In this document: piece by piece, positions 1 to 64,000 of the stretch | Numbering within the stretch: the first letter of the stretch is position 1 | Layout: every line of letters begins with the position of its first letter | Assembly: GCA_037176885.1 (NCBI GenBank) | Contig: JAWWNJ010000005.1 | Span: forward strand, 2,542,001-2,606,000 | Length of the DNA: 64,000 nt | Direction of reading: 5' to 3' | Source of the DNA: Favolaschia claudopus | Lineage: Eukaryota > Basidiomycota > Agaricomycetes > Agaricales > Mycenaceae | Made by a program: the position numbers and the translations under genes | Notes under the pieces: model-generated | What the model saw: the letters and a program-made list of their open reading frames with translations, nothing else | Told to the model about the DNA's origin: nothing | Databases searched by the model: none

Positions 1-33
1 TTATAAGTGGTCCGAAATATTCATGATTCCCAG

Positions 34-1692
34 GGCTCGACGCAAATAACTGCAGTCGACGCCGACGGGAGGAACTTTTTGGCCACTGTGGTATGTATTA
101 AATTGATACAATTCGACAGATTTCATTGAACACTTGCAAAGGGACCTGGCGACCTCTGGTTCTTCCCTCCGGGTATTCCCCACAGCCTTCAAGCTACAAA
201 CGATAGCACCGAGGGCTCTGAATTCATTCTGGTGAGTGAATCTCTTGAAACATTTCTATTCGTGCTCCAATCAACATCTAGGTTTTCGACGATGGAGCTT
301 TCAGCGAGGATTCCACCTTCTTGGTTGGTTGAACGTCGTCGCGAACAATGCAATGTTGATGATTCATCACTCAGTTGACTGACTGGCTCTCCCATGTTCC
401 TGCCGAAGGTATATGATGTCGACTTTTGATTAAACCGATGTTTAACGATCAACGACTCAGTCATTCAGAAGAATTTCAAGGCTAGTGCGGACGCCTTTTC
501 GCATATTCCAGCCCAGGAGCTCTATATTTTCCCGAGCAGTGCGTGTACCACACTCGGCTTCTCGAACATTCCTTGACCTAGTACAAAGCTCCGCCGCCAT
601 CTGACGCTGTGGCACCAACGGACCCTCAAGGCACAGTGCCCGACCCCTACTCCTTTGCATTGTCTAAGGTCAACGCGACCAAGCTTTCGGGCGGAAGCGT
701 GAAAATAGTAGACTCGACAACGTTCAAGGCAAGTCGATTCCTGACTAGTTCGCGCTGTGCTCTTATCAAGTCCTATGGCAGGTTTCCACCACTATTGCCG
801 CTGCAGAAGTAACGGTGGATCCAGGTGCTATCAGGTACGGTGTCCTTGACGTTTTTCTGTCTCGCAAAGCTCAACGTAGAAATCAAGGGAACTCCACGTA
901 AGCTCGATGGCTAGCTATATTTTCAGGTTACAGACTGCATCATACAGTGGCATCCCACCATGGATGAATGGAGTTTCTTCCTGTGCGATACTGTCATTCA
1001 TTTCTCTTGATTCGTCCTGACAATTTTGCAGCGAGGGACAGGGGCGTGTAACGGTGTTTGCTTCGCAGGGAAATGCGAGAACATTCAACTACCAGGTATG
1101 TTACATCGCTCGCCGGAATACCTCGAGTATTGACGAATCATCAGGCTGGGGATATCGGTAAGTCCACCATTTCTCACCACCAAATGCATCTAAAATCCAT
1201 TCAGGCTTCGTTCCGACGGCAATGGGTGAGTGGAATGTTGACATTTTGAACTATGATTCCTAAGTTTCAACGCCGAATGATAGGTCACTATGTCGAGAAT
1301 ACAGGAAACACGTATGCTGTTTCCTCGCCGGACGAGCGAATTAAATCTGATCATCGTTATCCCAGAACTCTCAAGTACCTCGAAATCTTCAACACAGGTA
1401 AGTTTCCAAGTTCCGAAAACAATAAGTTAACGTCTCTGACATTCTTCCAGACAGATTCCAGGATATCAGCCTGAACCAGGTAGGAGTGCATGCTGTGAAC
1501 GTACCCACTACCACGCTCATCCCATTGAAAGTGGCTGGCCCTTACTCCTCCGGACTTGGTGAAAGCCCACCTTGACTTGTCGGATGTGAGTTGCACTTTC
1601 GACAAGAATTACCGAATCTCAAACTTTTGTTTCATCAGGAAACACTCGCCAGCCTTTCAAAGACCAAACCCGTAGTGATGGGTGGAAACTAA
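34..1692 (+). CDS. oxalate decarboxylase, bicupin, 5' end outside the window
   Basis: Manganese bicupin that splits oxalate into formate and CO2; fungal forms are usually secreted or wall-bound. The first exon seen starts at 34 after an AG acceptor, so the N-terminus and first metal site lie upstream. Seen in order: end of cupin 1 (GPGDLWFFPPGIPHSLQ), the linker VFDDGAFSEDSTF, a Pro-rich hinge, then cupin 2 with ELHWHP, DEWSFFLEGQGRV and MGHYVENTGN, giving the His-His-Glu-His metal ligands, and a C-terminus ending PVVMGGN. Splice sites are canonical except for a GC-AG intron at 729-781 (AG|GCAAGT). One exon, 888-897, is only 10 nt and supplies Glu-Leu-His just before the metal-binding Trp-His-Pro. 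No frameshift seen. It converges with the next gene, 87 bp between stops. The family call is secure; localisation is inferred. Confidence 0.93.
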
Positions 1693-1779
1693 CTAATCGA
1701 ACTAAGTATGCATATGACAATAATGACCGTTGTGTATGTACGCTCAACAATCAAACAAATGTATCTTTTTTCTCGCCTT

Positions 1780-4605
1780 TCAAAAGCTACGAGAAGACCC
1801 AATCCTTCCCTGCTGCGGGCTTGACAATTTTCGAGATAATGTCTTCAAAGAGTTGAGCTTCACCGGAGCCGGTGCAGGAACAACACGATCCGTCGTAGCC
1901 ACCTGTCTCCAGAACGACTTGGGTTTTGTCTCTTCCCGTACATGATCTTCCGCTCGACGCATGTTCGCCCGCAACGAACGCAGCTCGCGTTCTAATGCCT
2001 TTATCCGCCGGCGCAAATTGTGAGCCTCCATGTCGTCCTCAGTTTGCATCCCAGCATCAACGAGAACCCGCTCAACGGGAGCCTCGAACTCAATGGCAAG
2101 GTCAGCCGTATCGGTTCCCCTTGATTGCTGGCAAGGCGCGGAGGGTCGTTGAACCCGTGCCCCTCGTCTCAATTTAATAACCGGCTTGTCCTCCGCAAAA
2201 GACGACTGTGAATTTAAAAGGAGTCGGTCGAACTGGGAGGATTGTGAACATTCCGTGACTTCGCTCGCGGGCGTTTCCGTTGCCCTGCTGATAGGCGAAA
2301 ACAAAGACGACACTTGGGTCAGCTCTTCCTCCAATGAGCTGGGAGATATTGGGATAGTCAAGCGAAGGAGAGAGGGGCGCAGGGGGTTCCTATGAGGCAA
2401 TTGCAAGCTATAGTCATAGTGCTCGCCTCCATCGGCTGTGGCTGTTGCATCCCCGAATCGTGGCTCTCGATCTCGCGATTGCAACGGCGCGCGTTCGTGA
2501 GATTGAGGTTGAACCTCATTACAATTGGACACCGTCGGCCCCGCATTGGCTCCAACCTCTACTGTTGGGTCTGTTGGGTCGAGCGAGGTGTCGGCATTTT
2601 TGCCGCAGGCCAACTCGAAATCGCACGCTCGCAGACGAGGTGGAGATCCAATGACAGTTACGGTTACAGTGGGTGAACTGGATACATCGTCGCGAGAATC
2701 AGAACCTTCTTCCACAGCCCCATTCTCAGCGCTGTCGGCGGACTGGGAATCCAGAGATCCTTTCCCAAGCTGAGGGTCGGTTCCTGGCTCAGTGGAGCTT
2801 CCGACCTGATTAACGGGGCCATGCACATATTCAGTCTCAGCTTCTTGAACGCCGTGTGAAGCAGGAAGAGGTCCGTCTTCTAATCGGATATTGTTATTTT
2901 TATCGGAGACCCTGAGACAAGATGTTTCTCCGGCATCCGTAGCTTCAGCTCGTGGTGCTGGCGGCGACGGTGGAATGGGCGAAAACCCTTCAAGAGGTTC
3001 GGTTTGAGTTGCTGTTTCTGAATCTTCTTCGGAGAGCTGTTCCGAGCTTCCCTCGTGCGTAAGATGGAGGAAGAAGTCGGACAGATTCGTACTGCCTTTG
3101 AAGAGCTCAGTTGGGCATGCACTGGTGTCATCGTCGAGTCGCGTGGTCATGGAGAATGGGGAAAACTGCAACAAGCTGCATCCCAGAAAGGGGGATCCAT
3201 TGCCCTGGTCTGGTGGCGGCGTGGAGGGAAGAGTAGGATTAGGAGGCGTGCTACATTGCGCACTATCACCGGGTGCGACTGCCCCCTGCTGCATTGGCGC
3301 AGCAGCAGCCAGTTGACTCGGAGATCCTGCGAGTTTGTCCGAGTCAGAAGCAGAAGGACTGGCGGATGCTTTTACAGTTGTGTGCGATGCGCATTCGTCG
3401 GGAGAAGAATCCAGTGACGAAGTGGTGTCGCAAGTCGGGGGTGACGGTGGTTTAGTTTCAGCTAACGGGCTAACGTCATTCTCATCTGCTGTATCGGCCA
3501 TGTCTCGGGGGAGGGGATTTGTCGCTGCCTGTACGGAGGCTCCGTTCACCGAGACATCCTTGGAGAGCTCCGACTCGATGTGGGCCTCTCCATCGGGTGG
3601 ATCGACGGTGTCTGACTCGGAGGGCGGATGGGAAGTATGTCGGCTGTCACGGTCTGAAGAGCTCTGCCTCTCAGATTCTCCGGTGTCGTGATTGCCAGTG
3701 CTGCGGCTGTTTTGGTCGTCACGGTTGTCTATCAACACTGAGCGCTAGATGTAAAAGTGGATGAATGGCATGGCTTACCGGTCTCTTGCCGCGAGAAGAC
3801 AGCTGCATTCTCTTGATCATCGACATCGACAGTGTCCTGTAGAGGCGGGTGCTGCGCTTGGTCTGAAAGGGGCTCTGGGTTGGAGTTCGAGTATTCATCA
3901 CCGCATTCTGTGGCGATTGGTGGACTCTCAGCAGAATCTACGATCGGAGGAGAATTATCCACCGGCGAAGATGGGGAGGTAACAGTACTTTGAGGACCCA
4001 GTTCAGAGTCATCGGACACGGGAGACTCTGCGTTGGAGGAGGTCGATGGAACCTCCGAATCGGCGCTGGCGAGGGGTAACGTATAAGGGAAGATATTGGC
4101 TTGGACGCGCAAAAGATATTCAGTCATTAAGCTATCATGGTTGGCCAGCCTCGAGCGCGAACTGTAAGTTCCTCGTCGTGAAACACGAAAACTTGAAAAC
4201 CTACCTCTGTAAAGACAAAGGATCAAGCTGCCGGAATGCAATTCCCGAGAGATTGAGCGCCCGCACATACTCCCCCGTTCGTGATGCTGAAGGGTGGGGT
4301 ATCCGACACACGACATCCGATAGACCCTCAGGAGTGAAATGAGATATCTGCCTCGGTTGTTACCTGACAGAAAGCATTGGATGGGTTTCGTTACAATACT
4401 TACTGACTGAAGTGCCGGTTCCCAAAAGGTATAGAAAACGTCTTCGTCTGAAACCCGCAGCGCATGAATGACCCTCTCCTCTAGAAAAGCCACGAGTCTC
4501 CTCACCTTGGGTTATGTCAGCATCAGCATTGAGCTCGTCGTCGGACTCGAGGTGGAGACTGCCCCCCGGAATGCGAAATCCATGGTACGGAGACTCGGAG
4601 GACAT
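1780..4605 (-). CDS. uncharacterised Ser/Pro-rich protein with C-terminal coiled coil, 875 aa
   Basis: Five exons: 4605-4506, 4447-4404, 4347-4205, 4161-3779, 3737-1780. They sum to 2,628 nt in frame with canonical sites. The N-terminal 200 residues look folded (DEDVFYTFWEPALQS, EYVRALNLSG, then TEYLLRVQANIFPYTL). The middle 600 residues are low-complexity Ser, Pro, Thr, Asp and Glu and are probably disordered. The last 100 residues hold a basic, leucine-rich coiled-coil stretch (RRRIKALERELRSLRANMR) and a basic tail ending in SSRSF. I do not recognise a family. The overall form, a short folded head, long disordered linker and dimerising tail, suggests a scaffold or regulator, but that is inference. 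ATG at 4605 is the first in frame in exon 1. Confidence 0.72.
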
Positions 4606-4984
4606 ATTGGTAGAGGGAGAGAGAGAACGCGCAAGCTCCTCGATCTCATGCTTGATTCAGTCTCTCCAAGTGCTAAGAATGTATCCACAACACGCGCATT
4701 ATGCATGCTAGAGCACAGCACTTCCAGATTTTGCTCAAGCTATGAGATTGCCCGAATGATAGTGTAATGGCCAGAGTTCTGAGACGTCATGCAGGACGAT
4801 ACTGGAAAGAGGATGAACAAGCTTCGAGGGTCCAGGGATCATGATGACGGGAGGAACAAAGAGTTGATAATCACGTTACTTCCTAACGCGACGATGTGGT
4901 GGAAACAAAAGGAAACACCGCGTCGGAACTACACACCGCAGGTACGAGGACCCTTGGGTTGTTTCGTCTGTTTACTACAGACTA
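4606..4984. other. intergenic, nothing recognised
   Basis: Upstream region of the Ser/Pro-rich gene. Short open frames here have no splice partners or recognisable residues. Confidence 0.5.
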
Positions 4985-5194
4985 CTTCATCCCCGGCTGC
5001 CCCATACCGTGACTATCCAGCTTGTAATCTCCGCACGCTTCCTCCACTGTCCCCTTTGCGCTCGACGGTGAGGTTGAGCATGCGCGGCTCGAGCAGTCCA
5101 CCAAGCCGGCGTATCTTCCACGTCGAGAATAACCTGCGGATGTATGGCCTCAGCGTAAGAAATGGAAACGGGCAAAAAGAGAAGCAAAGAAAAG

Positions 5195-5269
5195 AGGTCA
5201 GATTTTCATAAATCTCGACATAAATGTTAAGACAGGGATAACTGAAAAATATAAAGGCTCATCCTGAAC
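5195..5269 (-). ncRNA. snR38: C/D snoRNA, snR38-like (25S Gm2815 guide), copy A
   Basis: Within intron 2 of host copy A. Plus-strand positions 5232-5244 read ACAGGGATAACTG, identical to a universal stretch of 25S/28S domain V, so the minus-strand RNA is antisense to it over 13 nt. A C-like box (AGGATGA, 5265-5259), a degenerate D' box CTTA directly after the guide, and a D box CTGA (5201-5198) are present. Counting five bases upstream of the D' box lands on the middle G of GGG, which is Gm2815 in yeast numbering, the snR38 target. The C box differs from consensus at one base and no strong terminal stem is seen. Confidence 0.66.
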
Positions 5270-5513
5270 GGCAGCTTGTGCTGGCCGAAGATAGATGGTA
5301 TTAGAAACAACACTCACCGTTGGAGATGCAGGTGCACAATTCGTCAGCGCCGCTCTCTGACAGCAGGACGACGAGAAAGCGGCGCATCCGCAAGCTAACG
5401 CTCCACCCACTACTTTTTATGTCGAGCGCGACAGTCGAAGAACACATAGAGAGTGATGAATCTGTTATAGAAAGAGTCAGCGTGAGTATAAGGCAGGAGA
5501 CGGGAAGTAAGTA

Positions 5514-5604
5514 AGAGATCAGAATATTTTAAAAAAAATACAGCCATGGAATTGTCGTCAGTGCCTTGCGGCTCAGGCGGTAATTCCGATGTTTCCTCAT
5601 AAAG
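5514..5604 (-). ncRNA. snR77: C/D snoRNA, snR77-like (18S Um578 guide), copy A
   Basis: Within intron 1 of host copy A. Plus-strand positions 5577-5587 read GCGGTAATTCC, the universal 530-loop sequence of 18S rRNA, so the minus-strand RNA is antisense over 11 nt. The guide is followed at once by a perfect CTGA box (5576-5573) and preceded by a C-like box ATGAGGA (5600-5594). A second CTGA lies at 5522-5519. The fifth base upstream of the first CTGA pairs with the U of GGUAA, which is Um578 in yeast numbering, the snR77 target. Confidence 0.68.
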
Positions 5605-5800
5605 AGGGACGAGGATAAAGAGAGTGAAAAACGCACCATTATCTCATTTCTGAGTCTGTATCTGCGCGAAGGCTGTCGTGTCGTGCGACGTGGGGAATTG
5701 GCGGTAGCAAAGAAGGTGACAGAGGAGCAATTCCGCAAAAGGACTAGTCGACAGCAACTTTCTAGTCCTTGGGCCTCCGCATCCGGGAGTGAGTTGTGGC

Positions 5801-7076
5801 CAAGTCATGGAGAGCATTTGGGAGTTGGAAATAACACGCGAAATGGGATGATCGCGGGCCTGATCGGTGGCATTTCCCACGACTGCCATCACCAGGCCGC
5901 AATACCGGAACAACTTCTTGGCTGCATAACATGTCCAAGCAACGCGTCGATGTGGTGTTTTTGACGCGTTCCAACGCGACTCACGGGCTGGATACTCGAC
6001 CCAAATTGAATTTGTATGACACAGACCTTAGCTACTATCTTCTATGTATCAATATCAAAGGATCTACGAGATATTAAGTGAGTGTCTTGTTGGGGAGAGA
6101 AGTCTTGAAGAATACATGTGCGCCGGTGAGAGCGCTAGCAGGGCATACACCCATTGATTTAAAGCCTGACCAACCTTTTGCGCGGGTATTGCCTACAGGA
6201 TACTTATATCAAGGAGATTGTCTCAGATTGATGGAGAGTCACCGTCCTGATCAAGGCTGCCGTGGCCGGCGCGCGCGATGACGACAAGCCTATAATGCAC
6301 ACAGTCTGTGACGGGCAAGCCCTGGGGCCAATTGCGCAAACGCACCGACGGGCGGGGAGAAACAGCAAGCACGAGCGCGCTGTGTATCTTTATTTTAATA
6401 TTTAGGTGACGGCATCAGCAATTGTTGGCCTGTTTGATGCCGATGGGATTGATGGCGGCCTGAATCATGTCATTTCCAACTGCCGAATTTTGTGAAGTCA
6501 TGGCGGAAGCCTGAAGGTGAAAAAAAAATCGGGGACTGATCAAGAACCGATCAACAATGCCGTGATATGCCGTAATGCCGACGAGCGCATCACGGTTAAT
6601 CCGAAGACACAACAACGCGTCCGACTCTGCCTGCCTCCACAACCCGAGCACGACAGCACCGATTCCGGAAATGTGTTAGCGGGGTCGAGGAGAGCAACTG
6701 TCTGTGCGGATATATATCTATATCTGCGCGCTGAGCGGTAGGCCCCGACAATTTCTGATATTCTACCTGTCCTCCGGGGACCGGCGCTCTTCAAGACTGA
6801 GCGAACTTGAAGACTCGGAACGTAGTACGTCCTCACCTTCATTGTACTTTATCTCATTTACTTACAATACATGAACAGTATACAGCTAAATTGCCAGGTA
6901 CATAAATATATTCGTTCTGCCCACTATCCACGGTTGAGCGAAAAGCTAATAAGTTATATTCAAGGTAGTGCTTGCACGCCGCCCATCGGACGGGACTCTG
7001 CGCACATCAGCGTACGACCTATCTCTCCCACAGGGTTGCCTCCTGCTGCGGGGGCCCGACCTACAACTTTAACAAA
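5801..7076. other. intergenic, 1.3 kb, nothing firmly recognised
   Basis: Short open frames on both strands (for example 5683-5964 on + and 6415-6651 on -) show no consistent splice sites or known motifs. The two share a weak match around GTTGGAAAT followed by an Ile/Ala-rich stretch, too little to call a gene. Sequence 6972-7076 is open in the frame of the next gene but lacks an ATG. Confidence 0.4.
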
Positions 7077-8161
7077 ATGCTCCTTCTTTACGTCGGGACT
7101 CCTCAGTCGCAGCGGCTTACGTCGATTTCCCTGTTGCACTGGATATACCCTTCAAGTTCCCGTTTTTACTCCGCTCCAAACTCAAGAGGCACAGCTGCCA
7201 TCAGTGGAATGTTCTACGTCTCCACCTTGAATCCAGCTGCCCTTGTTCCACAGGACAGAATTAATCTCTCAGATAAACAAGCATTCAGGGTCCGATTTCC
7301 TCATTCAATCGATAGGCCCTCTCATTCGCTAGTCGGTCGACGCTACAAACAAGATCGCCACCTTTACTACCTTCGTCAAACCGGTGGCCCGCACCTTTCT
7401 GTGTTCCCCCCAGGAAGTTCCGGGTTTTCGTACTTCTATCGGCCTCGTTACTCTATGCCATGTGAGGGAGGCCTTCGTTTTCGCCTGGCAGAGTCCCCCG
7501 AGGATTTCGAAAGCGCACAGGACCTGCTCTCTCCAAACGGTCTACCTTGGCAGATCAGCCTCCCTCAGATCAGCTGTCGGGAACACTACCACCTCCGCGA
7601 CCAACTGCTACTCGAATCCCTAGTCTCGAGATACCAAATATCCCGATGTCGCCACCTTTTCCGCGAGGTCAACCAAATCTTCTCCCACAACCTCATCTTT
7701 CGCCTCAATCAAGAGTTCTCGGTCAACTTCCGCGCACTCTCTCTTGTCGTCGTGGGCAGAGACAAAATTCACCGACTCGTCTTGCCCCATTTGTTTGATT
7801 GCCAGACGGACAACGTCAGGTGGTATCCTTGGGCAGGTAGGTTGGTCGACTCAGAGGTTTTTTACATACTTACATACATACTATTGTGAACGCAGGCTCC
7901 GCCATAGCCCGTTTCGAAAAATCTACAAACCCTCAGCATGAAGGAAGTCGAGTTGTCCATCTGCGTATTGTGCGCATAATCGAATCCGTTTCTCCCGCCT
8001 ACGAGGATCGGACCCCCAAAGCTGTTGTGAAGCCAGAAGCAGGACAGCTGTTATGTCGTGAGCACGGGGGGAAGATACAGCCCTGGGTGTGCGACATTGA
8101 TGCGAAACCTGATACCTCTATTGCGGTTGGCTTCCAGATGCTTTGGGATCTCGACAAATAG
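7077..8161 (+). CDS. uncharacterised agaricomycete-family protein, two exons
   Basis: Exon 1 runs 7077-7836 and exon 2 7896-8161, joined by a canonical 59-nt intron; the join gives WYPWAGSAIARFEKST. From memory, agaricomycetes carry many hypothetical proteins with similar blocks: an Arg/Phe-rich start (LRFRLAES), a central LLSPNGLPWQI and a GSAIARFEKST-like motif followed by VVHLRIVRII. No signal peptide, membrane segment or catalytic motif stands out, and I know no function for the family. The start is uncertain: ATG 7077 is the first in frame, but ATG 7209 would begin closer to the part that looks conserved. It lies inside the inverted duplication described at 4985 and 12541. Confidence 0.7.
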
Positions 8162-8536
8162 TTCATAATGGATTTCATATTTATCAAGACCTACGATGTT
8201 CTCACATACATTCCCTCGGCCTGACATGTGTATCCAATACACGAGAATATAGACTCAAGTTACGCACAAACTCGAGTCTCAAGATTGGTGTATTCTATTT
8301 CATGGAGCGGCGCAGGATGAAGGTTCCTTTGTTCGCCGTTCTTTCCACAATGGCAGTAGAAATCAAGAAACGATGTAAGTATAAGAATGAATCTCAATTC
8401 TTCGTCATCCTAATGCGCCGAGCATGATATCAAACGATATACGATTCTAAGGTCAACCGACCCAAACCTGGACTAAGTATACGGACAAAAGATAGTAGTA
8501 GATATAGTTATATAAACGAGAGTACTCCTTGTTAAA
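8162..8536. other. intergenic between two 3' ends
   Basis: Convergent 3' regions of the uncharacterised gene and the PL8 lyase. AT-rich in part; no gene or RNA recognised. Confidence 0.5.
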
Positions 8537-11500
8537 TCAAGGCAACTTGACACTAACACTGGCCCCTACAGTGCCACCCGTCGGAAGAGCAACAGTAACA
8601 GGCCGGCTTTTGACGGAGCCCCACCCAGGCGGGGCCGTCCCAGACAAAAGCGTAAAGTTGAGCGCAAGCCCCGTAAGACTCTGCGTCGGATCCGACACCG
8701 TAACCTCCCAGGTGTCCATCCGCAATATGATTATCGAGTTCCCATTCGCCTTGACCTGAATCGCGCCGACGCCGGCCTTCAACGACGGAACCGTGAACGT
8801 CGAACCCGCGGCGGTCCAGAAGGCGATGAACGCCGTGTTGTGTGCGGTATCGAGAAGGCACGAAATCGACCCGTCGTTGCGCACGACGTGCAAGTTGTTG
8901 GGCTCCGCAGCTGCCTTCTTCGCGAACCCAGCCTGTGTCGTGCCGGGGTACATCGCGTAGGACGTGGGCGCGGAGATGTCCTTGTGAGATAGGAAGGCAG
9001 TGAACAAATCGACGGTGTTGGCCGCCGCCTTGGAGCTGCCGATATTCTGCCAATTCCCAGTCTTCTCCCCCACCTGAACCGACAACGAGATAGCCGGATC
9101 GGAAGCGTTGAAGGTGTACCCCGTACCCCCGTGCCAGAGGGTGCTGACGTTGGTGTAATTCCCCGAACCTTTTGTGGCGCCGTTGACAAAGACGTCTCCG
9201 GAATGTGCACGCTGATCCAAGACGGTGTACACTGGGGCGGAAGTCGACGACGAGATGAGCGCGATCATGACGAACACGATATCGTCCTCGAGGAAGAAGT
9301 AGGTCTTGCGCCAGGTCAGGGCACGAGTTGCGGGGTTATCGTAGCGCATGGCGGCGATGCCGACAACTCCGTCGGATACCCCACCGACGTACGGTTGAAT
9401 TCCTGGTTTAGATGTGGATTCGCAATTGAGAGGTGTAGCGCCGTAATCCACCGTGGTGCCAGGGATTAGATTCCAATCCCATGCGGAAAATATGTCCTGG
9501 TACTGAAAAAAAGAATCAGTCAGATGGTTTGATGAGACTGGTTGGTCAAATGTCTACCTCGTTGCCTATGAGGCATCGAACATGAGTAGATAATATGCAG
9601 AAGGGAAGGAAGTCATACCAGTATTATACGTATACATCGCTCCATCCGACAAGTGGAACCCAAGCTTATTTTGCGAATTCACACACTCCGCATTCAACGT
9701 CCGCTTGCCAAACATCTTCAGCGTAACCATATAATTTTGCCCACGGTGAACCTACACCGGTCGTCATTAGCCATGACTCAACATCCTCCCTCAACCGTAC
9801 CGTGTCACTCACCATATAATCATTCGCATAGAACATCCGATTCCCCACAATGGAACCAGTGTTGACAGTGGATCCATTACCAGCCAACCCGTTGTACACT
9901 TCCGTGATATCGTCCGAGTCCCAGAGTTGCCCCAGCTCTTGAATTTGCGTCAAGTTGATCTGAAGAGTCGCTGCAGAGCTTCGGAAATGTCAGTCCAGAA
10001 CCGAATTTCTAAAGAAATATGTAGAGACGAACGGACTTTTTGTCGGTAGTCGGCTGAGCAATGTTCCGCCCGATCACAGTCTACAAGGTTCAAGTAAACG
10101 GACTAGTTCGTTCGGAAACAAAACGGGAAAACGGCAAACGCACATAATCCCAGTGAGGAATGTTCGTGATTATGTTCCGGAAAATCATCCACGCATCCTA
10201 CAACAGATAAGTAGGTAATCAGTACGTTGACAAGGAAAAACATGGGCGAGTGAATTATTGATCCACACGCTCACCGCTTTCAACAAGGACGTAAAAACGC
10301 TCTTCGCGTCGTCGCCTGCTTGGAACTGCGTCCCGCCGGAACAAATCTCGAGGTTGAGGACGTCATTGACGCTGAAAATTTGAGGGTATCATCAGCGTCC
10401 GTAATATGCAGCCCAGAAAAACATGAAATTCCGACACGTACTAGTCTTTTCCGTAGGCACTGTGATCATCATGATTCAGCCAATTTCAACGCAGTTCTGA
10501 CGATGTGAATTTTCACTGACCCATTGTACAACAGCCCGACATGTTGCCCAAACGAACCATCCGGACGGATCCCATCCGCCTTTGGCTGAGTCTGATATAC
10601 AAAGTCGCTATGAACGACATCGTATCCCTCCTTAACGAGAGAAGAGTTGCCCTGGAGAAGTCCCAGATCGATGCCGACGGAGGCAATATCGAGGAGATTC
10701 GCGCCGGTGATGCCAGAGGTCATGTTTTGGATGCCGGTTTGCAGGGTGTTGTATGCTCGGCTGGTCATTCGGGTGCAACCTTCGAGTTCGGATGCGGTGA
10801 GGGTGTCTCCGAGCGAGAGGCAGACTTGGCCGACCCAGCTGGGGATGAGGATGATCTGCCATTATAAGTCATTCTTAGTGCGAAAGCTTGAGAAGATGAA
10901 TTGAGGTTTTAATCGTACGTTGGAGAACCAGTTTGTATTCCTAATCAAAAAGAAGTTAGCATAGGAAGACACGACGTTGATTGGAGGTGAATATTATATA
11001 TTCACCATAAACCTGGCGTGCCGCAAGGACAAACGGCCGTCCCATTTCCGTCGAGACACGCAGGATTCTTGAAATCGTTGTCGAACCAGAAACCCATCGC
11101 AGTCGAGATTGAAGCTCGAAGGTCAGGATTCCCAGTCCAGTTCAACGCGCCCTTGAAGCCGCCGTGCCATGCAGAAGCGAAAGTGTCTTGTAAGACGCAA
11201 AGTTTGAAAAAATATTGGAAGAAAATGACGGAAAAGATTTACTTGTGCGAACCCAATGCTGTTGAGCGGGCCAGCTACTGCGACTTCCGTCGCAGCCTGC
11301 GGCATAATTCACATCGGCCCAAGTACCGTCTTCTCGCTGGGTAGAAAGCCTGAGATTTTACGGTCAATACCACATTGGCAACAGACTCGTTTCGAAAATA
11401 AGATGACGAGTGAAACGCACCATAAAGCAATATTTGCCGCGCCGGTCGAAGAGCCGACGATATTAGAAAGTCTGCGTTCGCGGACAGTGTCGAGTTCTGA

Positions 11501-11581
11501 ATCCGACCGTTGCAACTTGGAATCGACGAGAAGCGCGCTGAGTGCCACGACACATGGCACCAAGAAGGCGGCGCGGAACAT
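8537..11581 (-). CDS. polysaccharide lyase family 8 (hyaluronate/chondroitin/xanthan lyase-like), secreted, 763 aa
   Basis: PL8 enzymes cleave uronic-acid polysaccharides by beta-elimination. Thirteen exons: 11581-11421, 11349-11243, 11186-11006, 10940-10919, 10855-10521, 10459-10442, 10371-10275, 10197-10144, 10080-10037, 9978-9813, 9751-9619, 9565-9558, 9502-8537. They sum to 2,292 nt in frame. The N-terminus is a signal peptide (MFRAAFLVPCVVALSALLV). The alpha-toroid follows with REDGTWADVNYAAGC, then the active-site block DGSFGQHVG...NGAYG: candidate catalytic His at about 262 and Tyr at about 271. The central beta-sandwich starts near WDWNLIPGTTVDYG. Exons of 18 and 8 nt are needed to keep the frame; the 18-nt exon carries the catalytic Tyr. 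A TATAAAA lies about 110 bp upstream of the ATG. The family call is secure; substrate cannot be told from sequence. Confidence 0.93.
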
Positions 11582-12540
11582 CGTCGGAAAGACAGTAACA
11601 GGTCGTTGACCAGCTGGATGAGAAAGAAGAAGTTGAAACCAAAGGAAAGTATTTTGTGAGGTTGATTGAACTGCGCTCACCTTTTATACATGTGAGATTG
11701 TCGCGAAATGATGCCGCGAGAAGATGATCTTCGTGACGGTCCCTAGCTACCTGCCTACCGAGCCTTTGATGGGTTCGTTTTCCGGCGTGTTGAAACTTTC
11801 GGCTAATCGGAGGAGACAATTGAGTTGAGTCAATACATATTTTGAGCGAGAGTCTACGCGCCTTCACACACATACGTTCCCACCTAACGTCCCCGCCTGT
11901 CCCCGCCCCGGGCGGGACTTGATAGCCGACGTTGTCGGACGGCGGGCGCGCATCGTACGCCGTGCCAAGACTTGATCATGAGGCTCTCGGCTCCTGCTTG
12001 TGCTCTCTAAGTATGTACAGTACCTGTAAAGGTGAGCTCAGGACAGATTGCCTTGTATAACCGACCTCCATTTTTCTTGCCTGGCGTGCCAATCAGACTG
12101 GTATCGAAGTGCATTCAGTGAATCAACTCAAACGGGTCATGGCATAGAAAAAAGATATCCATCTCGAACATGAGGAAAACAGCTGAACTGACAAGTACGC
12201 TGACTCGCATCTCTTCACAGCAGTACTATTCTCGAACCTCGCCAAGCCTCAGACCTGAGCGTCAAAGGAGGGGAATCTATTGAATGACTCACTGGAACTC
12301 TCCCAGGAACGGGCATACGGGGTATTTTCAATACCACTCGTCGTATATGTGGTTCGAGTCACCTTGCATTGACTCTTGAGGCTTGTTTTGACTTCAAGCT
12401 TCGAGTTTGAACATTGGGGGAATGGGGAAGGGGGCATTCGAGTCGGAGTTTATCTGTGATCGGCGTACGACATTACGGCATTCCTTTAAGTTCCGATCAG
12501 TGCCAACAAAATCGCAAACAACGAAAACTTTTTTCCGCCA
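11582..12540. other. intergenic, divergent upstream regions
   Basis: Holds the upstream sequences of the PL8 gene (-) and the snoRNA host copy B (+). A GC-rich patch with a CCCGCC...GGGCGGG inverted repeat lies near 11895-11920. No gene recognised. Confidence 0.5.
11692..11698 (-). promoter_or_regulatory. TATA box of the PL8 gene
   Basis: TATAAAA on the minus strand, about 110 bp before the ATG at 11581. Confidence 0.55.
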
Positions 12541-12737
12541 CCACTCAACTCGCGGATGTGGAGGCCCAACGACGAGAAAGCCACGGCTTTCGTCGACTAG
12601 CCCTGATAGACTTTGCTCCTCCTTCGCCTTCTACCCCTTCTTAATGCCAACCCTCCACTAGCCTCGACGGTCCAGGTCGCACAGAAGGACTGAGATCATG
12701 GTGCGTTTTTCGACCCTTCATTGCTCGTTCTTCTTCT

Positions 12738-12826
12738 ATGTATGACGAAACATCGGAATTACCGCCTGAGCCGCAAGGCACTGACGACAATTCCATGGCT
12801 GTATTTTTTCAAAATATTCTGATCTC
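12738..12826 (+). ncRNA. snR77: C/D snoRNA, snR77-like (18S Um578 guide), copy B
   Basis: C-like box ATGACGA at 12742-12748, guide GGAATTACCGC at 12755-12765 directly followed by CTGA at 12766-12769, and a distal CTGA at 12819-12822. The 11-nt guide is the exact reverse complement of the 18S 530-loop sequence GCGGTAATTCC; the fifth base upstream of the first CTGA pairs with U578 (yeast numbering). About 85 nt here differ from copy A at only a few positions while flanking exons are diverged. A further CTGA at 12781-12784 could be part of a C'-like element. Confidence 0.7.
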
Positions 12827-13047
12827 TTGCTTGCTTCTTGTCCTTCCTGGCCTGTTCTCATGCTGACTCTTTCTGTAACAGGTTCATCGCTCTCTTTGCG
12901 CTCTTCAACTGTCGCTCTGGATATAAGGAAGTCGCTCGCGGAGCATTAGCTTGCGGGTGACGCCGTCTGTTGGAGGAGAGAGCGGCGCAGACGACGGTGA
13001 GTATTGTGTCCATTATCCTCTTTTCACAGCCAGCGCAAGCTTCCGGC

Positions 13048-13123
13048 GTTCAGGATGAGCCTTTATATTTTTCAGTTATCCCTGTCTTAACATTTATGTC
13101 GAGATTCATGAAAATCTGACCTC
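13048..13123 (+). ncRNA. snR38: C/D snoRNA, snR38-like (25S Gm2815 guide), copy B
   Basis: C-like box AGGATGA at 13052-13058, guide CAGTTATCCCTGT at 13073-13085, D' box CTTA at 13086-13089, C'-like ATGTCGA at 13096-13102 and D box CTGA at 13116-13119. The guide is the exact reverse complement of 25S ACAGGGATAACTG in the peptidyl-transferase region; the five-base rule from CTTA points to the middle G of GGG (yeast Gm2815). The block matches copy A with about two differences over 84 nt. Weak points are the one-mismatch C box, the degenerate D' box and no clear terminal stem. Confidence 0.68.
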
Positions 13124-13215
13124 TTTTCTTGCTTCGTCCATCCATGTCCATTACTTACGCTGATACCATACTCTCCAGATTATCTTCGACGTGGAAGATC
13201 TGTCGGCTCGCTGAG

Positions 13216-13565
13216 ACTCTTGCAGGGTTCTGCTGGCTTGTCAGTCTTCCTCCTCCTCTGCCCAATGCCCGCAGTCGCTGACGATGTTTTTCTCGTCTCA
13301 CAGACGTCGCGACTCTTATGTATGACAGAGAGGCCGTACCGCATGTTTATATAGTTCGTTCCACGTACGAACCGTACTAACAGTGTGCGTCCATACATCC
13401 CTCGGGCGCAAAGGTCCTGCCATGTTTTTTGTAGTTGCCTTGATAAGGAAATAAAAAAAGCGTTCTCGCTTTTTGCGCAAATCATCAAGACGCGATGCCG
13501 GTGCCCCGCCAAACTGCTCTTCCACCCCCGTCATCCCTACCTGAGCCTCTGTCTACATCCACTCC
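13216..13565 (+). other. region between snoRNA host and next gene
   Basis: Possibly further host exon or 5' leader of the next gene. Contains a TACTAACAG at 13376-13384 resembling a branch point plus acceptor, and a short A7-GCG/CGC-T5 hairpin near 13455-13477. This part is deleted from copy A. Confidence 0.35.
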
Positions 13566-14296
13566 ATGGACAACACAGCCACACTCTGCGACATCCTCTG
13601 CGCCGAAGAAGCATGGCACTGGGACACCTATGACGGCCACAAACTCATCTTTCACCGCGACGGCACCGGGGTGGTACGAGTGTCGCTTCCCCCAACGTTT
13701 CATCTTATGTATGATACTTGCCGTGCCTGGTCAACTAGATAACCTCACACGCCGAGCTCAACATCTGGATCTACGCCATTTTCGAATGGAAAGTCCACGA
13801 CCCCGCGAACAGCGTACACCATACCCCCCACCCGCACCCTACACCACCGCGTCCGTGTGCATTGGGATCAATCATGCGAAAGCTGCTGACGATATTCCGC
13901 CGCCCGACCCCGCCCGAATTACGTGCCTCCATAGAATTCACACTCACCGAACGCCGCCCCAACGTCCCCTCCCATCCTTCGTTTTCATTGAGCAAAGAGA
14001 ACCTCAACGAGTACTTCCTCCTCCCCATCGCCTTCGAGCCGCGCATCCTCCACCTCACTGTCGAGCGCAACGGGTGCTTTCCCGCTGGATTTGGGAGCGT
14101 GCCACAGAGGAGGAGTCGGTTTCGGTCAAGGCTGACGTTCGATGTTTCCCCTTATCCGGCGAGGCAGGCGTGGAGGGAGCATTGTCTCAAGATGGTGGAT
14201 AGTATGGGGCAGCCGGGGATGAGGCGGTTTTGTGCGGGGAAGCTTGCTAGCCAAGGAGGTCATTGCGGATGGCTGCCCGCCGGATGCAACTCGTAG
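13566..14296 (+). CDS. uncharacterised small protein, two exons
   Basis: Exon 1 13566-13673 starts at MDNTATLCDILCAEEAW; exon 2 13739-14296 follows a 65-nt intron, phase 0, giving ...HRDGTGV|ITSHAELNIWIY. The product is about 221 aa with a Trp/Asp-rich N-terminus, a His/Pro-rich loop, then IEFTLTERRPNVP, LLPIAFEPRILHLTVERN and LTFDVSPYPARQAW. The IEFTLTE, LHLTVERNG and LTFDVSPYP blocks read like beta strands, but I do not recognise a family. A truncated, stop-containing relic of its 3' part lies in the inverted copy near 4985-5090, so this gene was part of the duplicated unit. Further 5' exons are possible because the snoRNA host lies just upstream on the same strand. Confidence 0.6.
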
Positions 14297-14484
14297 GCTC
14301 TTAGGTGCAGATTTTAGTTATGGGCCTTGATTGAGTGCTACACCTACTTACCCTGGGCCTACTGCTTATATGCGCTTCCCAGTCAACTAGTAGCTACGCG
14401 TTCTATTTGTGTTCTATTTTTCCATTCACCGATTCACCGTGTCTTACTTCACGTGATACCGCATTGGCACTCAAGTAAGTACTC

Positions 14485-15483
14485 ATGTCGAACCAAGACG
14501 TTCTTCACGCTGCGGCACTCGGCGCCCTCGCCTTTCAATCCCATAGATCCAACAACCCGTTCTTCAAGCTCAACGCACCTGCGCATCCCGGTCTTACAGG
14601 CGCACCTGCGCACCCTGGCGCCGCTGGCATCTTCCCCGGTATGATCACTAAGGAGAGTCAGCAACCGCTCAGTCCTTGCCCGTTTTCGCCTTCTTTCGAG
14701 CCTACTCCGGTCCAACCCACGGCGGCCCACAACGCGATTCCTCTTCCGAGTCTTCAAGTTCCCATAACCCAATACATCCCGCAGGAGCAGCAGTGCCACC
14801 ATACATCCGAGTCGGAGCTCGTATCCTGGCAGCCGTCACCCCACTCGCACCATCACTTCCCTTGGTTCACTGCCCCTCCTCCTCATCCTCATCCCACTCC
14901 TTGGTGGGCACCGCAACCTCAGACTCACCTTGCGCCTCCGCCGGTATACCAAGCCTCACCGCCGCAACAGCTTTTCTCTCACCCAGTACCTGCGATTCAA
15001 TTTCAATCGTCCGCTTCCTCCTACGCCGTCCCTGCGCACAGCACCACTCACAATGCGGCGGCCGCCAGGGAGGCTCCGCAGCCCCGCCATACACACGCTG
15101 GAACCCGCCTCCGTCAAATCCGAGCCATGCTCGAGGTCTTCAATACGCATTACGGCTCCGACACGTCGACTTGGGCGAAGACGTCTTCACGCATCACGGA
15201 GCTCGCCACCATCATCTATGCTAACCGCCCACCGGACCTCGACACCTTCATCGTCTGCTGTATGCTCAACGCGCTGTCCGCCTCACACCCGGCGTTCGTC
15301 GACGGCCTTCTCAACAACTCCGATCTCACTTCGCGCTTCATTGAGGAGCGGCTGAGCCTCAAGGCCGATCTCATGGCCATCGCAGCCTTGACGCGCACGC
15401 CTAACCCACCGCGTCGTCGGCAAGAGCGAAGGAGGTGTGCGGCACGCCGAACTGCAAGCAAGAACCCTTCGTCCCATGCCTAG
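14485..15483 (+). CDS. Pro/His-rich single-exon ORF with a helical C-terminal domain, 332 aa
   Basis: Uninterrupted frame from ATG 14485. The first 210 residues are rich in Pro, His, Gln and Ser and look disordered. From about 215 the sequence becomes helical and polar (RLRQIRAMLEVFNTHYG, ITELATIIYANRPPD, CCMLNALSASHPAFVDGLL, FIEERLSLKADLMAIAAL), then ends in an Arg-rich basic tail. A disordered head, a small all-helical domain and a basic tail resemble retroelement Gag proteins, but no zinc knuckle, protease or reverse transcriptase is nearby, so this is only a resemblance. It may equally be a host gene or a remnant. Confidence 0.5.
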   Translation: MSNQDVLHAAALGALAFQSHRSNNPFFKLNAPAHPGLTGAPAHPGAAGIFPGMITKESQQPLSPCPFSPSFEPTPVQPTAAHNAIPLPSLQVPITQYIPQEQQCHHTSESELVSWQPSPHSHHHFPWFTAPPPHPHPTPWWAPQPQTHLAPPPVYQASPPQQLFSHPVPAIQFQSSASSYAVPAHSTTHNAAAAREAPQPRHTHAGTRLRQIRAMLEVFNTHYGSDTSTWAKTSSRITELATIIYANRPPDLDTFIVCCMLNALSASHPAFVDGLLNNSDLTSRFIEERLSLKADLMAIAALTRTPNPPRRRQERRRCAARRTASKNPSSHA

Positions 15484-15722
15484 GCTGCGCACCATAGACG
15501 CTTAGAAACTCATCTTCACTCATTTACCCATCTCTCTCAACTCTTCGATGTCTCCGCGACGCGCGCTCTGCCACTGTGCCAGTCCTCAACGTCGCGTATA
15601 TTACATTCGTCTAATTACTTTCAAGATTGATAGCCTATACAACACCTTTACGCATTACTGTACAGAAGAATACATGGCGCATCGCCGCATCTGTCCACGG
15701 ACACCAGTCAAGAAGTCGTTAG

Positions 15723-17808
15723 TCACTGACTCGAGCGGGAAATGGGAATAGGGTCAGAGTACGGAATGGCAAAAGGTTCACTAGTAATGAATTGTTTTCG
15801 AATATCATTGAACGGCCGGCGAGCGATATAGGACGGGGATATTCGATGGCTGGAATCAAAAAAGTCAGTATGGATCACGATGTATTCTTTGGCAAGACGA
15901 AAAGCAACAACGAACCGCCTGAAATACTTTGTGATGCAAGCCTCCAATGCTTGCTCCGCCTCCGGCTTCAACATCAGCTGTCGTTTTCGCTGCTCTTGAA
16001 GTTTAGCTCTAACGTCTCGCATGACCGCATCCTCGATAGAGCACCGCGAGTTAATCCTCATTTGCGTAAATGCCTCCTGGAAGGCTTTGATCGAGCCTGT
16101 CTTGACCTGAATTCCCCTCAACTATATATGACGATTAATGATATCAAAACTTGGCAAAAGGCACGACAGGCTGCTGTTACGCACGGAAACCTTATGTTTC
16201 ACGGCCAGAACCTTCAAATCTTTGAATTTGACTCGGTTCAATGAATCCAAGTTTGCTTCATCGGAGAATAGGACGCCACGTTCGGTAAAAACGCGCAAGA
16301 CGTCCGTATAGTGGTCCACGACGTTGAACCTGCCATCCGAATTCATTTTCTCGAGTTTTGAATACGAGACTATGGTTTCTCGCTCAAGGACAAGACCAGC
16401 TAAGACATGACGTGCTGCGACTGTGAAAGGACGGGTGAGTAGCGCCGGGGTATATGACCGTAAGACTCACCATTCAACGCCCTGCAGGCGGCAATGACCG
16501 CCGCACTGGGTTCCGGAAGTTCTTGGCCGGTGCCTACACTGTCCAGGACATCTACACAAATATTAACACAGGGAAAAACAACCTCCAAGCTTCGAGAGTT
16601 CTTCACCATCGAATATCAGTAAGTAATTGTCGACTCTGGTTGGCCTCAACTTCTGCGGCGTTGGAAAGTTGACGAGTTCGAATTTCACCAGTGTCTCGTA
16701 ATCGTGCGTGAAAGGTTCATAACGCATGCGATATCTGGACGCTCCGAAATGTTTCCAGAGGCCTTCTTTCACCTCGAAGTTGGCAATGGCGTGATCATCA
16801 GATCCTGGGACAAGAGGGGGAGGGAGGGGATTCCTGGGTCGAAACCTTAGCATACAGAACGATTGAGGAGAGTGAAGAACTTGCAAATGATAGTATACCA
16901 GTATGAGGCGGCGGAGAAGACGCACAATATCCATCTTGATCCTGATGCAACTCTCTTCATGTATCATATATATTTAGGTCTGTGGCAAGATTTCGATGAA
17001 GACGTACCGAGTGTGTCGTATACCAACTGGTACAAACGAGGATCGTTCTTCAGTCTTGTAACCAGCTCTCTCTAAGCGAACATGCAAATTAATATGGAAC
17101 TGCAATAAACACGCTGAGCGGCGGCACCTTCGGTCTCTGTTTGGGCTCTCCCATAATTACTTGCAGCTGCGGCACAATGAGACACTCGAGAGCATCGTCG
17201 ATCTGAATCTGACTTTCAGCGAAACGCGAATCCTGAAGCGCGATCGTCAGTGATCCAGTTGTTCAAGACGGAATGAAGAATCTGACCTCGCAAAGCTCGC
17301 TCATGACAGCTTTTAGTCTCTCCTGGTCTAACTCGAGGCGCCCAGCAAGCTTCTTCATTCGGCGAACTGGATGCCATTTCATGCTTTTGCGCAACCACAA
17401 ACAGATCAGAAGTCTCTGTGCGTCCTCTGTGTCCACGTTCAGGATATTCAGTCTAAGTGTTGCTGATGCCCCACATCACAGTCGGACGCACCGCTAAAAT
17501 CTTTCCCAAAATCCTCCAGTAAACGTGCGTCTTCCGGAGGTATGAGCGACGCTTGGTTTGATCGTACGAAACCGATGATTTCTAGGTAAAGGGTGTGTCA
17601 GGTTGGTGTCAGGAAAGTCTGGCGAGTACAGGAACTAAATCCACTCGCAATACTACTCACCTCGAATGAATCCAAGATAGCGCTTGGAATGCGTGAGATG
17701 CGAGTCCGATTTCTCTTGCTCTTCATCGTCATCTTCCTCTTCGTTGCTGTGTTCTCGTTCTACCAGAGTCGATGAACTGGACGCGGGAAATGTGAGCTGG
17801 GATGACAT
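15723..17808 (-). CDS. uncharacterised protein, ten exons, 537 aa
   Basis: Exons: 17808-17661, 17581-17492, 17462-17287, 17232-17113, 17071-17008, 16941-16899, 16845-16583, 16551-16471, 16420-16191, 16121-15723. They sum to 1,614 nt in frame. An acidic N-terminus (SNEEEDDDEEQEKS) is followed by a helical region (FVRSNQASLIPPEDARLL, LICLWLRKSMKWHPVRRMKK), a mixed domain around EGLWKHFGASRYRMRYEPF, and a basic helical end (DVRAKLQEQRKRQLML). No motif I can name. The donor AAG|GTTTCC before the last exon is weak, but it avoids an early stop at 16122 and keeps the frame; if unused, the protein ends there. Confidence 0.66.
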
Positions 17809-18229
17809 CCTAGGCTTTCTCGGTGAGGCGGAAGTAAACTGCGAGAAGCTGTGGAATTGTAGTCGGCGTAGTCGATTGGGGTAGTAAGTATTGGCTCGTG
17901 ACAGCTGCTATTTATTCAAGAGCAGGGCACTGCATGTCAAGGCCATGTAAGGACCACTGGCAACTGGCAGTTGAGTGAAGTCGACAGAGAAAGCAGAAGA
18001 AGAAGACAGATAGCAGTGCTGACAGGCTCCTAATGACACCACCCAATTTGGCCTGTGATTCATCTCAGGTATGTACTACTCAGGCCAAACTCAGGCTGTC
18101 TCGAAACCGTGCCATATCCACTATAAGATAGCCATACCATGTATACGTATACAATCCCCATCTCTACAAATAACTCGATACCATAAGCAAATAAAGAAAA
18201 AAGAACAGAAAACTTCCATGGATCCACAT
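17809..18229. other. intergenic, nothing recognised
   Basis: Upstream of the ten-exon gene and downstream of the MINDY gene, both on the minus strand. No gene seen. Confidence 0.5.
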
Positions 18230-19647
18230 CTACATGATAACACAATTCTTACTTTTCTTATTCTTGCGACGCTCCTCCGCCTCCTCCTGCGCCCGCTGTT
18301 TTTGCCGCTGGCGCTCGCGGTTTGCATCGCGGAGCATCTGCGCGTGGTTGTCCTCCTCAGCTTGCATCTGCTGGGCCAGGAAATGACTTTGCGGCAGGTC
18401 AGTATATGCGTGCGTGGAGGGAAGAGCAAGAGAAAGACGCACTCTGCCGGATCGTGAGGAATAAACAGACCCGCCTCGTACTCCGCCGCGCGGAGAGCGT
18501 CCTCGGCCGTCTGGCCGGCGTAATCGCCGCCCGCGGGACTGGACCGCACGAAATTCGAGTCGACCCAGGTGGAGTTGCCGCCGTCGACGTCTTCCATGCG
18601 TTCCCATACAACGGAGCCTTCGTGGAGGAAGACTGCGTCGGTGACGAGGGAGTAGAGGGACGAGTCGGTGGGGGAGGTGGATTTGTGGAGGACGGAGAGG
18701 TGGGAGTTGCGGAAGAGGGCGACGAGGGCGCCCCGGGGGAGGGTGGTGGCGAGGTGGAAGAGGCCGTGGTATGTGAGCTGCGATTGGGTGGTATCGAGGA
18801 ACTGGCGGATGGCCATAGCTAGTTGCTACGCGTCAAGATTCGATAGAACGAGTATAGCCAGGAAGCGTACCATCCTCTATCTTCGCACGCTCCTCCGCAG
18901 TGTAAGACGGTGCTGCAGCACTGCTGCTTGACCCCGCAACAGGCTCGCTCGACTCGTCCACTACGAGCTGGCCCTTGGCAGTGTGATCCGCGTCGACAAT
19001 GCAAGTAACCGCCGTATCGTAGTCTTGTGCCCGTTTTACAATGGCTTCAGCTTCAGGGCTCTCAGGGTCGACGAGCCAGCCATGAACCAATTCAATCCCG
19101 GCTTGCTCAAATAGTTTCAGTGCCCCTCCGTCCCCGGCTGGCCTGAACGATGTCGCGCCGGTGAAGAGCGGATTGAGGTCCATGCCCTCTGTGAGACAGC
19201 ACGCTGGATGAGAAACATCGACGCAAGAAGAATAGACACGTACTCTGCGTCAACGGCATTATAGATAGAGCAGCCGAAATGTCGATATCCCGCTGTCGAG
19301 TCAAGAGGTACTCCCCCAGCAACTGCGACAAAAATTCATACGAAACAGAGTCTCGGTCCGGAGGCAAGATTCGGATGTCTCCACGCAATATCAGGATGTT
19401 ACCTACTGAGAGTCAGCCCATTTCGCAATAAAGACCAACCAGACGAGGCTACATATTGCAATGAATGAGCAAGGACTATGTAAGAAAATGAGTGGTTGGC
19501 GGTCAGGATGTAACTCGCTTACCCTTACCCGTTAAAGTTCTGTGTGATGATTTTGAGCTCTTGTTTCGTGTCGGTAAATCCAAAGCTGATTCTCTTGAGA
19601 TACCATACTTCCGCTTCAGAGGTGTGCAGGCTGGGGTCGTCGACCAT
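18230..19647 (-). CDS. MINDY-family deubiquitinase with C-terminal CAAX box, 383 aa
   Basis: MINDY cysteine proteases trim Lys48-linked ubiquitin chains. Exons: 19647-19529, 19475-19453, 19402-19244, 19188-18871, 18818-18443, 18386-18230; sum 1,152 nt in frame. Seen: IITQNFNGPCSFIAICNILI with the catalytic Cys at about 42, VSYEFLSQLLGEYLLT, GMDLNPLFTGATSFRP, ELVHGWLVDPE, FLDTTQSQLTYHGLFHL, FRNSHLSVLHK with the candidate catalytic His, VFLHEGSVVWERMEDVDGG and FVRSSPAGGDYAGQT. The tail is a long Gln/Glu/Arg helix, as in ubiquitin-interacting motifs, ending KNKKSKNCVIM: a polybasic stretch and a classic CAAX box, so farnesylation and membrane anchoring are likely. The catalytic Cys sits on a 23-nt exon. 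Yeast relatives are also predicted to be prenylated, to my knowledge. Confidence 0.94.
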
Positions 19648-20556
19648 GGAAGTGAGAGACAAGCGCAGTCGTGACAAGACTTTGATATGTATGAGCGTAA
19701 GCGCAATTACACGATAATTGATGGTCCAAGCAAACTCTAGCGCTACAATTCCTAAGCGTGGCGATGAAAAAAACATGGATTATACGGAAGTACAATGCGA
19801 ATTACGGGAATGGATCTAGGGTAGGGGACGGATTTAGTGAGAACAGTACAGCACGGCGAAACTGTCAACGATCACCAAGGTATAAGGTATGGGGAAGCCA
19901 CCATCGAGTCCTTGGAGGATGGCATAACGTATTTATTGGCGCAGGTATCGTTTGTACTTCAATGCGGGGCCAATGGCTGATGTGAATTTTGCGGCAGTGG
20001 GAGCGCATTGAGCAGTCTTGCGATTAGATTCAGAGTCACCAAATTGTTTTCTCAAACTGCAGCCAGCCTGGATATAAAGAGGTTACTTATTGGTCTCTCA
20101 TAACAGCACAGGGATAGGTGTGAAGGTCGAACCGTAGCGAAGCCCAAGTCCCCGTGTTGCGATTCGGTGTTTCCGGAATTATTTCTCAACGTACATGCCC
20201 CGGCGAGAACATCCGTCTAGACAGGCGGCGGAAAATTTCCGTCCACGACCATTATATGTATCGCGGACGTTTGCTGGTCCCGACGGATTGACTCCGTTTC
20301 CTACCTGCCGAGCGAGGGAAATACCCACTCTATTCTGCGACCAAAAAAATTCTTCAAACCCGAAGATGTGAACTTGGCGGCCGGTGCCGAGTAGCAAATC
20401 TCGTTCGGCGGTCTGATCCTAAAATAGCTCAGGCGGTATAAAAGCCCGTCTAAAGGGAATGTGGAGGGTCAGTCCCACTCGTTGGCACAACATCTACTCT
20501 CTCCTCTATCTTACATTCTTTTCCACCCACCCACGTTCTTTTCTCTGTTAACAAAA
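19648..20556. other. intergenic between divergent genes
   Basis: Upstream sequences of the MINDY gene (-) and the barrel protein gene (+). A TATA box serves the latter; no other gene recognised. Confidence 0.5.
20437..20443 (+). promoter_or_regulatory. TATA box of the small secreted barrel protein
   Basis: TATAAAA, 114 bp before the ATG at 20557, followed by a pyrimidine-rich leader (CTCTCTCCTCTATC) typical of highly expressed fungal genes. Confidence 0.6.
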
Positions 20557-21005
20557 ATGCATTTCGTCAAGTCGACTGCTGCTGTTGCTGTTTTTGTCGC
20601 GACTGTTGTTGCGACCAAGGGCAAAGGTGGGCTGACAGTTCTATTTTTCAGGAATATGGTCCATTGAATGCTTTCAGCGACGTACTTTGAGCCCAACAAT
20701 GGGTACGGCGCATGTGGACAGCGCATCCAAAATTCGGACCACAAAGTCGCGTTGTCGTCTGCGCAATATGGAAACGGTGAACATTGCGGAAAGACGTTCA
20801 CGGTCGAACGTATGTTTTTCCAGCTGTACGATCTCTTCCATTCAACGTCTTGACTTCTGGTGCAGACAACGGTGAGGGTATTGTCGTGGAGGTCGCGGAC
20901 CTCTGCCCAGGATGCGATTCCAACCAAATCGACTTGACTTCTGGGGCGTTCAAGGTTCTTGCGCCTCTCGACGACGGTGTCGTGTCCGTCAATTATTATC
21001 TTTGA
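20557..21005 (+). CDS. small secreted RlpA-like double-psi-beta-barrel (expansin/barwin-like) protein, 113 aa
   Basis: Exons 20557-20626, 20678-20809, 20866-21005; 342 nt in frame. A signal peptide (MHFVKSTAAVAVFVATVVA) precedes a single barrel domain: TYFEPNNGYGACGQ, ALSSAQYGNGEHCGKTF, EVADLCPGCDSNQIDLTSGAF. Four Cys, paired as in barwin/RlpA folds. The length fits fungal one-domain members, which lack the expansin carbohydrate-binding module. These proteins are secreted and thought to act on walls or hosts; enzymatic activity is doubtful. The conserved Asp of the HxD-type site is present in VADLC and QIDL. Confidence 0.9.
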
Positions 21006-21900
21006 ACACGCAAAGCAAAAAAAAAGTAGTTGGGTATTTGGATTGTTGGTTCGCGTTCTGAGATTGTTGTTTTGATTAGAATAATACACCCACACATTCG
21101 TTTAATGCTTCAAAACAGACTTGCAGGGGCTCGGAGTATTGTTTCTTGTAGGGAAACTCGTCCATTCGAAGCGGTTGGAGTTTTGGACTGCCAAGTCAGA
21201 GTCCCGTTACTGTCAGACCGTGGTATGTTTTCATCGAGGACCTTTGAATATGCACTGCACGTCCTCATATGCATCCGAGAGTTGTAAAGAGCAGCAGTGA
21301 GTCTCTCGGGCCTTCTACGCGACACTACTAGAAACTTTGTGAATTGTGATCATAATTCTTTGTGATTTACATGTAATTTGACTTGGAGTTTTCTACTGCC
21401 AGAGAGATTGCTAGGATTTCTTCGAACAGCCAGAGCGCTTGATTCTTCGAGTATGAGTGGCCGCACGAAAACAACGAGGTAAGCCCAAGGTAAGTCTCGA
21501 GCAACATGAAGGTTAAGGTTAAGGTTTAGATCGAGGGTCGTGTTTGGCTGGACCTTGATTAAAGTCCTCCTCGCTTGGCCCACCCCTTCGCAGAATCGCA
21601 AGTCTTTCGCTAGAAGCCAGTGAATTCCGTCGCTTCGCAGGCTTCGACTGGGGCTCACTTGGCTCTTCACTCCTACCCAACACACACCTGCTGAAAAACT
21701 CATCACAATTGGTCAAAAATCCTTGTGAGACTGTGACACGACTGCTGTAGAGCGATCTGGTCTTGCGTCGAGGTCTAGGCGACGTTCCCTACGCGTACCA
21801 TCGCAAGCACGGCCGAGGTTCTGTACTGGAGTGACGTGGACTTCAAAAACTGCGGCGCATAACGTGTCCAAAGTATCTAAATTACTTGCATAAAACCGCC
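21006..21900. other. intergenic, nothing recognised
   Basis: Holds the 3' flank of the barrel gene and the upstream region of the TPR gene. A short run of three GTTAAG hexamers at about 21508-21528 is not the TTAGGG telomere repeat. Confidence 0.5.
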
Positions 21901-24021
21901 ATGCCCGCCAAATATTCTCATGTTAAAAAAATGTCGGCCGCTGGTGCTCTCAAAAAGTCTCCGAACGGGAAGAACTCGCATCAGTCTCGATCACCCAACC
22001 CACACGCAGACCGAGGCATCTCTCAGGCAATGACGGCCGTCTCACAGCTCGAACGCGCTATTGCTCGGCTTTTACTTCTTCGCTACGAGCAGGATATTGC
22101 TCGGCTGTTTTCCACCCGACTCTACAGCATAGCTCTCGTCCACCTCCCAACCTTTGTCATGCGCTGTGCCGCGCTAGCCGGCCCAGGCTGGGTAGCCTAC
22201 AACGCCGACGCCGACGAAATCAAGGACTTCTTCCGCGCCGCAATCAGCATGGACATGCGCCAAGCCGGCGAGCGCGTCGCGACCAAGAGTGTCCTCTGGT
22301 CCTACACCGCTCTCAGACACTTTGTATGTTGCCCTCCGCCGCGTTGCGACGTGTGCTGATGCCTGCCACCGGCAGGCCCTCTCGAACAACATCACCATCT
22401 GCAAAAAGCGCGGTTTACATTCCATGCGGCTTTTGCCCCACTATGATGCCCTCAAGACTCACCTTGACACGCTCGAAGCGCTGCCGCCTGCAGCGTTTGC
22501 GAAGCCCCCGCATTTAGGGTCGCTGCAGGAGGGGCAAGACGCGTTGGAGGAGGCGTGCGATCTCAAGTACGCGTCTTCGCGCTCGGCGGACTGGGGGCCG
22601 GATTGGCACGCGAAGGTGCGCCTCGGCTACGAGAAGCTCTCGCAGACGCTGTGGCGCGTCGCACGCGAGTTTGATGTTCGCGGGTACGGGATGGTGCTTC
22701 GCGAGAAGCTGACGACCAAGTGGTGTGATTGCGGGTGCTCTACGGATCACCTGGGCGAGGTGTGTGAGCGGACAGTGCGCGAGGACGAGGAGGAGAGCGG
22801 CGTGCGGCTTGGGAAGCAGAGAGAGTGGGATGGTCGTGGTAGCGGCATTTATGGATGGGAGACCGAGGAGGAAGAAGACATCTGGGAAATTGGCCTCGAT
22901 TTTGGGGGTATGGATCCAGAGGAACTCGAAGAAGGTGCCGAGAACGAGATGACGATTGGGGAGCTCATGGAATGGCGGTTCATACGGGCTGAGCGAGAAA
23001 AAGAGGAGGTGTGTGGTGCATTGTCTTCGTGACAAGCGATTGACTGTTCGCTAGGGCAACGTCGCATTTCGCAAAGGAGATTACCCGGAGGCCGTGAAGC
23101 ACTATGAGGCAGCCCACCAGATTGAGCCTGAACTCCCTCATTATCAGCTTAATCTGGCCGCAGCGTATCTCAAGCTCAGCAGGTATGTTGCATATAGCCG
23201 CTACTTTTTGTACCTGATCATGTCCCCTAATATAGCTGGATGGAAGCTGAAGCTGCCTGTACCAAAGCTCTCGCCCAACATCGTAGCGGGAAAGGCTACT
23301 TCCGCCGTGCGCGAGCCCGAAAGATGCTTGGTCGCAACGACGAGGCCATTCGGGGTACCTTTTCCACCCTTTGTATTCGCTCATCATTAATGCCTCCATG
23401 ACTATAGATCTTCGCGCCGTTCTCAAACTTCAGCCCACCAACGCAGAAGCGATTCAAGAACTACTTACCCTCCTTCCGCCAAGCCCTACTTCCTCCGCCA
23501 CCACCTTTGCCTCCTCCACATCGTCTTCGTCCAATACCGGAGCCGACGCCTCTAAATCACGACAAGAGCTACTACATGAACGCCTCGGAATAGGAAAACC
23601 CAAATTACCAAAACCACTCCCCTTTCCGCGCACACGTGCAGACGACCGCAAGCTGCGAATCGTGATCGTACCAGCCCCCGCTCCAGGCGACAGCGCGCAA
23701 GTGTGTCATCACCACCACGGCCACGGCCACCAGCACACAACACATTCGCATTCGCATGGGCATGCTTGTAACGGGCACCATCACCATCACCACCATCACG
23801 ACGGCAGCAGCAGCAGCAAGGGCAAAGGAAAGGGCACAAGCAACGCAGCGGAGATGGGCATTGCTGCAGCCACGCGCCGTGAAAAGGAGCAGGCGCTTGA
23901 GGCGGAGATGCTCAAGATGCTCGAGGCGATGCGGCTTGACACTGGTGCTGCTGGGGGCGCGTTCTCGGTTATGCTGCCGAGCTGGGACCGCTATGTCGTC
24001 AAGCGGGCCGAGTCATGTTAA
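21901..24021 (+). CDS. TPR protein with Cys cluster and His-rich tail, 638 aa
   Basis: Exons 21901-22323, 22376-23008, 23055-23182, 23236-23354, 23408-24021; 1,917 nt in frame. The N-terminal half is helical and holds a Cys cluster, KWCDCGCSTDHLGEVC. An acidic stretch (EEEEDIWEIGLDFGG) leads into TPR repeats spread over three exons: EGNVAFRKGDYPEAVKHYEA, LPHYQLNLAAAYLKL, WMEAEAACTKAL, YFRRARARKMLGRNDEAIRD, AVLKLQPTNAEAIQ. The arrangement resembles Hsp90/Hsp70-binding TPR domains. A disordered Ser-rich linker follows, then an extreme His-rich segment, about 23,711-23,805, with a run of eight His, that could bind metal ions. The C-terminus is helical. The TPR call is sure; the partner is not. 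Confidence 0.85.
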
Positions 24022-24424
24022 ACCTTAGATTGACGACAAAGCTTTTATAATTTTTATTGGGGGAAATGAGGGACGATGGACGAGCGGGCAGAAAGACGCG
24101 GATGCGGCTGCGATTCTTTCTTGTGATGTGGGGTACGGTTGTACCGCTATGCTCGTTGTACTAACAGACATATGGATATTCGCTCCCTGCTCCTGCTATA
24201 TGCATGTGGGTCTGGGACTTAATACGGCTCATAGATTGCTGCGCGCGAAGTTTCTCACCGATTTGAGTGGTATAGCACGAACCCGTGACGCGCTAACTTT
24301 CAGAGCTTGGGAATTATCCAGCCTAGAAGAAGGACGTTTATCATTCAAGTGTTGCTCGCACCCGTTCTTCTTATCTACGGTAACGTTTACTTTCTCAGGC
24401 GTTCGGAACTCTCTCTTGGACTTC
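24022..24424. other. intergenic, nothing recognised
   Basis: Upstream of the formamidase gene. No gene or clear TATA box seen. Confidence 0.45.
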
Positions 24425-26815
24425 ATGGCGACGCAGGCTAATAGTGTTCCTCATCCTACTCTGATTCAGGTGTGTATTTTGTGTTTCAATCTTTCTTCGT
24501 TCTCTGATGCTGAAACCTAGGTCGATCCTTTCGTGTGAGCCGCTGTTTGTGTGGATCGAGTATGAGTGCTTATCTCACAAAATGGGCCAAGTCCTGCGGA
24601 CCAACAAAAGGTAAGTAAGATTCGTGCAATTCATGCCTCAACAAATGTCGACGAAGACGTTTCCAGGGAATCCACAATCGTTGGCAGTGAGTATAAGGCC
24701 GTTGGTTCGAGCACGCGACAAATCATTCCTAGCCCCGACATCCCAGCCTTCGCTACGGTCAAACCTGGGCAGGCAAGAACTGATCTTATCAACGGGGCTC
24801 TACTCATCACAAGCCACTTCTTTTTCAGGTATTCAAGATCGAATGCGTTGGTACGCATATTCCATCGAATCCATCCCGTTCCACGTAATGTTCGGGAAAA
24901 GATTGGACCGGTGCACAAATCGGCAACAACGACAGTGGGTTGTGTGCTCCTATGCCCCGTATTGACGCCAATGCAAGTGCACAGCGAGCGATGACATCAA
25001 GAATGTCGACCTGTCGAAAGTACACAACCTTTCCGGGCCTATTGCCGTGGAGGGTGCAGAACCTGGGGATTGTCTCGTTGTAGACATTCTCGACGTGACT
25101 CCGTTTGAGAAAATGCCTTGGGGATACACTGTGCGCTGTTTTTCCTGTCTCGGATATTATCGCTAATTTAGAACAATATGCAGGGCATTTTCGAGCTAAC
25201 CAACGGTGGTGGTCTCTTTGGCGAGACTCGTTCCTACCTGGGTCAGACTTCATAACCTGACACGTCCGCAGCTCGCGAATTCGACAGCAAGGCGGCGAAA
25301 GCGATCTGGGACCTTCAAGGTTCCGAGTCCGGATTGATCCATTCCGACGGTCAATGCTAACTTTTCGTATAGGAATCTACGCTACGTCCCGCCATATCCC
25401 AGGCGTCCGCTTCGCCGGAGTCTCGCATCCGGGGCTAATTGGTACAGCACCATCCGCCGAACTTCTCGCAACGTGGAACAAGCGCGAGGGCGAATTGATT
25501 GCCCAACACCCTAACGCTGTTCCAGCGGTGGCCTTTGCGCCGAACCCGGTTGGCGCCTACGTTGGACAAGAGCTCGACCCCTCGCTCAAGCAGAAGATCG
25601 CTGAAGAGGGGGCGCGCACGATTCCTGGGCGTGAGCATGGTGGAAACTGTGATGTATGTATGGTCAGTACAGATGGTCCACCCCTTCTGATTCTCGTCGT
25701 AGATCAAGAACCTGTCGAAGGGCTCGCGTTGCTACTTCCCTGTTTTTGTCAAGGGCGCGAATCTGTCGGTTGGGGATCTTCATTTCTCGCAAGGAGATGT
25801 GCGTCTAATGCTGCGATGGCCTAAAACGTTTACTGATTGTATGCCAGGGAGAGGTAGAAGTGCCTTGCGTTCTTCTGTTCTGACGCTGACCCCTTTTGTA
25901 GCTTTCGTTCTGTGGTGCCATCGAAATGGTCTGTATGCTCCAGACTACCTTTTCGCCCTGACCTGACAATCAATTGTAGGCCGGAATAATCACCTTCAGT
26001 ACCAGCATTATCAAAGACGGCATCGAGAAGTTCGCGTTGAAGCAGCCGATCTTCTTGCCTTCGCCTATCGACCCTCTTTACTCGGCCAAAGTGAATTTTG
26101 ATTGCGTATAAAAGCTCTCAATGGATGCTGAGCCCTTCCAGGTCATCTTTGAAGGAATTAGTGTTGACTATCGTGCGTACGATGTGCCTCAGCGTACCTT
26201 GTTCTTGACGATCCGTAGACGGAGATGGCAAGCAATACAATATGGATGCGTACGCGAATCTTTGTCCCGCCGTTTCAGATCATTCACTTGCCTTGCAGAA
26301 CAGTAGCTTACAAGCAGGCTGCGCTCAACGCAATTGCGTATCTCACTCGCATTGGTTACAGTATGTCGTGACTCATACATCTCGCCACTGTTTCCTGACC
26401 CTGCGCTCTCAGCTCGAGAACAGGCTTGTTAGTTCTGTCTTGTTGTTCTATATACGTTCGTTGATGTTTTGGCAGATCTCCTACTTTCGGCGGCCCCTAT
26501 TGAAAGCCATGTCGGAGCTTTGGTGGTAGGTCGTTTTGGACCTGCCATTTGCGACTCTGACGCTGTCATCAGGACTCCCCCAACGCCTGTGTGACTCTGG
26601 CAATTCCTACAGGAATCTTCACTCATGTAAGTCGACATCGTTATCTTAGCTTTCTGTGTTAACACCGGTCCGCTAGGACATCTTACCCAAACCCGAGGGA
26701 TTCACCAAGCAGGTACACAAACCGATCACCGTCTTGCCTTTCCTTCCGCCTTCCGCTGAATTTATTCGACTAGGACTTCGGTCAATGCGCTATTCGAAGC
26801 GATGGTATTGTATGA
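24425..26815 (+). CDS. formamidase (FmdA/AmdA family), 23 exons, one apparent +1 indel
   Basis: Hydrolyses formamide to formate and ammonia; cytosolic in fungi. Recognised by PHPTLIQVDPF, NGPSPADQQKGIHNRWHPDI, VKPGQVFKIEC, LSGPIAVEGAEPGDCLVVDI, YATSRHIPGVRFAG, SHPGLIG, PGREHGGNCDIKNL, FVKGANLSVGDLHFSQGDGE, SFCGAIEMAGIITFSTS, GDGKQYNMDA, LLLSAAPIESHVGALVDSPN and DILPKPEGFTKQDFGQC. Ends at TGA 26815. My 23 exons add to 1,291 nt, one more than a multiple of three; the extra base lies in exon 24567-24610 near 24577. One intron is GC-AG (24773-24828), a second may be (24221+1000, that is 25221-25271), and exon 25848-25853 is only 6 nt (Gly-Glu of GDGELSFCG). Apart from the indel all family blocks are present. 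Confidence 0.88.
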
Positions 26816-26912
26816 TGATGATACATTGTCAGAACCCCTTCCCCATGCAAGATGATGTACAACTAGGTGTAACAATAAATGTCCCCAGTAAATGATACGA
26901 TAATGCCCAACC

Positions 26913-29081
26913 TTAGACGACGACGGGCACCGACTCGACCCAAGCAACGTCCGTGGGCGCCTTGAGCTCCCATTCGGCCTCCAGCACGGCCTTCGCCCCG
27001 CCCTCGACATTCCAAGCCCACTCAAACCTCCCATCCTTCTCTCCCGGCCGTCCATCCGCCGTCTTGCCCCACATAACCTTCAACCCCGTCTGCCCGACCT
27101 TCACTACCTGCCCATCCTTCGCATCCGCCAGCCCCTCGGGCTTGCGCAACAACACCTTCGCGCGCTTGTCGTCGCAGGTCGGGATGATATCGCGCACCAC
27201 GAGATCCGTAAGTGCGAAGGGATGTTTATTGTGGATGGTGATTTTGGTGTTGTACGTAGTGGTGTTGAAGACTTCTTGGAAGGAGCCACCTTGGGAGGTG
27301 ACGGTTTTGGAGGAACGCGCGTAGGTGACTTTGGTGGCGACGTCGTCGGCCGAGGGTGCAGGTGAAGGTGTCGCCGGTGTTGATTTCCTAGGAATTCAAG
27401 GCTGAGAAAAGGAAGTGAGAGATGTGGAATGGAGACGTACGGCGATGGAGGTTTTCGAAACGAAGCTGTCGTTGAGCACGACGCTGACGGGGCCGGGGAG
27501 CAATCGGTACTCGCTCGTGTTCTTGACGTGGCACTGAAGATAGACACGCGGGTCCACGCGCGGGGTGCAGATGTGCGAGATCTTGGCTTCGAAGGGTAAA
27601 ACCGCGATGGACACTTGGTGGACGGTACCGTCGCTGGGGACGGTTGTAGCTCCTTCCACAGCGTAGGAGATGGCGAGGGGTGTCTCGGTGACGATGGTGG
27701 TGGGTCCAGCCATGGCATTGGGGACGGCGATGTCTTCGAAATCTTCAGAGTCTAGTTCTGGCGCCTCAGCGCCAGGAGCGAGGGCGTCGGTCGTGACGGG
27801 CTGGGCAGGAGAAACGCCGAAAAGCGTTCCACCGAAACGCGGTGCTTGGGTTTGGGCTGAGGCCCCGAAAATCGACTGCTGCGGGGCCTGGGGCTGGGAG
27901 GAGCTGCCGAAAGCACCAAAGGTGCTAGCCTGAGGCTGGGAGACGCTGCCAAAGGCGGTGACCTGCTGCTGTTGTTGTTGCATTTGCTGCTGTTGCAACT
28001 GCATATGTTGTCCAAAGACATTGTTGCTGAACATGTTGGTGTTGTTATTGAGGGGGGCGCCCTTCTGGCCGAATAAAGCTCCGCCCTGGGGGCGAATAAC
28101 ATGGCTCTGGGGCTTGATCTTGATGGCATTGAGCCAAGGAATACTCTTTGCGATCGTGGAGGCGGCGACAGTGCTCAGTGTCAGCGCTGTATCGGTCCAG
28201 TCCTCACCGGTGCTTTGCATGATGCGCGCACGATATTGAAGAGCAACTGCCGAGGATGGCTTCCCGTTCTCTGTGGCGGCATGGAGCTCGTAGGTGCTCT
28301 CCCAGGACGCATTGGTGACGACTGCGATGTTGATCTGAGCATTCACAAAATAAGATGAATCCTGATACGCACTGTATGTGAGCTTGATGTCGACATGCGC
28401 AGCGGAGTCCGTTCCTAGAACGATAGAGACCTCTCCACTGGACTCTCCCTTCTTTGAAGCTTCCTTCCGCTGCTCGGCTTCGATCTTGCGGTCAAGCACG
28501 ACAATCTTCTCGTCGAGCTCTGCGACAGCCTCAAGATTCTTGCGCCCTTGCTCAACAAAGCTCACAAGAAACTCGCCCATCTGAGTGGGGGAGACATGCT
28601 CGCCCTTAAGCGTCTTCGCATAGCTCACAAGAAGGTCAGATTCGTGGTCTCTGACACGCTTCTCTCCCTCCAAGGCAACTTTCTGAGCTTTCAACAACCG
28701 CATTGCCTCAGAATACTTGGTGGTGAATTTGGATTCGGGTGTGTCGTGAGTCTTGCACACGACATCATAGAGCCTAGCGTCGCCGAGCCCAGAAACTCGG
28801 ACAGATTGAGTGTCAATGCAGCTTGGCAGCTCAGTTATCTCGATTTTGGTATTCCCGGACTCGATTCAAGGATGTAGATTGAATACAGAGAGGTAAAGAA
28901 AGATATTGAACAAGCTACCTTCAGGTCGAGCGAAAAGATACGAACGACCTCTGCTTTGCGCGACTTGTAAACAGTCACAGACTTGATAGCTATTACAGTA
29001 GATGGTCAGGAAGACTTGTACAGAATTGAATACGTTGAACACACGGTTTTCGCGAGCGGAGAATTTCAACGAAGCGGGCAT
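26913..29081 (-). CDS. DUF4139/DUF4140 protein with FG-rich insert, frameshifted near the C-terminus
   Basis: Exons 29081-29045, 28989-28919, 28859-27441, 27387-26913. N-terminal DUF4140 part: IKSVTVYKSRKAEVVRIFSL, LPSCIDTQSVRVSGLGDARL, with a coiled coil after it. DUF4139 part: DIKLTYSAYQDSSYFVNAQI, WESTYELHA, ALQYRARIMQSTGEDW and a C-terminal beta domain ending VAWVESVPVVV. Between them lies a Gln-rich insert with seven or so FG dipeptides (ALFG, VFG, TFGAFG, IFG, TLFG), like nucleoporin repeats. Exon 4 reads TGDTFTCTLG in the incoming frame but ADDVATKVTYARSS in the next, so two bases seem missing (or one extra) near 27350. The function of the family in fungi is unknown to me. Confidence 0.85.
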
Positions 29082-29449
29082 ACTGTAGTGAGTGGAGCAA
29101 GAGTGGAGGGCAAGTAAGGGGAACGCAGCTTTATACGTTTTTACAGCGGCTGCCTGCGTGAGTCGCAACCGGATCCGATGGGCGTCGGGTCCACACTGAG
29201 CGCAAGATGAGTCATAAAGCGGTGCACAGGTGTTGACACAATGACAGCTTCTTTTCGAGTTTCCTTTCCAGGAATCGTCGGAAAAGATGCGACGATGTAG
29301 TTCAACCATCTCATACGTTCCGAGCCAAACGCGTACATGTAATTCTCTCGGGTATACTACCATCACATTCGACAAAATCGGTCCTTGAAAATACGAAAAA
29401 GTCCGACGAAAATTGGAGGATCCTACGTAGTCTGTCTCGCGCAACGAAA
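29082..29449. other. intergenic, nothing recognised
   Basis: Upstream of the DUF4139 gene, downstream of the secreted protein gene. No gene seen. Confidence 0.5.
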
Positions 29450-30243
29450 TCAACCAGAGACCACGTTCAGAGGCAAGAAGCAGTCAATCAACGCCTGGGA
29501 TGCCCCATCTTGAGCATTGTTAGTGCTATCCAAGAAGCTTTGTGCGAGCTGCGTAAGTGTGTTTGCGGACGTCTTGACATCACCGCCAGCGAGCCCCTTC
29601 ACGAGGGTGGTTTGTGCCGTCTGGAAGTAGCGAGCTACAGAGGAAGGAGAGAGAATGACCAAGAGGTGAGTTGAAGAATTCAATAAAGAAAATAGTTGAA
29701 TGCATACGAGTTTGAGCTGAGTCTGCGCGAAGCTACCGTCGTCGGCAATCGTCGTGGCCATTTGTAGTTGCAGGGCCATGGCTACACAACATGCGTTAGA
29801 ATATAACTGAATTAGTGATCAGACAAGACGCACTGTCAACGAACTGCTGCAGCCGCGTCTGCCCGTCAGCAAAATCCGCAGCGGCGGTCGCGTTTCTGCA
29901 ACGTTTGCACGGCGGCTTGCTGGCCCAGGCCGATGACGACAGCGGCTTGCAGACCGGCCGCGAGGGATTGGTCGCCTTGGTCGCAAACGCGGGTGCGTGT
30001 CGCCGAAGCGGCGGTGGAGGTTGATGAAGCATTGTTCGCTGCTGAGTTGTCGACAGTCGCGGTGGAGTTTGCGTTGTTGACAGAGGAGGAGGCCTTGGAA
30101 CCTTTGCCTTTTGCCGCTTTGGCTTTGGCGGCTTTGGAGGCGGCGAGACCCTTCACGCTAGCTTTGTCTGAGTCAATTTTGGTGGGGGCAGCGGTGACGG
30201 AGGCGATGGCCATCAAGGCGAAGAGGGTGGCGAGGAACTTCAT
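29450..30243 (-). CDS. small secreted protein, agaricomycete type, apparent +1 indel
   Basis: Exons 30243-29834, 29781-29708, 29620-29450. Signal peptide MKFLATLFALMAIASVTAAP, then a Lys/Ala/Ser-rich linker, then a helical domain: TRVCDQGDQSLAAGLQAAVV, GLGQQAAVQTLQ, ADFADGQTRLQQFVD, MALQLQMATTIADDGSFAQT, NTLTQLAQSFLDSTNNAQDG, LIDCFLPL. Two Cys near the ends of the domain could pair. The exons total 655 nt, one too many; the likely extra base is in an A run at 29893-29895, which changes Gln-Asn-Ala-Thr to Gln-Lys-Arg-Asp and opens a stop. Without it the frame runs through. A small intron (GTATGT...CACAG) is likely in the 5' leader. Role unknown; such proteins are common in the secretomes of this group. 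Confidence 0.75.
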
Positions 30244-31151
30244 GATGGGACTAGGGTACTGTGACTAGGGGTGAGCTTTCAATCCGTTGCACCTTCACGA
30301 AGACATACTTGGACAATGTCAAGGGTGTGTGATCGAAGGTCGAAGGGTAGAGAACGAGAGAAACTTGCACGGACTCTAGGAACGAACGTCGAGTCAGCGG
30401 CTGGCATACAGAGAGACAGAGCAGGAAAAGGACACTCACGGCCGGAAGGTACTATATCCAACGCACCGCGAAGGGAGTGAGTGGAAGAACAAGGGAAGAG
30501 AGCGTCGAGCAGAGGAAGAATCAGCACCAGACCTCATAGGCAGCTATATACTCAGATCAAAGCCTGGAACCATGCCAACAAATCTCATGACCGGTGCCTT
30601 TCTTGACCTCCTTCCTTCGCTGCTTCACGACTATTGAGTCGAAGGACATCGCGAGCAATGCACAGTCTATTTTTAGTACTCGGTGGTTTTTATTGGGTGC
30701 GTCGATGGAAAAAATAGATTGTCGCTTGGCGACCAAGACATCTGTTCCTTGCGGCGACGACGACGGGCAGAAAAGTCTCGAAGGTCGAGGCGCAGGAGGG
30801 CGCAGAGAAACCTGTAACAGATGGTGATTAGGGCTGCAAAGGTCAGACCTTATTTTCTAGTCTTAGGCTGGAAGTTCTCGAAACCCGAAAAGTTGGCGGC
30901 ATTGGCTAGGTTGCAAGGAGACGGTGTCGGCGAGGCACTTGTGCGAGACAGCGCAAAGGCGTAATCTGTCGAAATTGCCGACCCATCGATCGCTGCCCAA
31001 GTGTACTCCAAGTGTCCACGCGTCGGTGACGGAAAAAAAGAATGCCGTGTCGAAAATAGGTGCAAGAACCGCAGGACTTGTCGCAGCTCGAAATATTCAT
31101 CAAATAGTCATCGTTCTGCGGGTAGAGACATCACTTCATACAAACTCGTCG
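30244..31151. other. intergenic with the leader of the secreted protein gene
   Basis: Contains the TATA element and leader of the gene at 29450-30243. On the minus strand 30850-31105 is open in two frames (one Cys-rich, one ending FQPKTRK), but no splice support was found. Given the indels in this stretch, a broken small gene is possible. Confidence 0.35.
30545..30550 (-). promoter_or_regulatory. candidate TATA element of the secreted protein gene
   Basis: TATATA about 300 bp upstream of ATG 30243; the distance is reasonable if the leader contains the intron suggested by GTATGTCTTC...TCACAG. Confidence 0.4.
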
Positions 31152-32497
31152 TCAAACAGGAACGTATTTCCGCAAGAAGGCCAGCTGCGACCCAATAGCC
31201 TGCTCCCAGTCGGCATTCCCTTGAAAGATGTCGAAATGGTCTGTGTGGATGCGTCAGCTCAATACCCGTCTAGACTTCCGAAGAAAGTAAGAACGCAAAG
31301 AAGCACTAACCTCCAGACACCTCAACGAGCTCTGCGGTCGGGATCAAACGACTCGTCTGCACTATCGGCGCGTGCGGGCAGATGCGGTCTCCTTTGGCGG
31401 CCGTGAGGAGGATGGGATTGCGGATGAGGTGGAGGGCGTCGCGCGGGCGGTGATGAAGAGGCGCGCGGAAGAATATGGAGGCGGCGATCTGCGATATAGT
31501 CAGGCGATGGCAGGGTCACGGTAGATTGGACTACAAACTTGATTCGGGAAATCGCTGCAATGTGTTAGTGCTGCTCATGGCCAAACAAGGCGACGAGGTT
31601 ACCTGGGATTCTTCGTGACGCTGCGGAAACCTTCCGACGGCGCCGGGGGCACTCAGAGAAGCAAGCACTCCAGGCGGAGCGACGGTCGGTATGTATACAG
31701 CGGCAGATGGAGGAAGTCGGCCAGAAGGTCGAGGAGCCCCAGCACGTAGAGTGAAATGTATCGGCGATTGAATTGGAAAGGCGGAAGCGGGCGACCGCAG
31801 TACGGGTTCTGCGCCATGCTTGCGGCCACGTTGAGGGCTGGCTGTGCAATGTCATTCGAGGTGTTGCTGATGAATTGCTGCAAGAGCTTACATCGGATGC
31901 GAGAGTGAGAACATGTCCCCCTAAATAACTGACGAATTGGTAAAGCTATCGAGAGCCATGGAATGCGTATACGTGCCAGAGAAACTGAACCCCCAGATGA
32001 CGACGCGTTGAGGGTCGTATTCAGGCTGCTGCCGCGCATATTTGACGACCGTTCGGTAGTCATCCTGCTGCTCCGAAACATATATGCAATTCCTTCGAGA
32101 GCCATCTGCACCGTTCATTGCTTCTTGAGCAATAGCGGTCAGATCCTGGTAGATGTGTACATACCCGAAGCACCCCAACGACGATAGTCGAATACCAAGC
32201 ACGCATAGCCTGCTTTGCAGAATTCCTCCGCATACGAAGCCAAGCCTAGAAGCTTGTTGCAGCCCAGCCCATTAGCCCTGGAGCAAAATTCAATACATGA
32301 GACGAGCACAAAACTTCAATGTACATTACGATGACCGGATGCGGCCCGCTTCCTGTAGGACGATACTCCCAAGCATCGAGATTCCAGCCTGGAGTGAGCG
32401 AAGGGTATATAACGAGTTCGGGGCCATCGACAACGTTCAACCTGCCGTCTACCACGATGGATGATGGCAAAAGTTTGAAGGTGGGAAGCTCCGAGCG
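31152..32497 (-). pseudogene. alpha/beta hydrolase, probably broken
   Basis: Serine-hydrolase fold: LVIYPSLTPGWNLDAWEYRP, GSGPHPVIVMANG, CNKLLGLASYAEEFCKAGYA, CLVFDYRRWGAS, DDYRTVVKYARQQPEYDPQR, VVIWGFSFSGGHVL with the nucleophile Ser, FRAPLHHPRDALHLIRNPIL, LTAAKGDRICPHAPIV and DHFDIFQG with the catalytic His; the last exon ends at TGA 31152. Against function: no in-frame ATG lies between the TATAAAA at 32502-32508 and the first coding block; the usual Ala-His-Gly of the oxyanion loop is Ala-Asn-Gly; a segment near 31650-31700 (YIPTVAPPGVLASLSAPGA) lies in another frame than both sides, needing a missing base and an extra base; one intron would need a GC donor. It lies in the indel-rich 24.5-35 kb stretch, so sequence error is the alternative to decay. 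Confidence 0.7.
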
Positions 32498-32501
32498 TCG
32501 C

Positions 32502-32508
32502 TTTTATA
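32502..32508 (-). promoter_or_regulatory. TATA box of the alpha/beta hydrolase
   Basis: TATAAAA on the minus strand about 30 bp upstream of the first recognisable coding sequence, which argues that the real start lies downstream of it. Confidence 0.45.
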
Positions 32509-33060
32509 TCGACGGTTTGGGATAATGGGAGGAACAGCTTGCAACAGTCCAAAGCCGCCTGCGATGCTTATGGTGGTCATTTCAGCTTCAAGACCGGTTT
32601 AGGAGACCCAAAGCCTGCATATCCGCCCAGATAGAAGTTGGTAGGGCGATAGATGGTGGTGGGAAGTGGTCTGAAGTGGTGGGAATTACCAAGACACGGT
32701 CACCAGACCATTACTTGATATTGTTTTGGCTTCGCTTATTGCCAACTGAGGCGCTTGGCCTCGTGTATACACCATTGGCGTAGAAAAGTTATCACAGTGA
32801 GAATATTGAACTTGGTAAGAGCTTTGGAAATTGGCGATGAGAGGTTCGTTCCAATCACGTGTTTATCTGGATCGCGACCGCATTTGGCAGTTTGCCTGCA
32901 GCGCGCATTTGAGATCTATGTATTACATTTTGGGCTGGGTACATACTAGGAGACATACATGAATCGTACATTAGATACATACAACCGTCACTGGGGGTGT
33001 ATACAAGCGCATATAGGATACAATAAATAGCAGCGCTGGAGGCATTAGACCGATCATATT
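32509..33060. other. intergenic, nothing recognised
   Basis: AT-rich 3' flank of the next minus-strand gene and upstream flank of the hydrolase. No gene seen. Confidence 0.5.
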
Positions 33061-33627
33061 TTAGTCGTCGTGCAGCAAATCGTTGTGGAACTGTCTCCAG
33101 TCAATAGAGGCAGCGGGGTCGTGAGGGTTCTCAGCCCCCAGTGCTCCACTCCGCCTCCAGCTCTTCCTCGTCCAGCGCCCACGAGCTATCATCGTACTTG
33201 TCTCGGCTCGGAGCCCGAAATTGGAAGGACGACCGTCGCGACTGGGAAGGCAGAGGCATAGATTGGACGGATATTGGACGCGGACGACGCAGCGCAAAGC
33301 TGAGGTACGTCGGTCTCGGTTTTGTTTTCGTGGGTGATTCCCCGAGGTGGAGGAATGAGTGTGGACGCTGAGATTTTGGTCGTACAGGTGTCAGCCGCGA
33401 GATGGGATTAGTGATGGCTTTAGTGGTCTCAACATCGTGGTCAAGAAAGAACGATTTGGAGGAGGGGGAAGCGCCGAATGGATCAATAATGTCCGGTCGG
33501 ATCTTTTCATGACTGGATTGTGGGATAGGATAAGAATCGGAGAGGCTAAAAGTAAAGATCTGTGAACTACTAACCTAGAGGAGTTGCGAGGCATATAGAT
33601 ATACGCGTCTTCGGACCGTCGAGCCAT
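33061..33627 (-). CDS. uncharacterised basic protein, about 188 aa, two compensating indels
   Basis: Starts MARRSEDAYIYMPRNSS and ends WRQFHNDLLHDD; both lie in one frame, 567 nt apart. The middle 150 codons are open only in another frame: FTFSLSDSYPIPQSSHEKIR, DIIDPFGASPSSKSFFLDHD, VETTKAITNPISRLTPVRPK, then SSWALDEEELEAEWSTG. A missing base near 33575-33590 and an extra C in the C5 run at about 33136 would make a single continuous protein. It is Ser/Arg-rich with an acidic C-terminal patch; family not recognised. The coherence of the middle frame argues that it is a real gene and that the indels are recent or artefactual. Confidence 0.55.
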
Positions 33628-34653
33628 TGTCAGGTGTGTCGGAGCTCATCATGCGCCCAAAAAGGCGAGAGGGCAATTTCCACTATGGAGCTGCGTCGCT
33701 GCTGTGCGTTTGTCGTCGTCGTGAAGTGGTCGTCACTATCGCGTCGGAAGATGCGAAGTCATCATTAGGGGGAGACGAGGAGGCTCGTGAACGTCGAGAA
33801 AGGCCCGCGTAGGATGTTATAGCGTCCTGAGGATTGGAGTGCGGGGAAGAGTACCCCGAGGAGGAGTTGCTGTGCGACGGGCCCGAAATCGCGCGCAGTC
33901 CGCTGGCGAAGAACTCCGAGTAGGTGCGGTTGAACGGGTCGCCATGGCGTGCCTCAGGAAAGGGTTGAGCCTCTTGTTTTTAACAACCAAGAGCATAGGC
34001 GATGACGCGATGGCATCATGGGAGGGTGGAGGCTCTATCACGGAAAGGTTCTCAGTGGCGCCAAGATAGGGCCTTACTTCCGCAACGCTTGTGCATCTTG
34101 CCTGTCCCTTCTCGGACACACCGGTCCGGAGTGTCCTTCCCCTGCATTAAGACCGGTACCTGGTAGCTAGCTGTCGGACTCTTTGCGCAAGGCGTCGAAG
34201 CTACCGGAGGCGCATATACAGAGGAACCTTAATTTCATGCTGTGGTGCCCGGCGTTGGTAATCACTGACAGGGGTGGGATGGCTTCAAGGTGGGAGTTTC
34301 AAGACCAGGAGAGCGAATTAAAGTTGGCCTCGGTTGATCGTCGCGCGTTTACCTGAGAGAGAGGCTGTATGTTGATGATCTCCTTCGCGGGAAGCAGGGA
34401 GAGCAGAGCAGGCGTGAGCCGGAAGATCCCAATCAAGCGTTAAGGATACAAGAGGGGCCGTGAAACAGATGGACGAGATTTTTCCCAAGAAGAGCGGTGA
34501 TTAGCCAGGAAGAAAGGTAAGTATAGTACAGTTTATTATGGCACGGGATAGTGGCACAGGAGAGACGCTTGAAGGTGAAGCCCGTCGAATTTAATGATAG
34601 GCATTATCGTCTGACTGGATGTCAGCGACAAAAGGCAAGGAGGCCCGGACAAG
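33628..34653 (-). other. mostly intergenic, with a possible Ser-rich coding fragment
   Basis: On the minus strand about 33675-33965 reads RHGDPFNRTYSEFFASGL, AISGPSHSNSSSGYSSPHSN and further Ser/Arg-rich sequence to a stop, and upstream 33955-34090 reads EPPPSHDAIASSPMLLVVKN in a different frame. It may be one more gene carrying an indel, but I could not complete a model. The rest to 34653 shows nothing. Confidence 0.3.
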
Positions 34654-35022
34654 TCAATTCACCTTCCGTTCTTTCTGGCTTTCATCGCTTCGCGACGTTT
34701 TGTGCTCCATCTGGGCAAGCATATCTTTTTGCCGAAACGCAAGTCTTCGGCGTTCGTTAAAATATGTCACCTACAGAAAATCAACAATTTGTTGATCACG
34801 AGAAGATGCCACTGCATACATACCCAGCTTTGGGCACAAGTTTTCTCGTACAGGCGGTTCTCGGTTTGAGCATGCTTTGCCTTCCGTTCCAGGTTTAACC
34901 ACTCCAGCTCGGTCCAGGCAAACAAAGTAGGCATCTCTAGATTCCCAGCATTTTTGACGCTCTTCTCTGGTTGGGGGGCTGGGTTCTGTCGACGCTGAGC
35001 CACCGAACGGCCACCAACCCAT
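34654..35022 (-). CDS. COA6: cytochrome c oxidase assembly factor 6 (Coa6), apparent +1 indel
   Basis: Mitochondrial intermembrane-space CHCH protein that helps copper delivery to Cox2. Starts MGWWPFGGSASTEPSPPTRE, followed by QKCWESRDAYFVCLDRAGVV (CX9C) and, after one extra base, a CX10C helix ending ENRLYEKTCAQSW. Exon 2 continues VTYFNERRRLAFRQKDML. The twin CX9C-CX10C spacing is the Coa6 signature. Exons 35022-34824 and 34770-34654 sum to 316 nt, one more than 105 codons; removing a base near 34885 (GCATGCTCAAACC) joins both halves. An upstream ATG at 35097 could add 25 residues. Confidence 0.85.
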
Positions 35023-36142
35023 GAGCTCAAGTAACGACGTCGACGCTGTAGAATCAGAATCTGAGGTGGTCACAAGTGACGTCACGCTCATCATCATAAG
35101 TTACCAAAAATGGATCGTTTTCAGAGGACTTAGCAGGTAATATGTATAGGGTGTGATACGAGAAATGAAAAGGTACGGATAGATGAGTATGTGATATGGT
35201 AATGACTCTCCCTGCATCAAGATTCTGAAGGAGCGATTGTTTGAAGTTAACCACAATTTTTATTTTAGGCCTTTTAGCATAGAAGATGATGAGGAAGTGA
35301 TTCGGCGAACCTCTGAACCCTGTCCATTGGTTGGAAGAGAGAGCGCTGGTAGTGTCGCAAACTTTGAGTCTGAATTGGCGGTCACGGCGACGGTGACACT
35401 GAGATTTTTTGGCTATAAAATTGCCAGACAGCATTAAAAAGATTTCGAACCGTCGATAACTTGAATCCATTGAACATTGAGGACTTGCGGCGACCCGTGA
35501 CACACCATGAACATATGGTCGAATGGTACAGGTACCTCTGCACAGCCGGTCGTGAAGAAAGCCGCTGTTGATTCTGTAAGATCGCAGGAAACAACATGGC
35601 GCCGGAGATCTTAAGTGCGAACTTGGCGGAATAGTATGCGGGCCATGCGATCCGTGTCCTCGAATAGCTGCTAAGGTCCGTAGTCGCATACGAATCTTGC
35701 ACATAGACGCTGACTCTACTAGTAGTGTTTCAGGTAGAGGAGGGACCGTAATCGCGGGTATTCCAGTGGCCGGAATTCCGAAAAGCAGGGTATTGCGTGA
35801 TGATTTTGCCCATTGGACGTTGTCGAAGAGCGAATACACCTCCAAGTAAAACCCATGGCGACCTCGTGAGTCGAGTATGAGAAACGCTGGGAGACTAGTC
35901 GGATCCTGACGAGGCGCTGACGAATTAGTGACGAGCCAACCAAGTAGCTTCATGTTGGCGAAGTATATATGTACCTCAGGAACGAAGGAGAGTTAGCAGC
36001 GGCGATCATGCGAACGCTATTTGCTCATCCAGAAAACGGTCAGGAATAGGTTGCGATCGTCGGCTTCCAAGATTCCTGAGTTGAACGAGGGAGAAAGAAG
36101 AACTAGCGTCAGAGTAGAATCAGAAGACAGATGTCGAAGCCT
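35023..36142. other. unassigned; long open frame on the minus strand
   Basis: A 299-codon frame is open on minus from ATG 35953 to 35054. Its first 80 residues look protein-like (SLPAFLILDSRGRHGFYLEV), but the rest is rich in Arg, Ser, His and Cys and resembles non-coding translation. In another frame 35382-35702 is also open. No family recognised; it may be a broken gene. Confidence 0.25.
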
Positions 36143-36775
36143 AGAATTTTGCGTTTGCTTTTGGCTTGAGATTTCTGGGGAACCATCTGGGACGAGCATT
36201 GACGTGGGCTCTGCGTGCTCCGCTTTCGACGGTACCGTTTTGCTTTGCAGAGGAACGATTGTGAACCTTGACCACAGGGCGGCATACTAATGTTGATCCA
36301 CTTGCAACTCCTCCGAAAATATTGCAATTTCTCGACATGATTGGCAGTTGAGTAAGTCCCTTGCACACAGGCGCCATTCTTGACCGCGTTGAGCCCCCTG
36401 GAACATTACGGCCGCTAGAATGGTTGCCAGAGTACCAATGATTCCGATCGAATTTTTGTTTGCGTTTGGTTTTGTCTTCAGATTTCTTGTGCATCATCTA
36501 GGTCGAGCATTGACGTAGACTCTGCGTGCTCTCGGGCTTTCAATGATACCAATTTGTTTTACAGAGGAAGGATTCTTGACCCTACAGCATACTCTAGGTA
36601 GATATCGATCCACTTGCAATTCCTTTGAAAATATTGCAATTCTTCGAGATGATTGGCAGTGGAGTAAGTTCCTCGCAGACAGGACTCTGAGGGGCACCGT
36701 CCTTGACCGCGTTGAGCAGCTTACGGTCGCTAGAATGGTTGCCAGACTATCAATGATTCCGATCGATTTTTTGCA
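36143..36775. repeat. two tandem direct repeat units of about 310 bp
   Basis: GCATTGACGTGGGCTCTGCG (36200) recurs as GCATTGACGTAGACTCTGCG (36508), and AATGGTTGCCAGAGTACCAA (36419) recurs as AATGGTTGCCAGACTATCAA (36732). The spacing is 308-313 bp throughout. Both units are open for 90-118 codons on the minus strand in similar frames, with shared text such as NCQSCREIAIF / HCQSSRRIAIF, so they may be decayed copies of a small exon. No terminal repeats seen. Confidence 0.75.
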
Positions 36776-36994
36776 CAATTTCGGGGTAGTTCTGCTAATG
36801 ATACCGACTGTTGCTGAGTTTTGCGTGCATTTGGACCTTGTTACGCTGCTCTAGTCGTTTCATAGCGATTATAAACGACGTAGACGGTGGTGGTAGGAGT
36901 CGAGCAGTACTAATTGGCCGCGTCACGCGTGACGACACCAAATTGCCTTGCTTACCGCCGTCGTTATCCTCGAGGCTACCGACTGGCGATGTAG

Positions 36995-39900
36995 ATGGCC
37001 TCAAACCACCTCAAGACGCCAGTACACGAGCACCCTTTATCACACGAGGAAGCTTCATCCGGAAGAACGCGCAGGAGTCGCGGTAATCACGATTCACCAG
37101 CGTCTCGCCCGACAACCAATTATTTCACTCTCAAAGCTCAGTTAGAGCAGAACAACTCTCCAGAGCCCGGCTGGGATGGCAGTGTGCGCGGATACGCCAA
37201 ACAGAGGTCTTCGGCGCCAGCTTCTGTGCACAAACCCAAGGCAAAGGCGTCGTCTAACTCACTGTCAGTGCTTTGGGACCATGACACACGACCAGCGCCT
37301 CTTTTCCTTGTGGGCGGCGGAGAGTCTCCTGGTTCTCAGCCGAACATCTTTCTGACCGACTCGTCGCAAACGGAGCAGTTTCAGTGCGACCCGACGCTGA
37401 AGGCCCAGATTCTTGACACCAAATGGCACGAATGCTCCGACGACGATATACAGTCTGCTATCTCTGGCCTTGGTGTCCCGCAGTCTCCGGCTGAAGCTCC
37501 TGGGCATCCTTATCACTCTGCACTTCGCGTTCTATCCCAGGCGCTGCACAATCTGGCGCAGGCGCGAATGGAACTCGAACTTGGTCGGCAAGCTTTGCAG
37601 GAGAAGGAGGCTGCGCGTCGTACGCGTGCGGAAGCACTCATGAACGAGTTACAGCTTGTTTCTGAGCGCGAAATTGCACGACGCGTAATACAATCCATAT
37701 TTACCGACGACAACGAAGAAGACCATCATGTTCGTAGGCAACAGAGTTTGATGGTACGTGGTCAGTTTTCCGAGAAATCACTCAGTTAAATGCGTTTTAG
37801 TCGCTCACTGAGTCTCTGACTGAAGCCATTGAGGACGAGGTCGTCGTTCCCCGCAGTCTTCCTCGTGAAGATCTGCCAACTCCGACGATCAACGGTGTGC
37901 AAACTCCAACGACAAATGGTGTCCAATTTCCGGGCTCTGGTGTGAGCGCTGACTCCAGCCCTGACGACACCATCCGCCCGCGTCCCGAACGCCCGTCCAT
38001 GGGAGAATGGGTTGGGACGTGGTGGACCAAGGGCCGCACTCCCTCCATATCCAAGACCTCAGCCAGCTCTATACCGACCACCTCAGACTCCACATCACCT
38101 CCAGCCGAACCCCCAGCACCTGCCCTCCCTCGCGCTAATACCAGCAACCGCCGCCGAACAACACGTAGCATTTTCGGCACCCTCAATATCTCTATGCTTA
38201 ATGCGAGCCGGCAAAGCGTCAGTCTAGCTGAAGAGGACGCCCCCGACACTGCGTCTGTGCACTCAGCTCGTACGACCGATTCGCAGCATGCACGCGCCGT
38301 CTCTCTCTCGTCTGGTCTCACCTCGCCTGTGCAGACGGCGTTTTCGCCCGTCATCGCGGCAGCCCCGCATCTCACAACCATCATTCACAACGACAGCTCC
38401 GATGCGGACTCGACCTCTGCTAGAACGACAGGTGGCGCGCCGTCGACGCTGTGGACTCGAGATGACGAGCCTCCGGCTGTGCCGCTGATACAGGGCGCTT
38501 CATTGAGGGCGATTTGCAACGCGACAAGGGTGATGACTTCAGATCCTGCGAGCATCCTCGCCGATCAAGGACACGAAACTGGTCCGTTGATCAAACGGTT
38601 GGCGCTCGAACTTGTCGGGAATGCACGCGACGAGGGGCTTGTATTCCGCGAGCCATCCAAAAACCGCAAGGGAGACCGTCGTGGTGCCAGCTTGGCTGTG
38701 GAGACGGGTGGTGATTATGTCAGTGCGGGATCGGCTTCGGGGCCATTAGCTGTCCTCAGTCCACCCCTCACAACTCCGGACGAGACAATACAGACTCTGA
38801 GCCGCGCGTTAGGAAGTGCCGGTGTTGCGTCGCAAGATGGATTCCGCAGCGGCAAAGGCAAGAAGAAGGGCTTGAGGGCGGCGTCTCTTATAACATCTCC
38901 TGGGCCGCTCTTCGCTGGATTTATGGGTGGGGCGAAGGAGCCGCGGAAGGCAGCTGCTTCTGCGGATGCTCATGCACAGCAGAAACAAGCTGGAGGAGGT
39001 AACGGGGAGGCGGGCGCTACCGATGCTGCTGCTGCAGTGATCATCCGCAAAGCCCCATCTGTTCCGCTAGAGTCGATTATCCCGGCAACTGCAAAACCAC
39101 CAACGCAATACCTTTCACGAACCTACACGCCTCTCACCGCACGCGACTTTCGTTTCTCGATACCCCTCCCGATGCCCAGCGCCGCTGCTGCGCGCGTTGT
39201 GAGTCCAACTGCAGGCGCCCCGTTGACGGATCGGTATGGGTTCGTCTACGATGTTGCACAGTACGATTTTCTTCTCTTGCTACGGGCGAAGGAATGCGGG
39301 AATACTGCGCCTGCGTGTTTGACCGGCGTGAAGATCGCCGATCGGGAGGAGGACGATGGATGGCCGGAGGATGGTGGGGAAGGGACGACGAGGCCGGCTG
39401 TTGATATCATCAAGACGGCTGAGTGCGAGTATTGTGATGCCGATGGTGCGGAGGACGGGGGAAGCGCGTCGCCGAGTGCCTCGAGTGTCAAATCGGCCAA
39501 GTCGCATGCGCCTAGCGTTAAGTCGCACAAATCTAATCCCTCGACGGCGGCATCTAAGCGACTGTCATTTGCGGCGGCGGCGGCTAATTCGTCCTCGCCT
39601 GCACCCAGCACGGCGGTATTGTCGGTTACGCCGGATACACCTCGACATGCCTGCGCGAGGACGGTTCGAGGGCTTCTGGAGGAGTTGACCGCGATACACG
39701 ATCAGCGACAGGCGGCTCAGCTGAAGGAGTGGGATGTTTTTGTCCGCCAGCGGAATAAAGGCAAGGGCGGCGGCGGCGGCGGAGGCGCATCCAAAGCTGC
39801 AGCTGCTATGGCATCTGTTGCTGGAGGAGCTGCAGCGATTCTGGGGCTAGGAACAGCTTCGCCTGAGGACGAGCTCGAACATAGCGAGGGCTTGATTGGA

Positions 39901-40918
39901 TTCGCACAGCTTGCGAATAAGGATGAGAGGAGGGAATTGGATCGGTTGTTGAGGAGCGGGATTCCGTTGGTGTATCGGTCGAAAGTGTGGTTAGAATGTA
40001 GTGGGGGGTTGGAGATGATGGAGCCGGGGCTGTTTAGGGATTTGCTAGGTGCGGAGGGGCCGGGGCAGGTTTTGGTGGAGATTGAGAAGGATGTTGGGAG
40101 GACTATGCCGTTGAATGTGTTCTTCGGCGGGGATGGTGCTGGGGTTGTGAAGTTGCGGAGAGTCTTGACGGCTTACAGCCGGTTCGTCGTTCTTCATTCC
40201 CTGTCCGTTCACAGTTGATATTATTTTCAGACGCAATCCGAGCGTCGGGTATTGTCAAGGCATGAATCTAGTTACCTCGACGCTGCTGCTCGTCCATGCC
40301 GACGAGGAGGATGCGTTCTGGGCTCTTGCCGCGATAATAGAGAAGATCTTGCCAGAAGACTTCTTTTCACCTTCCCTCCTTCCGTCACGAGCGTGTCCGC
40401 TGGTGCTCCAGGACTACGTCAAAGAGTACACACCTAAGCTCCACGCCCACCTCGCCGACCTCGGTGTTGACCTACCAGCCATCTGCTTCTCCTGGTTTCT
40501 ATCTCTCTTCACGGACTGCTTACCGGTTGAGGTGACGATGACCTTGTGAATCATTCATGAAGGATTTACTAACCTTTTGACTACAGACTCTTTTCCGTGT
40601 CTGGGACGTCTTCCTCGTCGACGGTCTGGATGTTCTCTTCCGAGTTGCCCTTGCCATCCTGCGGAGCAACGAGGCAGAGCTTCTTCGATGCGAGTCGATC
40701 CCCGCGGTCTATGTCGCGCTCGAAAATCTCCCGACGCGGATGTGGCAGGCGGATAAGTTATTACAGGTGTGTGTCGTCGTTTTCTTCATGTATATCCGTA
40801 CGCTCATTGCTTATTTGTGTAGTTGGAGTTGGAGCTGCGGACGTCTATTGTACACGCGGACATTGTAGAGAGGTGCGAAACGCACGTTACAGCACTGAAG
40901 CAGCTGATGGCCATGTAG
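36995..40918 (+). CDS. TBC-domain Rab GTPase-activating protein, 1,238 aa
   Basis: Exons 36995-37753, 37801-40181, 40231-40531, 40587-40766, 40823-40918; 3,717 nt in frame. The N-terminal 950 residues are mostly disordered, with a coiled coil at about 180-245 (ALHNLAQARMELELGRQALQ) and a block before the TBC domain (SRTYTPLTARDFRFSIPLPM, YGFVYDVAQYDFLLLLRAKE). The TBC domain starts near 950: RSGIPLVYRSKVWLECSGGL, IEKDVGRT (IxxDxxR arginine finger, about 1014-1020), RNPSVGYCQGMNLVTS (glutamine finger YCQ), FSWFLSLFTDCLPVE, LFRVWDVFLVDGLDVLFRVA. Both catalytic fingers are intact, so it should be an active GAP; the Rab is not known. First intact gene after the indel-rich stretch. Confidence 0.93.
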
Positions 40919-41233
40919 CACGAGTTGTAATTTACGCATCATATCCTTTCGAGAATCTCCAAGTACCACCACTAATTCATTGCATTTACTCATTGTGTCT
41001 CGTTTGCTGGCATATCATGCTCAGACCCAGTGGATGGATCGAACGGATGGCAAGAGATTCCAATTCAAGACAAATGTTATAAGGAGTGTAAAGTATGTTC
41101 CAGTGCGAAGTACTCGTAACGAAAGAGATTATTCTCTACGGACCTTTGCCGCGAGTAGTCGAATTATAAGAATACCGAAGACCAAACGAATGTGGCTCTG
41201 CTCATTGCTCGTGGAGCGGAGTCGAAAACGTCG
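40919..41233. other. intergenic between convergent genes
   Basis: No gene or RNA recognised. Confidence 0.5.
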
Positions 41234-42291
41234 TCAAACTCGTATACGGCGCAGGATCTCCTCCCGCTCCTTCTCTCCGCCGACTTGGAAGGAGATGCGC
41301 ACTTCCTTTTTCTTGAGATGTTTATCCCGTTCGAGGTGCGCGTCTGTCTTCTCCTTCAAACTGGCGCGCCGCCGCGACATCTCGGCGTCTTTCTGATTCT
41401 TCAAGAGAACTATCTTGCTTTCCAATTGACGCAGGAACCCGGCTGATAGTTCGGCTTTGAGGATGCGGTCGCCCATGGCAGCCAGCCGTGCATTTGCGCC
41501 CTTCAAAAACCATGAGCCCTTGATATTTGAAACAATAAGAAAGCACCGACCTTTGTGTCAAACTCCCTCCTCGCAATAGGGAATGTAAAAGTCACATCCT
41601 GTATCTTCCTGTCGTACGTATCCACCAATCCAAGGAACGCCGCGAGGTCCGACCGACAAGCCGGATTCTCCACCGACTTTCCGTCAAACAATCTCTGCAT
41701 CGCGCAATAAATTGCGGTGCCATAAAACACCCCACTGGCGCCGCCCTCCAGAGGTGTCTGTGGAACGGAAGATCCTGGAGTCCCAGACCCATACGTTTTG
41801 TTCTTCGCGCTGACCAACTCTACCAGCGCCAACAAATCGAACAGGGTCGGCTTCGTCGCAGTTGGGAAAGTCAGAGTCCAATACAGAGAATGGTCCTTCT
41901 TGACGAGATGCTCCGCCTCGGATCGCGTGGTGGTAACAGCGACACGGTCGAGCGCAAGCCCCGACGCAGGCGAATGCTCCGACGCGATTTCGCCCCTCGT
42001 CCCGCCCTCTCGGAAGCGCGAAAACATAAGGGTGATGGGAAAGTGCGGGCACGCGGGGTGTCGCAAACGACAGATAATATATGCGTATCCCCCGACCGCC
42101 GTTCGGTACAGCTTCATCGACTCGAGCTGCGTCGCCGCAGGATGCGCATCCCCCGCCCACGGCCGCTCCGCCGTTTCCCGCACGAGCCAGAGGTACACAT
42201 CGAGGTCGTTACGCATGGTCGACGAGGTGGGGAAGATATCGTGGAGGTTCCATGGCATGCGTTTCTCCTTGGTGAATAGTTTCTTGAGCAT
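41234..42291 (-). CDS. uncharacterised protein with C-terminal coiled coil, 335 aa
   Basis: Exons 42291-41551 and 41500-41234, phase 0; 1,008 nt. ATG 42291 (MLKKLFTKEKRMPWNLHDIF) is the first in frame. The body looks globular: MRNDLDVYLWLVRETAER, LYRTAVGGYAYIICRLRHP, SLYWTLTFPTATKPTLFDLL, GVFYGTAIYCAMQRLFDG. The last 90 residues form a basic coiled coil (FLRQLESKIVLLKNQKDAEM, EKTDAHLERDKHLKKKEVR). No membrane segment is certain. I do not recognise the family. Confidence 0.7.
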
Positions 42292-42841
42292 GTTTTCGTT
42301 GTTTCGTTGGGTTCGTTTCGTGAACGAATATAAGTTACACAAAAAGAAAGAAAACAGAGGCGCGCGCGCCTGGCGTGTGGGATGAAGAGGAATGAAAGAA
42401 AGAGAAACCCACTATAACTGGTAACGAGCCGACGCCGTGAATTTAATTGGCTGCATCATGGGGCAACGCTGATGCGATAGAATTGAAATTCATGTGGACA
42501 ACGCTTATTAGGGGTCCCACAGTGCGGACATCCAGACATCTCGGTGGAGTGTCCTAGTCCTGTGCTCGGTAGTCAGGAAGGAAGAAAGGATCATCGTCCG
42601 TCGAGGCGAACATTTGAAAGGAATAGAGGATCTCTCACCGGATTTATTAAAGAGACCGAATTCACCGAAAACCACAGCCTCAGGAAGCAAACACGATTCG
42701 CATTGCCATCCAGATTACAAGATACTAGGCTACGGTACAATACTGTACTTCAAAAAGTCCGTTCGTCGTGTGTGCACATAAAAGTTAGACTATAGTCTGT
42801 ATACCAAACCACTGTCTGACCAAAAACTCGGGGAGAATAAC
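42292..42841. other. intergenic, nothing recognised
   Basis: Upstream of the coiled-coil gene and 3' flank of the lectin-like gene. No gene seen. Confidence 0.5.
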
Positions 42842-44804
42842 TTAGGCCAAAGGCGCAGGGGTCATCTCAGGCATCGGCGCCCTCCGCTCAACATCAAACC
42901 CGAGACCCAACTCGCGGCGACGCTTAGCAGGCGAAACGCTGACGGTGGGCAAGCTGACGCAGTTGGACGACTTGGCGGCGGGGTGTGCGGCGGGGGTAGG
43001 CTTCTGGCCTTGGTACCAGGTCGAAGTGCCGTAGACGCCCATGGGCTCGTCATCGTCCGCGTCGCAGTTTTCGAATTTGCCGGCGTCGTAGTTAGCGGGC
43101 ATGTTCTGAGGAATAAAGCGGATTAGTCTCGTTCGGGATACATGTGAGATGAGAGGGAAGACGAAAGGAGAGAGGGGAGGGTGACGAGGTAGTATAGCGA
43201 GGAACAGAGGGGTGAGGAGGAGAATGCAGCGAGGAGGAAGGAAGGAAGGGTACGTCAAAAACAAGAACGCGAAAAGCTCACCCAGTAGCATCCCATAACA
43301 TCATAGATATGCTGGCAGTTCTTCGCCGCATTCTTGCCAACGCACGCGCGGAAGCAGAACTCGGTGTCAGAGATGAAGGAGGTCCATTCGTGGTACTGTT
43401 GAGCGTTGCCGAAGGTGTTGCCGTAGACGAGACCGCCGACTAAGGTAGTTAGTCAGTGCGAGCGGAACAAGAGAGGGACAAGGGACATACTGGGGTTACC
43501 GTTACCGTCCGCACCATGGGGATCTACAACGACAAGTCAATACCATTCACCGCTCGCCAAAAACAAGACCACCACGAACCGAGCTCGCCTCCACTATAAA
43601 CCTCAAATCAGAACGCGTACATCCCACGAAAAACAAAAGACCACTCACGAATCGCCCTTGGGAATGTTGATCTTGGTGAAATCACCAACACCGGTAACCT
43701 GCACATAATCGGGGGTCTTGACGAAGTGGACACCCTTCAAAGCGCCGTTGGGGATGGTACGAGAGCCGCGGCCAGACTTGGTGCACCATGCGACTTCCTC
43801 GCGCTCGGTGTCGCCGATAGTGCCGCCGTTCGGGGGTGCCCAGAGGCAGAAGTCGTCGGCGGAGCTAAGAGGTAAGTTAGTTTCAATGTAGAATCCGAAG
43901 AGAGAAGGGGCGGAGGGGACGCACTTGATCCAAGCAGTCTGACACTTCGAGCTCTGGCTAGACCCAGTACCGCAGTTGTTGGTGCCGGTTTGACCCTTCT
44001 CGGAGGTGTTGGGGGGCTGGTTGGCCATGTAGCCGACATTCCAGACTTGGTTCGAGTTGCTGTTGCTGCAGTCCCAGAGCTGCATGCGTGATTGGCGTCA
44101 ACGAGGAAGGGAACAGAAACGGAGTGAAAATGCGCACCTGAGGACGAGTTCCAGCGGTGAGCTTTCCGTCGGTGAGATCCACACATTTTCCGTGGTTGGT
44201 CCATGAGAGGTGGTTGTCGCCGGTGTAGTACCATTGCTGGTTGGCGTTGCCCGCTGCGAGAAAACGCGTCAGCCTCTGCCGGAGAGGGGAGGAAAACAAA
44301 ATAATTACATCCGCAGGTCCAGATCTATACGACGCGACGTCAGGGACAATCATTATATGCGAAATATATGCGAACGGTAATTGAAACGGACCTGGAGCTT
44401 CACGCCGTTGGCATTCTTGCCGTCGACAACATCAAGACACTTGTTGCTAAATGCCTTGACGCTGCCGCCATTGAAAGTCCAGCGTTGGTTGTCAGCACCG
44501 GTGCAGGCCTGAATGGTGACGATGGCGCCGTCCGCATTGGAGGCGGCGTTCAGGCACATTCCTATTGAAACACACAGCGGGATTCAATCAACGCGTTTTC
44601 AAGAAATTCACGCCAAACGAGCGTACCAGCATTGAGACCGGGTTCAATGAGGAGTTGGCCTTGGTATCTACAAAGAGCATTCATTCAGCGCGTTTTGCTC
44701 TGGGCGAGTTGGCGAAAAGCGACATACGCAGGGGTCTGTGCATTGACGAGGGAGAAAAGGAGTGAGAGAGCCGGTACGACGGCGAGACGACGGGAGTAGG
44801 ACAT
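42842..44804 (-). CDS. macrophage-activating-glycoprotein-like protein with ricin-B beta-trefoil, 419 aa
   Basis: Secreted fungal glycoprotein family. Eleven exons: 44804-44728, 44667-44627, 44561-44392, 44324-44309, 44253-44138, 44079-43925, 43864-43649, 43593-43580, 43523-43491, 43439-43282, 43105-42842; 1,260 nt in frame. Signal peptide at 1-23 (SRRLAVVPALSLLFSLVNAQ). A beta-trefoil follows with three QxW repeats: ADNQRWTFNGG, NANQQWYYTGD, NSNQVWNVGYM. The family-specific domain has SADDFCLWAPPNGGTIGDTE, REEVAWCTKSGRGSR, TPDYVQVTGVGDFTKINIP, GGELDPHGADGNGNP, YHEWTSFISDTEFCFRACVG, CQHIYDVMGCYWNMPANYDA. The tail is Pro/Ser-rich. Exons of 16 and 14 nt are required. The sugar bound is unknown. 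Confidence 0.93.
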
Positions 44805-45529
44805 TGCGTGTAGAAAACGAGTGTGGGGGATTACTTTGATTATAGAGATGTTGACCGTGAATACTTTGCTTGTGAACGCAAAGAGGGCGGACGAAAAGAA
44901 ACGGATCCCGCGACGGTGAGTTTTTATATGTTGAGCCACGTGCAGTCCGCACAGATGTCATTTTAATTTGTTGCCCCTGAACGCAGATCTCCGCCTTCTA
45001 TTTTAGCGGCGGGGTTTCGCCGCGAATCCAGAAGTTCTCTTGGCATCCATGGGAGGATTTTGCAGCTTTTTGCTGCGAGCTCGAGGTTGGAGGTAACGAG
45101 TTATTCTCTTGCTGCTCTTGCTGCTTTTTGCTGCATCGAGGCTCGATAGAAGAGTTCTGTACCTTCATTCGATCAAGGGGCAAAAGGAGTGCGAATCAAT
45201 TGGGCATTGTCGCTGCTTTTCTGGACCAAACCGGACGAAACGCGGTCAGTGGTTGCCGAGTGTGGAAGCAGTCGAAATTTGAGATGAATCAGGGGATTCG
45301 ACAACCGGGATGGAAGGAACCGGATGCCGCAGGAGGCCGCAGGTCATCGGCTTGCATCTGCCGCGGGGAACGCGACCACGTGAACATCGACACAGACGCG
45401 TGCCTGAAGTCCGAAAACAAAATCTGAAGGTTGATGAGTATAAAAGCTTGTAAGTTTCGTGTAGAGATTTTCGTACACCCTGGGAGTCGCGATAGGCATA
45501 CGAACACCATTCCACCAATACCCCAAGGT
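44805..45529. other. intergenic, promoter of the lectin-like gene
   Basis: A direct repeat of TTTTTGCTGC lies near 45068-45135. No gene recognised. Confidence 0.5.
44922..44928 (-). promoter_or_regulatory. TATA box of the lectin-like gene
   Basis: TATAAAA on the minus strand about 118 bp upstream of ATG 44804. Confidence 0.55.
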
Positions 45530-47143
45530 CTACCCCAACACCCCCAACCCCTGCGAGATATTGAACGCCACATCTTGTGGCGTCCCAATCCCTTTACAAT
45601 CCCTACAAATCGCCTCCGCCAACTCCACCCTCACCTCCACCCCAATATGACTCTCCACCGTCCCATACGCAAAGCTCAGCTTCTGCAGCCCCGGGAACAA
45701 AGCGAGCCAGGGGACCATCCGGCGGATGTCCGCCGCGCGGAACTGCTGGTGCGCGGTAGGGTCGGTGTAGAGCCAGAGAAGGTTGACGCGCGGGAGAAGT
45801 GTTTCGGGGAACAGCGTCGGGTCAAGGGCGGGGGAGAAGGGAGGGAGGAGAAGCCAGGGAAGCGCGGCGGCGGTGGGGCGGAAGGCGAGGCTGAGGGTGA
45901 GGGGATGGGTACCCGGGAGCGTCGCCATGGCTTTCAGTGCCGTGCGATACGAAGGAAGGTCGAAGGTTGCTTGGAATTTGGGGCGGAGGCGGTATGTCAG
46001 GGACGAGAACAGTAGGGAGACATGGCGCACGTTGGGCGCGGCGGGGAGGAGGTATGGGAGGTAACATGCAGGGAGAGTGAGCATGGATACTTTATTTTCG
46101 GCGTCCGGGAGTGCAGGGGCTGGTGGAGGGTCATTGTCAGCTATGGCGTGAACGGCGTTTGCTTCGAGCTGGATGCTGGTGAGGTGCGGATGGCGGGCCA
46201 GGAACGCAAGCAGTTCCGAGAGGACAAGATTCGTATTTTTCTCGACGGTGAGCCGCTCAAGATGCAATCCGAGGTCTACAGCTGCAAGTAGAGCGGAGTA
46301 CGCCGCCGCTTCTGCCGCCTTGTCCCCAAGCCCAGAGAGCGGTTTCAGCACAAGCACAGGCCACCGACTATCCGTCAAGGTCACAAGTGTCAGTTGCTGC
46401 TGCTTCCCAGGAATAGGAAGAGTCTGTATCCGCATCCAATCGTCAAATGCAAGGGCGCCGAAATCCTCGAGAATGCGTTTCTCCTGGGACCACGGGGGCT
46501 GGGACAGGCGGCGCCAGACCCACCGCATCAATACGACGGAATTGACGAGTGCAGAAACGAGGTACGCGAAGAGGAGGGGGATGCCGAAGATGACGATGAG
46601 GACTTTCATTGTGGTGGGAAGGTTGTATGCGCCGAAAGGCGGGGGGAGGAGTTTCCATTGGATTGGGGGTGCCGTGCGAGGATGGGAGACGCCCATCGCG
46701 GAGCTCCTGACAAGTAGGAGGGTGCTGTTGGCCGAGGAGGGGATGTGCGAGAGCAGATACGCAGCTTCTCGACGCGTACGTTGTAGGAGATATTGTTTGT
46801 TGTAGATGACGATATCCGGAATGGGATCTGCCACGGATAGAACGGCTGCTAGTCGTTGGTAGGTCTTGAAACTAAGCCTCGAGCCGGCAAGAACGTCTTT
46901 GAAGCATATTAGACGTTTTACTGGGGACATTCGCGCTACTACGAGGATAAGGTGGAATGATTTGGAGCTGGAGAGGGTAAGGGTGCCGGCGTCGATGTTT
47001 TCCTGGGAGATGTCGAAATGCCACAAGTAGGGTAGCATCGCGAGTCGGCGGAATCGAGAAGACACTTGTACGACTTTCCAGAGCTCGGCACTTGCTAAAA
47101 ACCAGCATATTCGGTCCATGAGCTCGTCAGGAAGTTTGTCCAT
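45530..47143 (-). CDS. F-box protein with an internal transmembrane segment, single exon, 537 aa
   Basis: F-box at the N-terminus, residues 1-46: MDKLPDELMDRICWFLASAE, VVQVSSRFRRLAMLPYLW. Such proteins recruit targets to SCF ubiquitin ligases through Skp1. Residues about 180-205 (TTMKVLIVIFGIPLLFAYLV) form a strong hydrophobic helix followed by Arg/Trp residues, a likely membrane anchor, unusual for an F-box protein. The C-terminal 330 residues carry leucine-rich stretches (LHLERLTVEKNTNLVLSELL, HPHLTSIQLEANAVHAI, NVRHVSLLFSSLTYRL) like degenerate LRRs, as in many agaricomycete F-box proteins. The ATG at 47143 puts the F-box at the very start. No introns, unlike its neighbours. Confidence 0.82.
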   Translation of the reverse strand: MDKLPDELMDRICWFLASAELWKVVQVSSRFRRLAMLPYLWHFDISQENIDAGTLTLSSSKSFHLILVVARMSPVKRLICFKDVLAGSRLSFKTYQRLAAVLSVADPIPDIVIYNKQYLLQRTRREAAYLLSHIPSSANSTLLLVRSSAMGVSHPRTAPPIQWKLLPPPFGAYNLPTTMKVLIVIFGIPLLFAYLVSALVNSVVLMRWVWRRLSQPPWSQEKRILEDFGALAFDDWMRIQTLPIPGKQQQLTLVTLTDSRWPVLVLKPLSGLGDKAAEAAAYSALLAAVDLGLHLERLTVEKNTNLVLSELLAFLARHPHLTSIQLEANAVHAIADNDPPPAPALPDAENKVSMLTLPACYLPYLLPAAPNVRHVSLLFSSLTYRLRPKFQATFDLPSYRTALKAMATLPGTHPLTLSLAFRPTAAALPWLLLPPFSPALDPTLFPETLLPRVNLLWLYTDPTAHQQFRAADIRRMVPWLALFPGLQKLSFAYGTVESHIGVEVRVELAEAICRDCKGIGTPQDVAFNISQGLGVLG

Positions 47144-47796
47144 GGTCGTGGTTAACGGTAAAGTCGACACGGTTGACGGGCTGATCGGGGATGTGCCGAA
47201 GTGATGAGTTTCCCGCAGCAAGCTGAAGGTGTAGACGCGAAGTAAACTACCCTTACAACAAGGTAAGAGTTGACAAGAAAACCGAAGGGAGGGGACACTG
47301 CAAATACCGCCGATCCATGGCCAATTTCGATTCAGAACTCAACAGGCTTTGAAAAATTCGGATAGTATCTTCTAGCCAGTACTTTTCGACATTCGACCCG
47401 GAAGCTACTTGACTGGTCCAAGCAACAAGAGATCAAGCAATATTGAGCTGCTGTAAAATACTTACGCACCGAATTCTCCAGCACCGCTGGAATCCGCGCC
47501 GGTCACCTAAGAATCTCGACAAATTAACATCGTACAATACTTAGCCCGTATGCCTCGGTATGAAGAGTTTCGCTTATTACATCGACGCGTTCGCGAGACT
47601 GGACCGTGGACGGCAACGATGAGATTCAAATTGGAAGGTGAGGAGGAGAGAGACAAGTCCGTTTTTGGAAATTCAGTGTTGATGCATGCCATTTCAACCG
47701 ACACTTGGACTTTCGTCGCGTTTCACGTCGGACGATCTGCTTTCCAGCATATACGCTTCGTACGTGTTCATTCTGTATGTATAAAAAACAATTCTG
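47144..47796. other. intergenic; right part belongs to the kinase duplication
   Basis: From about 47610 to 47796 the sequence resembles 60390-60566 (for example AAATTGGAAGGT...TCCGTTTTTGG), so the duplicated unit extends beyond the kinase stop. Confidence 0.5.
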
Positions 47797-49180
47797 CTAG
47801 TTTGTGCCGGGATGAAATGTCGTAGTAAACCATGGATGACTGATTACCTCCTCCATTGTGATTCTGTCCTGCGGACGGTATCGCAGCATTTTTCCCAGAA
47901 GGTCGCCGAGCGATTGAACCTCCTCTTCACGCAACGCCACTCCCTTCGGTTCGATCATGGGGCCCAGGCCGGAATCCGTTCGTTCGTCATTCTCGGTCGA
48001 GCCTATAGCGCGCAGTTCTTTTACGATGGACAACTTGACAAAAATGGGTTCAAGTCGCTTAGTGTGACCCTTCCCGACGCTCTGAAGCTTTGGTTCCCCG
48101 TTTTCTTGAAACCATCTATCCCTGTCCTCGTAGGCCGCCCACCAGGGATCGGGCAGTCGCCCGAACATCCGAACCATTAATTTGACGAGAGCCGAGCGAC
48201 TGCCCAACAACCAATCAAATAAGGGGCTTCCAGCACGAATCTCGAAGATCGTACATCCAAAAGACCAGACATCCGCCTCAGGACCAGCACGGTTGTCGAA
48301 AAGTATCTCGGGGGCCGTACAGTGCAGCGCAGCCCCAGGTCGATAGTCGCTAGGAGGCTGTCGGAAGTAAGACTGGCCAAAGTCGGCGATGACGACCCCT
48401 TCTTGAAGTACCCCTTGGGAGTTGCGCCATTCGGAGCTGCTGACAGGCGCGACAAGACATGTCGGTTCGTGTGGTGCTAGTTTCTCCCCGCTCCGAGTCT
48501 CAACCTCAGATGAGCGCGGTCGCCCCAGGTTGTCGTAAACATCCTGGTCCGACCACCCGTAGACGCTGTCGGAGACGCAAAACAGGATATTGAAGGTAGT
48601 GAGATCTAGGGAAGGAGCATTTAGTCAGAGACATGCAATCCTGCGGGAGAGAAAATAATTCACCGCCATGGACGAACCCAGCACCGTGCATCTGATGCAG
48701 AGCATTTGCCACTTGATACGCTACGCGGCGGGCAAGATCTGCACGCAGTCTACGGCTCGGAAAATCGGAAATATCGAACAAACTTGGACCTGCCATTTGC
48801 ATGACGATCACTTGGTGCTCGCCGCTGGGCATGATTACCTTGAAGTTGTCTTTTACATCAACTGAAAGGTCTTGGATGCGAGGAAGCATCGTGTGAAGCG
48901 AACGTGGAATATGGATCTCCGCAAGCTCGTGTGACGGCTTCGACGAGGCGTTGGCTTGCATGATCTTGAGAGCTACCAAACCCCGGTTGGACCTGTCGCG
49001 TGCCAGCCAAACAGTAGAGAAGCCACCATATCCAAGCTTGTGGATGACCTTATAACGTCCATTAACAAACTCTTGTCCTAGAGAGATTGGTGCAAAGCCG
49101 CCATGTTGATAGCCTTGAAGCCTTTCGACGTCGTCAAAATGTGGTTCGTAGAATCGATCCAAGTGGGAGTGCGGTGCCAT
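47797..49180 (-). CDS. SRPK-like (CMGC) protein kinase, copy 1, 441 aa
   Basis: Exons 49180-48664 and 48605-47797, 59-nt intron; 1,326 nt in frame. Glycine loop LGYGGFSTVWLARD (49-62), VALK lysine at 72, catalytic loop HGDLTTFNIL (171-180) made by the splice junction, VVIADFGQ (DFG 247-249), APE (270-272), DVWSFGCTIFE, and the C-lobe ends ITMEEVISHPWF. All catalytic residues are present, so it should be active. The insert between the lobes is short compared with yeast Sky1. About 90% identical by eye to the copy at 60567-61935 with the same intron. Divergent to a truncated arrestin gene 490 bp away. Confidence 0.9.
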
Positions 49181-49668
49181 CGGTAGATCTGACAGTGTGT
49201 TTCATGAGGTTGTATGCGGGGGTGGGCGTTTCAGTTGGCGAAAAGCTAAACGCGTTACGCGTAGAGCTGAGAGTCCAGTGAGAAGCCCGAGGCAGCAGCT
49301 CAAGTGCCTGTAAACGTTCGAGGCGGGCGTCAACAAATAGTGTTGTAGATAGATTGCTGATTTTTTTTCGTTAAAAGTCCTGCCAGTGCGACCTGAACGG
49401 GAAACCCAAGGAAGCAGCTCGTTGGGGAGGCAGGATGAGTAAACTTGCCATTTTAGGAAGTGTATATGTGCGTGTTTGGCTTTGGCTTCCCGCTCTTCCC
49501 CCCGACCCCCCGCCGCCGTTGCCAACGATGTGCTGATGATTCTGCTTCTTATTGCTTCTGTTGACTCTCTGCCTCCTTGGCTACGCTCGAGTCGTCTTGC
49601 TCGATAGATTCCCTTTCGTTTGATACCACTGAATCCGCACCTTGGCATTTCCTCAAGAACTTAATATC
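49181..49668. promoter_or_regulatory. divergent promoter region of kinase copy 1 and arrestin relic
   Basis: 488 bp between the two ATGs, also duplicated at 61936-62423 with many shared blocks (for example GATGTGCTGATGATTCTGCT). Presumed to carry both promoters; no clear TATA box. Confidence 0.5.
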
Positions 49669-49849
49669 ATGGCGGCAACTTCTCGTCCAGAGCCCATGAA
49701 TGCGACCTCGCACCATGCAAAGGTCAATGTATCCTTGACCACATCGCAAACCGTCTTTGTGGCCGGGGGACACATTACCGGCAAGATGGAGATGGAGTGT
49801 AGAGCTGACAACTTACAAGGGTCTTGGAATCAGCGTCATTATGGTCGAG
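49669..49849 (+). pseudogene. alpha-arrestin N-terminal fragment
   Basis: Nearly identical to the first exon of the gene at 62424 (AKVNVSLTTSQTVFVAGGHI, TGKMEMECRAD). A 7-nt insertion near 49810 (ACAACTTACAAGGG against ACAAGGG) shifts the frame, and homology stops at about 49849, where a third kinase fragment begins. Not functional as an arrestin. Confidence 0.85.
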
Positions 49850-49860
49850 TCGCGTACGCG

Positions 49861-50000
49861 TATGTTTTACATGTATCATAACAATTCTGCTAATCCGTAC
49901 CCTCTAGAATTGCCTAGTAAACCATGGATGCCCGATGACCTCGTCCATTGTGATTGTGTCCTGCGGACGGTATCACAGCATCTTTCCAATAAGGTCGCCC
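49861..50000 (-). pseudogene. third copy of the SRPK-like kinase, C-terminal fragment
   Basis: Matches the 3' flank and last 30 codons of both kinase copies (read on minus: GDLIGKML, YRPQDTITMDEVIGHPWFT, ending at TAG 49906-49904). A TGA at 49975-49973 replaces the CGA Arg codon of the other copies, a C-to-T change. Homology stops near 50000, where unrelated Ser/Pro-rich sequence starts. Confidence 0.85.
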
Positions 50001-51250
50001 CTCACGTCGACGGCTCAGCAAGCTGTCCTGCGAAAGTGCGTTGGCTCCCTTTGTTCACTCTCACTTTCACACTCGTTCTCTTCCACAGTACCGCCTTCTC
50101 CCGTCTTCGCCAACCCTTCGTCGCCCTCGCGCGTCACGCTCACCTCACCTCTCCGCCCGCTTCCCGCGTCTCCCCCGCTGCCTTCTGCTCGCACATCGAC
50201 TCCCAATTGCGCCGCCGTTCCTCACGTTCACCCCCACGCCCGTCGACTGTGCGGTGTACCCCCACGCGAACATAAACGGCTGTCGCTCACCCATCTCCCT
50301 GCATACTAACCGTATCTTGTATCTTGTAGTCTCGAACCGCCGCAATCAGCGCAAGGATAAAGGAGAAAGCGAGCTAACCTTACCTTGTATGTCACCGAGT
50401 ATGGTGCGTGTACTCTTCATCCATTTCGTCCCCGTTGCTGACTCGCTGCTCCCGCACAACCCCGGCCGCCACCACTCACAACCTCGACTCCACTCCCACG
50501 TTTTCGCCCACGGCGGCGCTCTTCGCCAACTCTTCGCTTCCCTTCGGCTCCACCAACCTCAAGCGTCACCGCACCTGGGCTACTCTCAGCACCACCCACC
50601 CCCACACGGTTCTTTCGCCGCCGCGACCGCTGCCTCAATTCTTGCTCACTTCCAAGTGCCTCAAGTTCTCCACCGGTACCGACACGTCGCTCTTACCTAC
50701 CCCACCCTTCTCGCTACCTACACCGTCCCGCTATCCACGTCGACCCCACTCGACTCTCCCGCCTTCGACGTCGACGTCGACCTCGTCCGCCCAGCCGTTC
50801 CCGACTCAAGCACTCACAAACGATTCCTCAATCCTCAAATGAGCGTTGAGCTCAGCGTCGAACCTACCCTGTTACCCCGATTTCGCCTCTCCTCGACTGA
50901 ACCAACTCGCCGCCGCCGCTTCCTCATCTCTACTGGCTACCCCCGATCACCCCGAGTCCCGCCTACTCTCCCCGCGCTTGCCTCGCCGCCGCCGACTCCC
51001 GCTCCAGAATCAAGTGCGAAACAACTCTCACCCGTGCGGCCGAATTGTGGCTAAAGATTCCCAAGTCAGTGTTTACACGAAGCACAGCGGGCGGACATGG
51101 CGTACTGTACCTTATGTGGAACGAAGTAGCATTAACAGTAGCTCAACATAATCAATACATTGTGCTATCTCTTCACCGCCGAGGCAGATCCCCAGAGAAC
51201 GTTCAAAAACGTCAAAATGCCCGTATATGGAGTGAGGAGAAAGTATAGAA
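50001..51250 (+). pseudogene. broken Ser/Pro-rich gene, family unknown
   Basis: Three frames in turn look coding: Ser/Pro/Thr-rich text from 50020 to 50840 (such as PSSPSRVTLTSPLRPLPASP), then AAAASSSLLATPDHPESRLL around 50905-50960, then a folded segment LTRAAELWLKIPKSVFTRST followed by AGGHGVLYLMWNEVALTVAQ at 51025-51170. These cannot be joined by canonical introns, so several frameshifts are needed. The frame also meets the kinase fragment abruptly near 50000. A decayed host gene or inserted fragment. Confidence 0.5.
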
Positions 51251-52963
51251 AACCTCGCCGAGCGTACTGTACCTTAGATAGCTCAATGAAACAGCTATCA
51301 TCTGCGCGATTTGATCAGTCTAAAGTCAATGCTGCAAAAAAGCGCTTACTTATCGAACGGAACGCGAAGATAATGCCTACAGCAAGAGTCAGCAATTGAA
51401 TATAATGCGGAAATTGAGGACATACCGTGTGACCTCTTTGAGAACTGGAGCGCAAAGTCAGTAATTGGATATAACTAGCGAGGAATGAGCTGCAAGTTAT
51501 AGCGTCTGTCTAGAGAGACTAGTAATCGGAGATTGAGTTCAAGTGAAGACGAACGAAATTGAAACAAAGTGAAATTCAAGCGACGAACGTAGTAAGAACT
51601 ACAAATTGTAACTCACAGTCACCTGCATTGACTTGCAGACGTCTTCACGTCGAATGGGCTATTGTACGCGGTGAGCGAGACGAAGAAGTGAGAATCAAAG
51701 TGCGCACGACAATGTGCCACATCTCTTTGCACGTCAGTATTTGAAAACTACCTGCCCAGTGAGAAAGCGAACTCAGTTGTGTTGAACTGGGTGACATGGA
51801 CTGGATCTAACGCACCTAGGACTCATACATATGCATACAACACAAACTTCTAACGTCGAGAACTTGAGGGGTTTGGAGAGAGGGTATATGTACAAGTCAC
51901 AAGTAAGCGAATCGCGTTCAGGAAAAGAGAATGAAGTAGATCGAGGACTCACTTCGATGTAAACGAGTCGCACATGAAATACATGTACATGTCCTAATAG
52001 AAGCAAAGTCGTTTGAGTAGCTACACGTCGAGGTCAAGGCACGCACGATTTAGATAAGTAACTTGAAACGGTGTTGAGTCTATTGAGACGACGACGGTGA
52101 GGAGGATAGAATGGAGGCACCCGATGCAAAGGGGTCGAAAGCGAACCTGTATGGGCCCGATGTGGTCAATGAGTGCAAGTCTTGAGTATTATGGTAACGA
52201 TTAGCGTTCTGCTCTGCTTTCGACCAAGGATTAGCGTTCTGCTGGCTGATCCGCTGATTTCATCTGATGAACGCAACGTTCCGCAACCCAAGGACCCCAA
52301 GAACTCTGCGCAACACTGCCAACAACAGCGATACGCATCGGATAGCACCTGCCACCATTCCAAGTCTTCCTTTGTCGTCGACGTTCTCACCCACCTCAAG
52401 CCCCTTCACCCACCTCGAGCCTTCTTCACTCAGCCTTCAAGGCTTAAGGCTTTTCTCTCTACGATCCTCAACCTTCACTACCTATGTCGACTCTGGGACG
52501 CCCCACCAAGTTGTTGGTTAGCTTCGGTTCCAGCGGCCACCAACAAGTGTAAAAGTTCAGTGAGGCTCAGTGGAAGATTGGTTGATTAAGAGGGTTCATA
52601 AGTCTTGAGATTAGAGGCAGAGTTTGCAGAGGTATGTCGTGGACTTTCTCCCTTAGTCTTGCTCATTGGGCCGGTTTCAGGCGCGGACAAGAGCGAGACA
52701 GTACATACCTCTCCCGCGTTATACCTATTCTATAGCTCAACATTTAATGTGATAATTCTTCATATTCATAATACCACTTTTGTTCTTTCTAGCGTCGCGA
52801 ATGGCGTACAAATATTGCACTCAAAATTTGCATGACATCTACCGATTCCGCCAATCAAATATCCCGCCTTAATACTTTCTCGCTCATTTTTTCCATTCTC
52901 TTGTTTTCTCGCCTCGTACTCTATTCTTCTCATATTCCTCACCGCAAACACACGCTCTCTCAA
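51251..52963. other. 1.7 kb without a recognised gene
   Basis: Contains short related blocks (CGTACTGTACCTTA at 51102 and 51260; AGTCAG(C/T)AATTG at 51388 and 51457) and a fragment at 52181-52310 that resembles the inverted sequence at 58641-58760. No complete gene. Confidence 0.4.
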
Positions 52964-55847
52964 ATGAAGGAGTTCGGTGCCTTCCCTACCACCCAAGACG
53001 GGCTCAAGGTATGTTTTTCAATGCCTGATCACATTGAATTTGAGTTATAATAATTCCTGCCGCCCAGATTTGCCAGGTTTGCAAAGTCCAATCTGAAGAG
53101 TTATTCTTCATGGAGAATGCGAAACCTGGAAAGGCTGGCCGGCATGTATGCCCTCCCTGTCGCGAAGCCTACAGAGTTCCAGATACTGTATCAACGCAAA
53201 GTGAGTTGGTCAACTGGATACCATTTGAAACTCGACTTAGCTCTCACAGACAGAGTCTCCATTTCAAATATCCGTGCCTCAAACCTCAATGCTCAGCGGG
53301 GATCCAGTGAGTAAAAGATTTTTTCAGTAATACACATGGACTCACACGAGAACTCACAGCGTCCGGCCACGCCGCCTTTCGTGCTGTTGGTGACCAACGT
53401 CGGCCATCGTCTTCTGTCATTCGCCCTCCTCCTGACAGGACCATGGCACCTCCACCTCCACCTCGCTTCTTCTCCGCTCCGTCGTCGTCCCATGGCAATC
53501 GCCAGCTAGGCTCTGCTCCCCATGCACCCTCACTGTCTAGCAACACGGGTCATCAACGTCAGGGTGGGCCACACATCTATAAACCAGTGAATCACTCGAC
53601 CGCTCCGTTATTCCCTCGCCCTCGCATTCCCGAAGATCCTGGTTACAAGGAGGCGCATTCTTACTACGAGGAGATGAGACTATCATTCCAGAGCAAAGCA
53701 TACTCTCAGGGTAACACGCAAACGATTATGCTCCAATGCTGGCTGGCTCGGATGGAGCCCGGGAAAAAGAAAGAGACCCTCATCTCCGTCAGTCAGTCTC
53801 GCTTTCTAATATCTACAGTTTGCTAACCCCATTCCGCATCTTTACAGGATATTTATGTCGCTATTCCCAATATCCCTGTCAACATCGGTGCCGCTGACTT
53901 GAAGCATGTCGTGTACCACAGCCTCTTGCCTCAAATCGTCGCATGGCTGCGCGATTACCCAGTCTCAACAATTGAATTCACTCTTCACACGAAACACTGG
54001 CTTGAGATCTTACCAAGCAGCTATCCAGACGTCAACGCTATTGCTGACGAGTTCTTCACACTAAAGAATAACAAAGCCGGGACCGTGACCAGAGTTTTCA
54101 ATGGCAAAAAACCGGCTGCGGTGTATCTCGGAATCAGCAATAGAACCTATGCCGATATTTCCGAATATTTTGAGTCACTCGATAACTCCGATAACTCAAA
54201 TGCTACCAACCACATGCAGGATGGCGGTCGGCCTACAGTACGCCCTTTCTCAAGCACTCTTTCTCAAACCTGGATTCACTCAATTCCACTCCTAGACGTT
54301 GCTGACAACTCGCTCGAAGGGTAAAGAAAAAGCTGCGCCCAAGGCTCAACGGAAACAGACTCGAAAGAAAAGAACAATTCAAACTATGGACGAGGAGGTA
54401 TGAGTGTGCAATGAATGTCGTCCTATTCTGACCCTGAGTAGCACGAAGACGAAGGCGGTGCTGATACTACGAGAACCCCATCGCCGCCGTCGAAGATACC
54501 TAGAACAGCGGAGCCTGAGACAAGCCTGGCTGTCTCTCCGGACACGTCCACGATCAAGCAAGCGCTGAGCATGCAGGTGGCGCTGAGAAATAAAGATTTT
54601 AGCAAACTATGTGCGTATCTCGTATCTCGGACAAACACTTTGGTTGTGTGTGCGTGGGTACTGATCGATATCTAGTGGACATTCGTTCGCGAGACATCAC
54701 TCTCTTCACCTTACCGACTGCTACTTGGGCAGCTGTGATTGCTACACCGACAATCTTTTCCGACATAACCAGCCCAATCTTTGCTCCCCGTCTCACGGTT
54801 ATCTCTTACAGCGTGAAAGACCAGCGTCGCCCTGCTGTAGGGGGTTTCAAGCTTGCATATCCAGGAACAGTCAGTGGGCCCGTGTTTGATTCAAATACGA
54901 CTGTGGTCTGCCTGAAGCAGGCATTCCATACTCGAGTGGGCCCAGGTGATCAGACCGCAAGGGTTTTGTATGAGGGTGTCTCACAGCTCAAGTTCTTGAG
55001 CGGTGAGCTGAATATTCTCGGATGGGGCACAACCATGATGAATATGGTGTATGCATACGCAGCGGGGCGAGAGAGAGAGCTCGGAAAACCTCCGTTTGAG
55101 GTGCCCGCTATGCGGTATGTACATGCTGGCATCGCCTTACCAAATGGTGGAGAGGAGAAGACGGCCTTTCTGGTAGAAGAGTGGATCGATACCGAGTCAG
55201 AGGGGTTGTTCGTGAAATACATTCATAACAGCTCTGCTAAACCCCGCCGTTTCGATGATCCCGCACATGAAATGCGTTCACAATTCTTATCCTTTTGCCA
55301 ACATGTTCAGTACCTCAAAACTGATAGGGCCGCATACATCTCGGACTTTCAAGGTGCGTCAAGTATGTCTTTGATTTTCATGACCTGAACTGCGTCACTT
55401 TCAGGAGGATTATCGTTGCTCACCGACCCCCAGATCATTTCCGCCCGTATGTAAACTCTCTTTCTCTGGCAGCTTAGCTGATTGTATCCTAGGGATATTG
55501 GCGTTCTTCCTTTATTCGGTGGTGGAAATACCAACTACGATGCTCTTGCCGAGGAGCATGAATGTACTGACTATTGCCGTTTCTACGGACTGTCAGATAA
55601 AATCTTCGGTCGTAAATCATCACAGTCGGAGGCACCATCAGCTTCGACGCATAGGCCACCACCACTCTTCTCACCGACGACGACTGCTCCGGATCGTTTC
55701 CCATCCAACCTTAAGCCGGGCTGGATCGCTGGTGACGCACCTACAGCAGGATCGTCCAAAATCCCGACTACAGCGGGGCCATCCATTCGGACCCAGAGAT
55801 CGAAGGTTTCCGGCACAACAACACAGAACTTATACCGTACAAGTTAG
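52964..55847 (+). CDS. alpha-type (atypical) protein kinase with N-terminal zinc-binding motif, 781 aa
   Basis: Exons 52964-53008, 53068-53200, 53360-53787, 53848-54237, 54296-54397, 54442-54610, 54676-55353, 55405-55450, 55493-55847; 2,346 nt in frame. The N-terminus has ICQVCKVQSEELFFMENAKP...HVCPPC, a CxxC...CxxC zinc-ribbon-like pair, then a Pro/Ser-rich linker, a helical domain (SYYEEMRLSFQSKAYSQGNT; VEFTLHTKHWLE-like block), and a second disordered linker. The alpha-kinase domain covers about 430-690: VGGFKLAYPGTVSGPVF, VVCLKQAF, EVPAMRYVHAGIALPNGGEE, KTAFLVEEWID, FVKYIHNSSAKPRRFDDPAH, YISDFQGGLSLLTDPQII, FGGGNTNYDALAEEH and the Zn-coordinating HECTDYC. Agaricomycetes carry expanded sets of these; substrate unknown. 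Confidence 0.9.
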
Positions 55848-56123
55848 CTCTCCCTTTGGATAGACTCTGAGCGCTCAATAATTTCGACTTCAATAATTTC
55901 GAGACTTCGCTAATGATTTCGGTACATATTATATCAGTTACCCGTACGATCCTTCCCTTTCTATTTACTTCGAGACTTTACTTTACACTACTATCTGAAT
56001 TTAATCAACTTAATGTTTGTCCCGCTATAGAGCGAAGATGACCCAAAAATCATGGTTCCCACGGGTCTCTGGTAGTTTTTGTTCGCTCATTCTGCTGCTC
56101 CGACTGCAGTCGGAGTGCACATA
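55848..56123. other. short intergenic region, nothing recognised
   Basis: AT-rich spacer with repeated AATAATTTCGA near 55877-55905. Confidence 0.5.
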
Positions 56124-57979
56124 ATGCCCAACCAACATAAACCTCTTCGTAAGTTGACAAGTTTCTTCAATATATACACACTCAAACCATCTCTATCTAG
56201 CTCCTGAGGACGTTATTCGAGCACCTCTTATCAAATACTACAATCTCTCCCTCAAAGACGAGGATATCGCTGAGCATCTCAAGACACATTATGACACGAC
56301 TCAGTATGGGTGCTCGTAAGTCATTATGGTTCAATCTGTGTACTCTTGTCCTAAATGAACACCGTCCTAGTGCGGCTTCAATACGTAGATTGCGAAAAGA
56401 TTGGGGGCTATTAAAAACACGCGCGCAAAAACACACACCTGATACAATACGGCCTTATGTTGTTGAAATCAAGAAGAAATTTCCAAACCGCGGGATCTCG
56501 ACAATCCGAAAGAACTTAGCTCTCGAGTATGGAATTCGAGCTTCCGAGTACTTTAGCTTTATCTCTACCTTTTCAACTGTCACTCACTCGGAGATTTGAT
56601 TCTAGGTTGACTGTCAAAAAGCTTCTCAAGGAAATCGAGCCAGAGGCCATGAAGCAACGCAAGGGCAAAAAATTTCACCGCACAAAATTCTATGCTGCTG
56701 GCATCAATGACTGTTGGGCACAGGACCAGCACGACAAATGGGGTCCACGCTTCGGTCTCTGGCTTCACAACAGCATCGATCCATTCATCGGATTCAATAA
56801 CTGGCTCCGAGTTTGGTGGACTAACAAGAACCCTCGTCTAATCGTCAAATATTATTTAGATGCATGTCGCGAGCTCGGAGGTGCCGTAGTGTTGTTGAAT
56901 CACGATATACCTGAATGCTGATCCGAGATAGGTATACCCATGTTCAGCCAGAGCGATCCCGGGAATGAAAACAATGGAGTCGCAAATGCTCAAACAATCA
57001 TGCGTCAAATGTTAGATCTCACTCTTGTTGGAACGCTCCAGCACCGGTGGAAAACAAAGAAGAACAATGTGAAGAGCGAAGCTAACTGGTCGGTGATGAG
57101 AGGGGATCTTGCGCCCGGGCTCGAGGATTTATTCGAGTTAGGTGTACAGAATGGATGGTACGACGTTGGGAACCCGATCGAATAGTGAGTTATTTAGTTC
57201 TCTACCTTCGGACATACTGACCAAGCACCTTGTAGCCTAGTGTTTCGATGGATTGCCATCCCTTTTGTTCAAATACAGCTCGATCTATGGGTCCAGCTCC
57301 GAAACCAAACAAAACCTCGTGCAGATAAACACAAGATCACTCCGCACGGTATCCCTGCGCTTCTACGGGCAAAGCCCGAGTTCTATAACCTTCATGATTT
57401 CAAAGTAAGTCCTAGCTCCGTCAATTGACACCGTAACACATTGGATTCTGATATTTTTTGAAGGTCTCGGTACCGACCGAGATCTTTGATAAGATGGAGG
57501 CGGAATTTGCACCACCCGACCATGAAGTCTTCCAACTGGTCCCCCCGGAGTTCGATCACTGGGCTAACATCTACTATGCAGAAATGGGTCAACCCAAAGT
57601 CACCCACGACACATTCTGGAATGTGTATTGTCAGCTTCTTTCTTACTTCAACCGCGTACCCGACATCGAGGCCGAGCTTCATATACCTCTCTCTTCCCTC
57701 AACGAAACAACCGAGCGCATTGATGATGAGCACATTAATATACTCTCTGATCAACAACCTCTCCGACGTGTGGCAGACCCCAGGGCCGGTGCTAGCAGCC
57801 AAATGGTTGCGGGATCAAGCCAGGCTTCAAGTGCATCAGAGGGAGCGGGAATTCTGTATGGTGTGGCCGAGTACGGAAATTTTCCGTCTTCTGATGAGGA
57901 GGGATCCGGCGGTGAGGAATCTAGTAGTGATGATGACGACGGTGCAAGCAAAGCTTCGGGGGAGGATGACATGGACTAG
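56124..57979 (+). CDS. integrase-core (DDE-like) domain protein, intact multi-exon gene, 509 aa
   Basis: Exons 56124-56148, 56201-56315, 56371-56547, 56606-56880, 56932-57184, 57236-57404, 57464-57979; 1,530 nt in frame. N-terminal helix-turn-helix-like part: LIKYYNLSLKDEDIAEHLKT, SAASIRRLRKDWGL, GISTIRKNLALEYGI. Integrase-like core: CWAQDQHDKWGPRFGLWLHN, SIDPFIGFNNWLRVWWTNKN, GIPMFSQSDPGNENNG, giving Asp (QDQHDKW), Asp and Glu (SDPGNEN) as candidate metal ligands. Then TLQHRWKTKKNNVKSEANW, WIAIPFVQIQLDLWV, KHKITPHGIPALLRAKP and an acidic Ser/Asp tail. I recall this as a widespread agaricomycete gene family. With seven exons and no terminal repeats or reverse transcriptase nearby it looks like a host-type gene. 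Confidence 0.85.
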
Positions 57980-60566
57980 AATTCTTTTACTCCTCATCTT
58001 CTAGTATCTCCTCCTCCCCAGTATTCTGAATTGAGTTCTCTGTCGCTTGCTATTTCCGAAAGTTACTCCAGTCCTCGGTTTCTTCAAGTCAAAATTAAGT
58101 CGAGATTCAATCATTCAAAGCCAGAATTCAGACAATGAGTTCAAGTCCGTATCAGGTTGGATATCCTGCATACTAGATGATGATCTTCCTGCTTAATTTC
58201 GGCTTGCTCGAGTTGTTTTCGACTCGACGCAGCGTATTGCCTTTTGTGGTCACTGTCACTGCGACATCAAAAATCATAAATTCGCGTTGAATATTTGCGC
58301 CAACTCTGCCAATACTTATGAGAAGCTAGTTTAAACGGGCTATTCAGTATATACCTCCCATATCTTTCCACTAAAATCACAAACTGTCCCCCACCCCGTA
58401 TGCACATTAGAGCCGTGACACCATGTAACATGAATGTGACTCCCTCGCCGTGCGGGTTTTGAATGGAACATGGGGCGTTCCATGAAAAAATCTTTGAAAC
58501 TCACAGCGTACGCCGGGAACACATAACAATACAAAGGAACAGTTTTTATAAACCCGACATGAAAATCATCTTGGTAAAAAAATCTTCGTAATAATTATTA
58601 CTGGGCTCGGGTTTTGCCGCCCATCTATTGGTGTAGAACGTTAGCCTTGGAGGTTCTTGGGGTCCTCGAATACCTTGACGTTGCTGAGATCAAACGGCAT
58701 CCTCGGATCAGTGGGTAAGAACAGCTTGGCAGAGCAGAACGCTAATCGTTGCCATATGAGTATAGTAGATTGAAAATTGAATAGAAGAACCGAAAAAAAA
58801 TGAATAAGGGAGGACTGATACTAAGAAATAGTGTTCACTGAGGAAACATGAACGACGACGGCGAAGGGTATGTCGAGTGGCGGACGACGAAGGCAAAGAG
58901 CAAGGAAAGGAACATAAAAGAAGAAACCATTCAAAGTTGGGCTGACCGTATACCAAACCAACCCCACCAATTCAACCCCAAACCCGAGTCTGACGACGAC
59001 GAGCACCTAGAGCGACTATGGCGACATTTAGCGAAGACAGCAACTGAAGTGAGGCAACCGACGTACGAGGCAGCGAGCACCGGGCGTCAAGAAGTAGTGG
59101 GGAGAGGGGAAGAAGGAATGGTGGTGGAAGGAGGGAAAGAGACGAATGTTGATCTTGCCAAACAGATGAGCCTTATATACCCTCAACCAAGCAGCACTGA
59201 GCATCTCGATTCCATGCGCTAAATTACCGCGTGTTGAACAGCAAATCTATTTCAAGCATCCTGAGTCATCCCAGATCGCCACGCGTTGGTCTAACGAGAC
59301 ACCTAAAATGATGCGAAAATGGAAAAGATATTCATATCTCAATGGTGACCTTGAAACGAGGGCTACGCACCAGATCCGCGGCGTATTTATTCGTTCCCCG
59401 TACCCAATCTCCGCTGATACCCCGACCCTCTCCTGCACAAATCGAAATCTTGAAAACGGGTGGAATTGCAGTTATATCGCTCCTGCGCACTAATTCTGCC
59501 CAGTACAAGACATCCAAACAGTCAAAAACAAAGTGAACCATCGAGGGTATCTGAAAATGGAATGCATCACCATGATACCACCAAATAAGCGAGATACGAG
59601 AAAACGCACCAGAATTCCCTGAGCTGTTTCCGCTGCCCTGTCCGCTCTCACACCGAGCTCGAGTCATTTTCCCTATCCAAATAACATCTTCTAACTGCTT
59701 TGATGCCGCATTCCCGCAGTCTTCGCATTCCACTACGTTTTCGTCCATTTGTTGGATTTAGCATTTCCGCCGTTCGTGCGACCCTGAGTGTCCATTCCGA
59801 GCAGATTAGCATTCAAACAAGTTCTAGGTAGCTATAAGTACCTCCTTGAAACACCTTGACTCGGAAATCTTGAACAACGAAAACCGATGATGGAAGTAGA
59901 GGACAAGAGTGCTCGCCTTCCTATTCAGGACTGCGGCGTTGAACTGTCAAAATCTGTTTGACGACGTTTGCGCTCGGCTTCCTTCTGTCTTCTCCGCATG
60001 ATTTTTATCTATCATCTTCGCGGTGCCTCGATGGCACGAGCTGAGCTGGTTTAGGGTGGTTAAGCTCGGCATTCGGCGCGTCAGAGGCCTCTCGACGACG
60101 ACAACGGCAACGCCTTCGAACTCAAATTAGTGTGGGAGCCACTTCCATCCTTCCATCTGGATGAATACTGACGTAGTTTTTGCGCCGGCAGGCGAAGACC
60201 CGAGGCTGCTGCGCTGAGTTTGTGCTGGAATCTGATTCGGTGTGTACTAAGTACGCCAATGGTTAAATCTCATCACAGCCACTGGCAGTCTTTTTCTGCT
60301 TGCAGCACTGGATCAGTAGCGTCCGAGTCATATATCAAAGTAGCACTGGCTAGAAGAAATCCGAGGTTTTTCAAACAGGCCCTGTTGACAACTTCTAAAT
60401 TGGAAGGTTCGGAGGAAGAGCCATATCCGTTTTTGGACATTGGCTTTCGCATGTTTTGGCTGAATCAGCAGTTTCCGGCATATATGCTTCGTGCGTGTAT
60501 ATTTAACAAAATATTTTATATGTATCAAAAACCATTAAAAAAACAATCCTGCTAGTCCGTGCCGGT
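57980..60566. other. 2.6 kb without a firm gene
   Basis: On the minus strand 58760-58641 reads FLPTDPRMPFDLSNVKVFED PKNLQG and stop, possibly the last exon of a small gene; a related stretch lies at 52181-52310. Open frames at 58848-59222 (+) and 59332-59748 (-) have no support from splicing or composition. From about 60390 the left flank of the kinase duplication begins. Confidence 0.35.
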
Positions 60567-61935
60567 CTAGAATCGCGCAGTAAACCATGGATGCCTGATT
60601 ACCTCCTCCATTGTGATTCTGTCCTCCGGACGGTATCGCAGCATCTTTCCCAAAAGGTCGCCGAGCGACTGAACCTCTTCATCACACAACGCCATTCCCT
60701 TCGGTTCGATCATGGGGCCCAGGCCGGAACGCGTTCGTTCCTCATTCTCGGTCGACCCTATAGCGCGCAGTTTTTTTTCGAGGGACAACTTGACAAAAAT
60801 GGGTTCAAGTCGCTCAGTGCGACCTTCCCAGACGCTCCGAAGCTTTGGTTCCCCGTTTTCTTGGAACCATTTATTCCTGTCCTCGTAGGCTGCCCACCAG
60901 GGATCGGGCAGTCGCCCGAACATCCGAACCATTAATTTGACGAGAGCCGAGCTACTGTCCGACAACCATGCAAATAAAGGCGTTCCAGCACGTATCTCGA
61001 AGATCGTACATCCAAAAGACCAGACATCCGCCTCAGGACCAGCGCGGTTGTCGAAAAGTATCTCGGGGGCCATACAGTGCAGCGCAACCTCAGGTTGATA
61101 GTCGCTAGGAGGCTGTTTGAAGTAAGACTGGCCAAAGTCGGCGATGACGACCCCTTCTTGAAGTACCCCTTGGGAGTTGCGCCATTTGGAGCTGCTGACA
61201 GGCGCGACAAGATATGTCGGTTCGTGTGGTGCTAGTTTCTCCCCGCTACGAGTCTTAACCTTGGATGAGCGCGGTTGCTCCAGGTTGTCGTAAATATCCT
61301 GGTCCGACCACCCGTACACACTGTCGGAGACCCGGAACAGGATATTGAAGGTAGTGAGATCTAGGGAAGGAGCATTTAGTCAGAGACATGGAATCCTGCG
61401 GAGAAAAAAATAATTCACCGCCATGGACAAACCCAGCACCGTGCATCTGATGCAGAGCATCTGCCACTTGATACGATACGCGGCGGGCAAGATCTGCACG
61501 CAGTCTACGGCTCGGAAAATCGGAAATATCGAACAAACTTGGACCTGCCATTTGCATGACGATCACTTGGTGCTCGCCACTGGGCATGATTACCTTGAAG
61601 TTGTCTTTTACATCAACTGAAAGGTCTTGGATGCGAGGAAGCATCGTGTGAAGCGAACGTGGAATATGGATCTCCGCAAGCTCGTGTGACGGCTTCGACG
61701 AGGCATTGGCTTGCATGATCTTGAGAGCTACCAAACCCTGGTTGGACCTGTCGCGTGCCAGCCAGACAGTAGAGAAGGCACCATATCCAAGCTTGTGGAT
61801 GACCTTATAACGTCTATTAACAAACTCTTGTCCTAGAGAGATTGGTGCAAAGCCGCCATATCTATAGCCTTGAAGACTTTCGACGTCGTCGAATGCTAGT
61901 CCGTAGAATCGTTCCAAGTGCCAGTGCGCTGCCAT
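60567..61935 (-). CDS. SRPK-like (CMGC) protein kinase, copy 2, 436 aa
   Basis: Exons 61935-61419 and 61360-60567, the same 58-59-nt intron as copy 1; 1,311 nt in frame. Glycine loop LGYGAFSTVWLARD (one Gly changed to Ala), VALK, HGDLTTFNIL, VVIADFGQSYF, MAPEILFD, DVWSFGCTIFE, ITMEEVIRHPWF. The C-terminus is five residues shorter than copy 1. All catalytic residues are present. It is divergent to a complete alpha-arrestin, which suggests that this locus is the intact arrangement and 47.8-50.0 kb the rearranged one. Confidence 0.9.
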
Positions 61936-62423
61936 CGGTAGATCTGACAGTGGGTTGTATGAGGTTGTATGCGGGAGGTGCGCGTTTCAGTTGGCAAAAT
62001 GCTAAACGCATAAAGCTGAGAGTCTGAGAAGCTGAGAAGACTGCAGCTAAAGTGCCTGCAAAAGTTCGGGGTGGTCCTCAAAAATAGACCTGTTAATAAA
62101 TTTCTGAAAAGTTCCTTTTCAAATTTTCTATTGCCTGTGAGCAGAACCTGAACAGAAATTGGATTTCGGGCAACAGGAGCCTAAGGAAGTAGTGGGAAGC
62201 AGCCTCCCTGGCAGGATGGGTGAAGTTACCGTTTAGGAAACTTGTGTGTGCGCGTTTGGCTGTGGCTTCCCGCTCCTGCTCCCCACCGCCAACGATGTGC
62301 TGATGATTCTGCTTCTTGTTGCTTCTTTTGACTCTCTGTGTCTTTGGCTACGCTCTAGTCGTCTTGCTCGATAGATTCCCTTTCGTTTGATACCACTGAA
62401 TCGCACCTGGAGAACTTAATATC
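61936..62423. promoter_or_regulatory. divergent promoter region of kinase copy 2 and the arrestin gene
   Basis: 488 bp between ATGs, same length as in copy 1. Shared blocks are separated by small indels. No clear TATA box. Confidence 0.5.
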
Positions 62424-64000
62424 ATGGCGGCAACTTCTCGTCCGGAGCCTATGAATGCGACCTCGCACCATGCAAAGGTCAATGTATCCTTGACTACATC
62501 GCAAACCGTCTTTGTGGCCGGGGGACACATTACCGGCAAGATGGAGATGGAGTGTAGAGCCGACAAGGGTCTTGGAATCAGCGTTATAATGGTCGAGCTG
62601 TTTGCCATTCAAGGTTCCTCCAAATCTGCACACTAAATAAGCTGGGAGCTCATACCCGTTTAGAGCTAACATCCCGGGACCACTCGGCCACTTCTACCTT
62701 TCTCCACAGTCGTCGCTTGTTCCAGGGGCCGGGTCTGCCTCCCTCGAATGCAGTCCAGCCCCATCCAGTCCCCGGAGAACCCCCGCTACCTTCGCACTAC
62801 CACCAAGCCCGCCGCGGAAACTCTACCTTTCTCTTCAAATTCCCTCTCCCCGAGACATCCCCATCATCCATCACTTTTGGCGGAGATTTGGCTCGTGTAA
62901 GGTATGAACTCCGCGCGGGTGTCGGTGTCTGCTGGAAGGGCGAGAAGAGGCTTGTCACAGACCGCGCCGACCTCCAGGTCGTGGAATGTTACAGAGAGGA
63001 CCCCTTACTAAACCCAGAACCCGAAGGCGTTGTCGTCGGCGAGAATGGCAAGATTTGGGCTCAAGGCAAGATCGTCGGCGGTGTTGTTGTGGCAGGGGAG
63101 AGCGGATGCGTCGAGCTTCAGGTCAAGAATCATTCCACCAAGAAGGTGCGTTCTTCCTCGCCGTTAACTTCGTTCGTTCTTTTCATATTCCACTCAGAAC
63201 ACCGGGCTCGTTATCACCTTAACGCGAACTCTGGTGCTATCTGGCATCCCTCCTTCAGAAAAGCAGCCCCTACAGATTTCCGACACCCTCGTTACCGTAC
63301 CATACCGTGGCCAAGAGTACATTATCCCTCCGGGTGCTGAAGGTGTCGCTAGTTTGGTCTTTGACGTCCCCAAGCACGCGAGGGGTGTCAAGGGCGGTCT
63401 GCTCAAGGGCGACGTGTCTGCTTCCAAGCCCACTCACGCCATCTTCGAAGTTCGCTGCGTTCTCGGGATCAAGATGACCATGGGTTTCGGCAGGTTGGTC
63501 ACGCTGCTTTGGCTCCTCATATGATCCCGCTGATTTTGTTGAGCAGCAAGGACATCGAACTAGATCTTCCTGTGACAGTTGTTCACCCGATGGCCTTACC
63601 TGAGATTCCGCCTCCTCAACCATATCCTCCCGCCGGTTATCAACCGCCCTATGCAGACCCTCGCGCCACGCCCTATCCAGGCTACCCCGCCCCTCCCATG
63701 TCACCCATTCCTACTGCCTACATGGATCCTCAGCAGAGCCAAGTATGGCTACCTCCGCCTTCGCAAACACCTATGCCATATCAATACTATTCCCCGGGCC
63801 AACCGCAAGCGCAGTACTACTTCCCTCCTCCTCCCGCCACCCCCGTCTACCAACCTCTTCCTCTCAATCTTGCCCGTCCGCTGAGTGCAGATGGCACCCG
63901 CCCTTCCTCCACCGCGAACTTGGCCCCTCCAGGTCAGTCGCCCACCGCAGCCAATCCCGCAGACGGCGAAGAAGGCAAAGGTGAACGCGCTTCGAGGATC
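62424..64000 (+). CDS. alpha-arrestin (arrestin N and C domains), 3' end outside the window
   Basis: Alpha-arrestins adapt Rsp5-type ubiquitin ligases to membrane transporters. Exons 62424-62613, 62664-63145, 63198-63493, then from 63544 (or 63547) to the window edge, open. Arrestin-N: VSLTTSQTVFVAGGHITGKM, GISVIMVELFAIQ, GNSTFLFKFPLPE, ITFGGDLARVRYELRAGVGV. Arrestin-C: KIVGGVVVAGESGCVELQVK, GLVITLTRTLVLSG, QEYIIPPGAEGVASLVFDVP, HAIFEVRCVLGIKM, LDLPVTVVHP. A Pro/Tyr-rich tail follows with PPPQPYPP and PPYADP; PPxY-like motifs would bind the WW domains of Rsp5. Divergent to kinase copy 2; co-regulation is inferred from the shared 488-bp spacer. Confidence 0.88.

Follow-up and report, generated by a model that had tools for sequence, protein, structure and literature searches.

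An apparently non-coding host gene with snR77-like and snR38-like intronic snoRNAs, present as an inverted pair in Favolaschia claudopus

We analysed a 64,000-nt stretch of the Favolaschia claudopus genome (hereafter "the window") and found two mirror-image arms, at 5099-5790 on the minus strand and 12548-13215 on the plus strand, each carrying an snR77-like box C/D snoRNA (81-82 nt) and then an snR38-like one (68 nt) in successive introns. The original prediction had proposed a duplicated non-coding host for two such guides, and this is the best reading of the locus and a supported one. We consider it very probable that each arm is a non-coding host of the UHG/gas5 kind, that it provides a secondary supply of guides, and that it was copied as an inverted segmental duplication. 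The features, in window coordinates, are as follows.

5099-5790, minus strand: minus-arm host transcription unit, from inverted repeats and the alignment of five copies; ends approximate
5134-5317, minus strand: minus-arm intron 2, 184 nt, splice dinucleotides checked in the sequence
5198-5265, minus strand: snR38-like snoRNA, 68 nt, Rfam snoR38 35.7 bits
5318-5461, minus strand: minus-arm exon 2, 144 nt
5462-5636, minus strand: minus-arm intron 1, 175 nt, coordinates from splice-signal spacings
5519-5600, minus strand: snR77-like snoRNA, 82 nt, box C ATGAGGA, Rfam Afu_300 24.8 bits
12548-13215, plus strand: plus-arm host transcription unit, from inverted repeats and the alignment of five copies; ends approximate
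12701-12881, plus strand: plus-arm intron 1, 181 nt, GTGCGT...GCTGAC...TAACAG
12742-12822, plus strand: snR77-like snoRNA, 81 nt, Rfam Afu_300 22.5 bits (cutoff 40); box C ATGACGA 12742-12748, guide 12755-12765, box D' CTGA 12766-12769, box C' TGACGA 12782-12787, box D CTGA 12819-12822
12882-12996, plus strand: plus-arm exon 2, 115 nt, stops in all three frames
12997-13178, plus strand: plus-arm intron 2, 182 nt, GTGAGT...CGCTGAT...CTCCAG
13052-13119, plus strand: snR38-like snoRNA, 68 nt, Rfam snoR38 34.1 bits (cutoff 45); box C AGGATGA 13052-13058, guide 13073-13085, box D' CTTA 13086-13089, box D CTGA 13116-13119
14034-14074, plus strand: stretch past the plus-arm host, whose counterpart fragment (5052-5092, minus strand) adjoins the minus-arm host

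The start of the plus-arm host lies near the limit of arm homology, and its end falls inside exon 3. An inverted-repeat search returned one pair of 84 nt at 99% identity (5187-5270/13047-13130) and one of 79 nt at 94% (5528-5606/12736-12814), together with weaker inverted pairs (72-90%) that chain 5052-5790 to 12548-14074 and a perfect 21-nt pair at 4987-5007/14202-14222. Because the counterpart of 14034-14074 lies beside the minus-arm host, the duplication is wider than the host itself. These repeats and the alignment of five copies confirm that the inverted arms share an exon-intron plan; moreover, the snoRNA blocks of the original prediction agree with ours to a base, and the guide strings and adjoining boxes were found where it had placed them.

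In the 264.6-Mb assembly, the 18-place strings GGAATTACCGCNNNAGCC and CAGTTATCCCTGTCTTAA each matched exactly at 8 places, none of them outside the loci treated in this account. The snR38 string had no one-mismatch matches in the assembly, nor did its reversed control have any match. The snR77 string had 11 further one-mismatch matches elsewhere, 19 in total, and its reversed control also had 19; by itself it is thus not beyond chance, and the 8 exact places were recognised by longer homology. We located at least five hosts in the whole assembly: two in the window, two on contig C48 that look like an allelic inverted pair, and one on C175. The predicted pair is present, and the count in the assembly is at least five rather than two. 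C175 has a single host and no plus host, which indicates that the second host is dispensable there. A transposon-like family was considered and rejected, as the hosts found (at least five) lie in three collinear loci. Searches of IMG/VR contigs for relatives with the two guide strings gave 0 matches each.

The remaining exact matches belong to other hosts. Three extra snR38 copies lie in an intron of the gene for eEF1B-gamma, at C5:1564655, C57 and C104; GST and EF1G domains surround the copy at one of these loci (L016), and the other two were assigned by alignment. Yeast TEF4 (eEF1B-gamma) likewise hosts snR38 (PMC2705663). Three extra snR77 copies lie at C4, C12 and C22, a locus with snR78-, snR77- and two snR73-type matches, all sub-threshold; at one of the three (L014) the snR77 copy adjoins sub-threshold snR78 and SNORD35 matches. 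Judged by these sub-threshold matches, the extra snR77 looks to sit in the old snR72-78 cluster. Since both guides have further copies in the eEF1B-gamma intron and the cluster-I-like locus, those in the window are additional, and the window gene is probably a derived host, which took its two guides from two older ones before it was duplicated.

We observed a strong contrast in conservation between the snoRNAs and their surroundings. The window arms differ at 3 of 150 snoRNA positions versus 124 of 454 other positions (Fisher p = 4e-14). Over all 10 pairs of the five hosts, ungapped snoRNA columns are 96.7-98.7% identical, versus 72.3-80.9% for the rest; by region, mean identity is 97.3% and 97.9% for the two snoRNAs and 70-82% for other parts, with flanks inside the same introns at 76-82%. 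That selection acts on both snoRNAs is well supported by these comparisons. Local gene conversion between the arms could also produce near-identical blocks, and some exchange between arms is likely, since the two C48 hosts group together in a tree of the flanks (support 93); this tree does not group copies by arm. However, converted tracts would need to stop close to the snoRNA edges in each of the pairs, and much of the same sequence is kept in the unlinked eEF1B-gamma and cluster paralogues. Given the paralogue alignments and the five-copy identity contrast, conversion is unlikely as the sole cause, and we regard it as a very improbable substitute for selection.

The introns are well formed in every copy. 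All 10 introns have a donor, a branch site and an acceptor and hold one snoRNA each, and box D lies 40-57 nt from the branch A in every one. The distance from the 5' splice site to box C is 36-42 nt in intron 1 and 52-55 nt in intron 2; in Neurospora it is mainly 41-60 nt (PMC2780460). In contrast to the introns' snoRNAs, the exons belong to the most weakly conserved portions of the host. Exon 2 is interrupted by stops in two or more frames in 5/5 copies and in all three in 3/5, and its length (111-144 nt) is not kept modulo 3. The minus arm does have an ATG ORF of 78 codons in its predicted spliced stretch, as might be expected if the host encoded a small protein and the snoRNAs were passengers. 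However, the longest ATG ORFs range from 14 to 78 codons and are unlike one another, those of the other four copies having 14, 16, 34 and 53 codons and an unrelated reading; together with the uneven exon 2 length and the poor exon conservation, this makes a small protein extremely unlikely. A protein-coding host was rejected on this ORF comparison over five copies, and each arm is apparently a non-coding host rather than a protein gene.

Two class features of box C/D snoRNAs are shared by all host snoRNAs: all 10 carry CTGA as box D close to the 3' end, and in all 10 the guide lies directly upstream of CTGA or CTTA. Box C, compared with the consensus RTGATGA near the 5' end, is less regular. 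In the two-guide hosts the snR77-like box C is non-canonical in 5/5 copies (ATGACGA in 4/5, ATGAGGA in 1/5), and the snR38-like box C, AGGATGA (4/5) or CGGATGA (1/5), has at least one mismatch; AGGATGA is also the box C of 3/3 eEF1B-gamma snR38 copies. An external stem around snR38 is weak in the two-guide hosts (p 0.03-0.08 in 3/5 and 0.35-0.44 in 2/5 versus shuffles) and strong in the eEF1B-gamma copies (p <= 0.024 in 3/3). Around snR77 it is no better than shuffles, either in the two-guide hosts (5/5, p 0.17-0.91) or in the cluster (3/3, p 0.91-0.99). Some known intronic C/D snoRNAs have no terminal or external stem.

A covariance check against Rfam matched the predicted blocks to snoR38 and Afu_300, but with every score below its cutoff; no Rfam family reached its gathering threshold in the window. 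In a search of 9.6 kb, the window copies scored 35.7 and 34.1 bits for snoR38 (RF00213, gathering cutoff 45) and 24.8 and 22.5 bits for Afu_300 (RF01509, cutoff 40). The eEF1B-gamma copies scored 45.5, 40.9 and 40.8 bits for snoR38, and the cluster snR77 copy on L014 scored 22.9 bits for Afu_300. An overlapping match to SNORD49 scored lower, at 17.5 bits for the window and 16.3 on L014. At sub-threshold scores, Rfam aligned the window guides to snoR38, Afu_328 and Afu_300, the snR77-like one to Afu_300. A search of the whole window with E values up to 0.5 listed only the pair of snoR38 matches, besides an unrelated miRNA match.

We take the guides to be complementary to rRNA at the snR77 and snR38 sites. 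Judging from guide sequence and the published yeast and Neurospora sites, the snR77-like RNA would direct Um578 in 18S rRNA and the snR38-like RNA Gm2815 in 25S rRNA (yeast numbering). The yeast pairs are Um578/snR77 and Gm2815/snR38 (PMC5199042, PMC8307265), with Gm2812 printed for snR38 in PMC3511168; a yeast table places the sites in the A-site decoding centre of 18S and the PTC of 25S (PMC8307265), so that both guides would be directed at functional centres of the ribosome. A 19-mer from 18S rRNA had 0 exact matches in the assembly, in which 18S may thus not be assembled, and two rRNA strings had 0 matches in IMG/VR.

A Pol II transcript of the host gene would be spliced, and debranching and trimming of each excised intron would release one box C/D snoRNA, whose spacing upstream of the branch point is fairly constant; the exons, once joined, would be waste. 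In Fusarium lacking the debranching enzyme, intronic snoRNAs including SnR38 are lowered (PMC9606315). The gene would act as a secondary supply, with the cluster snR77 and the eEF1B-gamma snR38 both persisting, and would then have been copied as an inverted segmental duplication.

The paralogues, three copies of each guide, raise the alternative that the eEF1B-gamma and cluster guides do the work and that the window copies are decaying or silent duplicates. This would fit the imperfect box C and missing external stem of the snR77-like copies and the absence of a plus host from C175. Yet the snoRNAs are 97-98% identical where flanks in the same introns are 76-82%, and box D' is intact (CTGA) in 5/5 snR77-like copies of the two-guide hosts whereas it reads CCAA in 3/3 cluster copies; we therefore consider silence improbable. 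The original prediction named as grounds for its refutation the finding of bona fide snR77 and snR38 copies elsewhere with these ones silent: other copies do exist, and against silence the argument is one of conservation. Returning to a working host, we speculate that the snR77 paralogues share labour by complementary box decay, a doubtful possibility in which Um578 and part of Gm2815 depend on the new host. The cluster snR77 has a canonical box C and a ruined D', and may thus be well made but a poor guide for Um578, whereas the two-guide hosts combine a perfect D' with a weakened box C. If labour were divided in this way, host copy number, which differs between haplotypes, could adjust two functional-centre methylations jointly and independently of the remaining set. 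Which host supplies each methylation could be tested directly through the bases specific to each paralogue.

The host looks like an extra guide supply and is otherwise of a well-known kind. Neurospora crassa has non-coding snoRNA hosts, clusters I-V, that were likened to UHG/gas5; they share with the present gene intronic C/D snoRNAs and a host RNA with only short ORFs (PMC2780460). There, however, the homologues lie on separate chromosomes, CD23 (snR38) on V and CD24 (snR77) on VI, whereas here one host, found at least five times, carries both. The main text of a Pleurotus survey (PMC5040776) makes no mention of snoR38, snR77 or Afu_300. Relative to yeast TEF4 (PMC2705663) the snR38 guide is the same, and that arrangement is kept here at C5:1564655, C57 and C104, but the window copies sit in an apparently non-coding gene and have no strong external stem. 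Fungal cluster I, with the order snR78-77-76-75-74-73-72 (PMC3596301), includes the snR77 family, and a cluster-like locus is present at C4, C12 and C22. The snR73, 74, 76 and 77 introns are described as missing in some Basidiomycota (PMC3596301), whereas the present genome has snR77, and in a second host as well. Finally, mobile snoRNAs, discussed as "constrained drift" (PMC3511168) and as excised and inserted snoRNA introns (PMC3596301), are similar in that guides appear in new intronic hosts. What differs is that a single host here brings together two guides, each of which also keeps its copies at another site, in two hosts unrelated to each other within this genome. Because the host looks to be built on two guides still kept elsewhere, a single genome lets one follow how snoRNAs move and what comes of it.

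The two arms of the window align as inverted repeats with 74.5% identity across 733 columns (blastn), and in the host direction both follow the identical order of exon 1, intron 1, exon 2, intron 2 and exon 3.

~5099-5790, minus strand: host, minus arm (inverted-repeat alignment)
~12548-13215, plus strand: host, plus arm (inverted-repeat alignment)

Two blocks stand out from this level of similarity, one of 84 nt at 99% and one of 79 nt at 94%, as expected from the original prediction of inverted arms with a common exon-intron order and two near-identical intronic blocks. The unit in intron 1 (81 nt in the plus arm, 82 nt in the minus arm) contains ATGA(C/G)GA, then GGAATTACCGC followed by CTGA, TGACGA and CTGA, and the 68-nt unit in intron 2 contains AGGATGA, CAGTTATCCCTGT followed by CTTA, and CTGA. 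The gene between the arms (window 8540-9451, minus) has polysaccharide lyase family 8 domains. Two further genes (window 47797-49180 and 60567-61935, minus), read from ORF translations only, are very similar to each other, and we take them to be protein-kinase-like.

A DNA search of the assembly (264.6 Mb, 460 contigs) returned 11 matches, comprising five full hosts, three snR77-only places and three snR38-only places. The full hosts are both window arms (contig C5), two inverted arms on contig C48 and one on contig C175. Each guide string has eight exact matches, confined to these 11 places. At one mismatch, the snR38 string found no further match in the assembly, and its reversed control found none. 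The snR77 string found 11 further one-mismatch matches, giving 19 in total versus 19 in the reversed control; thus, this string alone does not stand out.

Across the five aligned hosts, 78 of 83 columns of the snR77-like unit and 65 of 68 of the snR38-like unit are invariant, with mean pairwise identities (ungapped) of 97.3% and 97.9%, compared to 70-82% elsewhere. This contrast was significant in all six pairs tested (p 4e-9 to 4e-14), these being the within-locus pairs and those between corresponding arms among the 10 possible. Donors (GTGCGT; GTGAGT or GTGAGC), GCTGA branch sites and acceptors are present in all 10 introns, and the distance from box D to the branch adenosine is 40-57 nt in every one. 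Exon 2 is 111-144 nt long; stop codons interrupt at least two of its frames in all five copies, and all three frames in three of them. The longest ATG ORFs of the predicted spliced stretches (16, 78, 14, 34 and 53 codons) are unrelated. The claim that the intronic snoRNA blocks were kept while the exons drifted and carry stops extends to five copies (97-98% versus 70-82%).

We consider it very likely that the arms are non-coding snoRNA host genes. In the proposed mechanism, splicing of a non-coding transcript would free two introns, and processing of each would yield one guide. The consistent spacing between box D and the branch point suggests that particle assembly is coupled to splicing, which could make up for the missing terminal stem. 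In Fusarium without the debranching enzyme, intronic snoRNAs are reduced, SnR38 included (excerpt of PMC9606315). Several points count against the host-gene reading: the window copies score below the Rfam cutoffs, box C is imperfect in the window-type snR77, no external stem was found around snR77 in either the window-type copies or those on C4, C12 and C22, and the second host is missing in one version of the locus (C175). Because these points leave the near-constancy of the snoRNAs alone unexplained, we retain the host-gene reading with high confidence.

Under the five-base rule, the first guide would target 18S, with the U of GCGGU as its site, and the second would target 25S, where the predicted site is the second G of ACAGGG. 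The identification of the units as snR77 and snR38 is supported by guide strings, adjacent boxes and paralogues; the Rfam scores of the window copies lie below the cutoff. The yeast pairs are Um578/snR77 and Gm2815/snR38 (excerpts of PMC5199042 and PMC8307265), the latter site being printed as Gm2812 in a section of PMC3511168. In Neurospora, D' guides are the listed homologues of snR77 and snR38, with sites 18S-Um575 and 26S-Gm2773 (PMC2780460, in part).

The three extra snR38 copies (C104, C5:1564655 and C57) are intronic in eEF1B-gamma.

L015, L016 and L017 (eEF1B-gamma loci), ~2416-2542: snR38 in an eEF1B-gamma intron (alignment; Pfam on L016)

GST_N, GST_C and EF1G Pfam domains lie in the exons around snR38 on L016, the one locus on which domains were read; the other two were assigned by alignment with it. 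The Rfam snoR38 scores are 45.5 bits, which passes the cutoff, 40.9 and 40.8. A strong external stem surrounds all three copies, in contrast to those of the window. These loci host snR38 as yeast TEF4 does (PMC2705663, in part).

The three extra snR77 copies (C4, C12 and C22) belong to a series of conserved blocks, of which several are C/D-like.

L014:1934-3183, plus L012 and L013: probable cluster-I-type snoRNA host (snR78-, snR77- and two snR73-type units; sub-threshold Rfam matches)

An Rfam scan of L014 (1351 bases, E up to 10) listed nine matches, five of which fit in order, all below Rfam gathering. These are a DdR4-type unit with the TCATAGTTAC guide (E 0.83), snR78 (25.8 bits, E 0.24), Afu_300 (22.9 bits, E 0.1) and two SNORD35 matches (21.0 and 19.7 bits, E 0.09 and 0.23). 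We take the DdR4-type unit to be snR76-like from the rRNA sequence, and the SNORD35-type matches presumably mark the snR73 site. An additional conserved block occupies L014 3081-3183, and scans of L012 and L013 over their full length (E up to 1) listed no cluster-family match. Since this set of units resembles fungal cluster I, ordered snR78-77-76-75-74-73-72 (excerpt of PMC3596301), the C4/C12/C22 locus is probably of that type. The same paper reports the introns of snR73, 74, 76 and 77 as absent in some Basidiomycota, whereas snR77 is present in this genome.

The snR77 paralogues differ in their boxes. In window-type copies D' reads CTGA (five of five) but box C is ATGACGA or ATGAGGA, whereas cluster copies combine box C ATGATGA with a D' of CCAA (three of three). 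This could reflect complementary decay, with Um578 now depending mainly on the new host, or the differences could be tolerated drift.

Three collinear versions of the host locus are present (C5, C48 and C175); outside the hosts, their longer blocks share ~83-93% identity, rising to as much as 97% further along C175. Two other sets of loci likewise occur three times: those of the cluster (identity 87-91%, with 97% in one stretch) and those of eEF1B-gamma (85-88%, with 73-76% in side blocks). As all three loci examined (L009-L017) have three collinear versions, mostly 83-93% identical, three haplotypes or subgenomes may be present in the assembly. The inverted duplication is probably older than the C5/C48 split, because the pair is present in both. 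In a flank tree the two C48 arms group together (support 93), pointing to a degree of exchange between arms. C175 carries the minus host only (examined part 205000-249500). Its collinearity ends at window 12610 and resumes at window 29296, with ~5.5 kb without window match replacing the 16.7-kb stretch at window 12611-29295, plus-arm snoRNAs included. Fragments matching sequence downstream of the plus host (14034-14074 and 14202-14222) also adjoin the minus host, so the duplicated segment is evidently wider than the host. Given the eEF1B-gamma host common with yeast and the cluster resemblance, the window-type gene would be the derived one.

A host combining snR77 and snR38 is not described in the compared sections of PMC2780460, PMC3511168, PMC5199042 and PMC8307265. 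General descriptions of guides that move, in parts of PMC3511168 and PMC3596301, match this case, and the window gene would belong with the non-coding snoRNA hosts reported from Neurospora (excerpt of PMC2780460).
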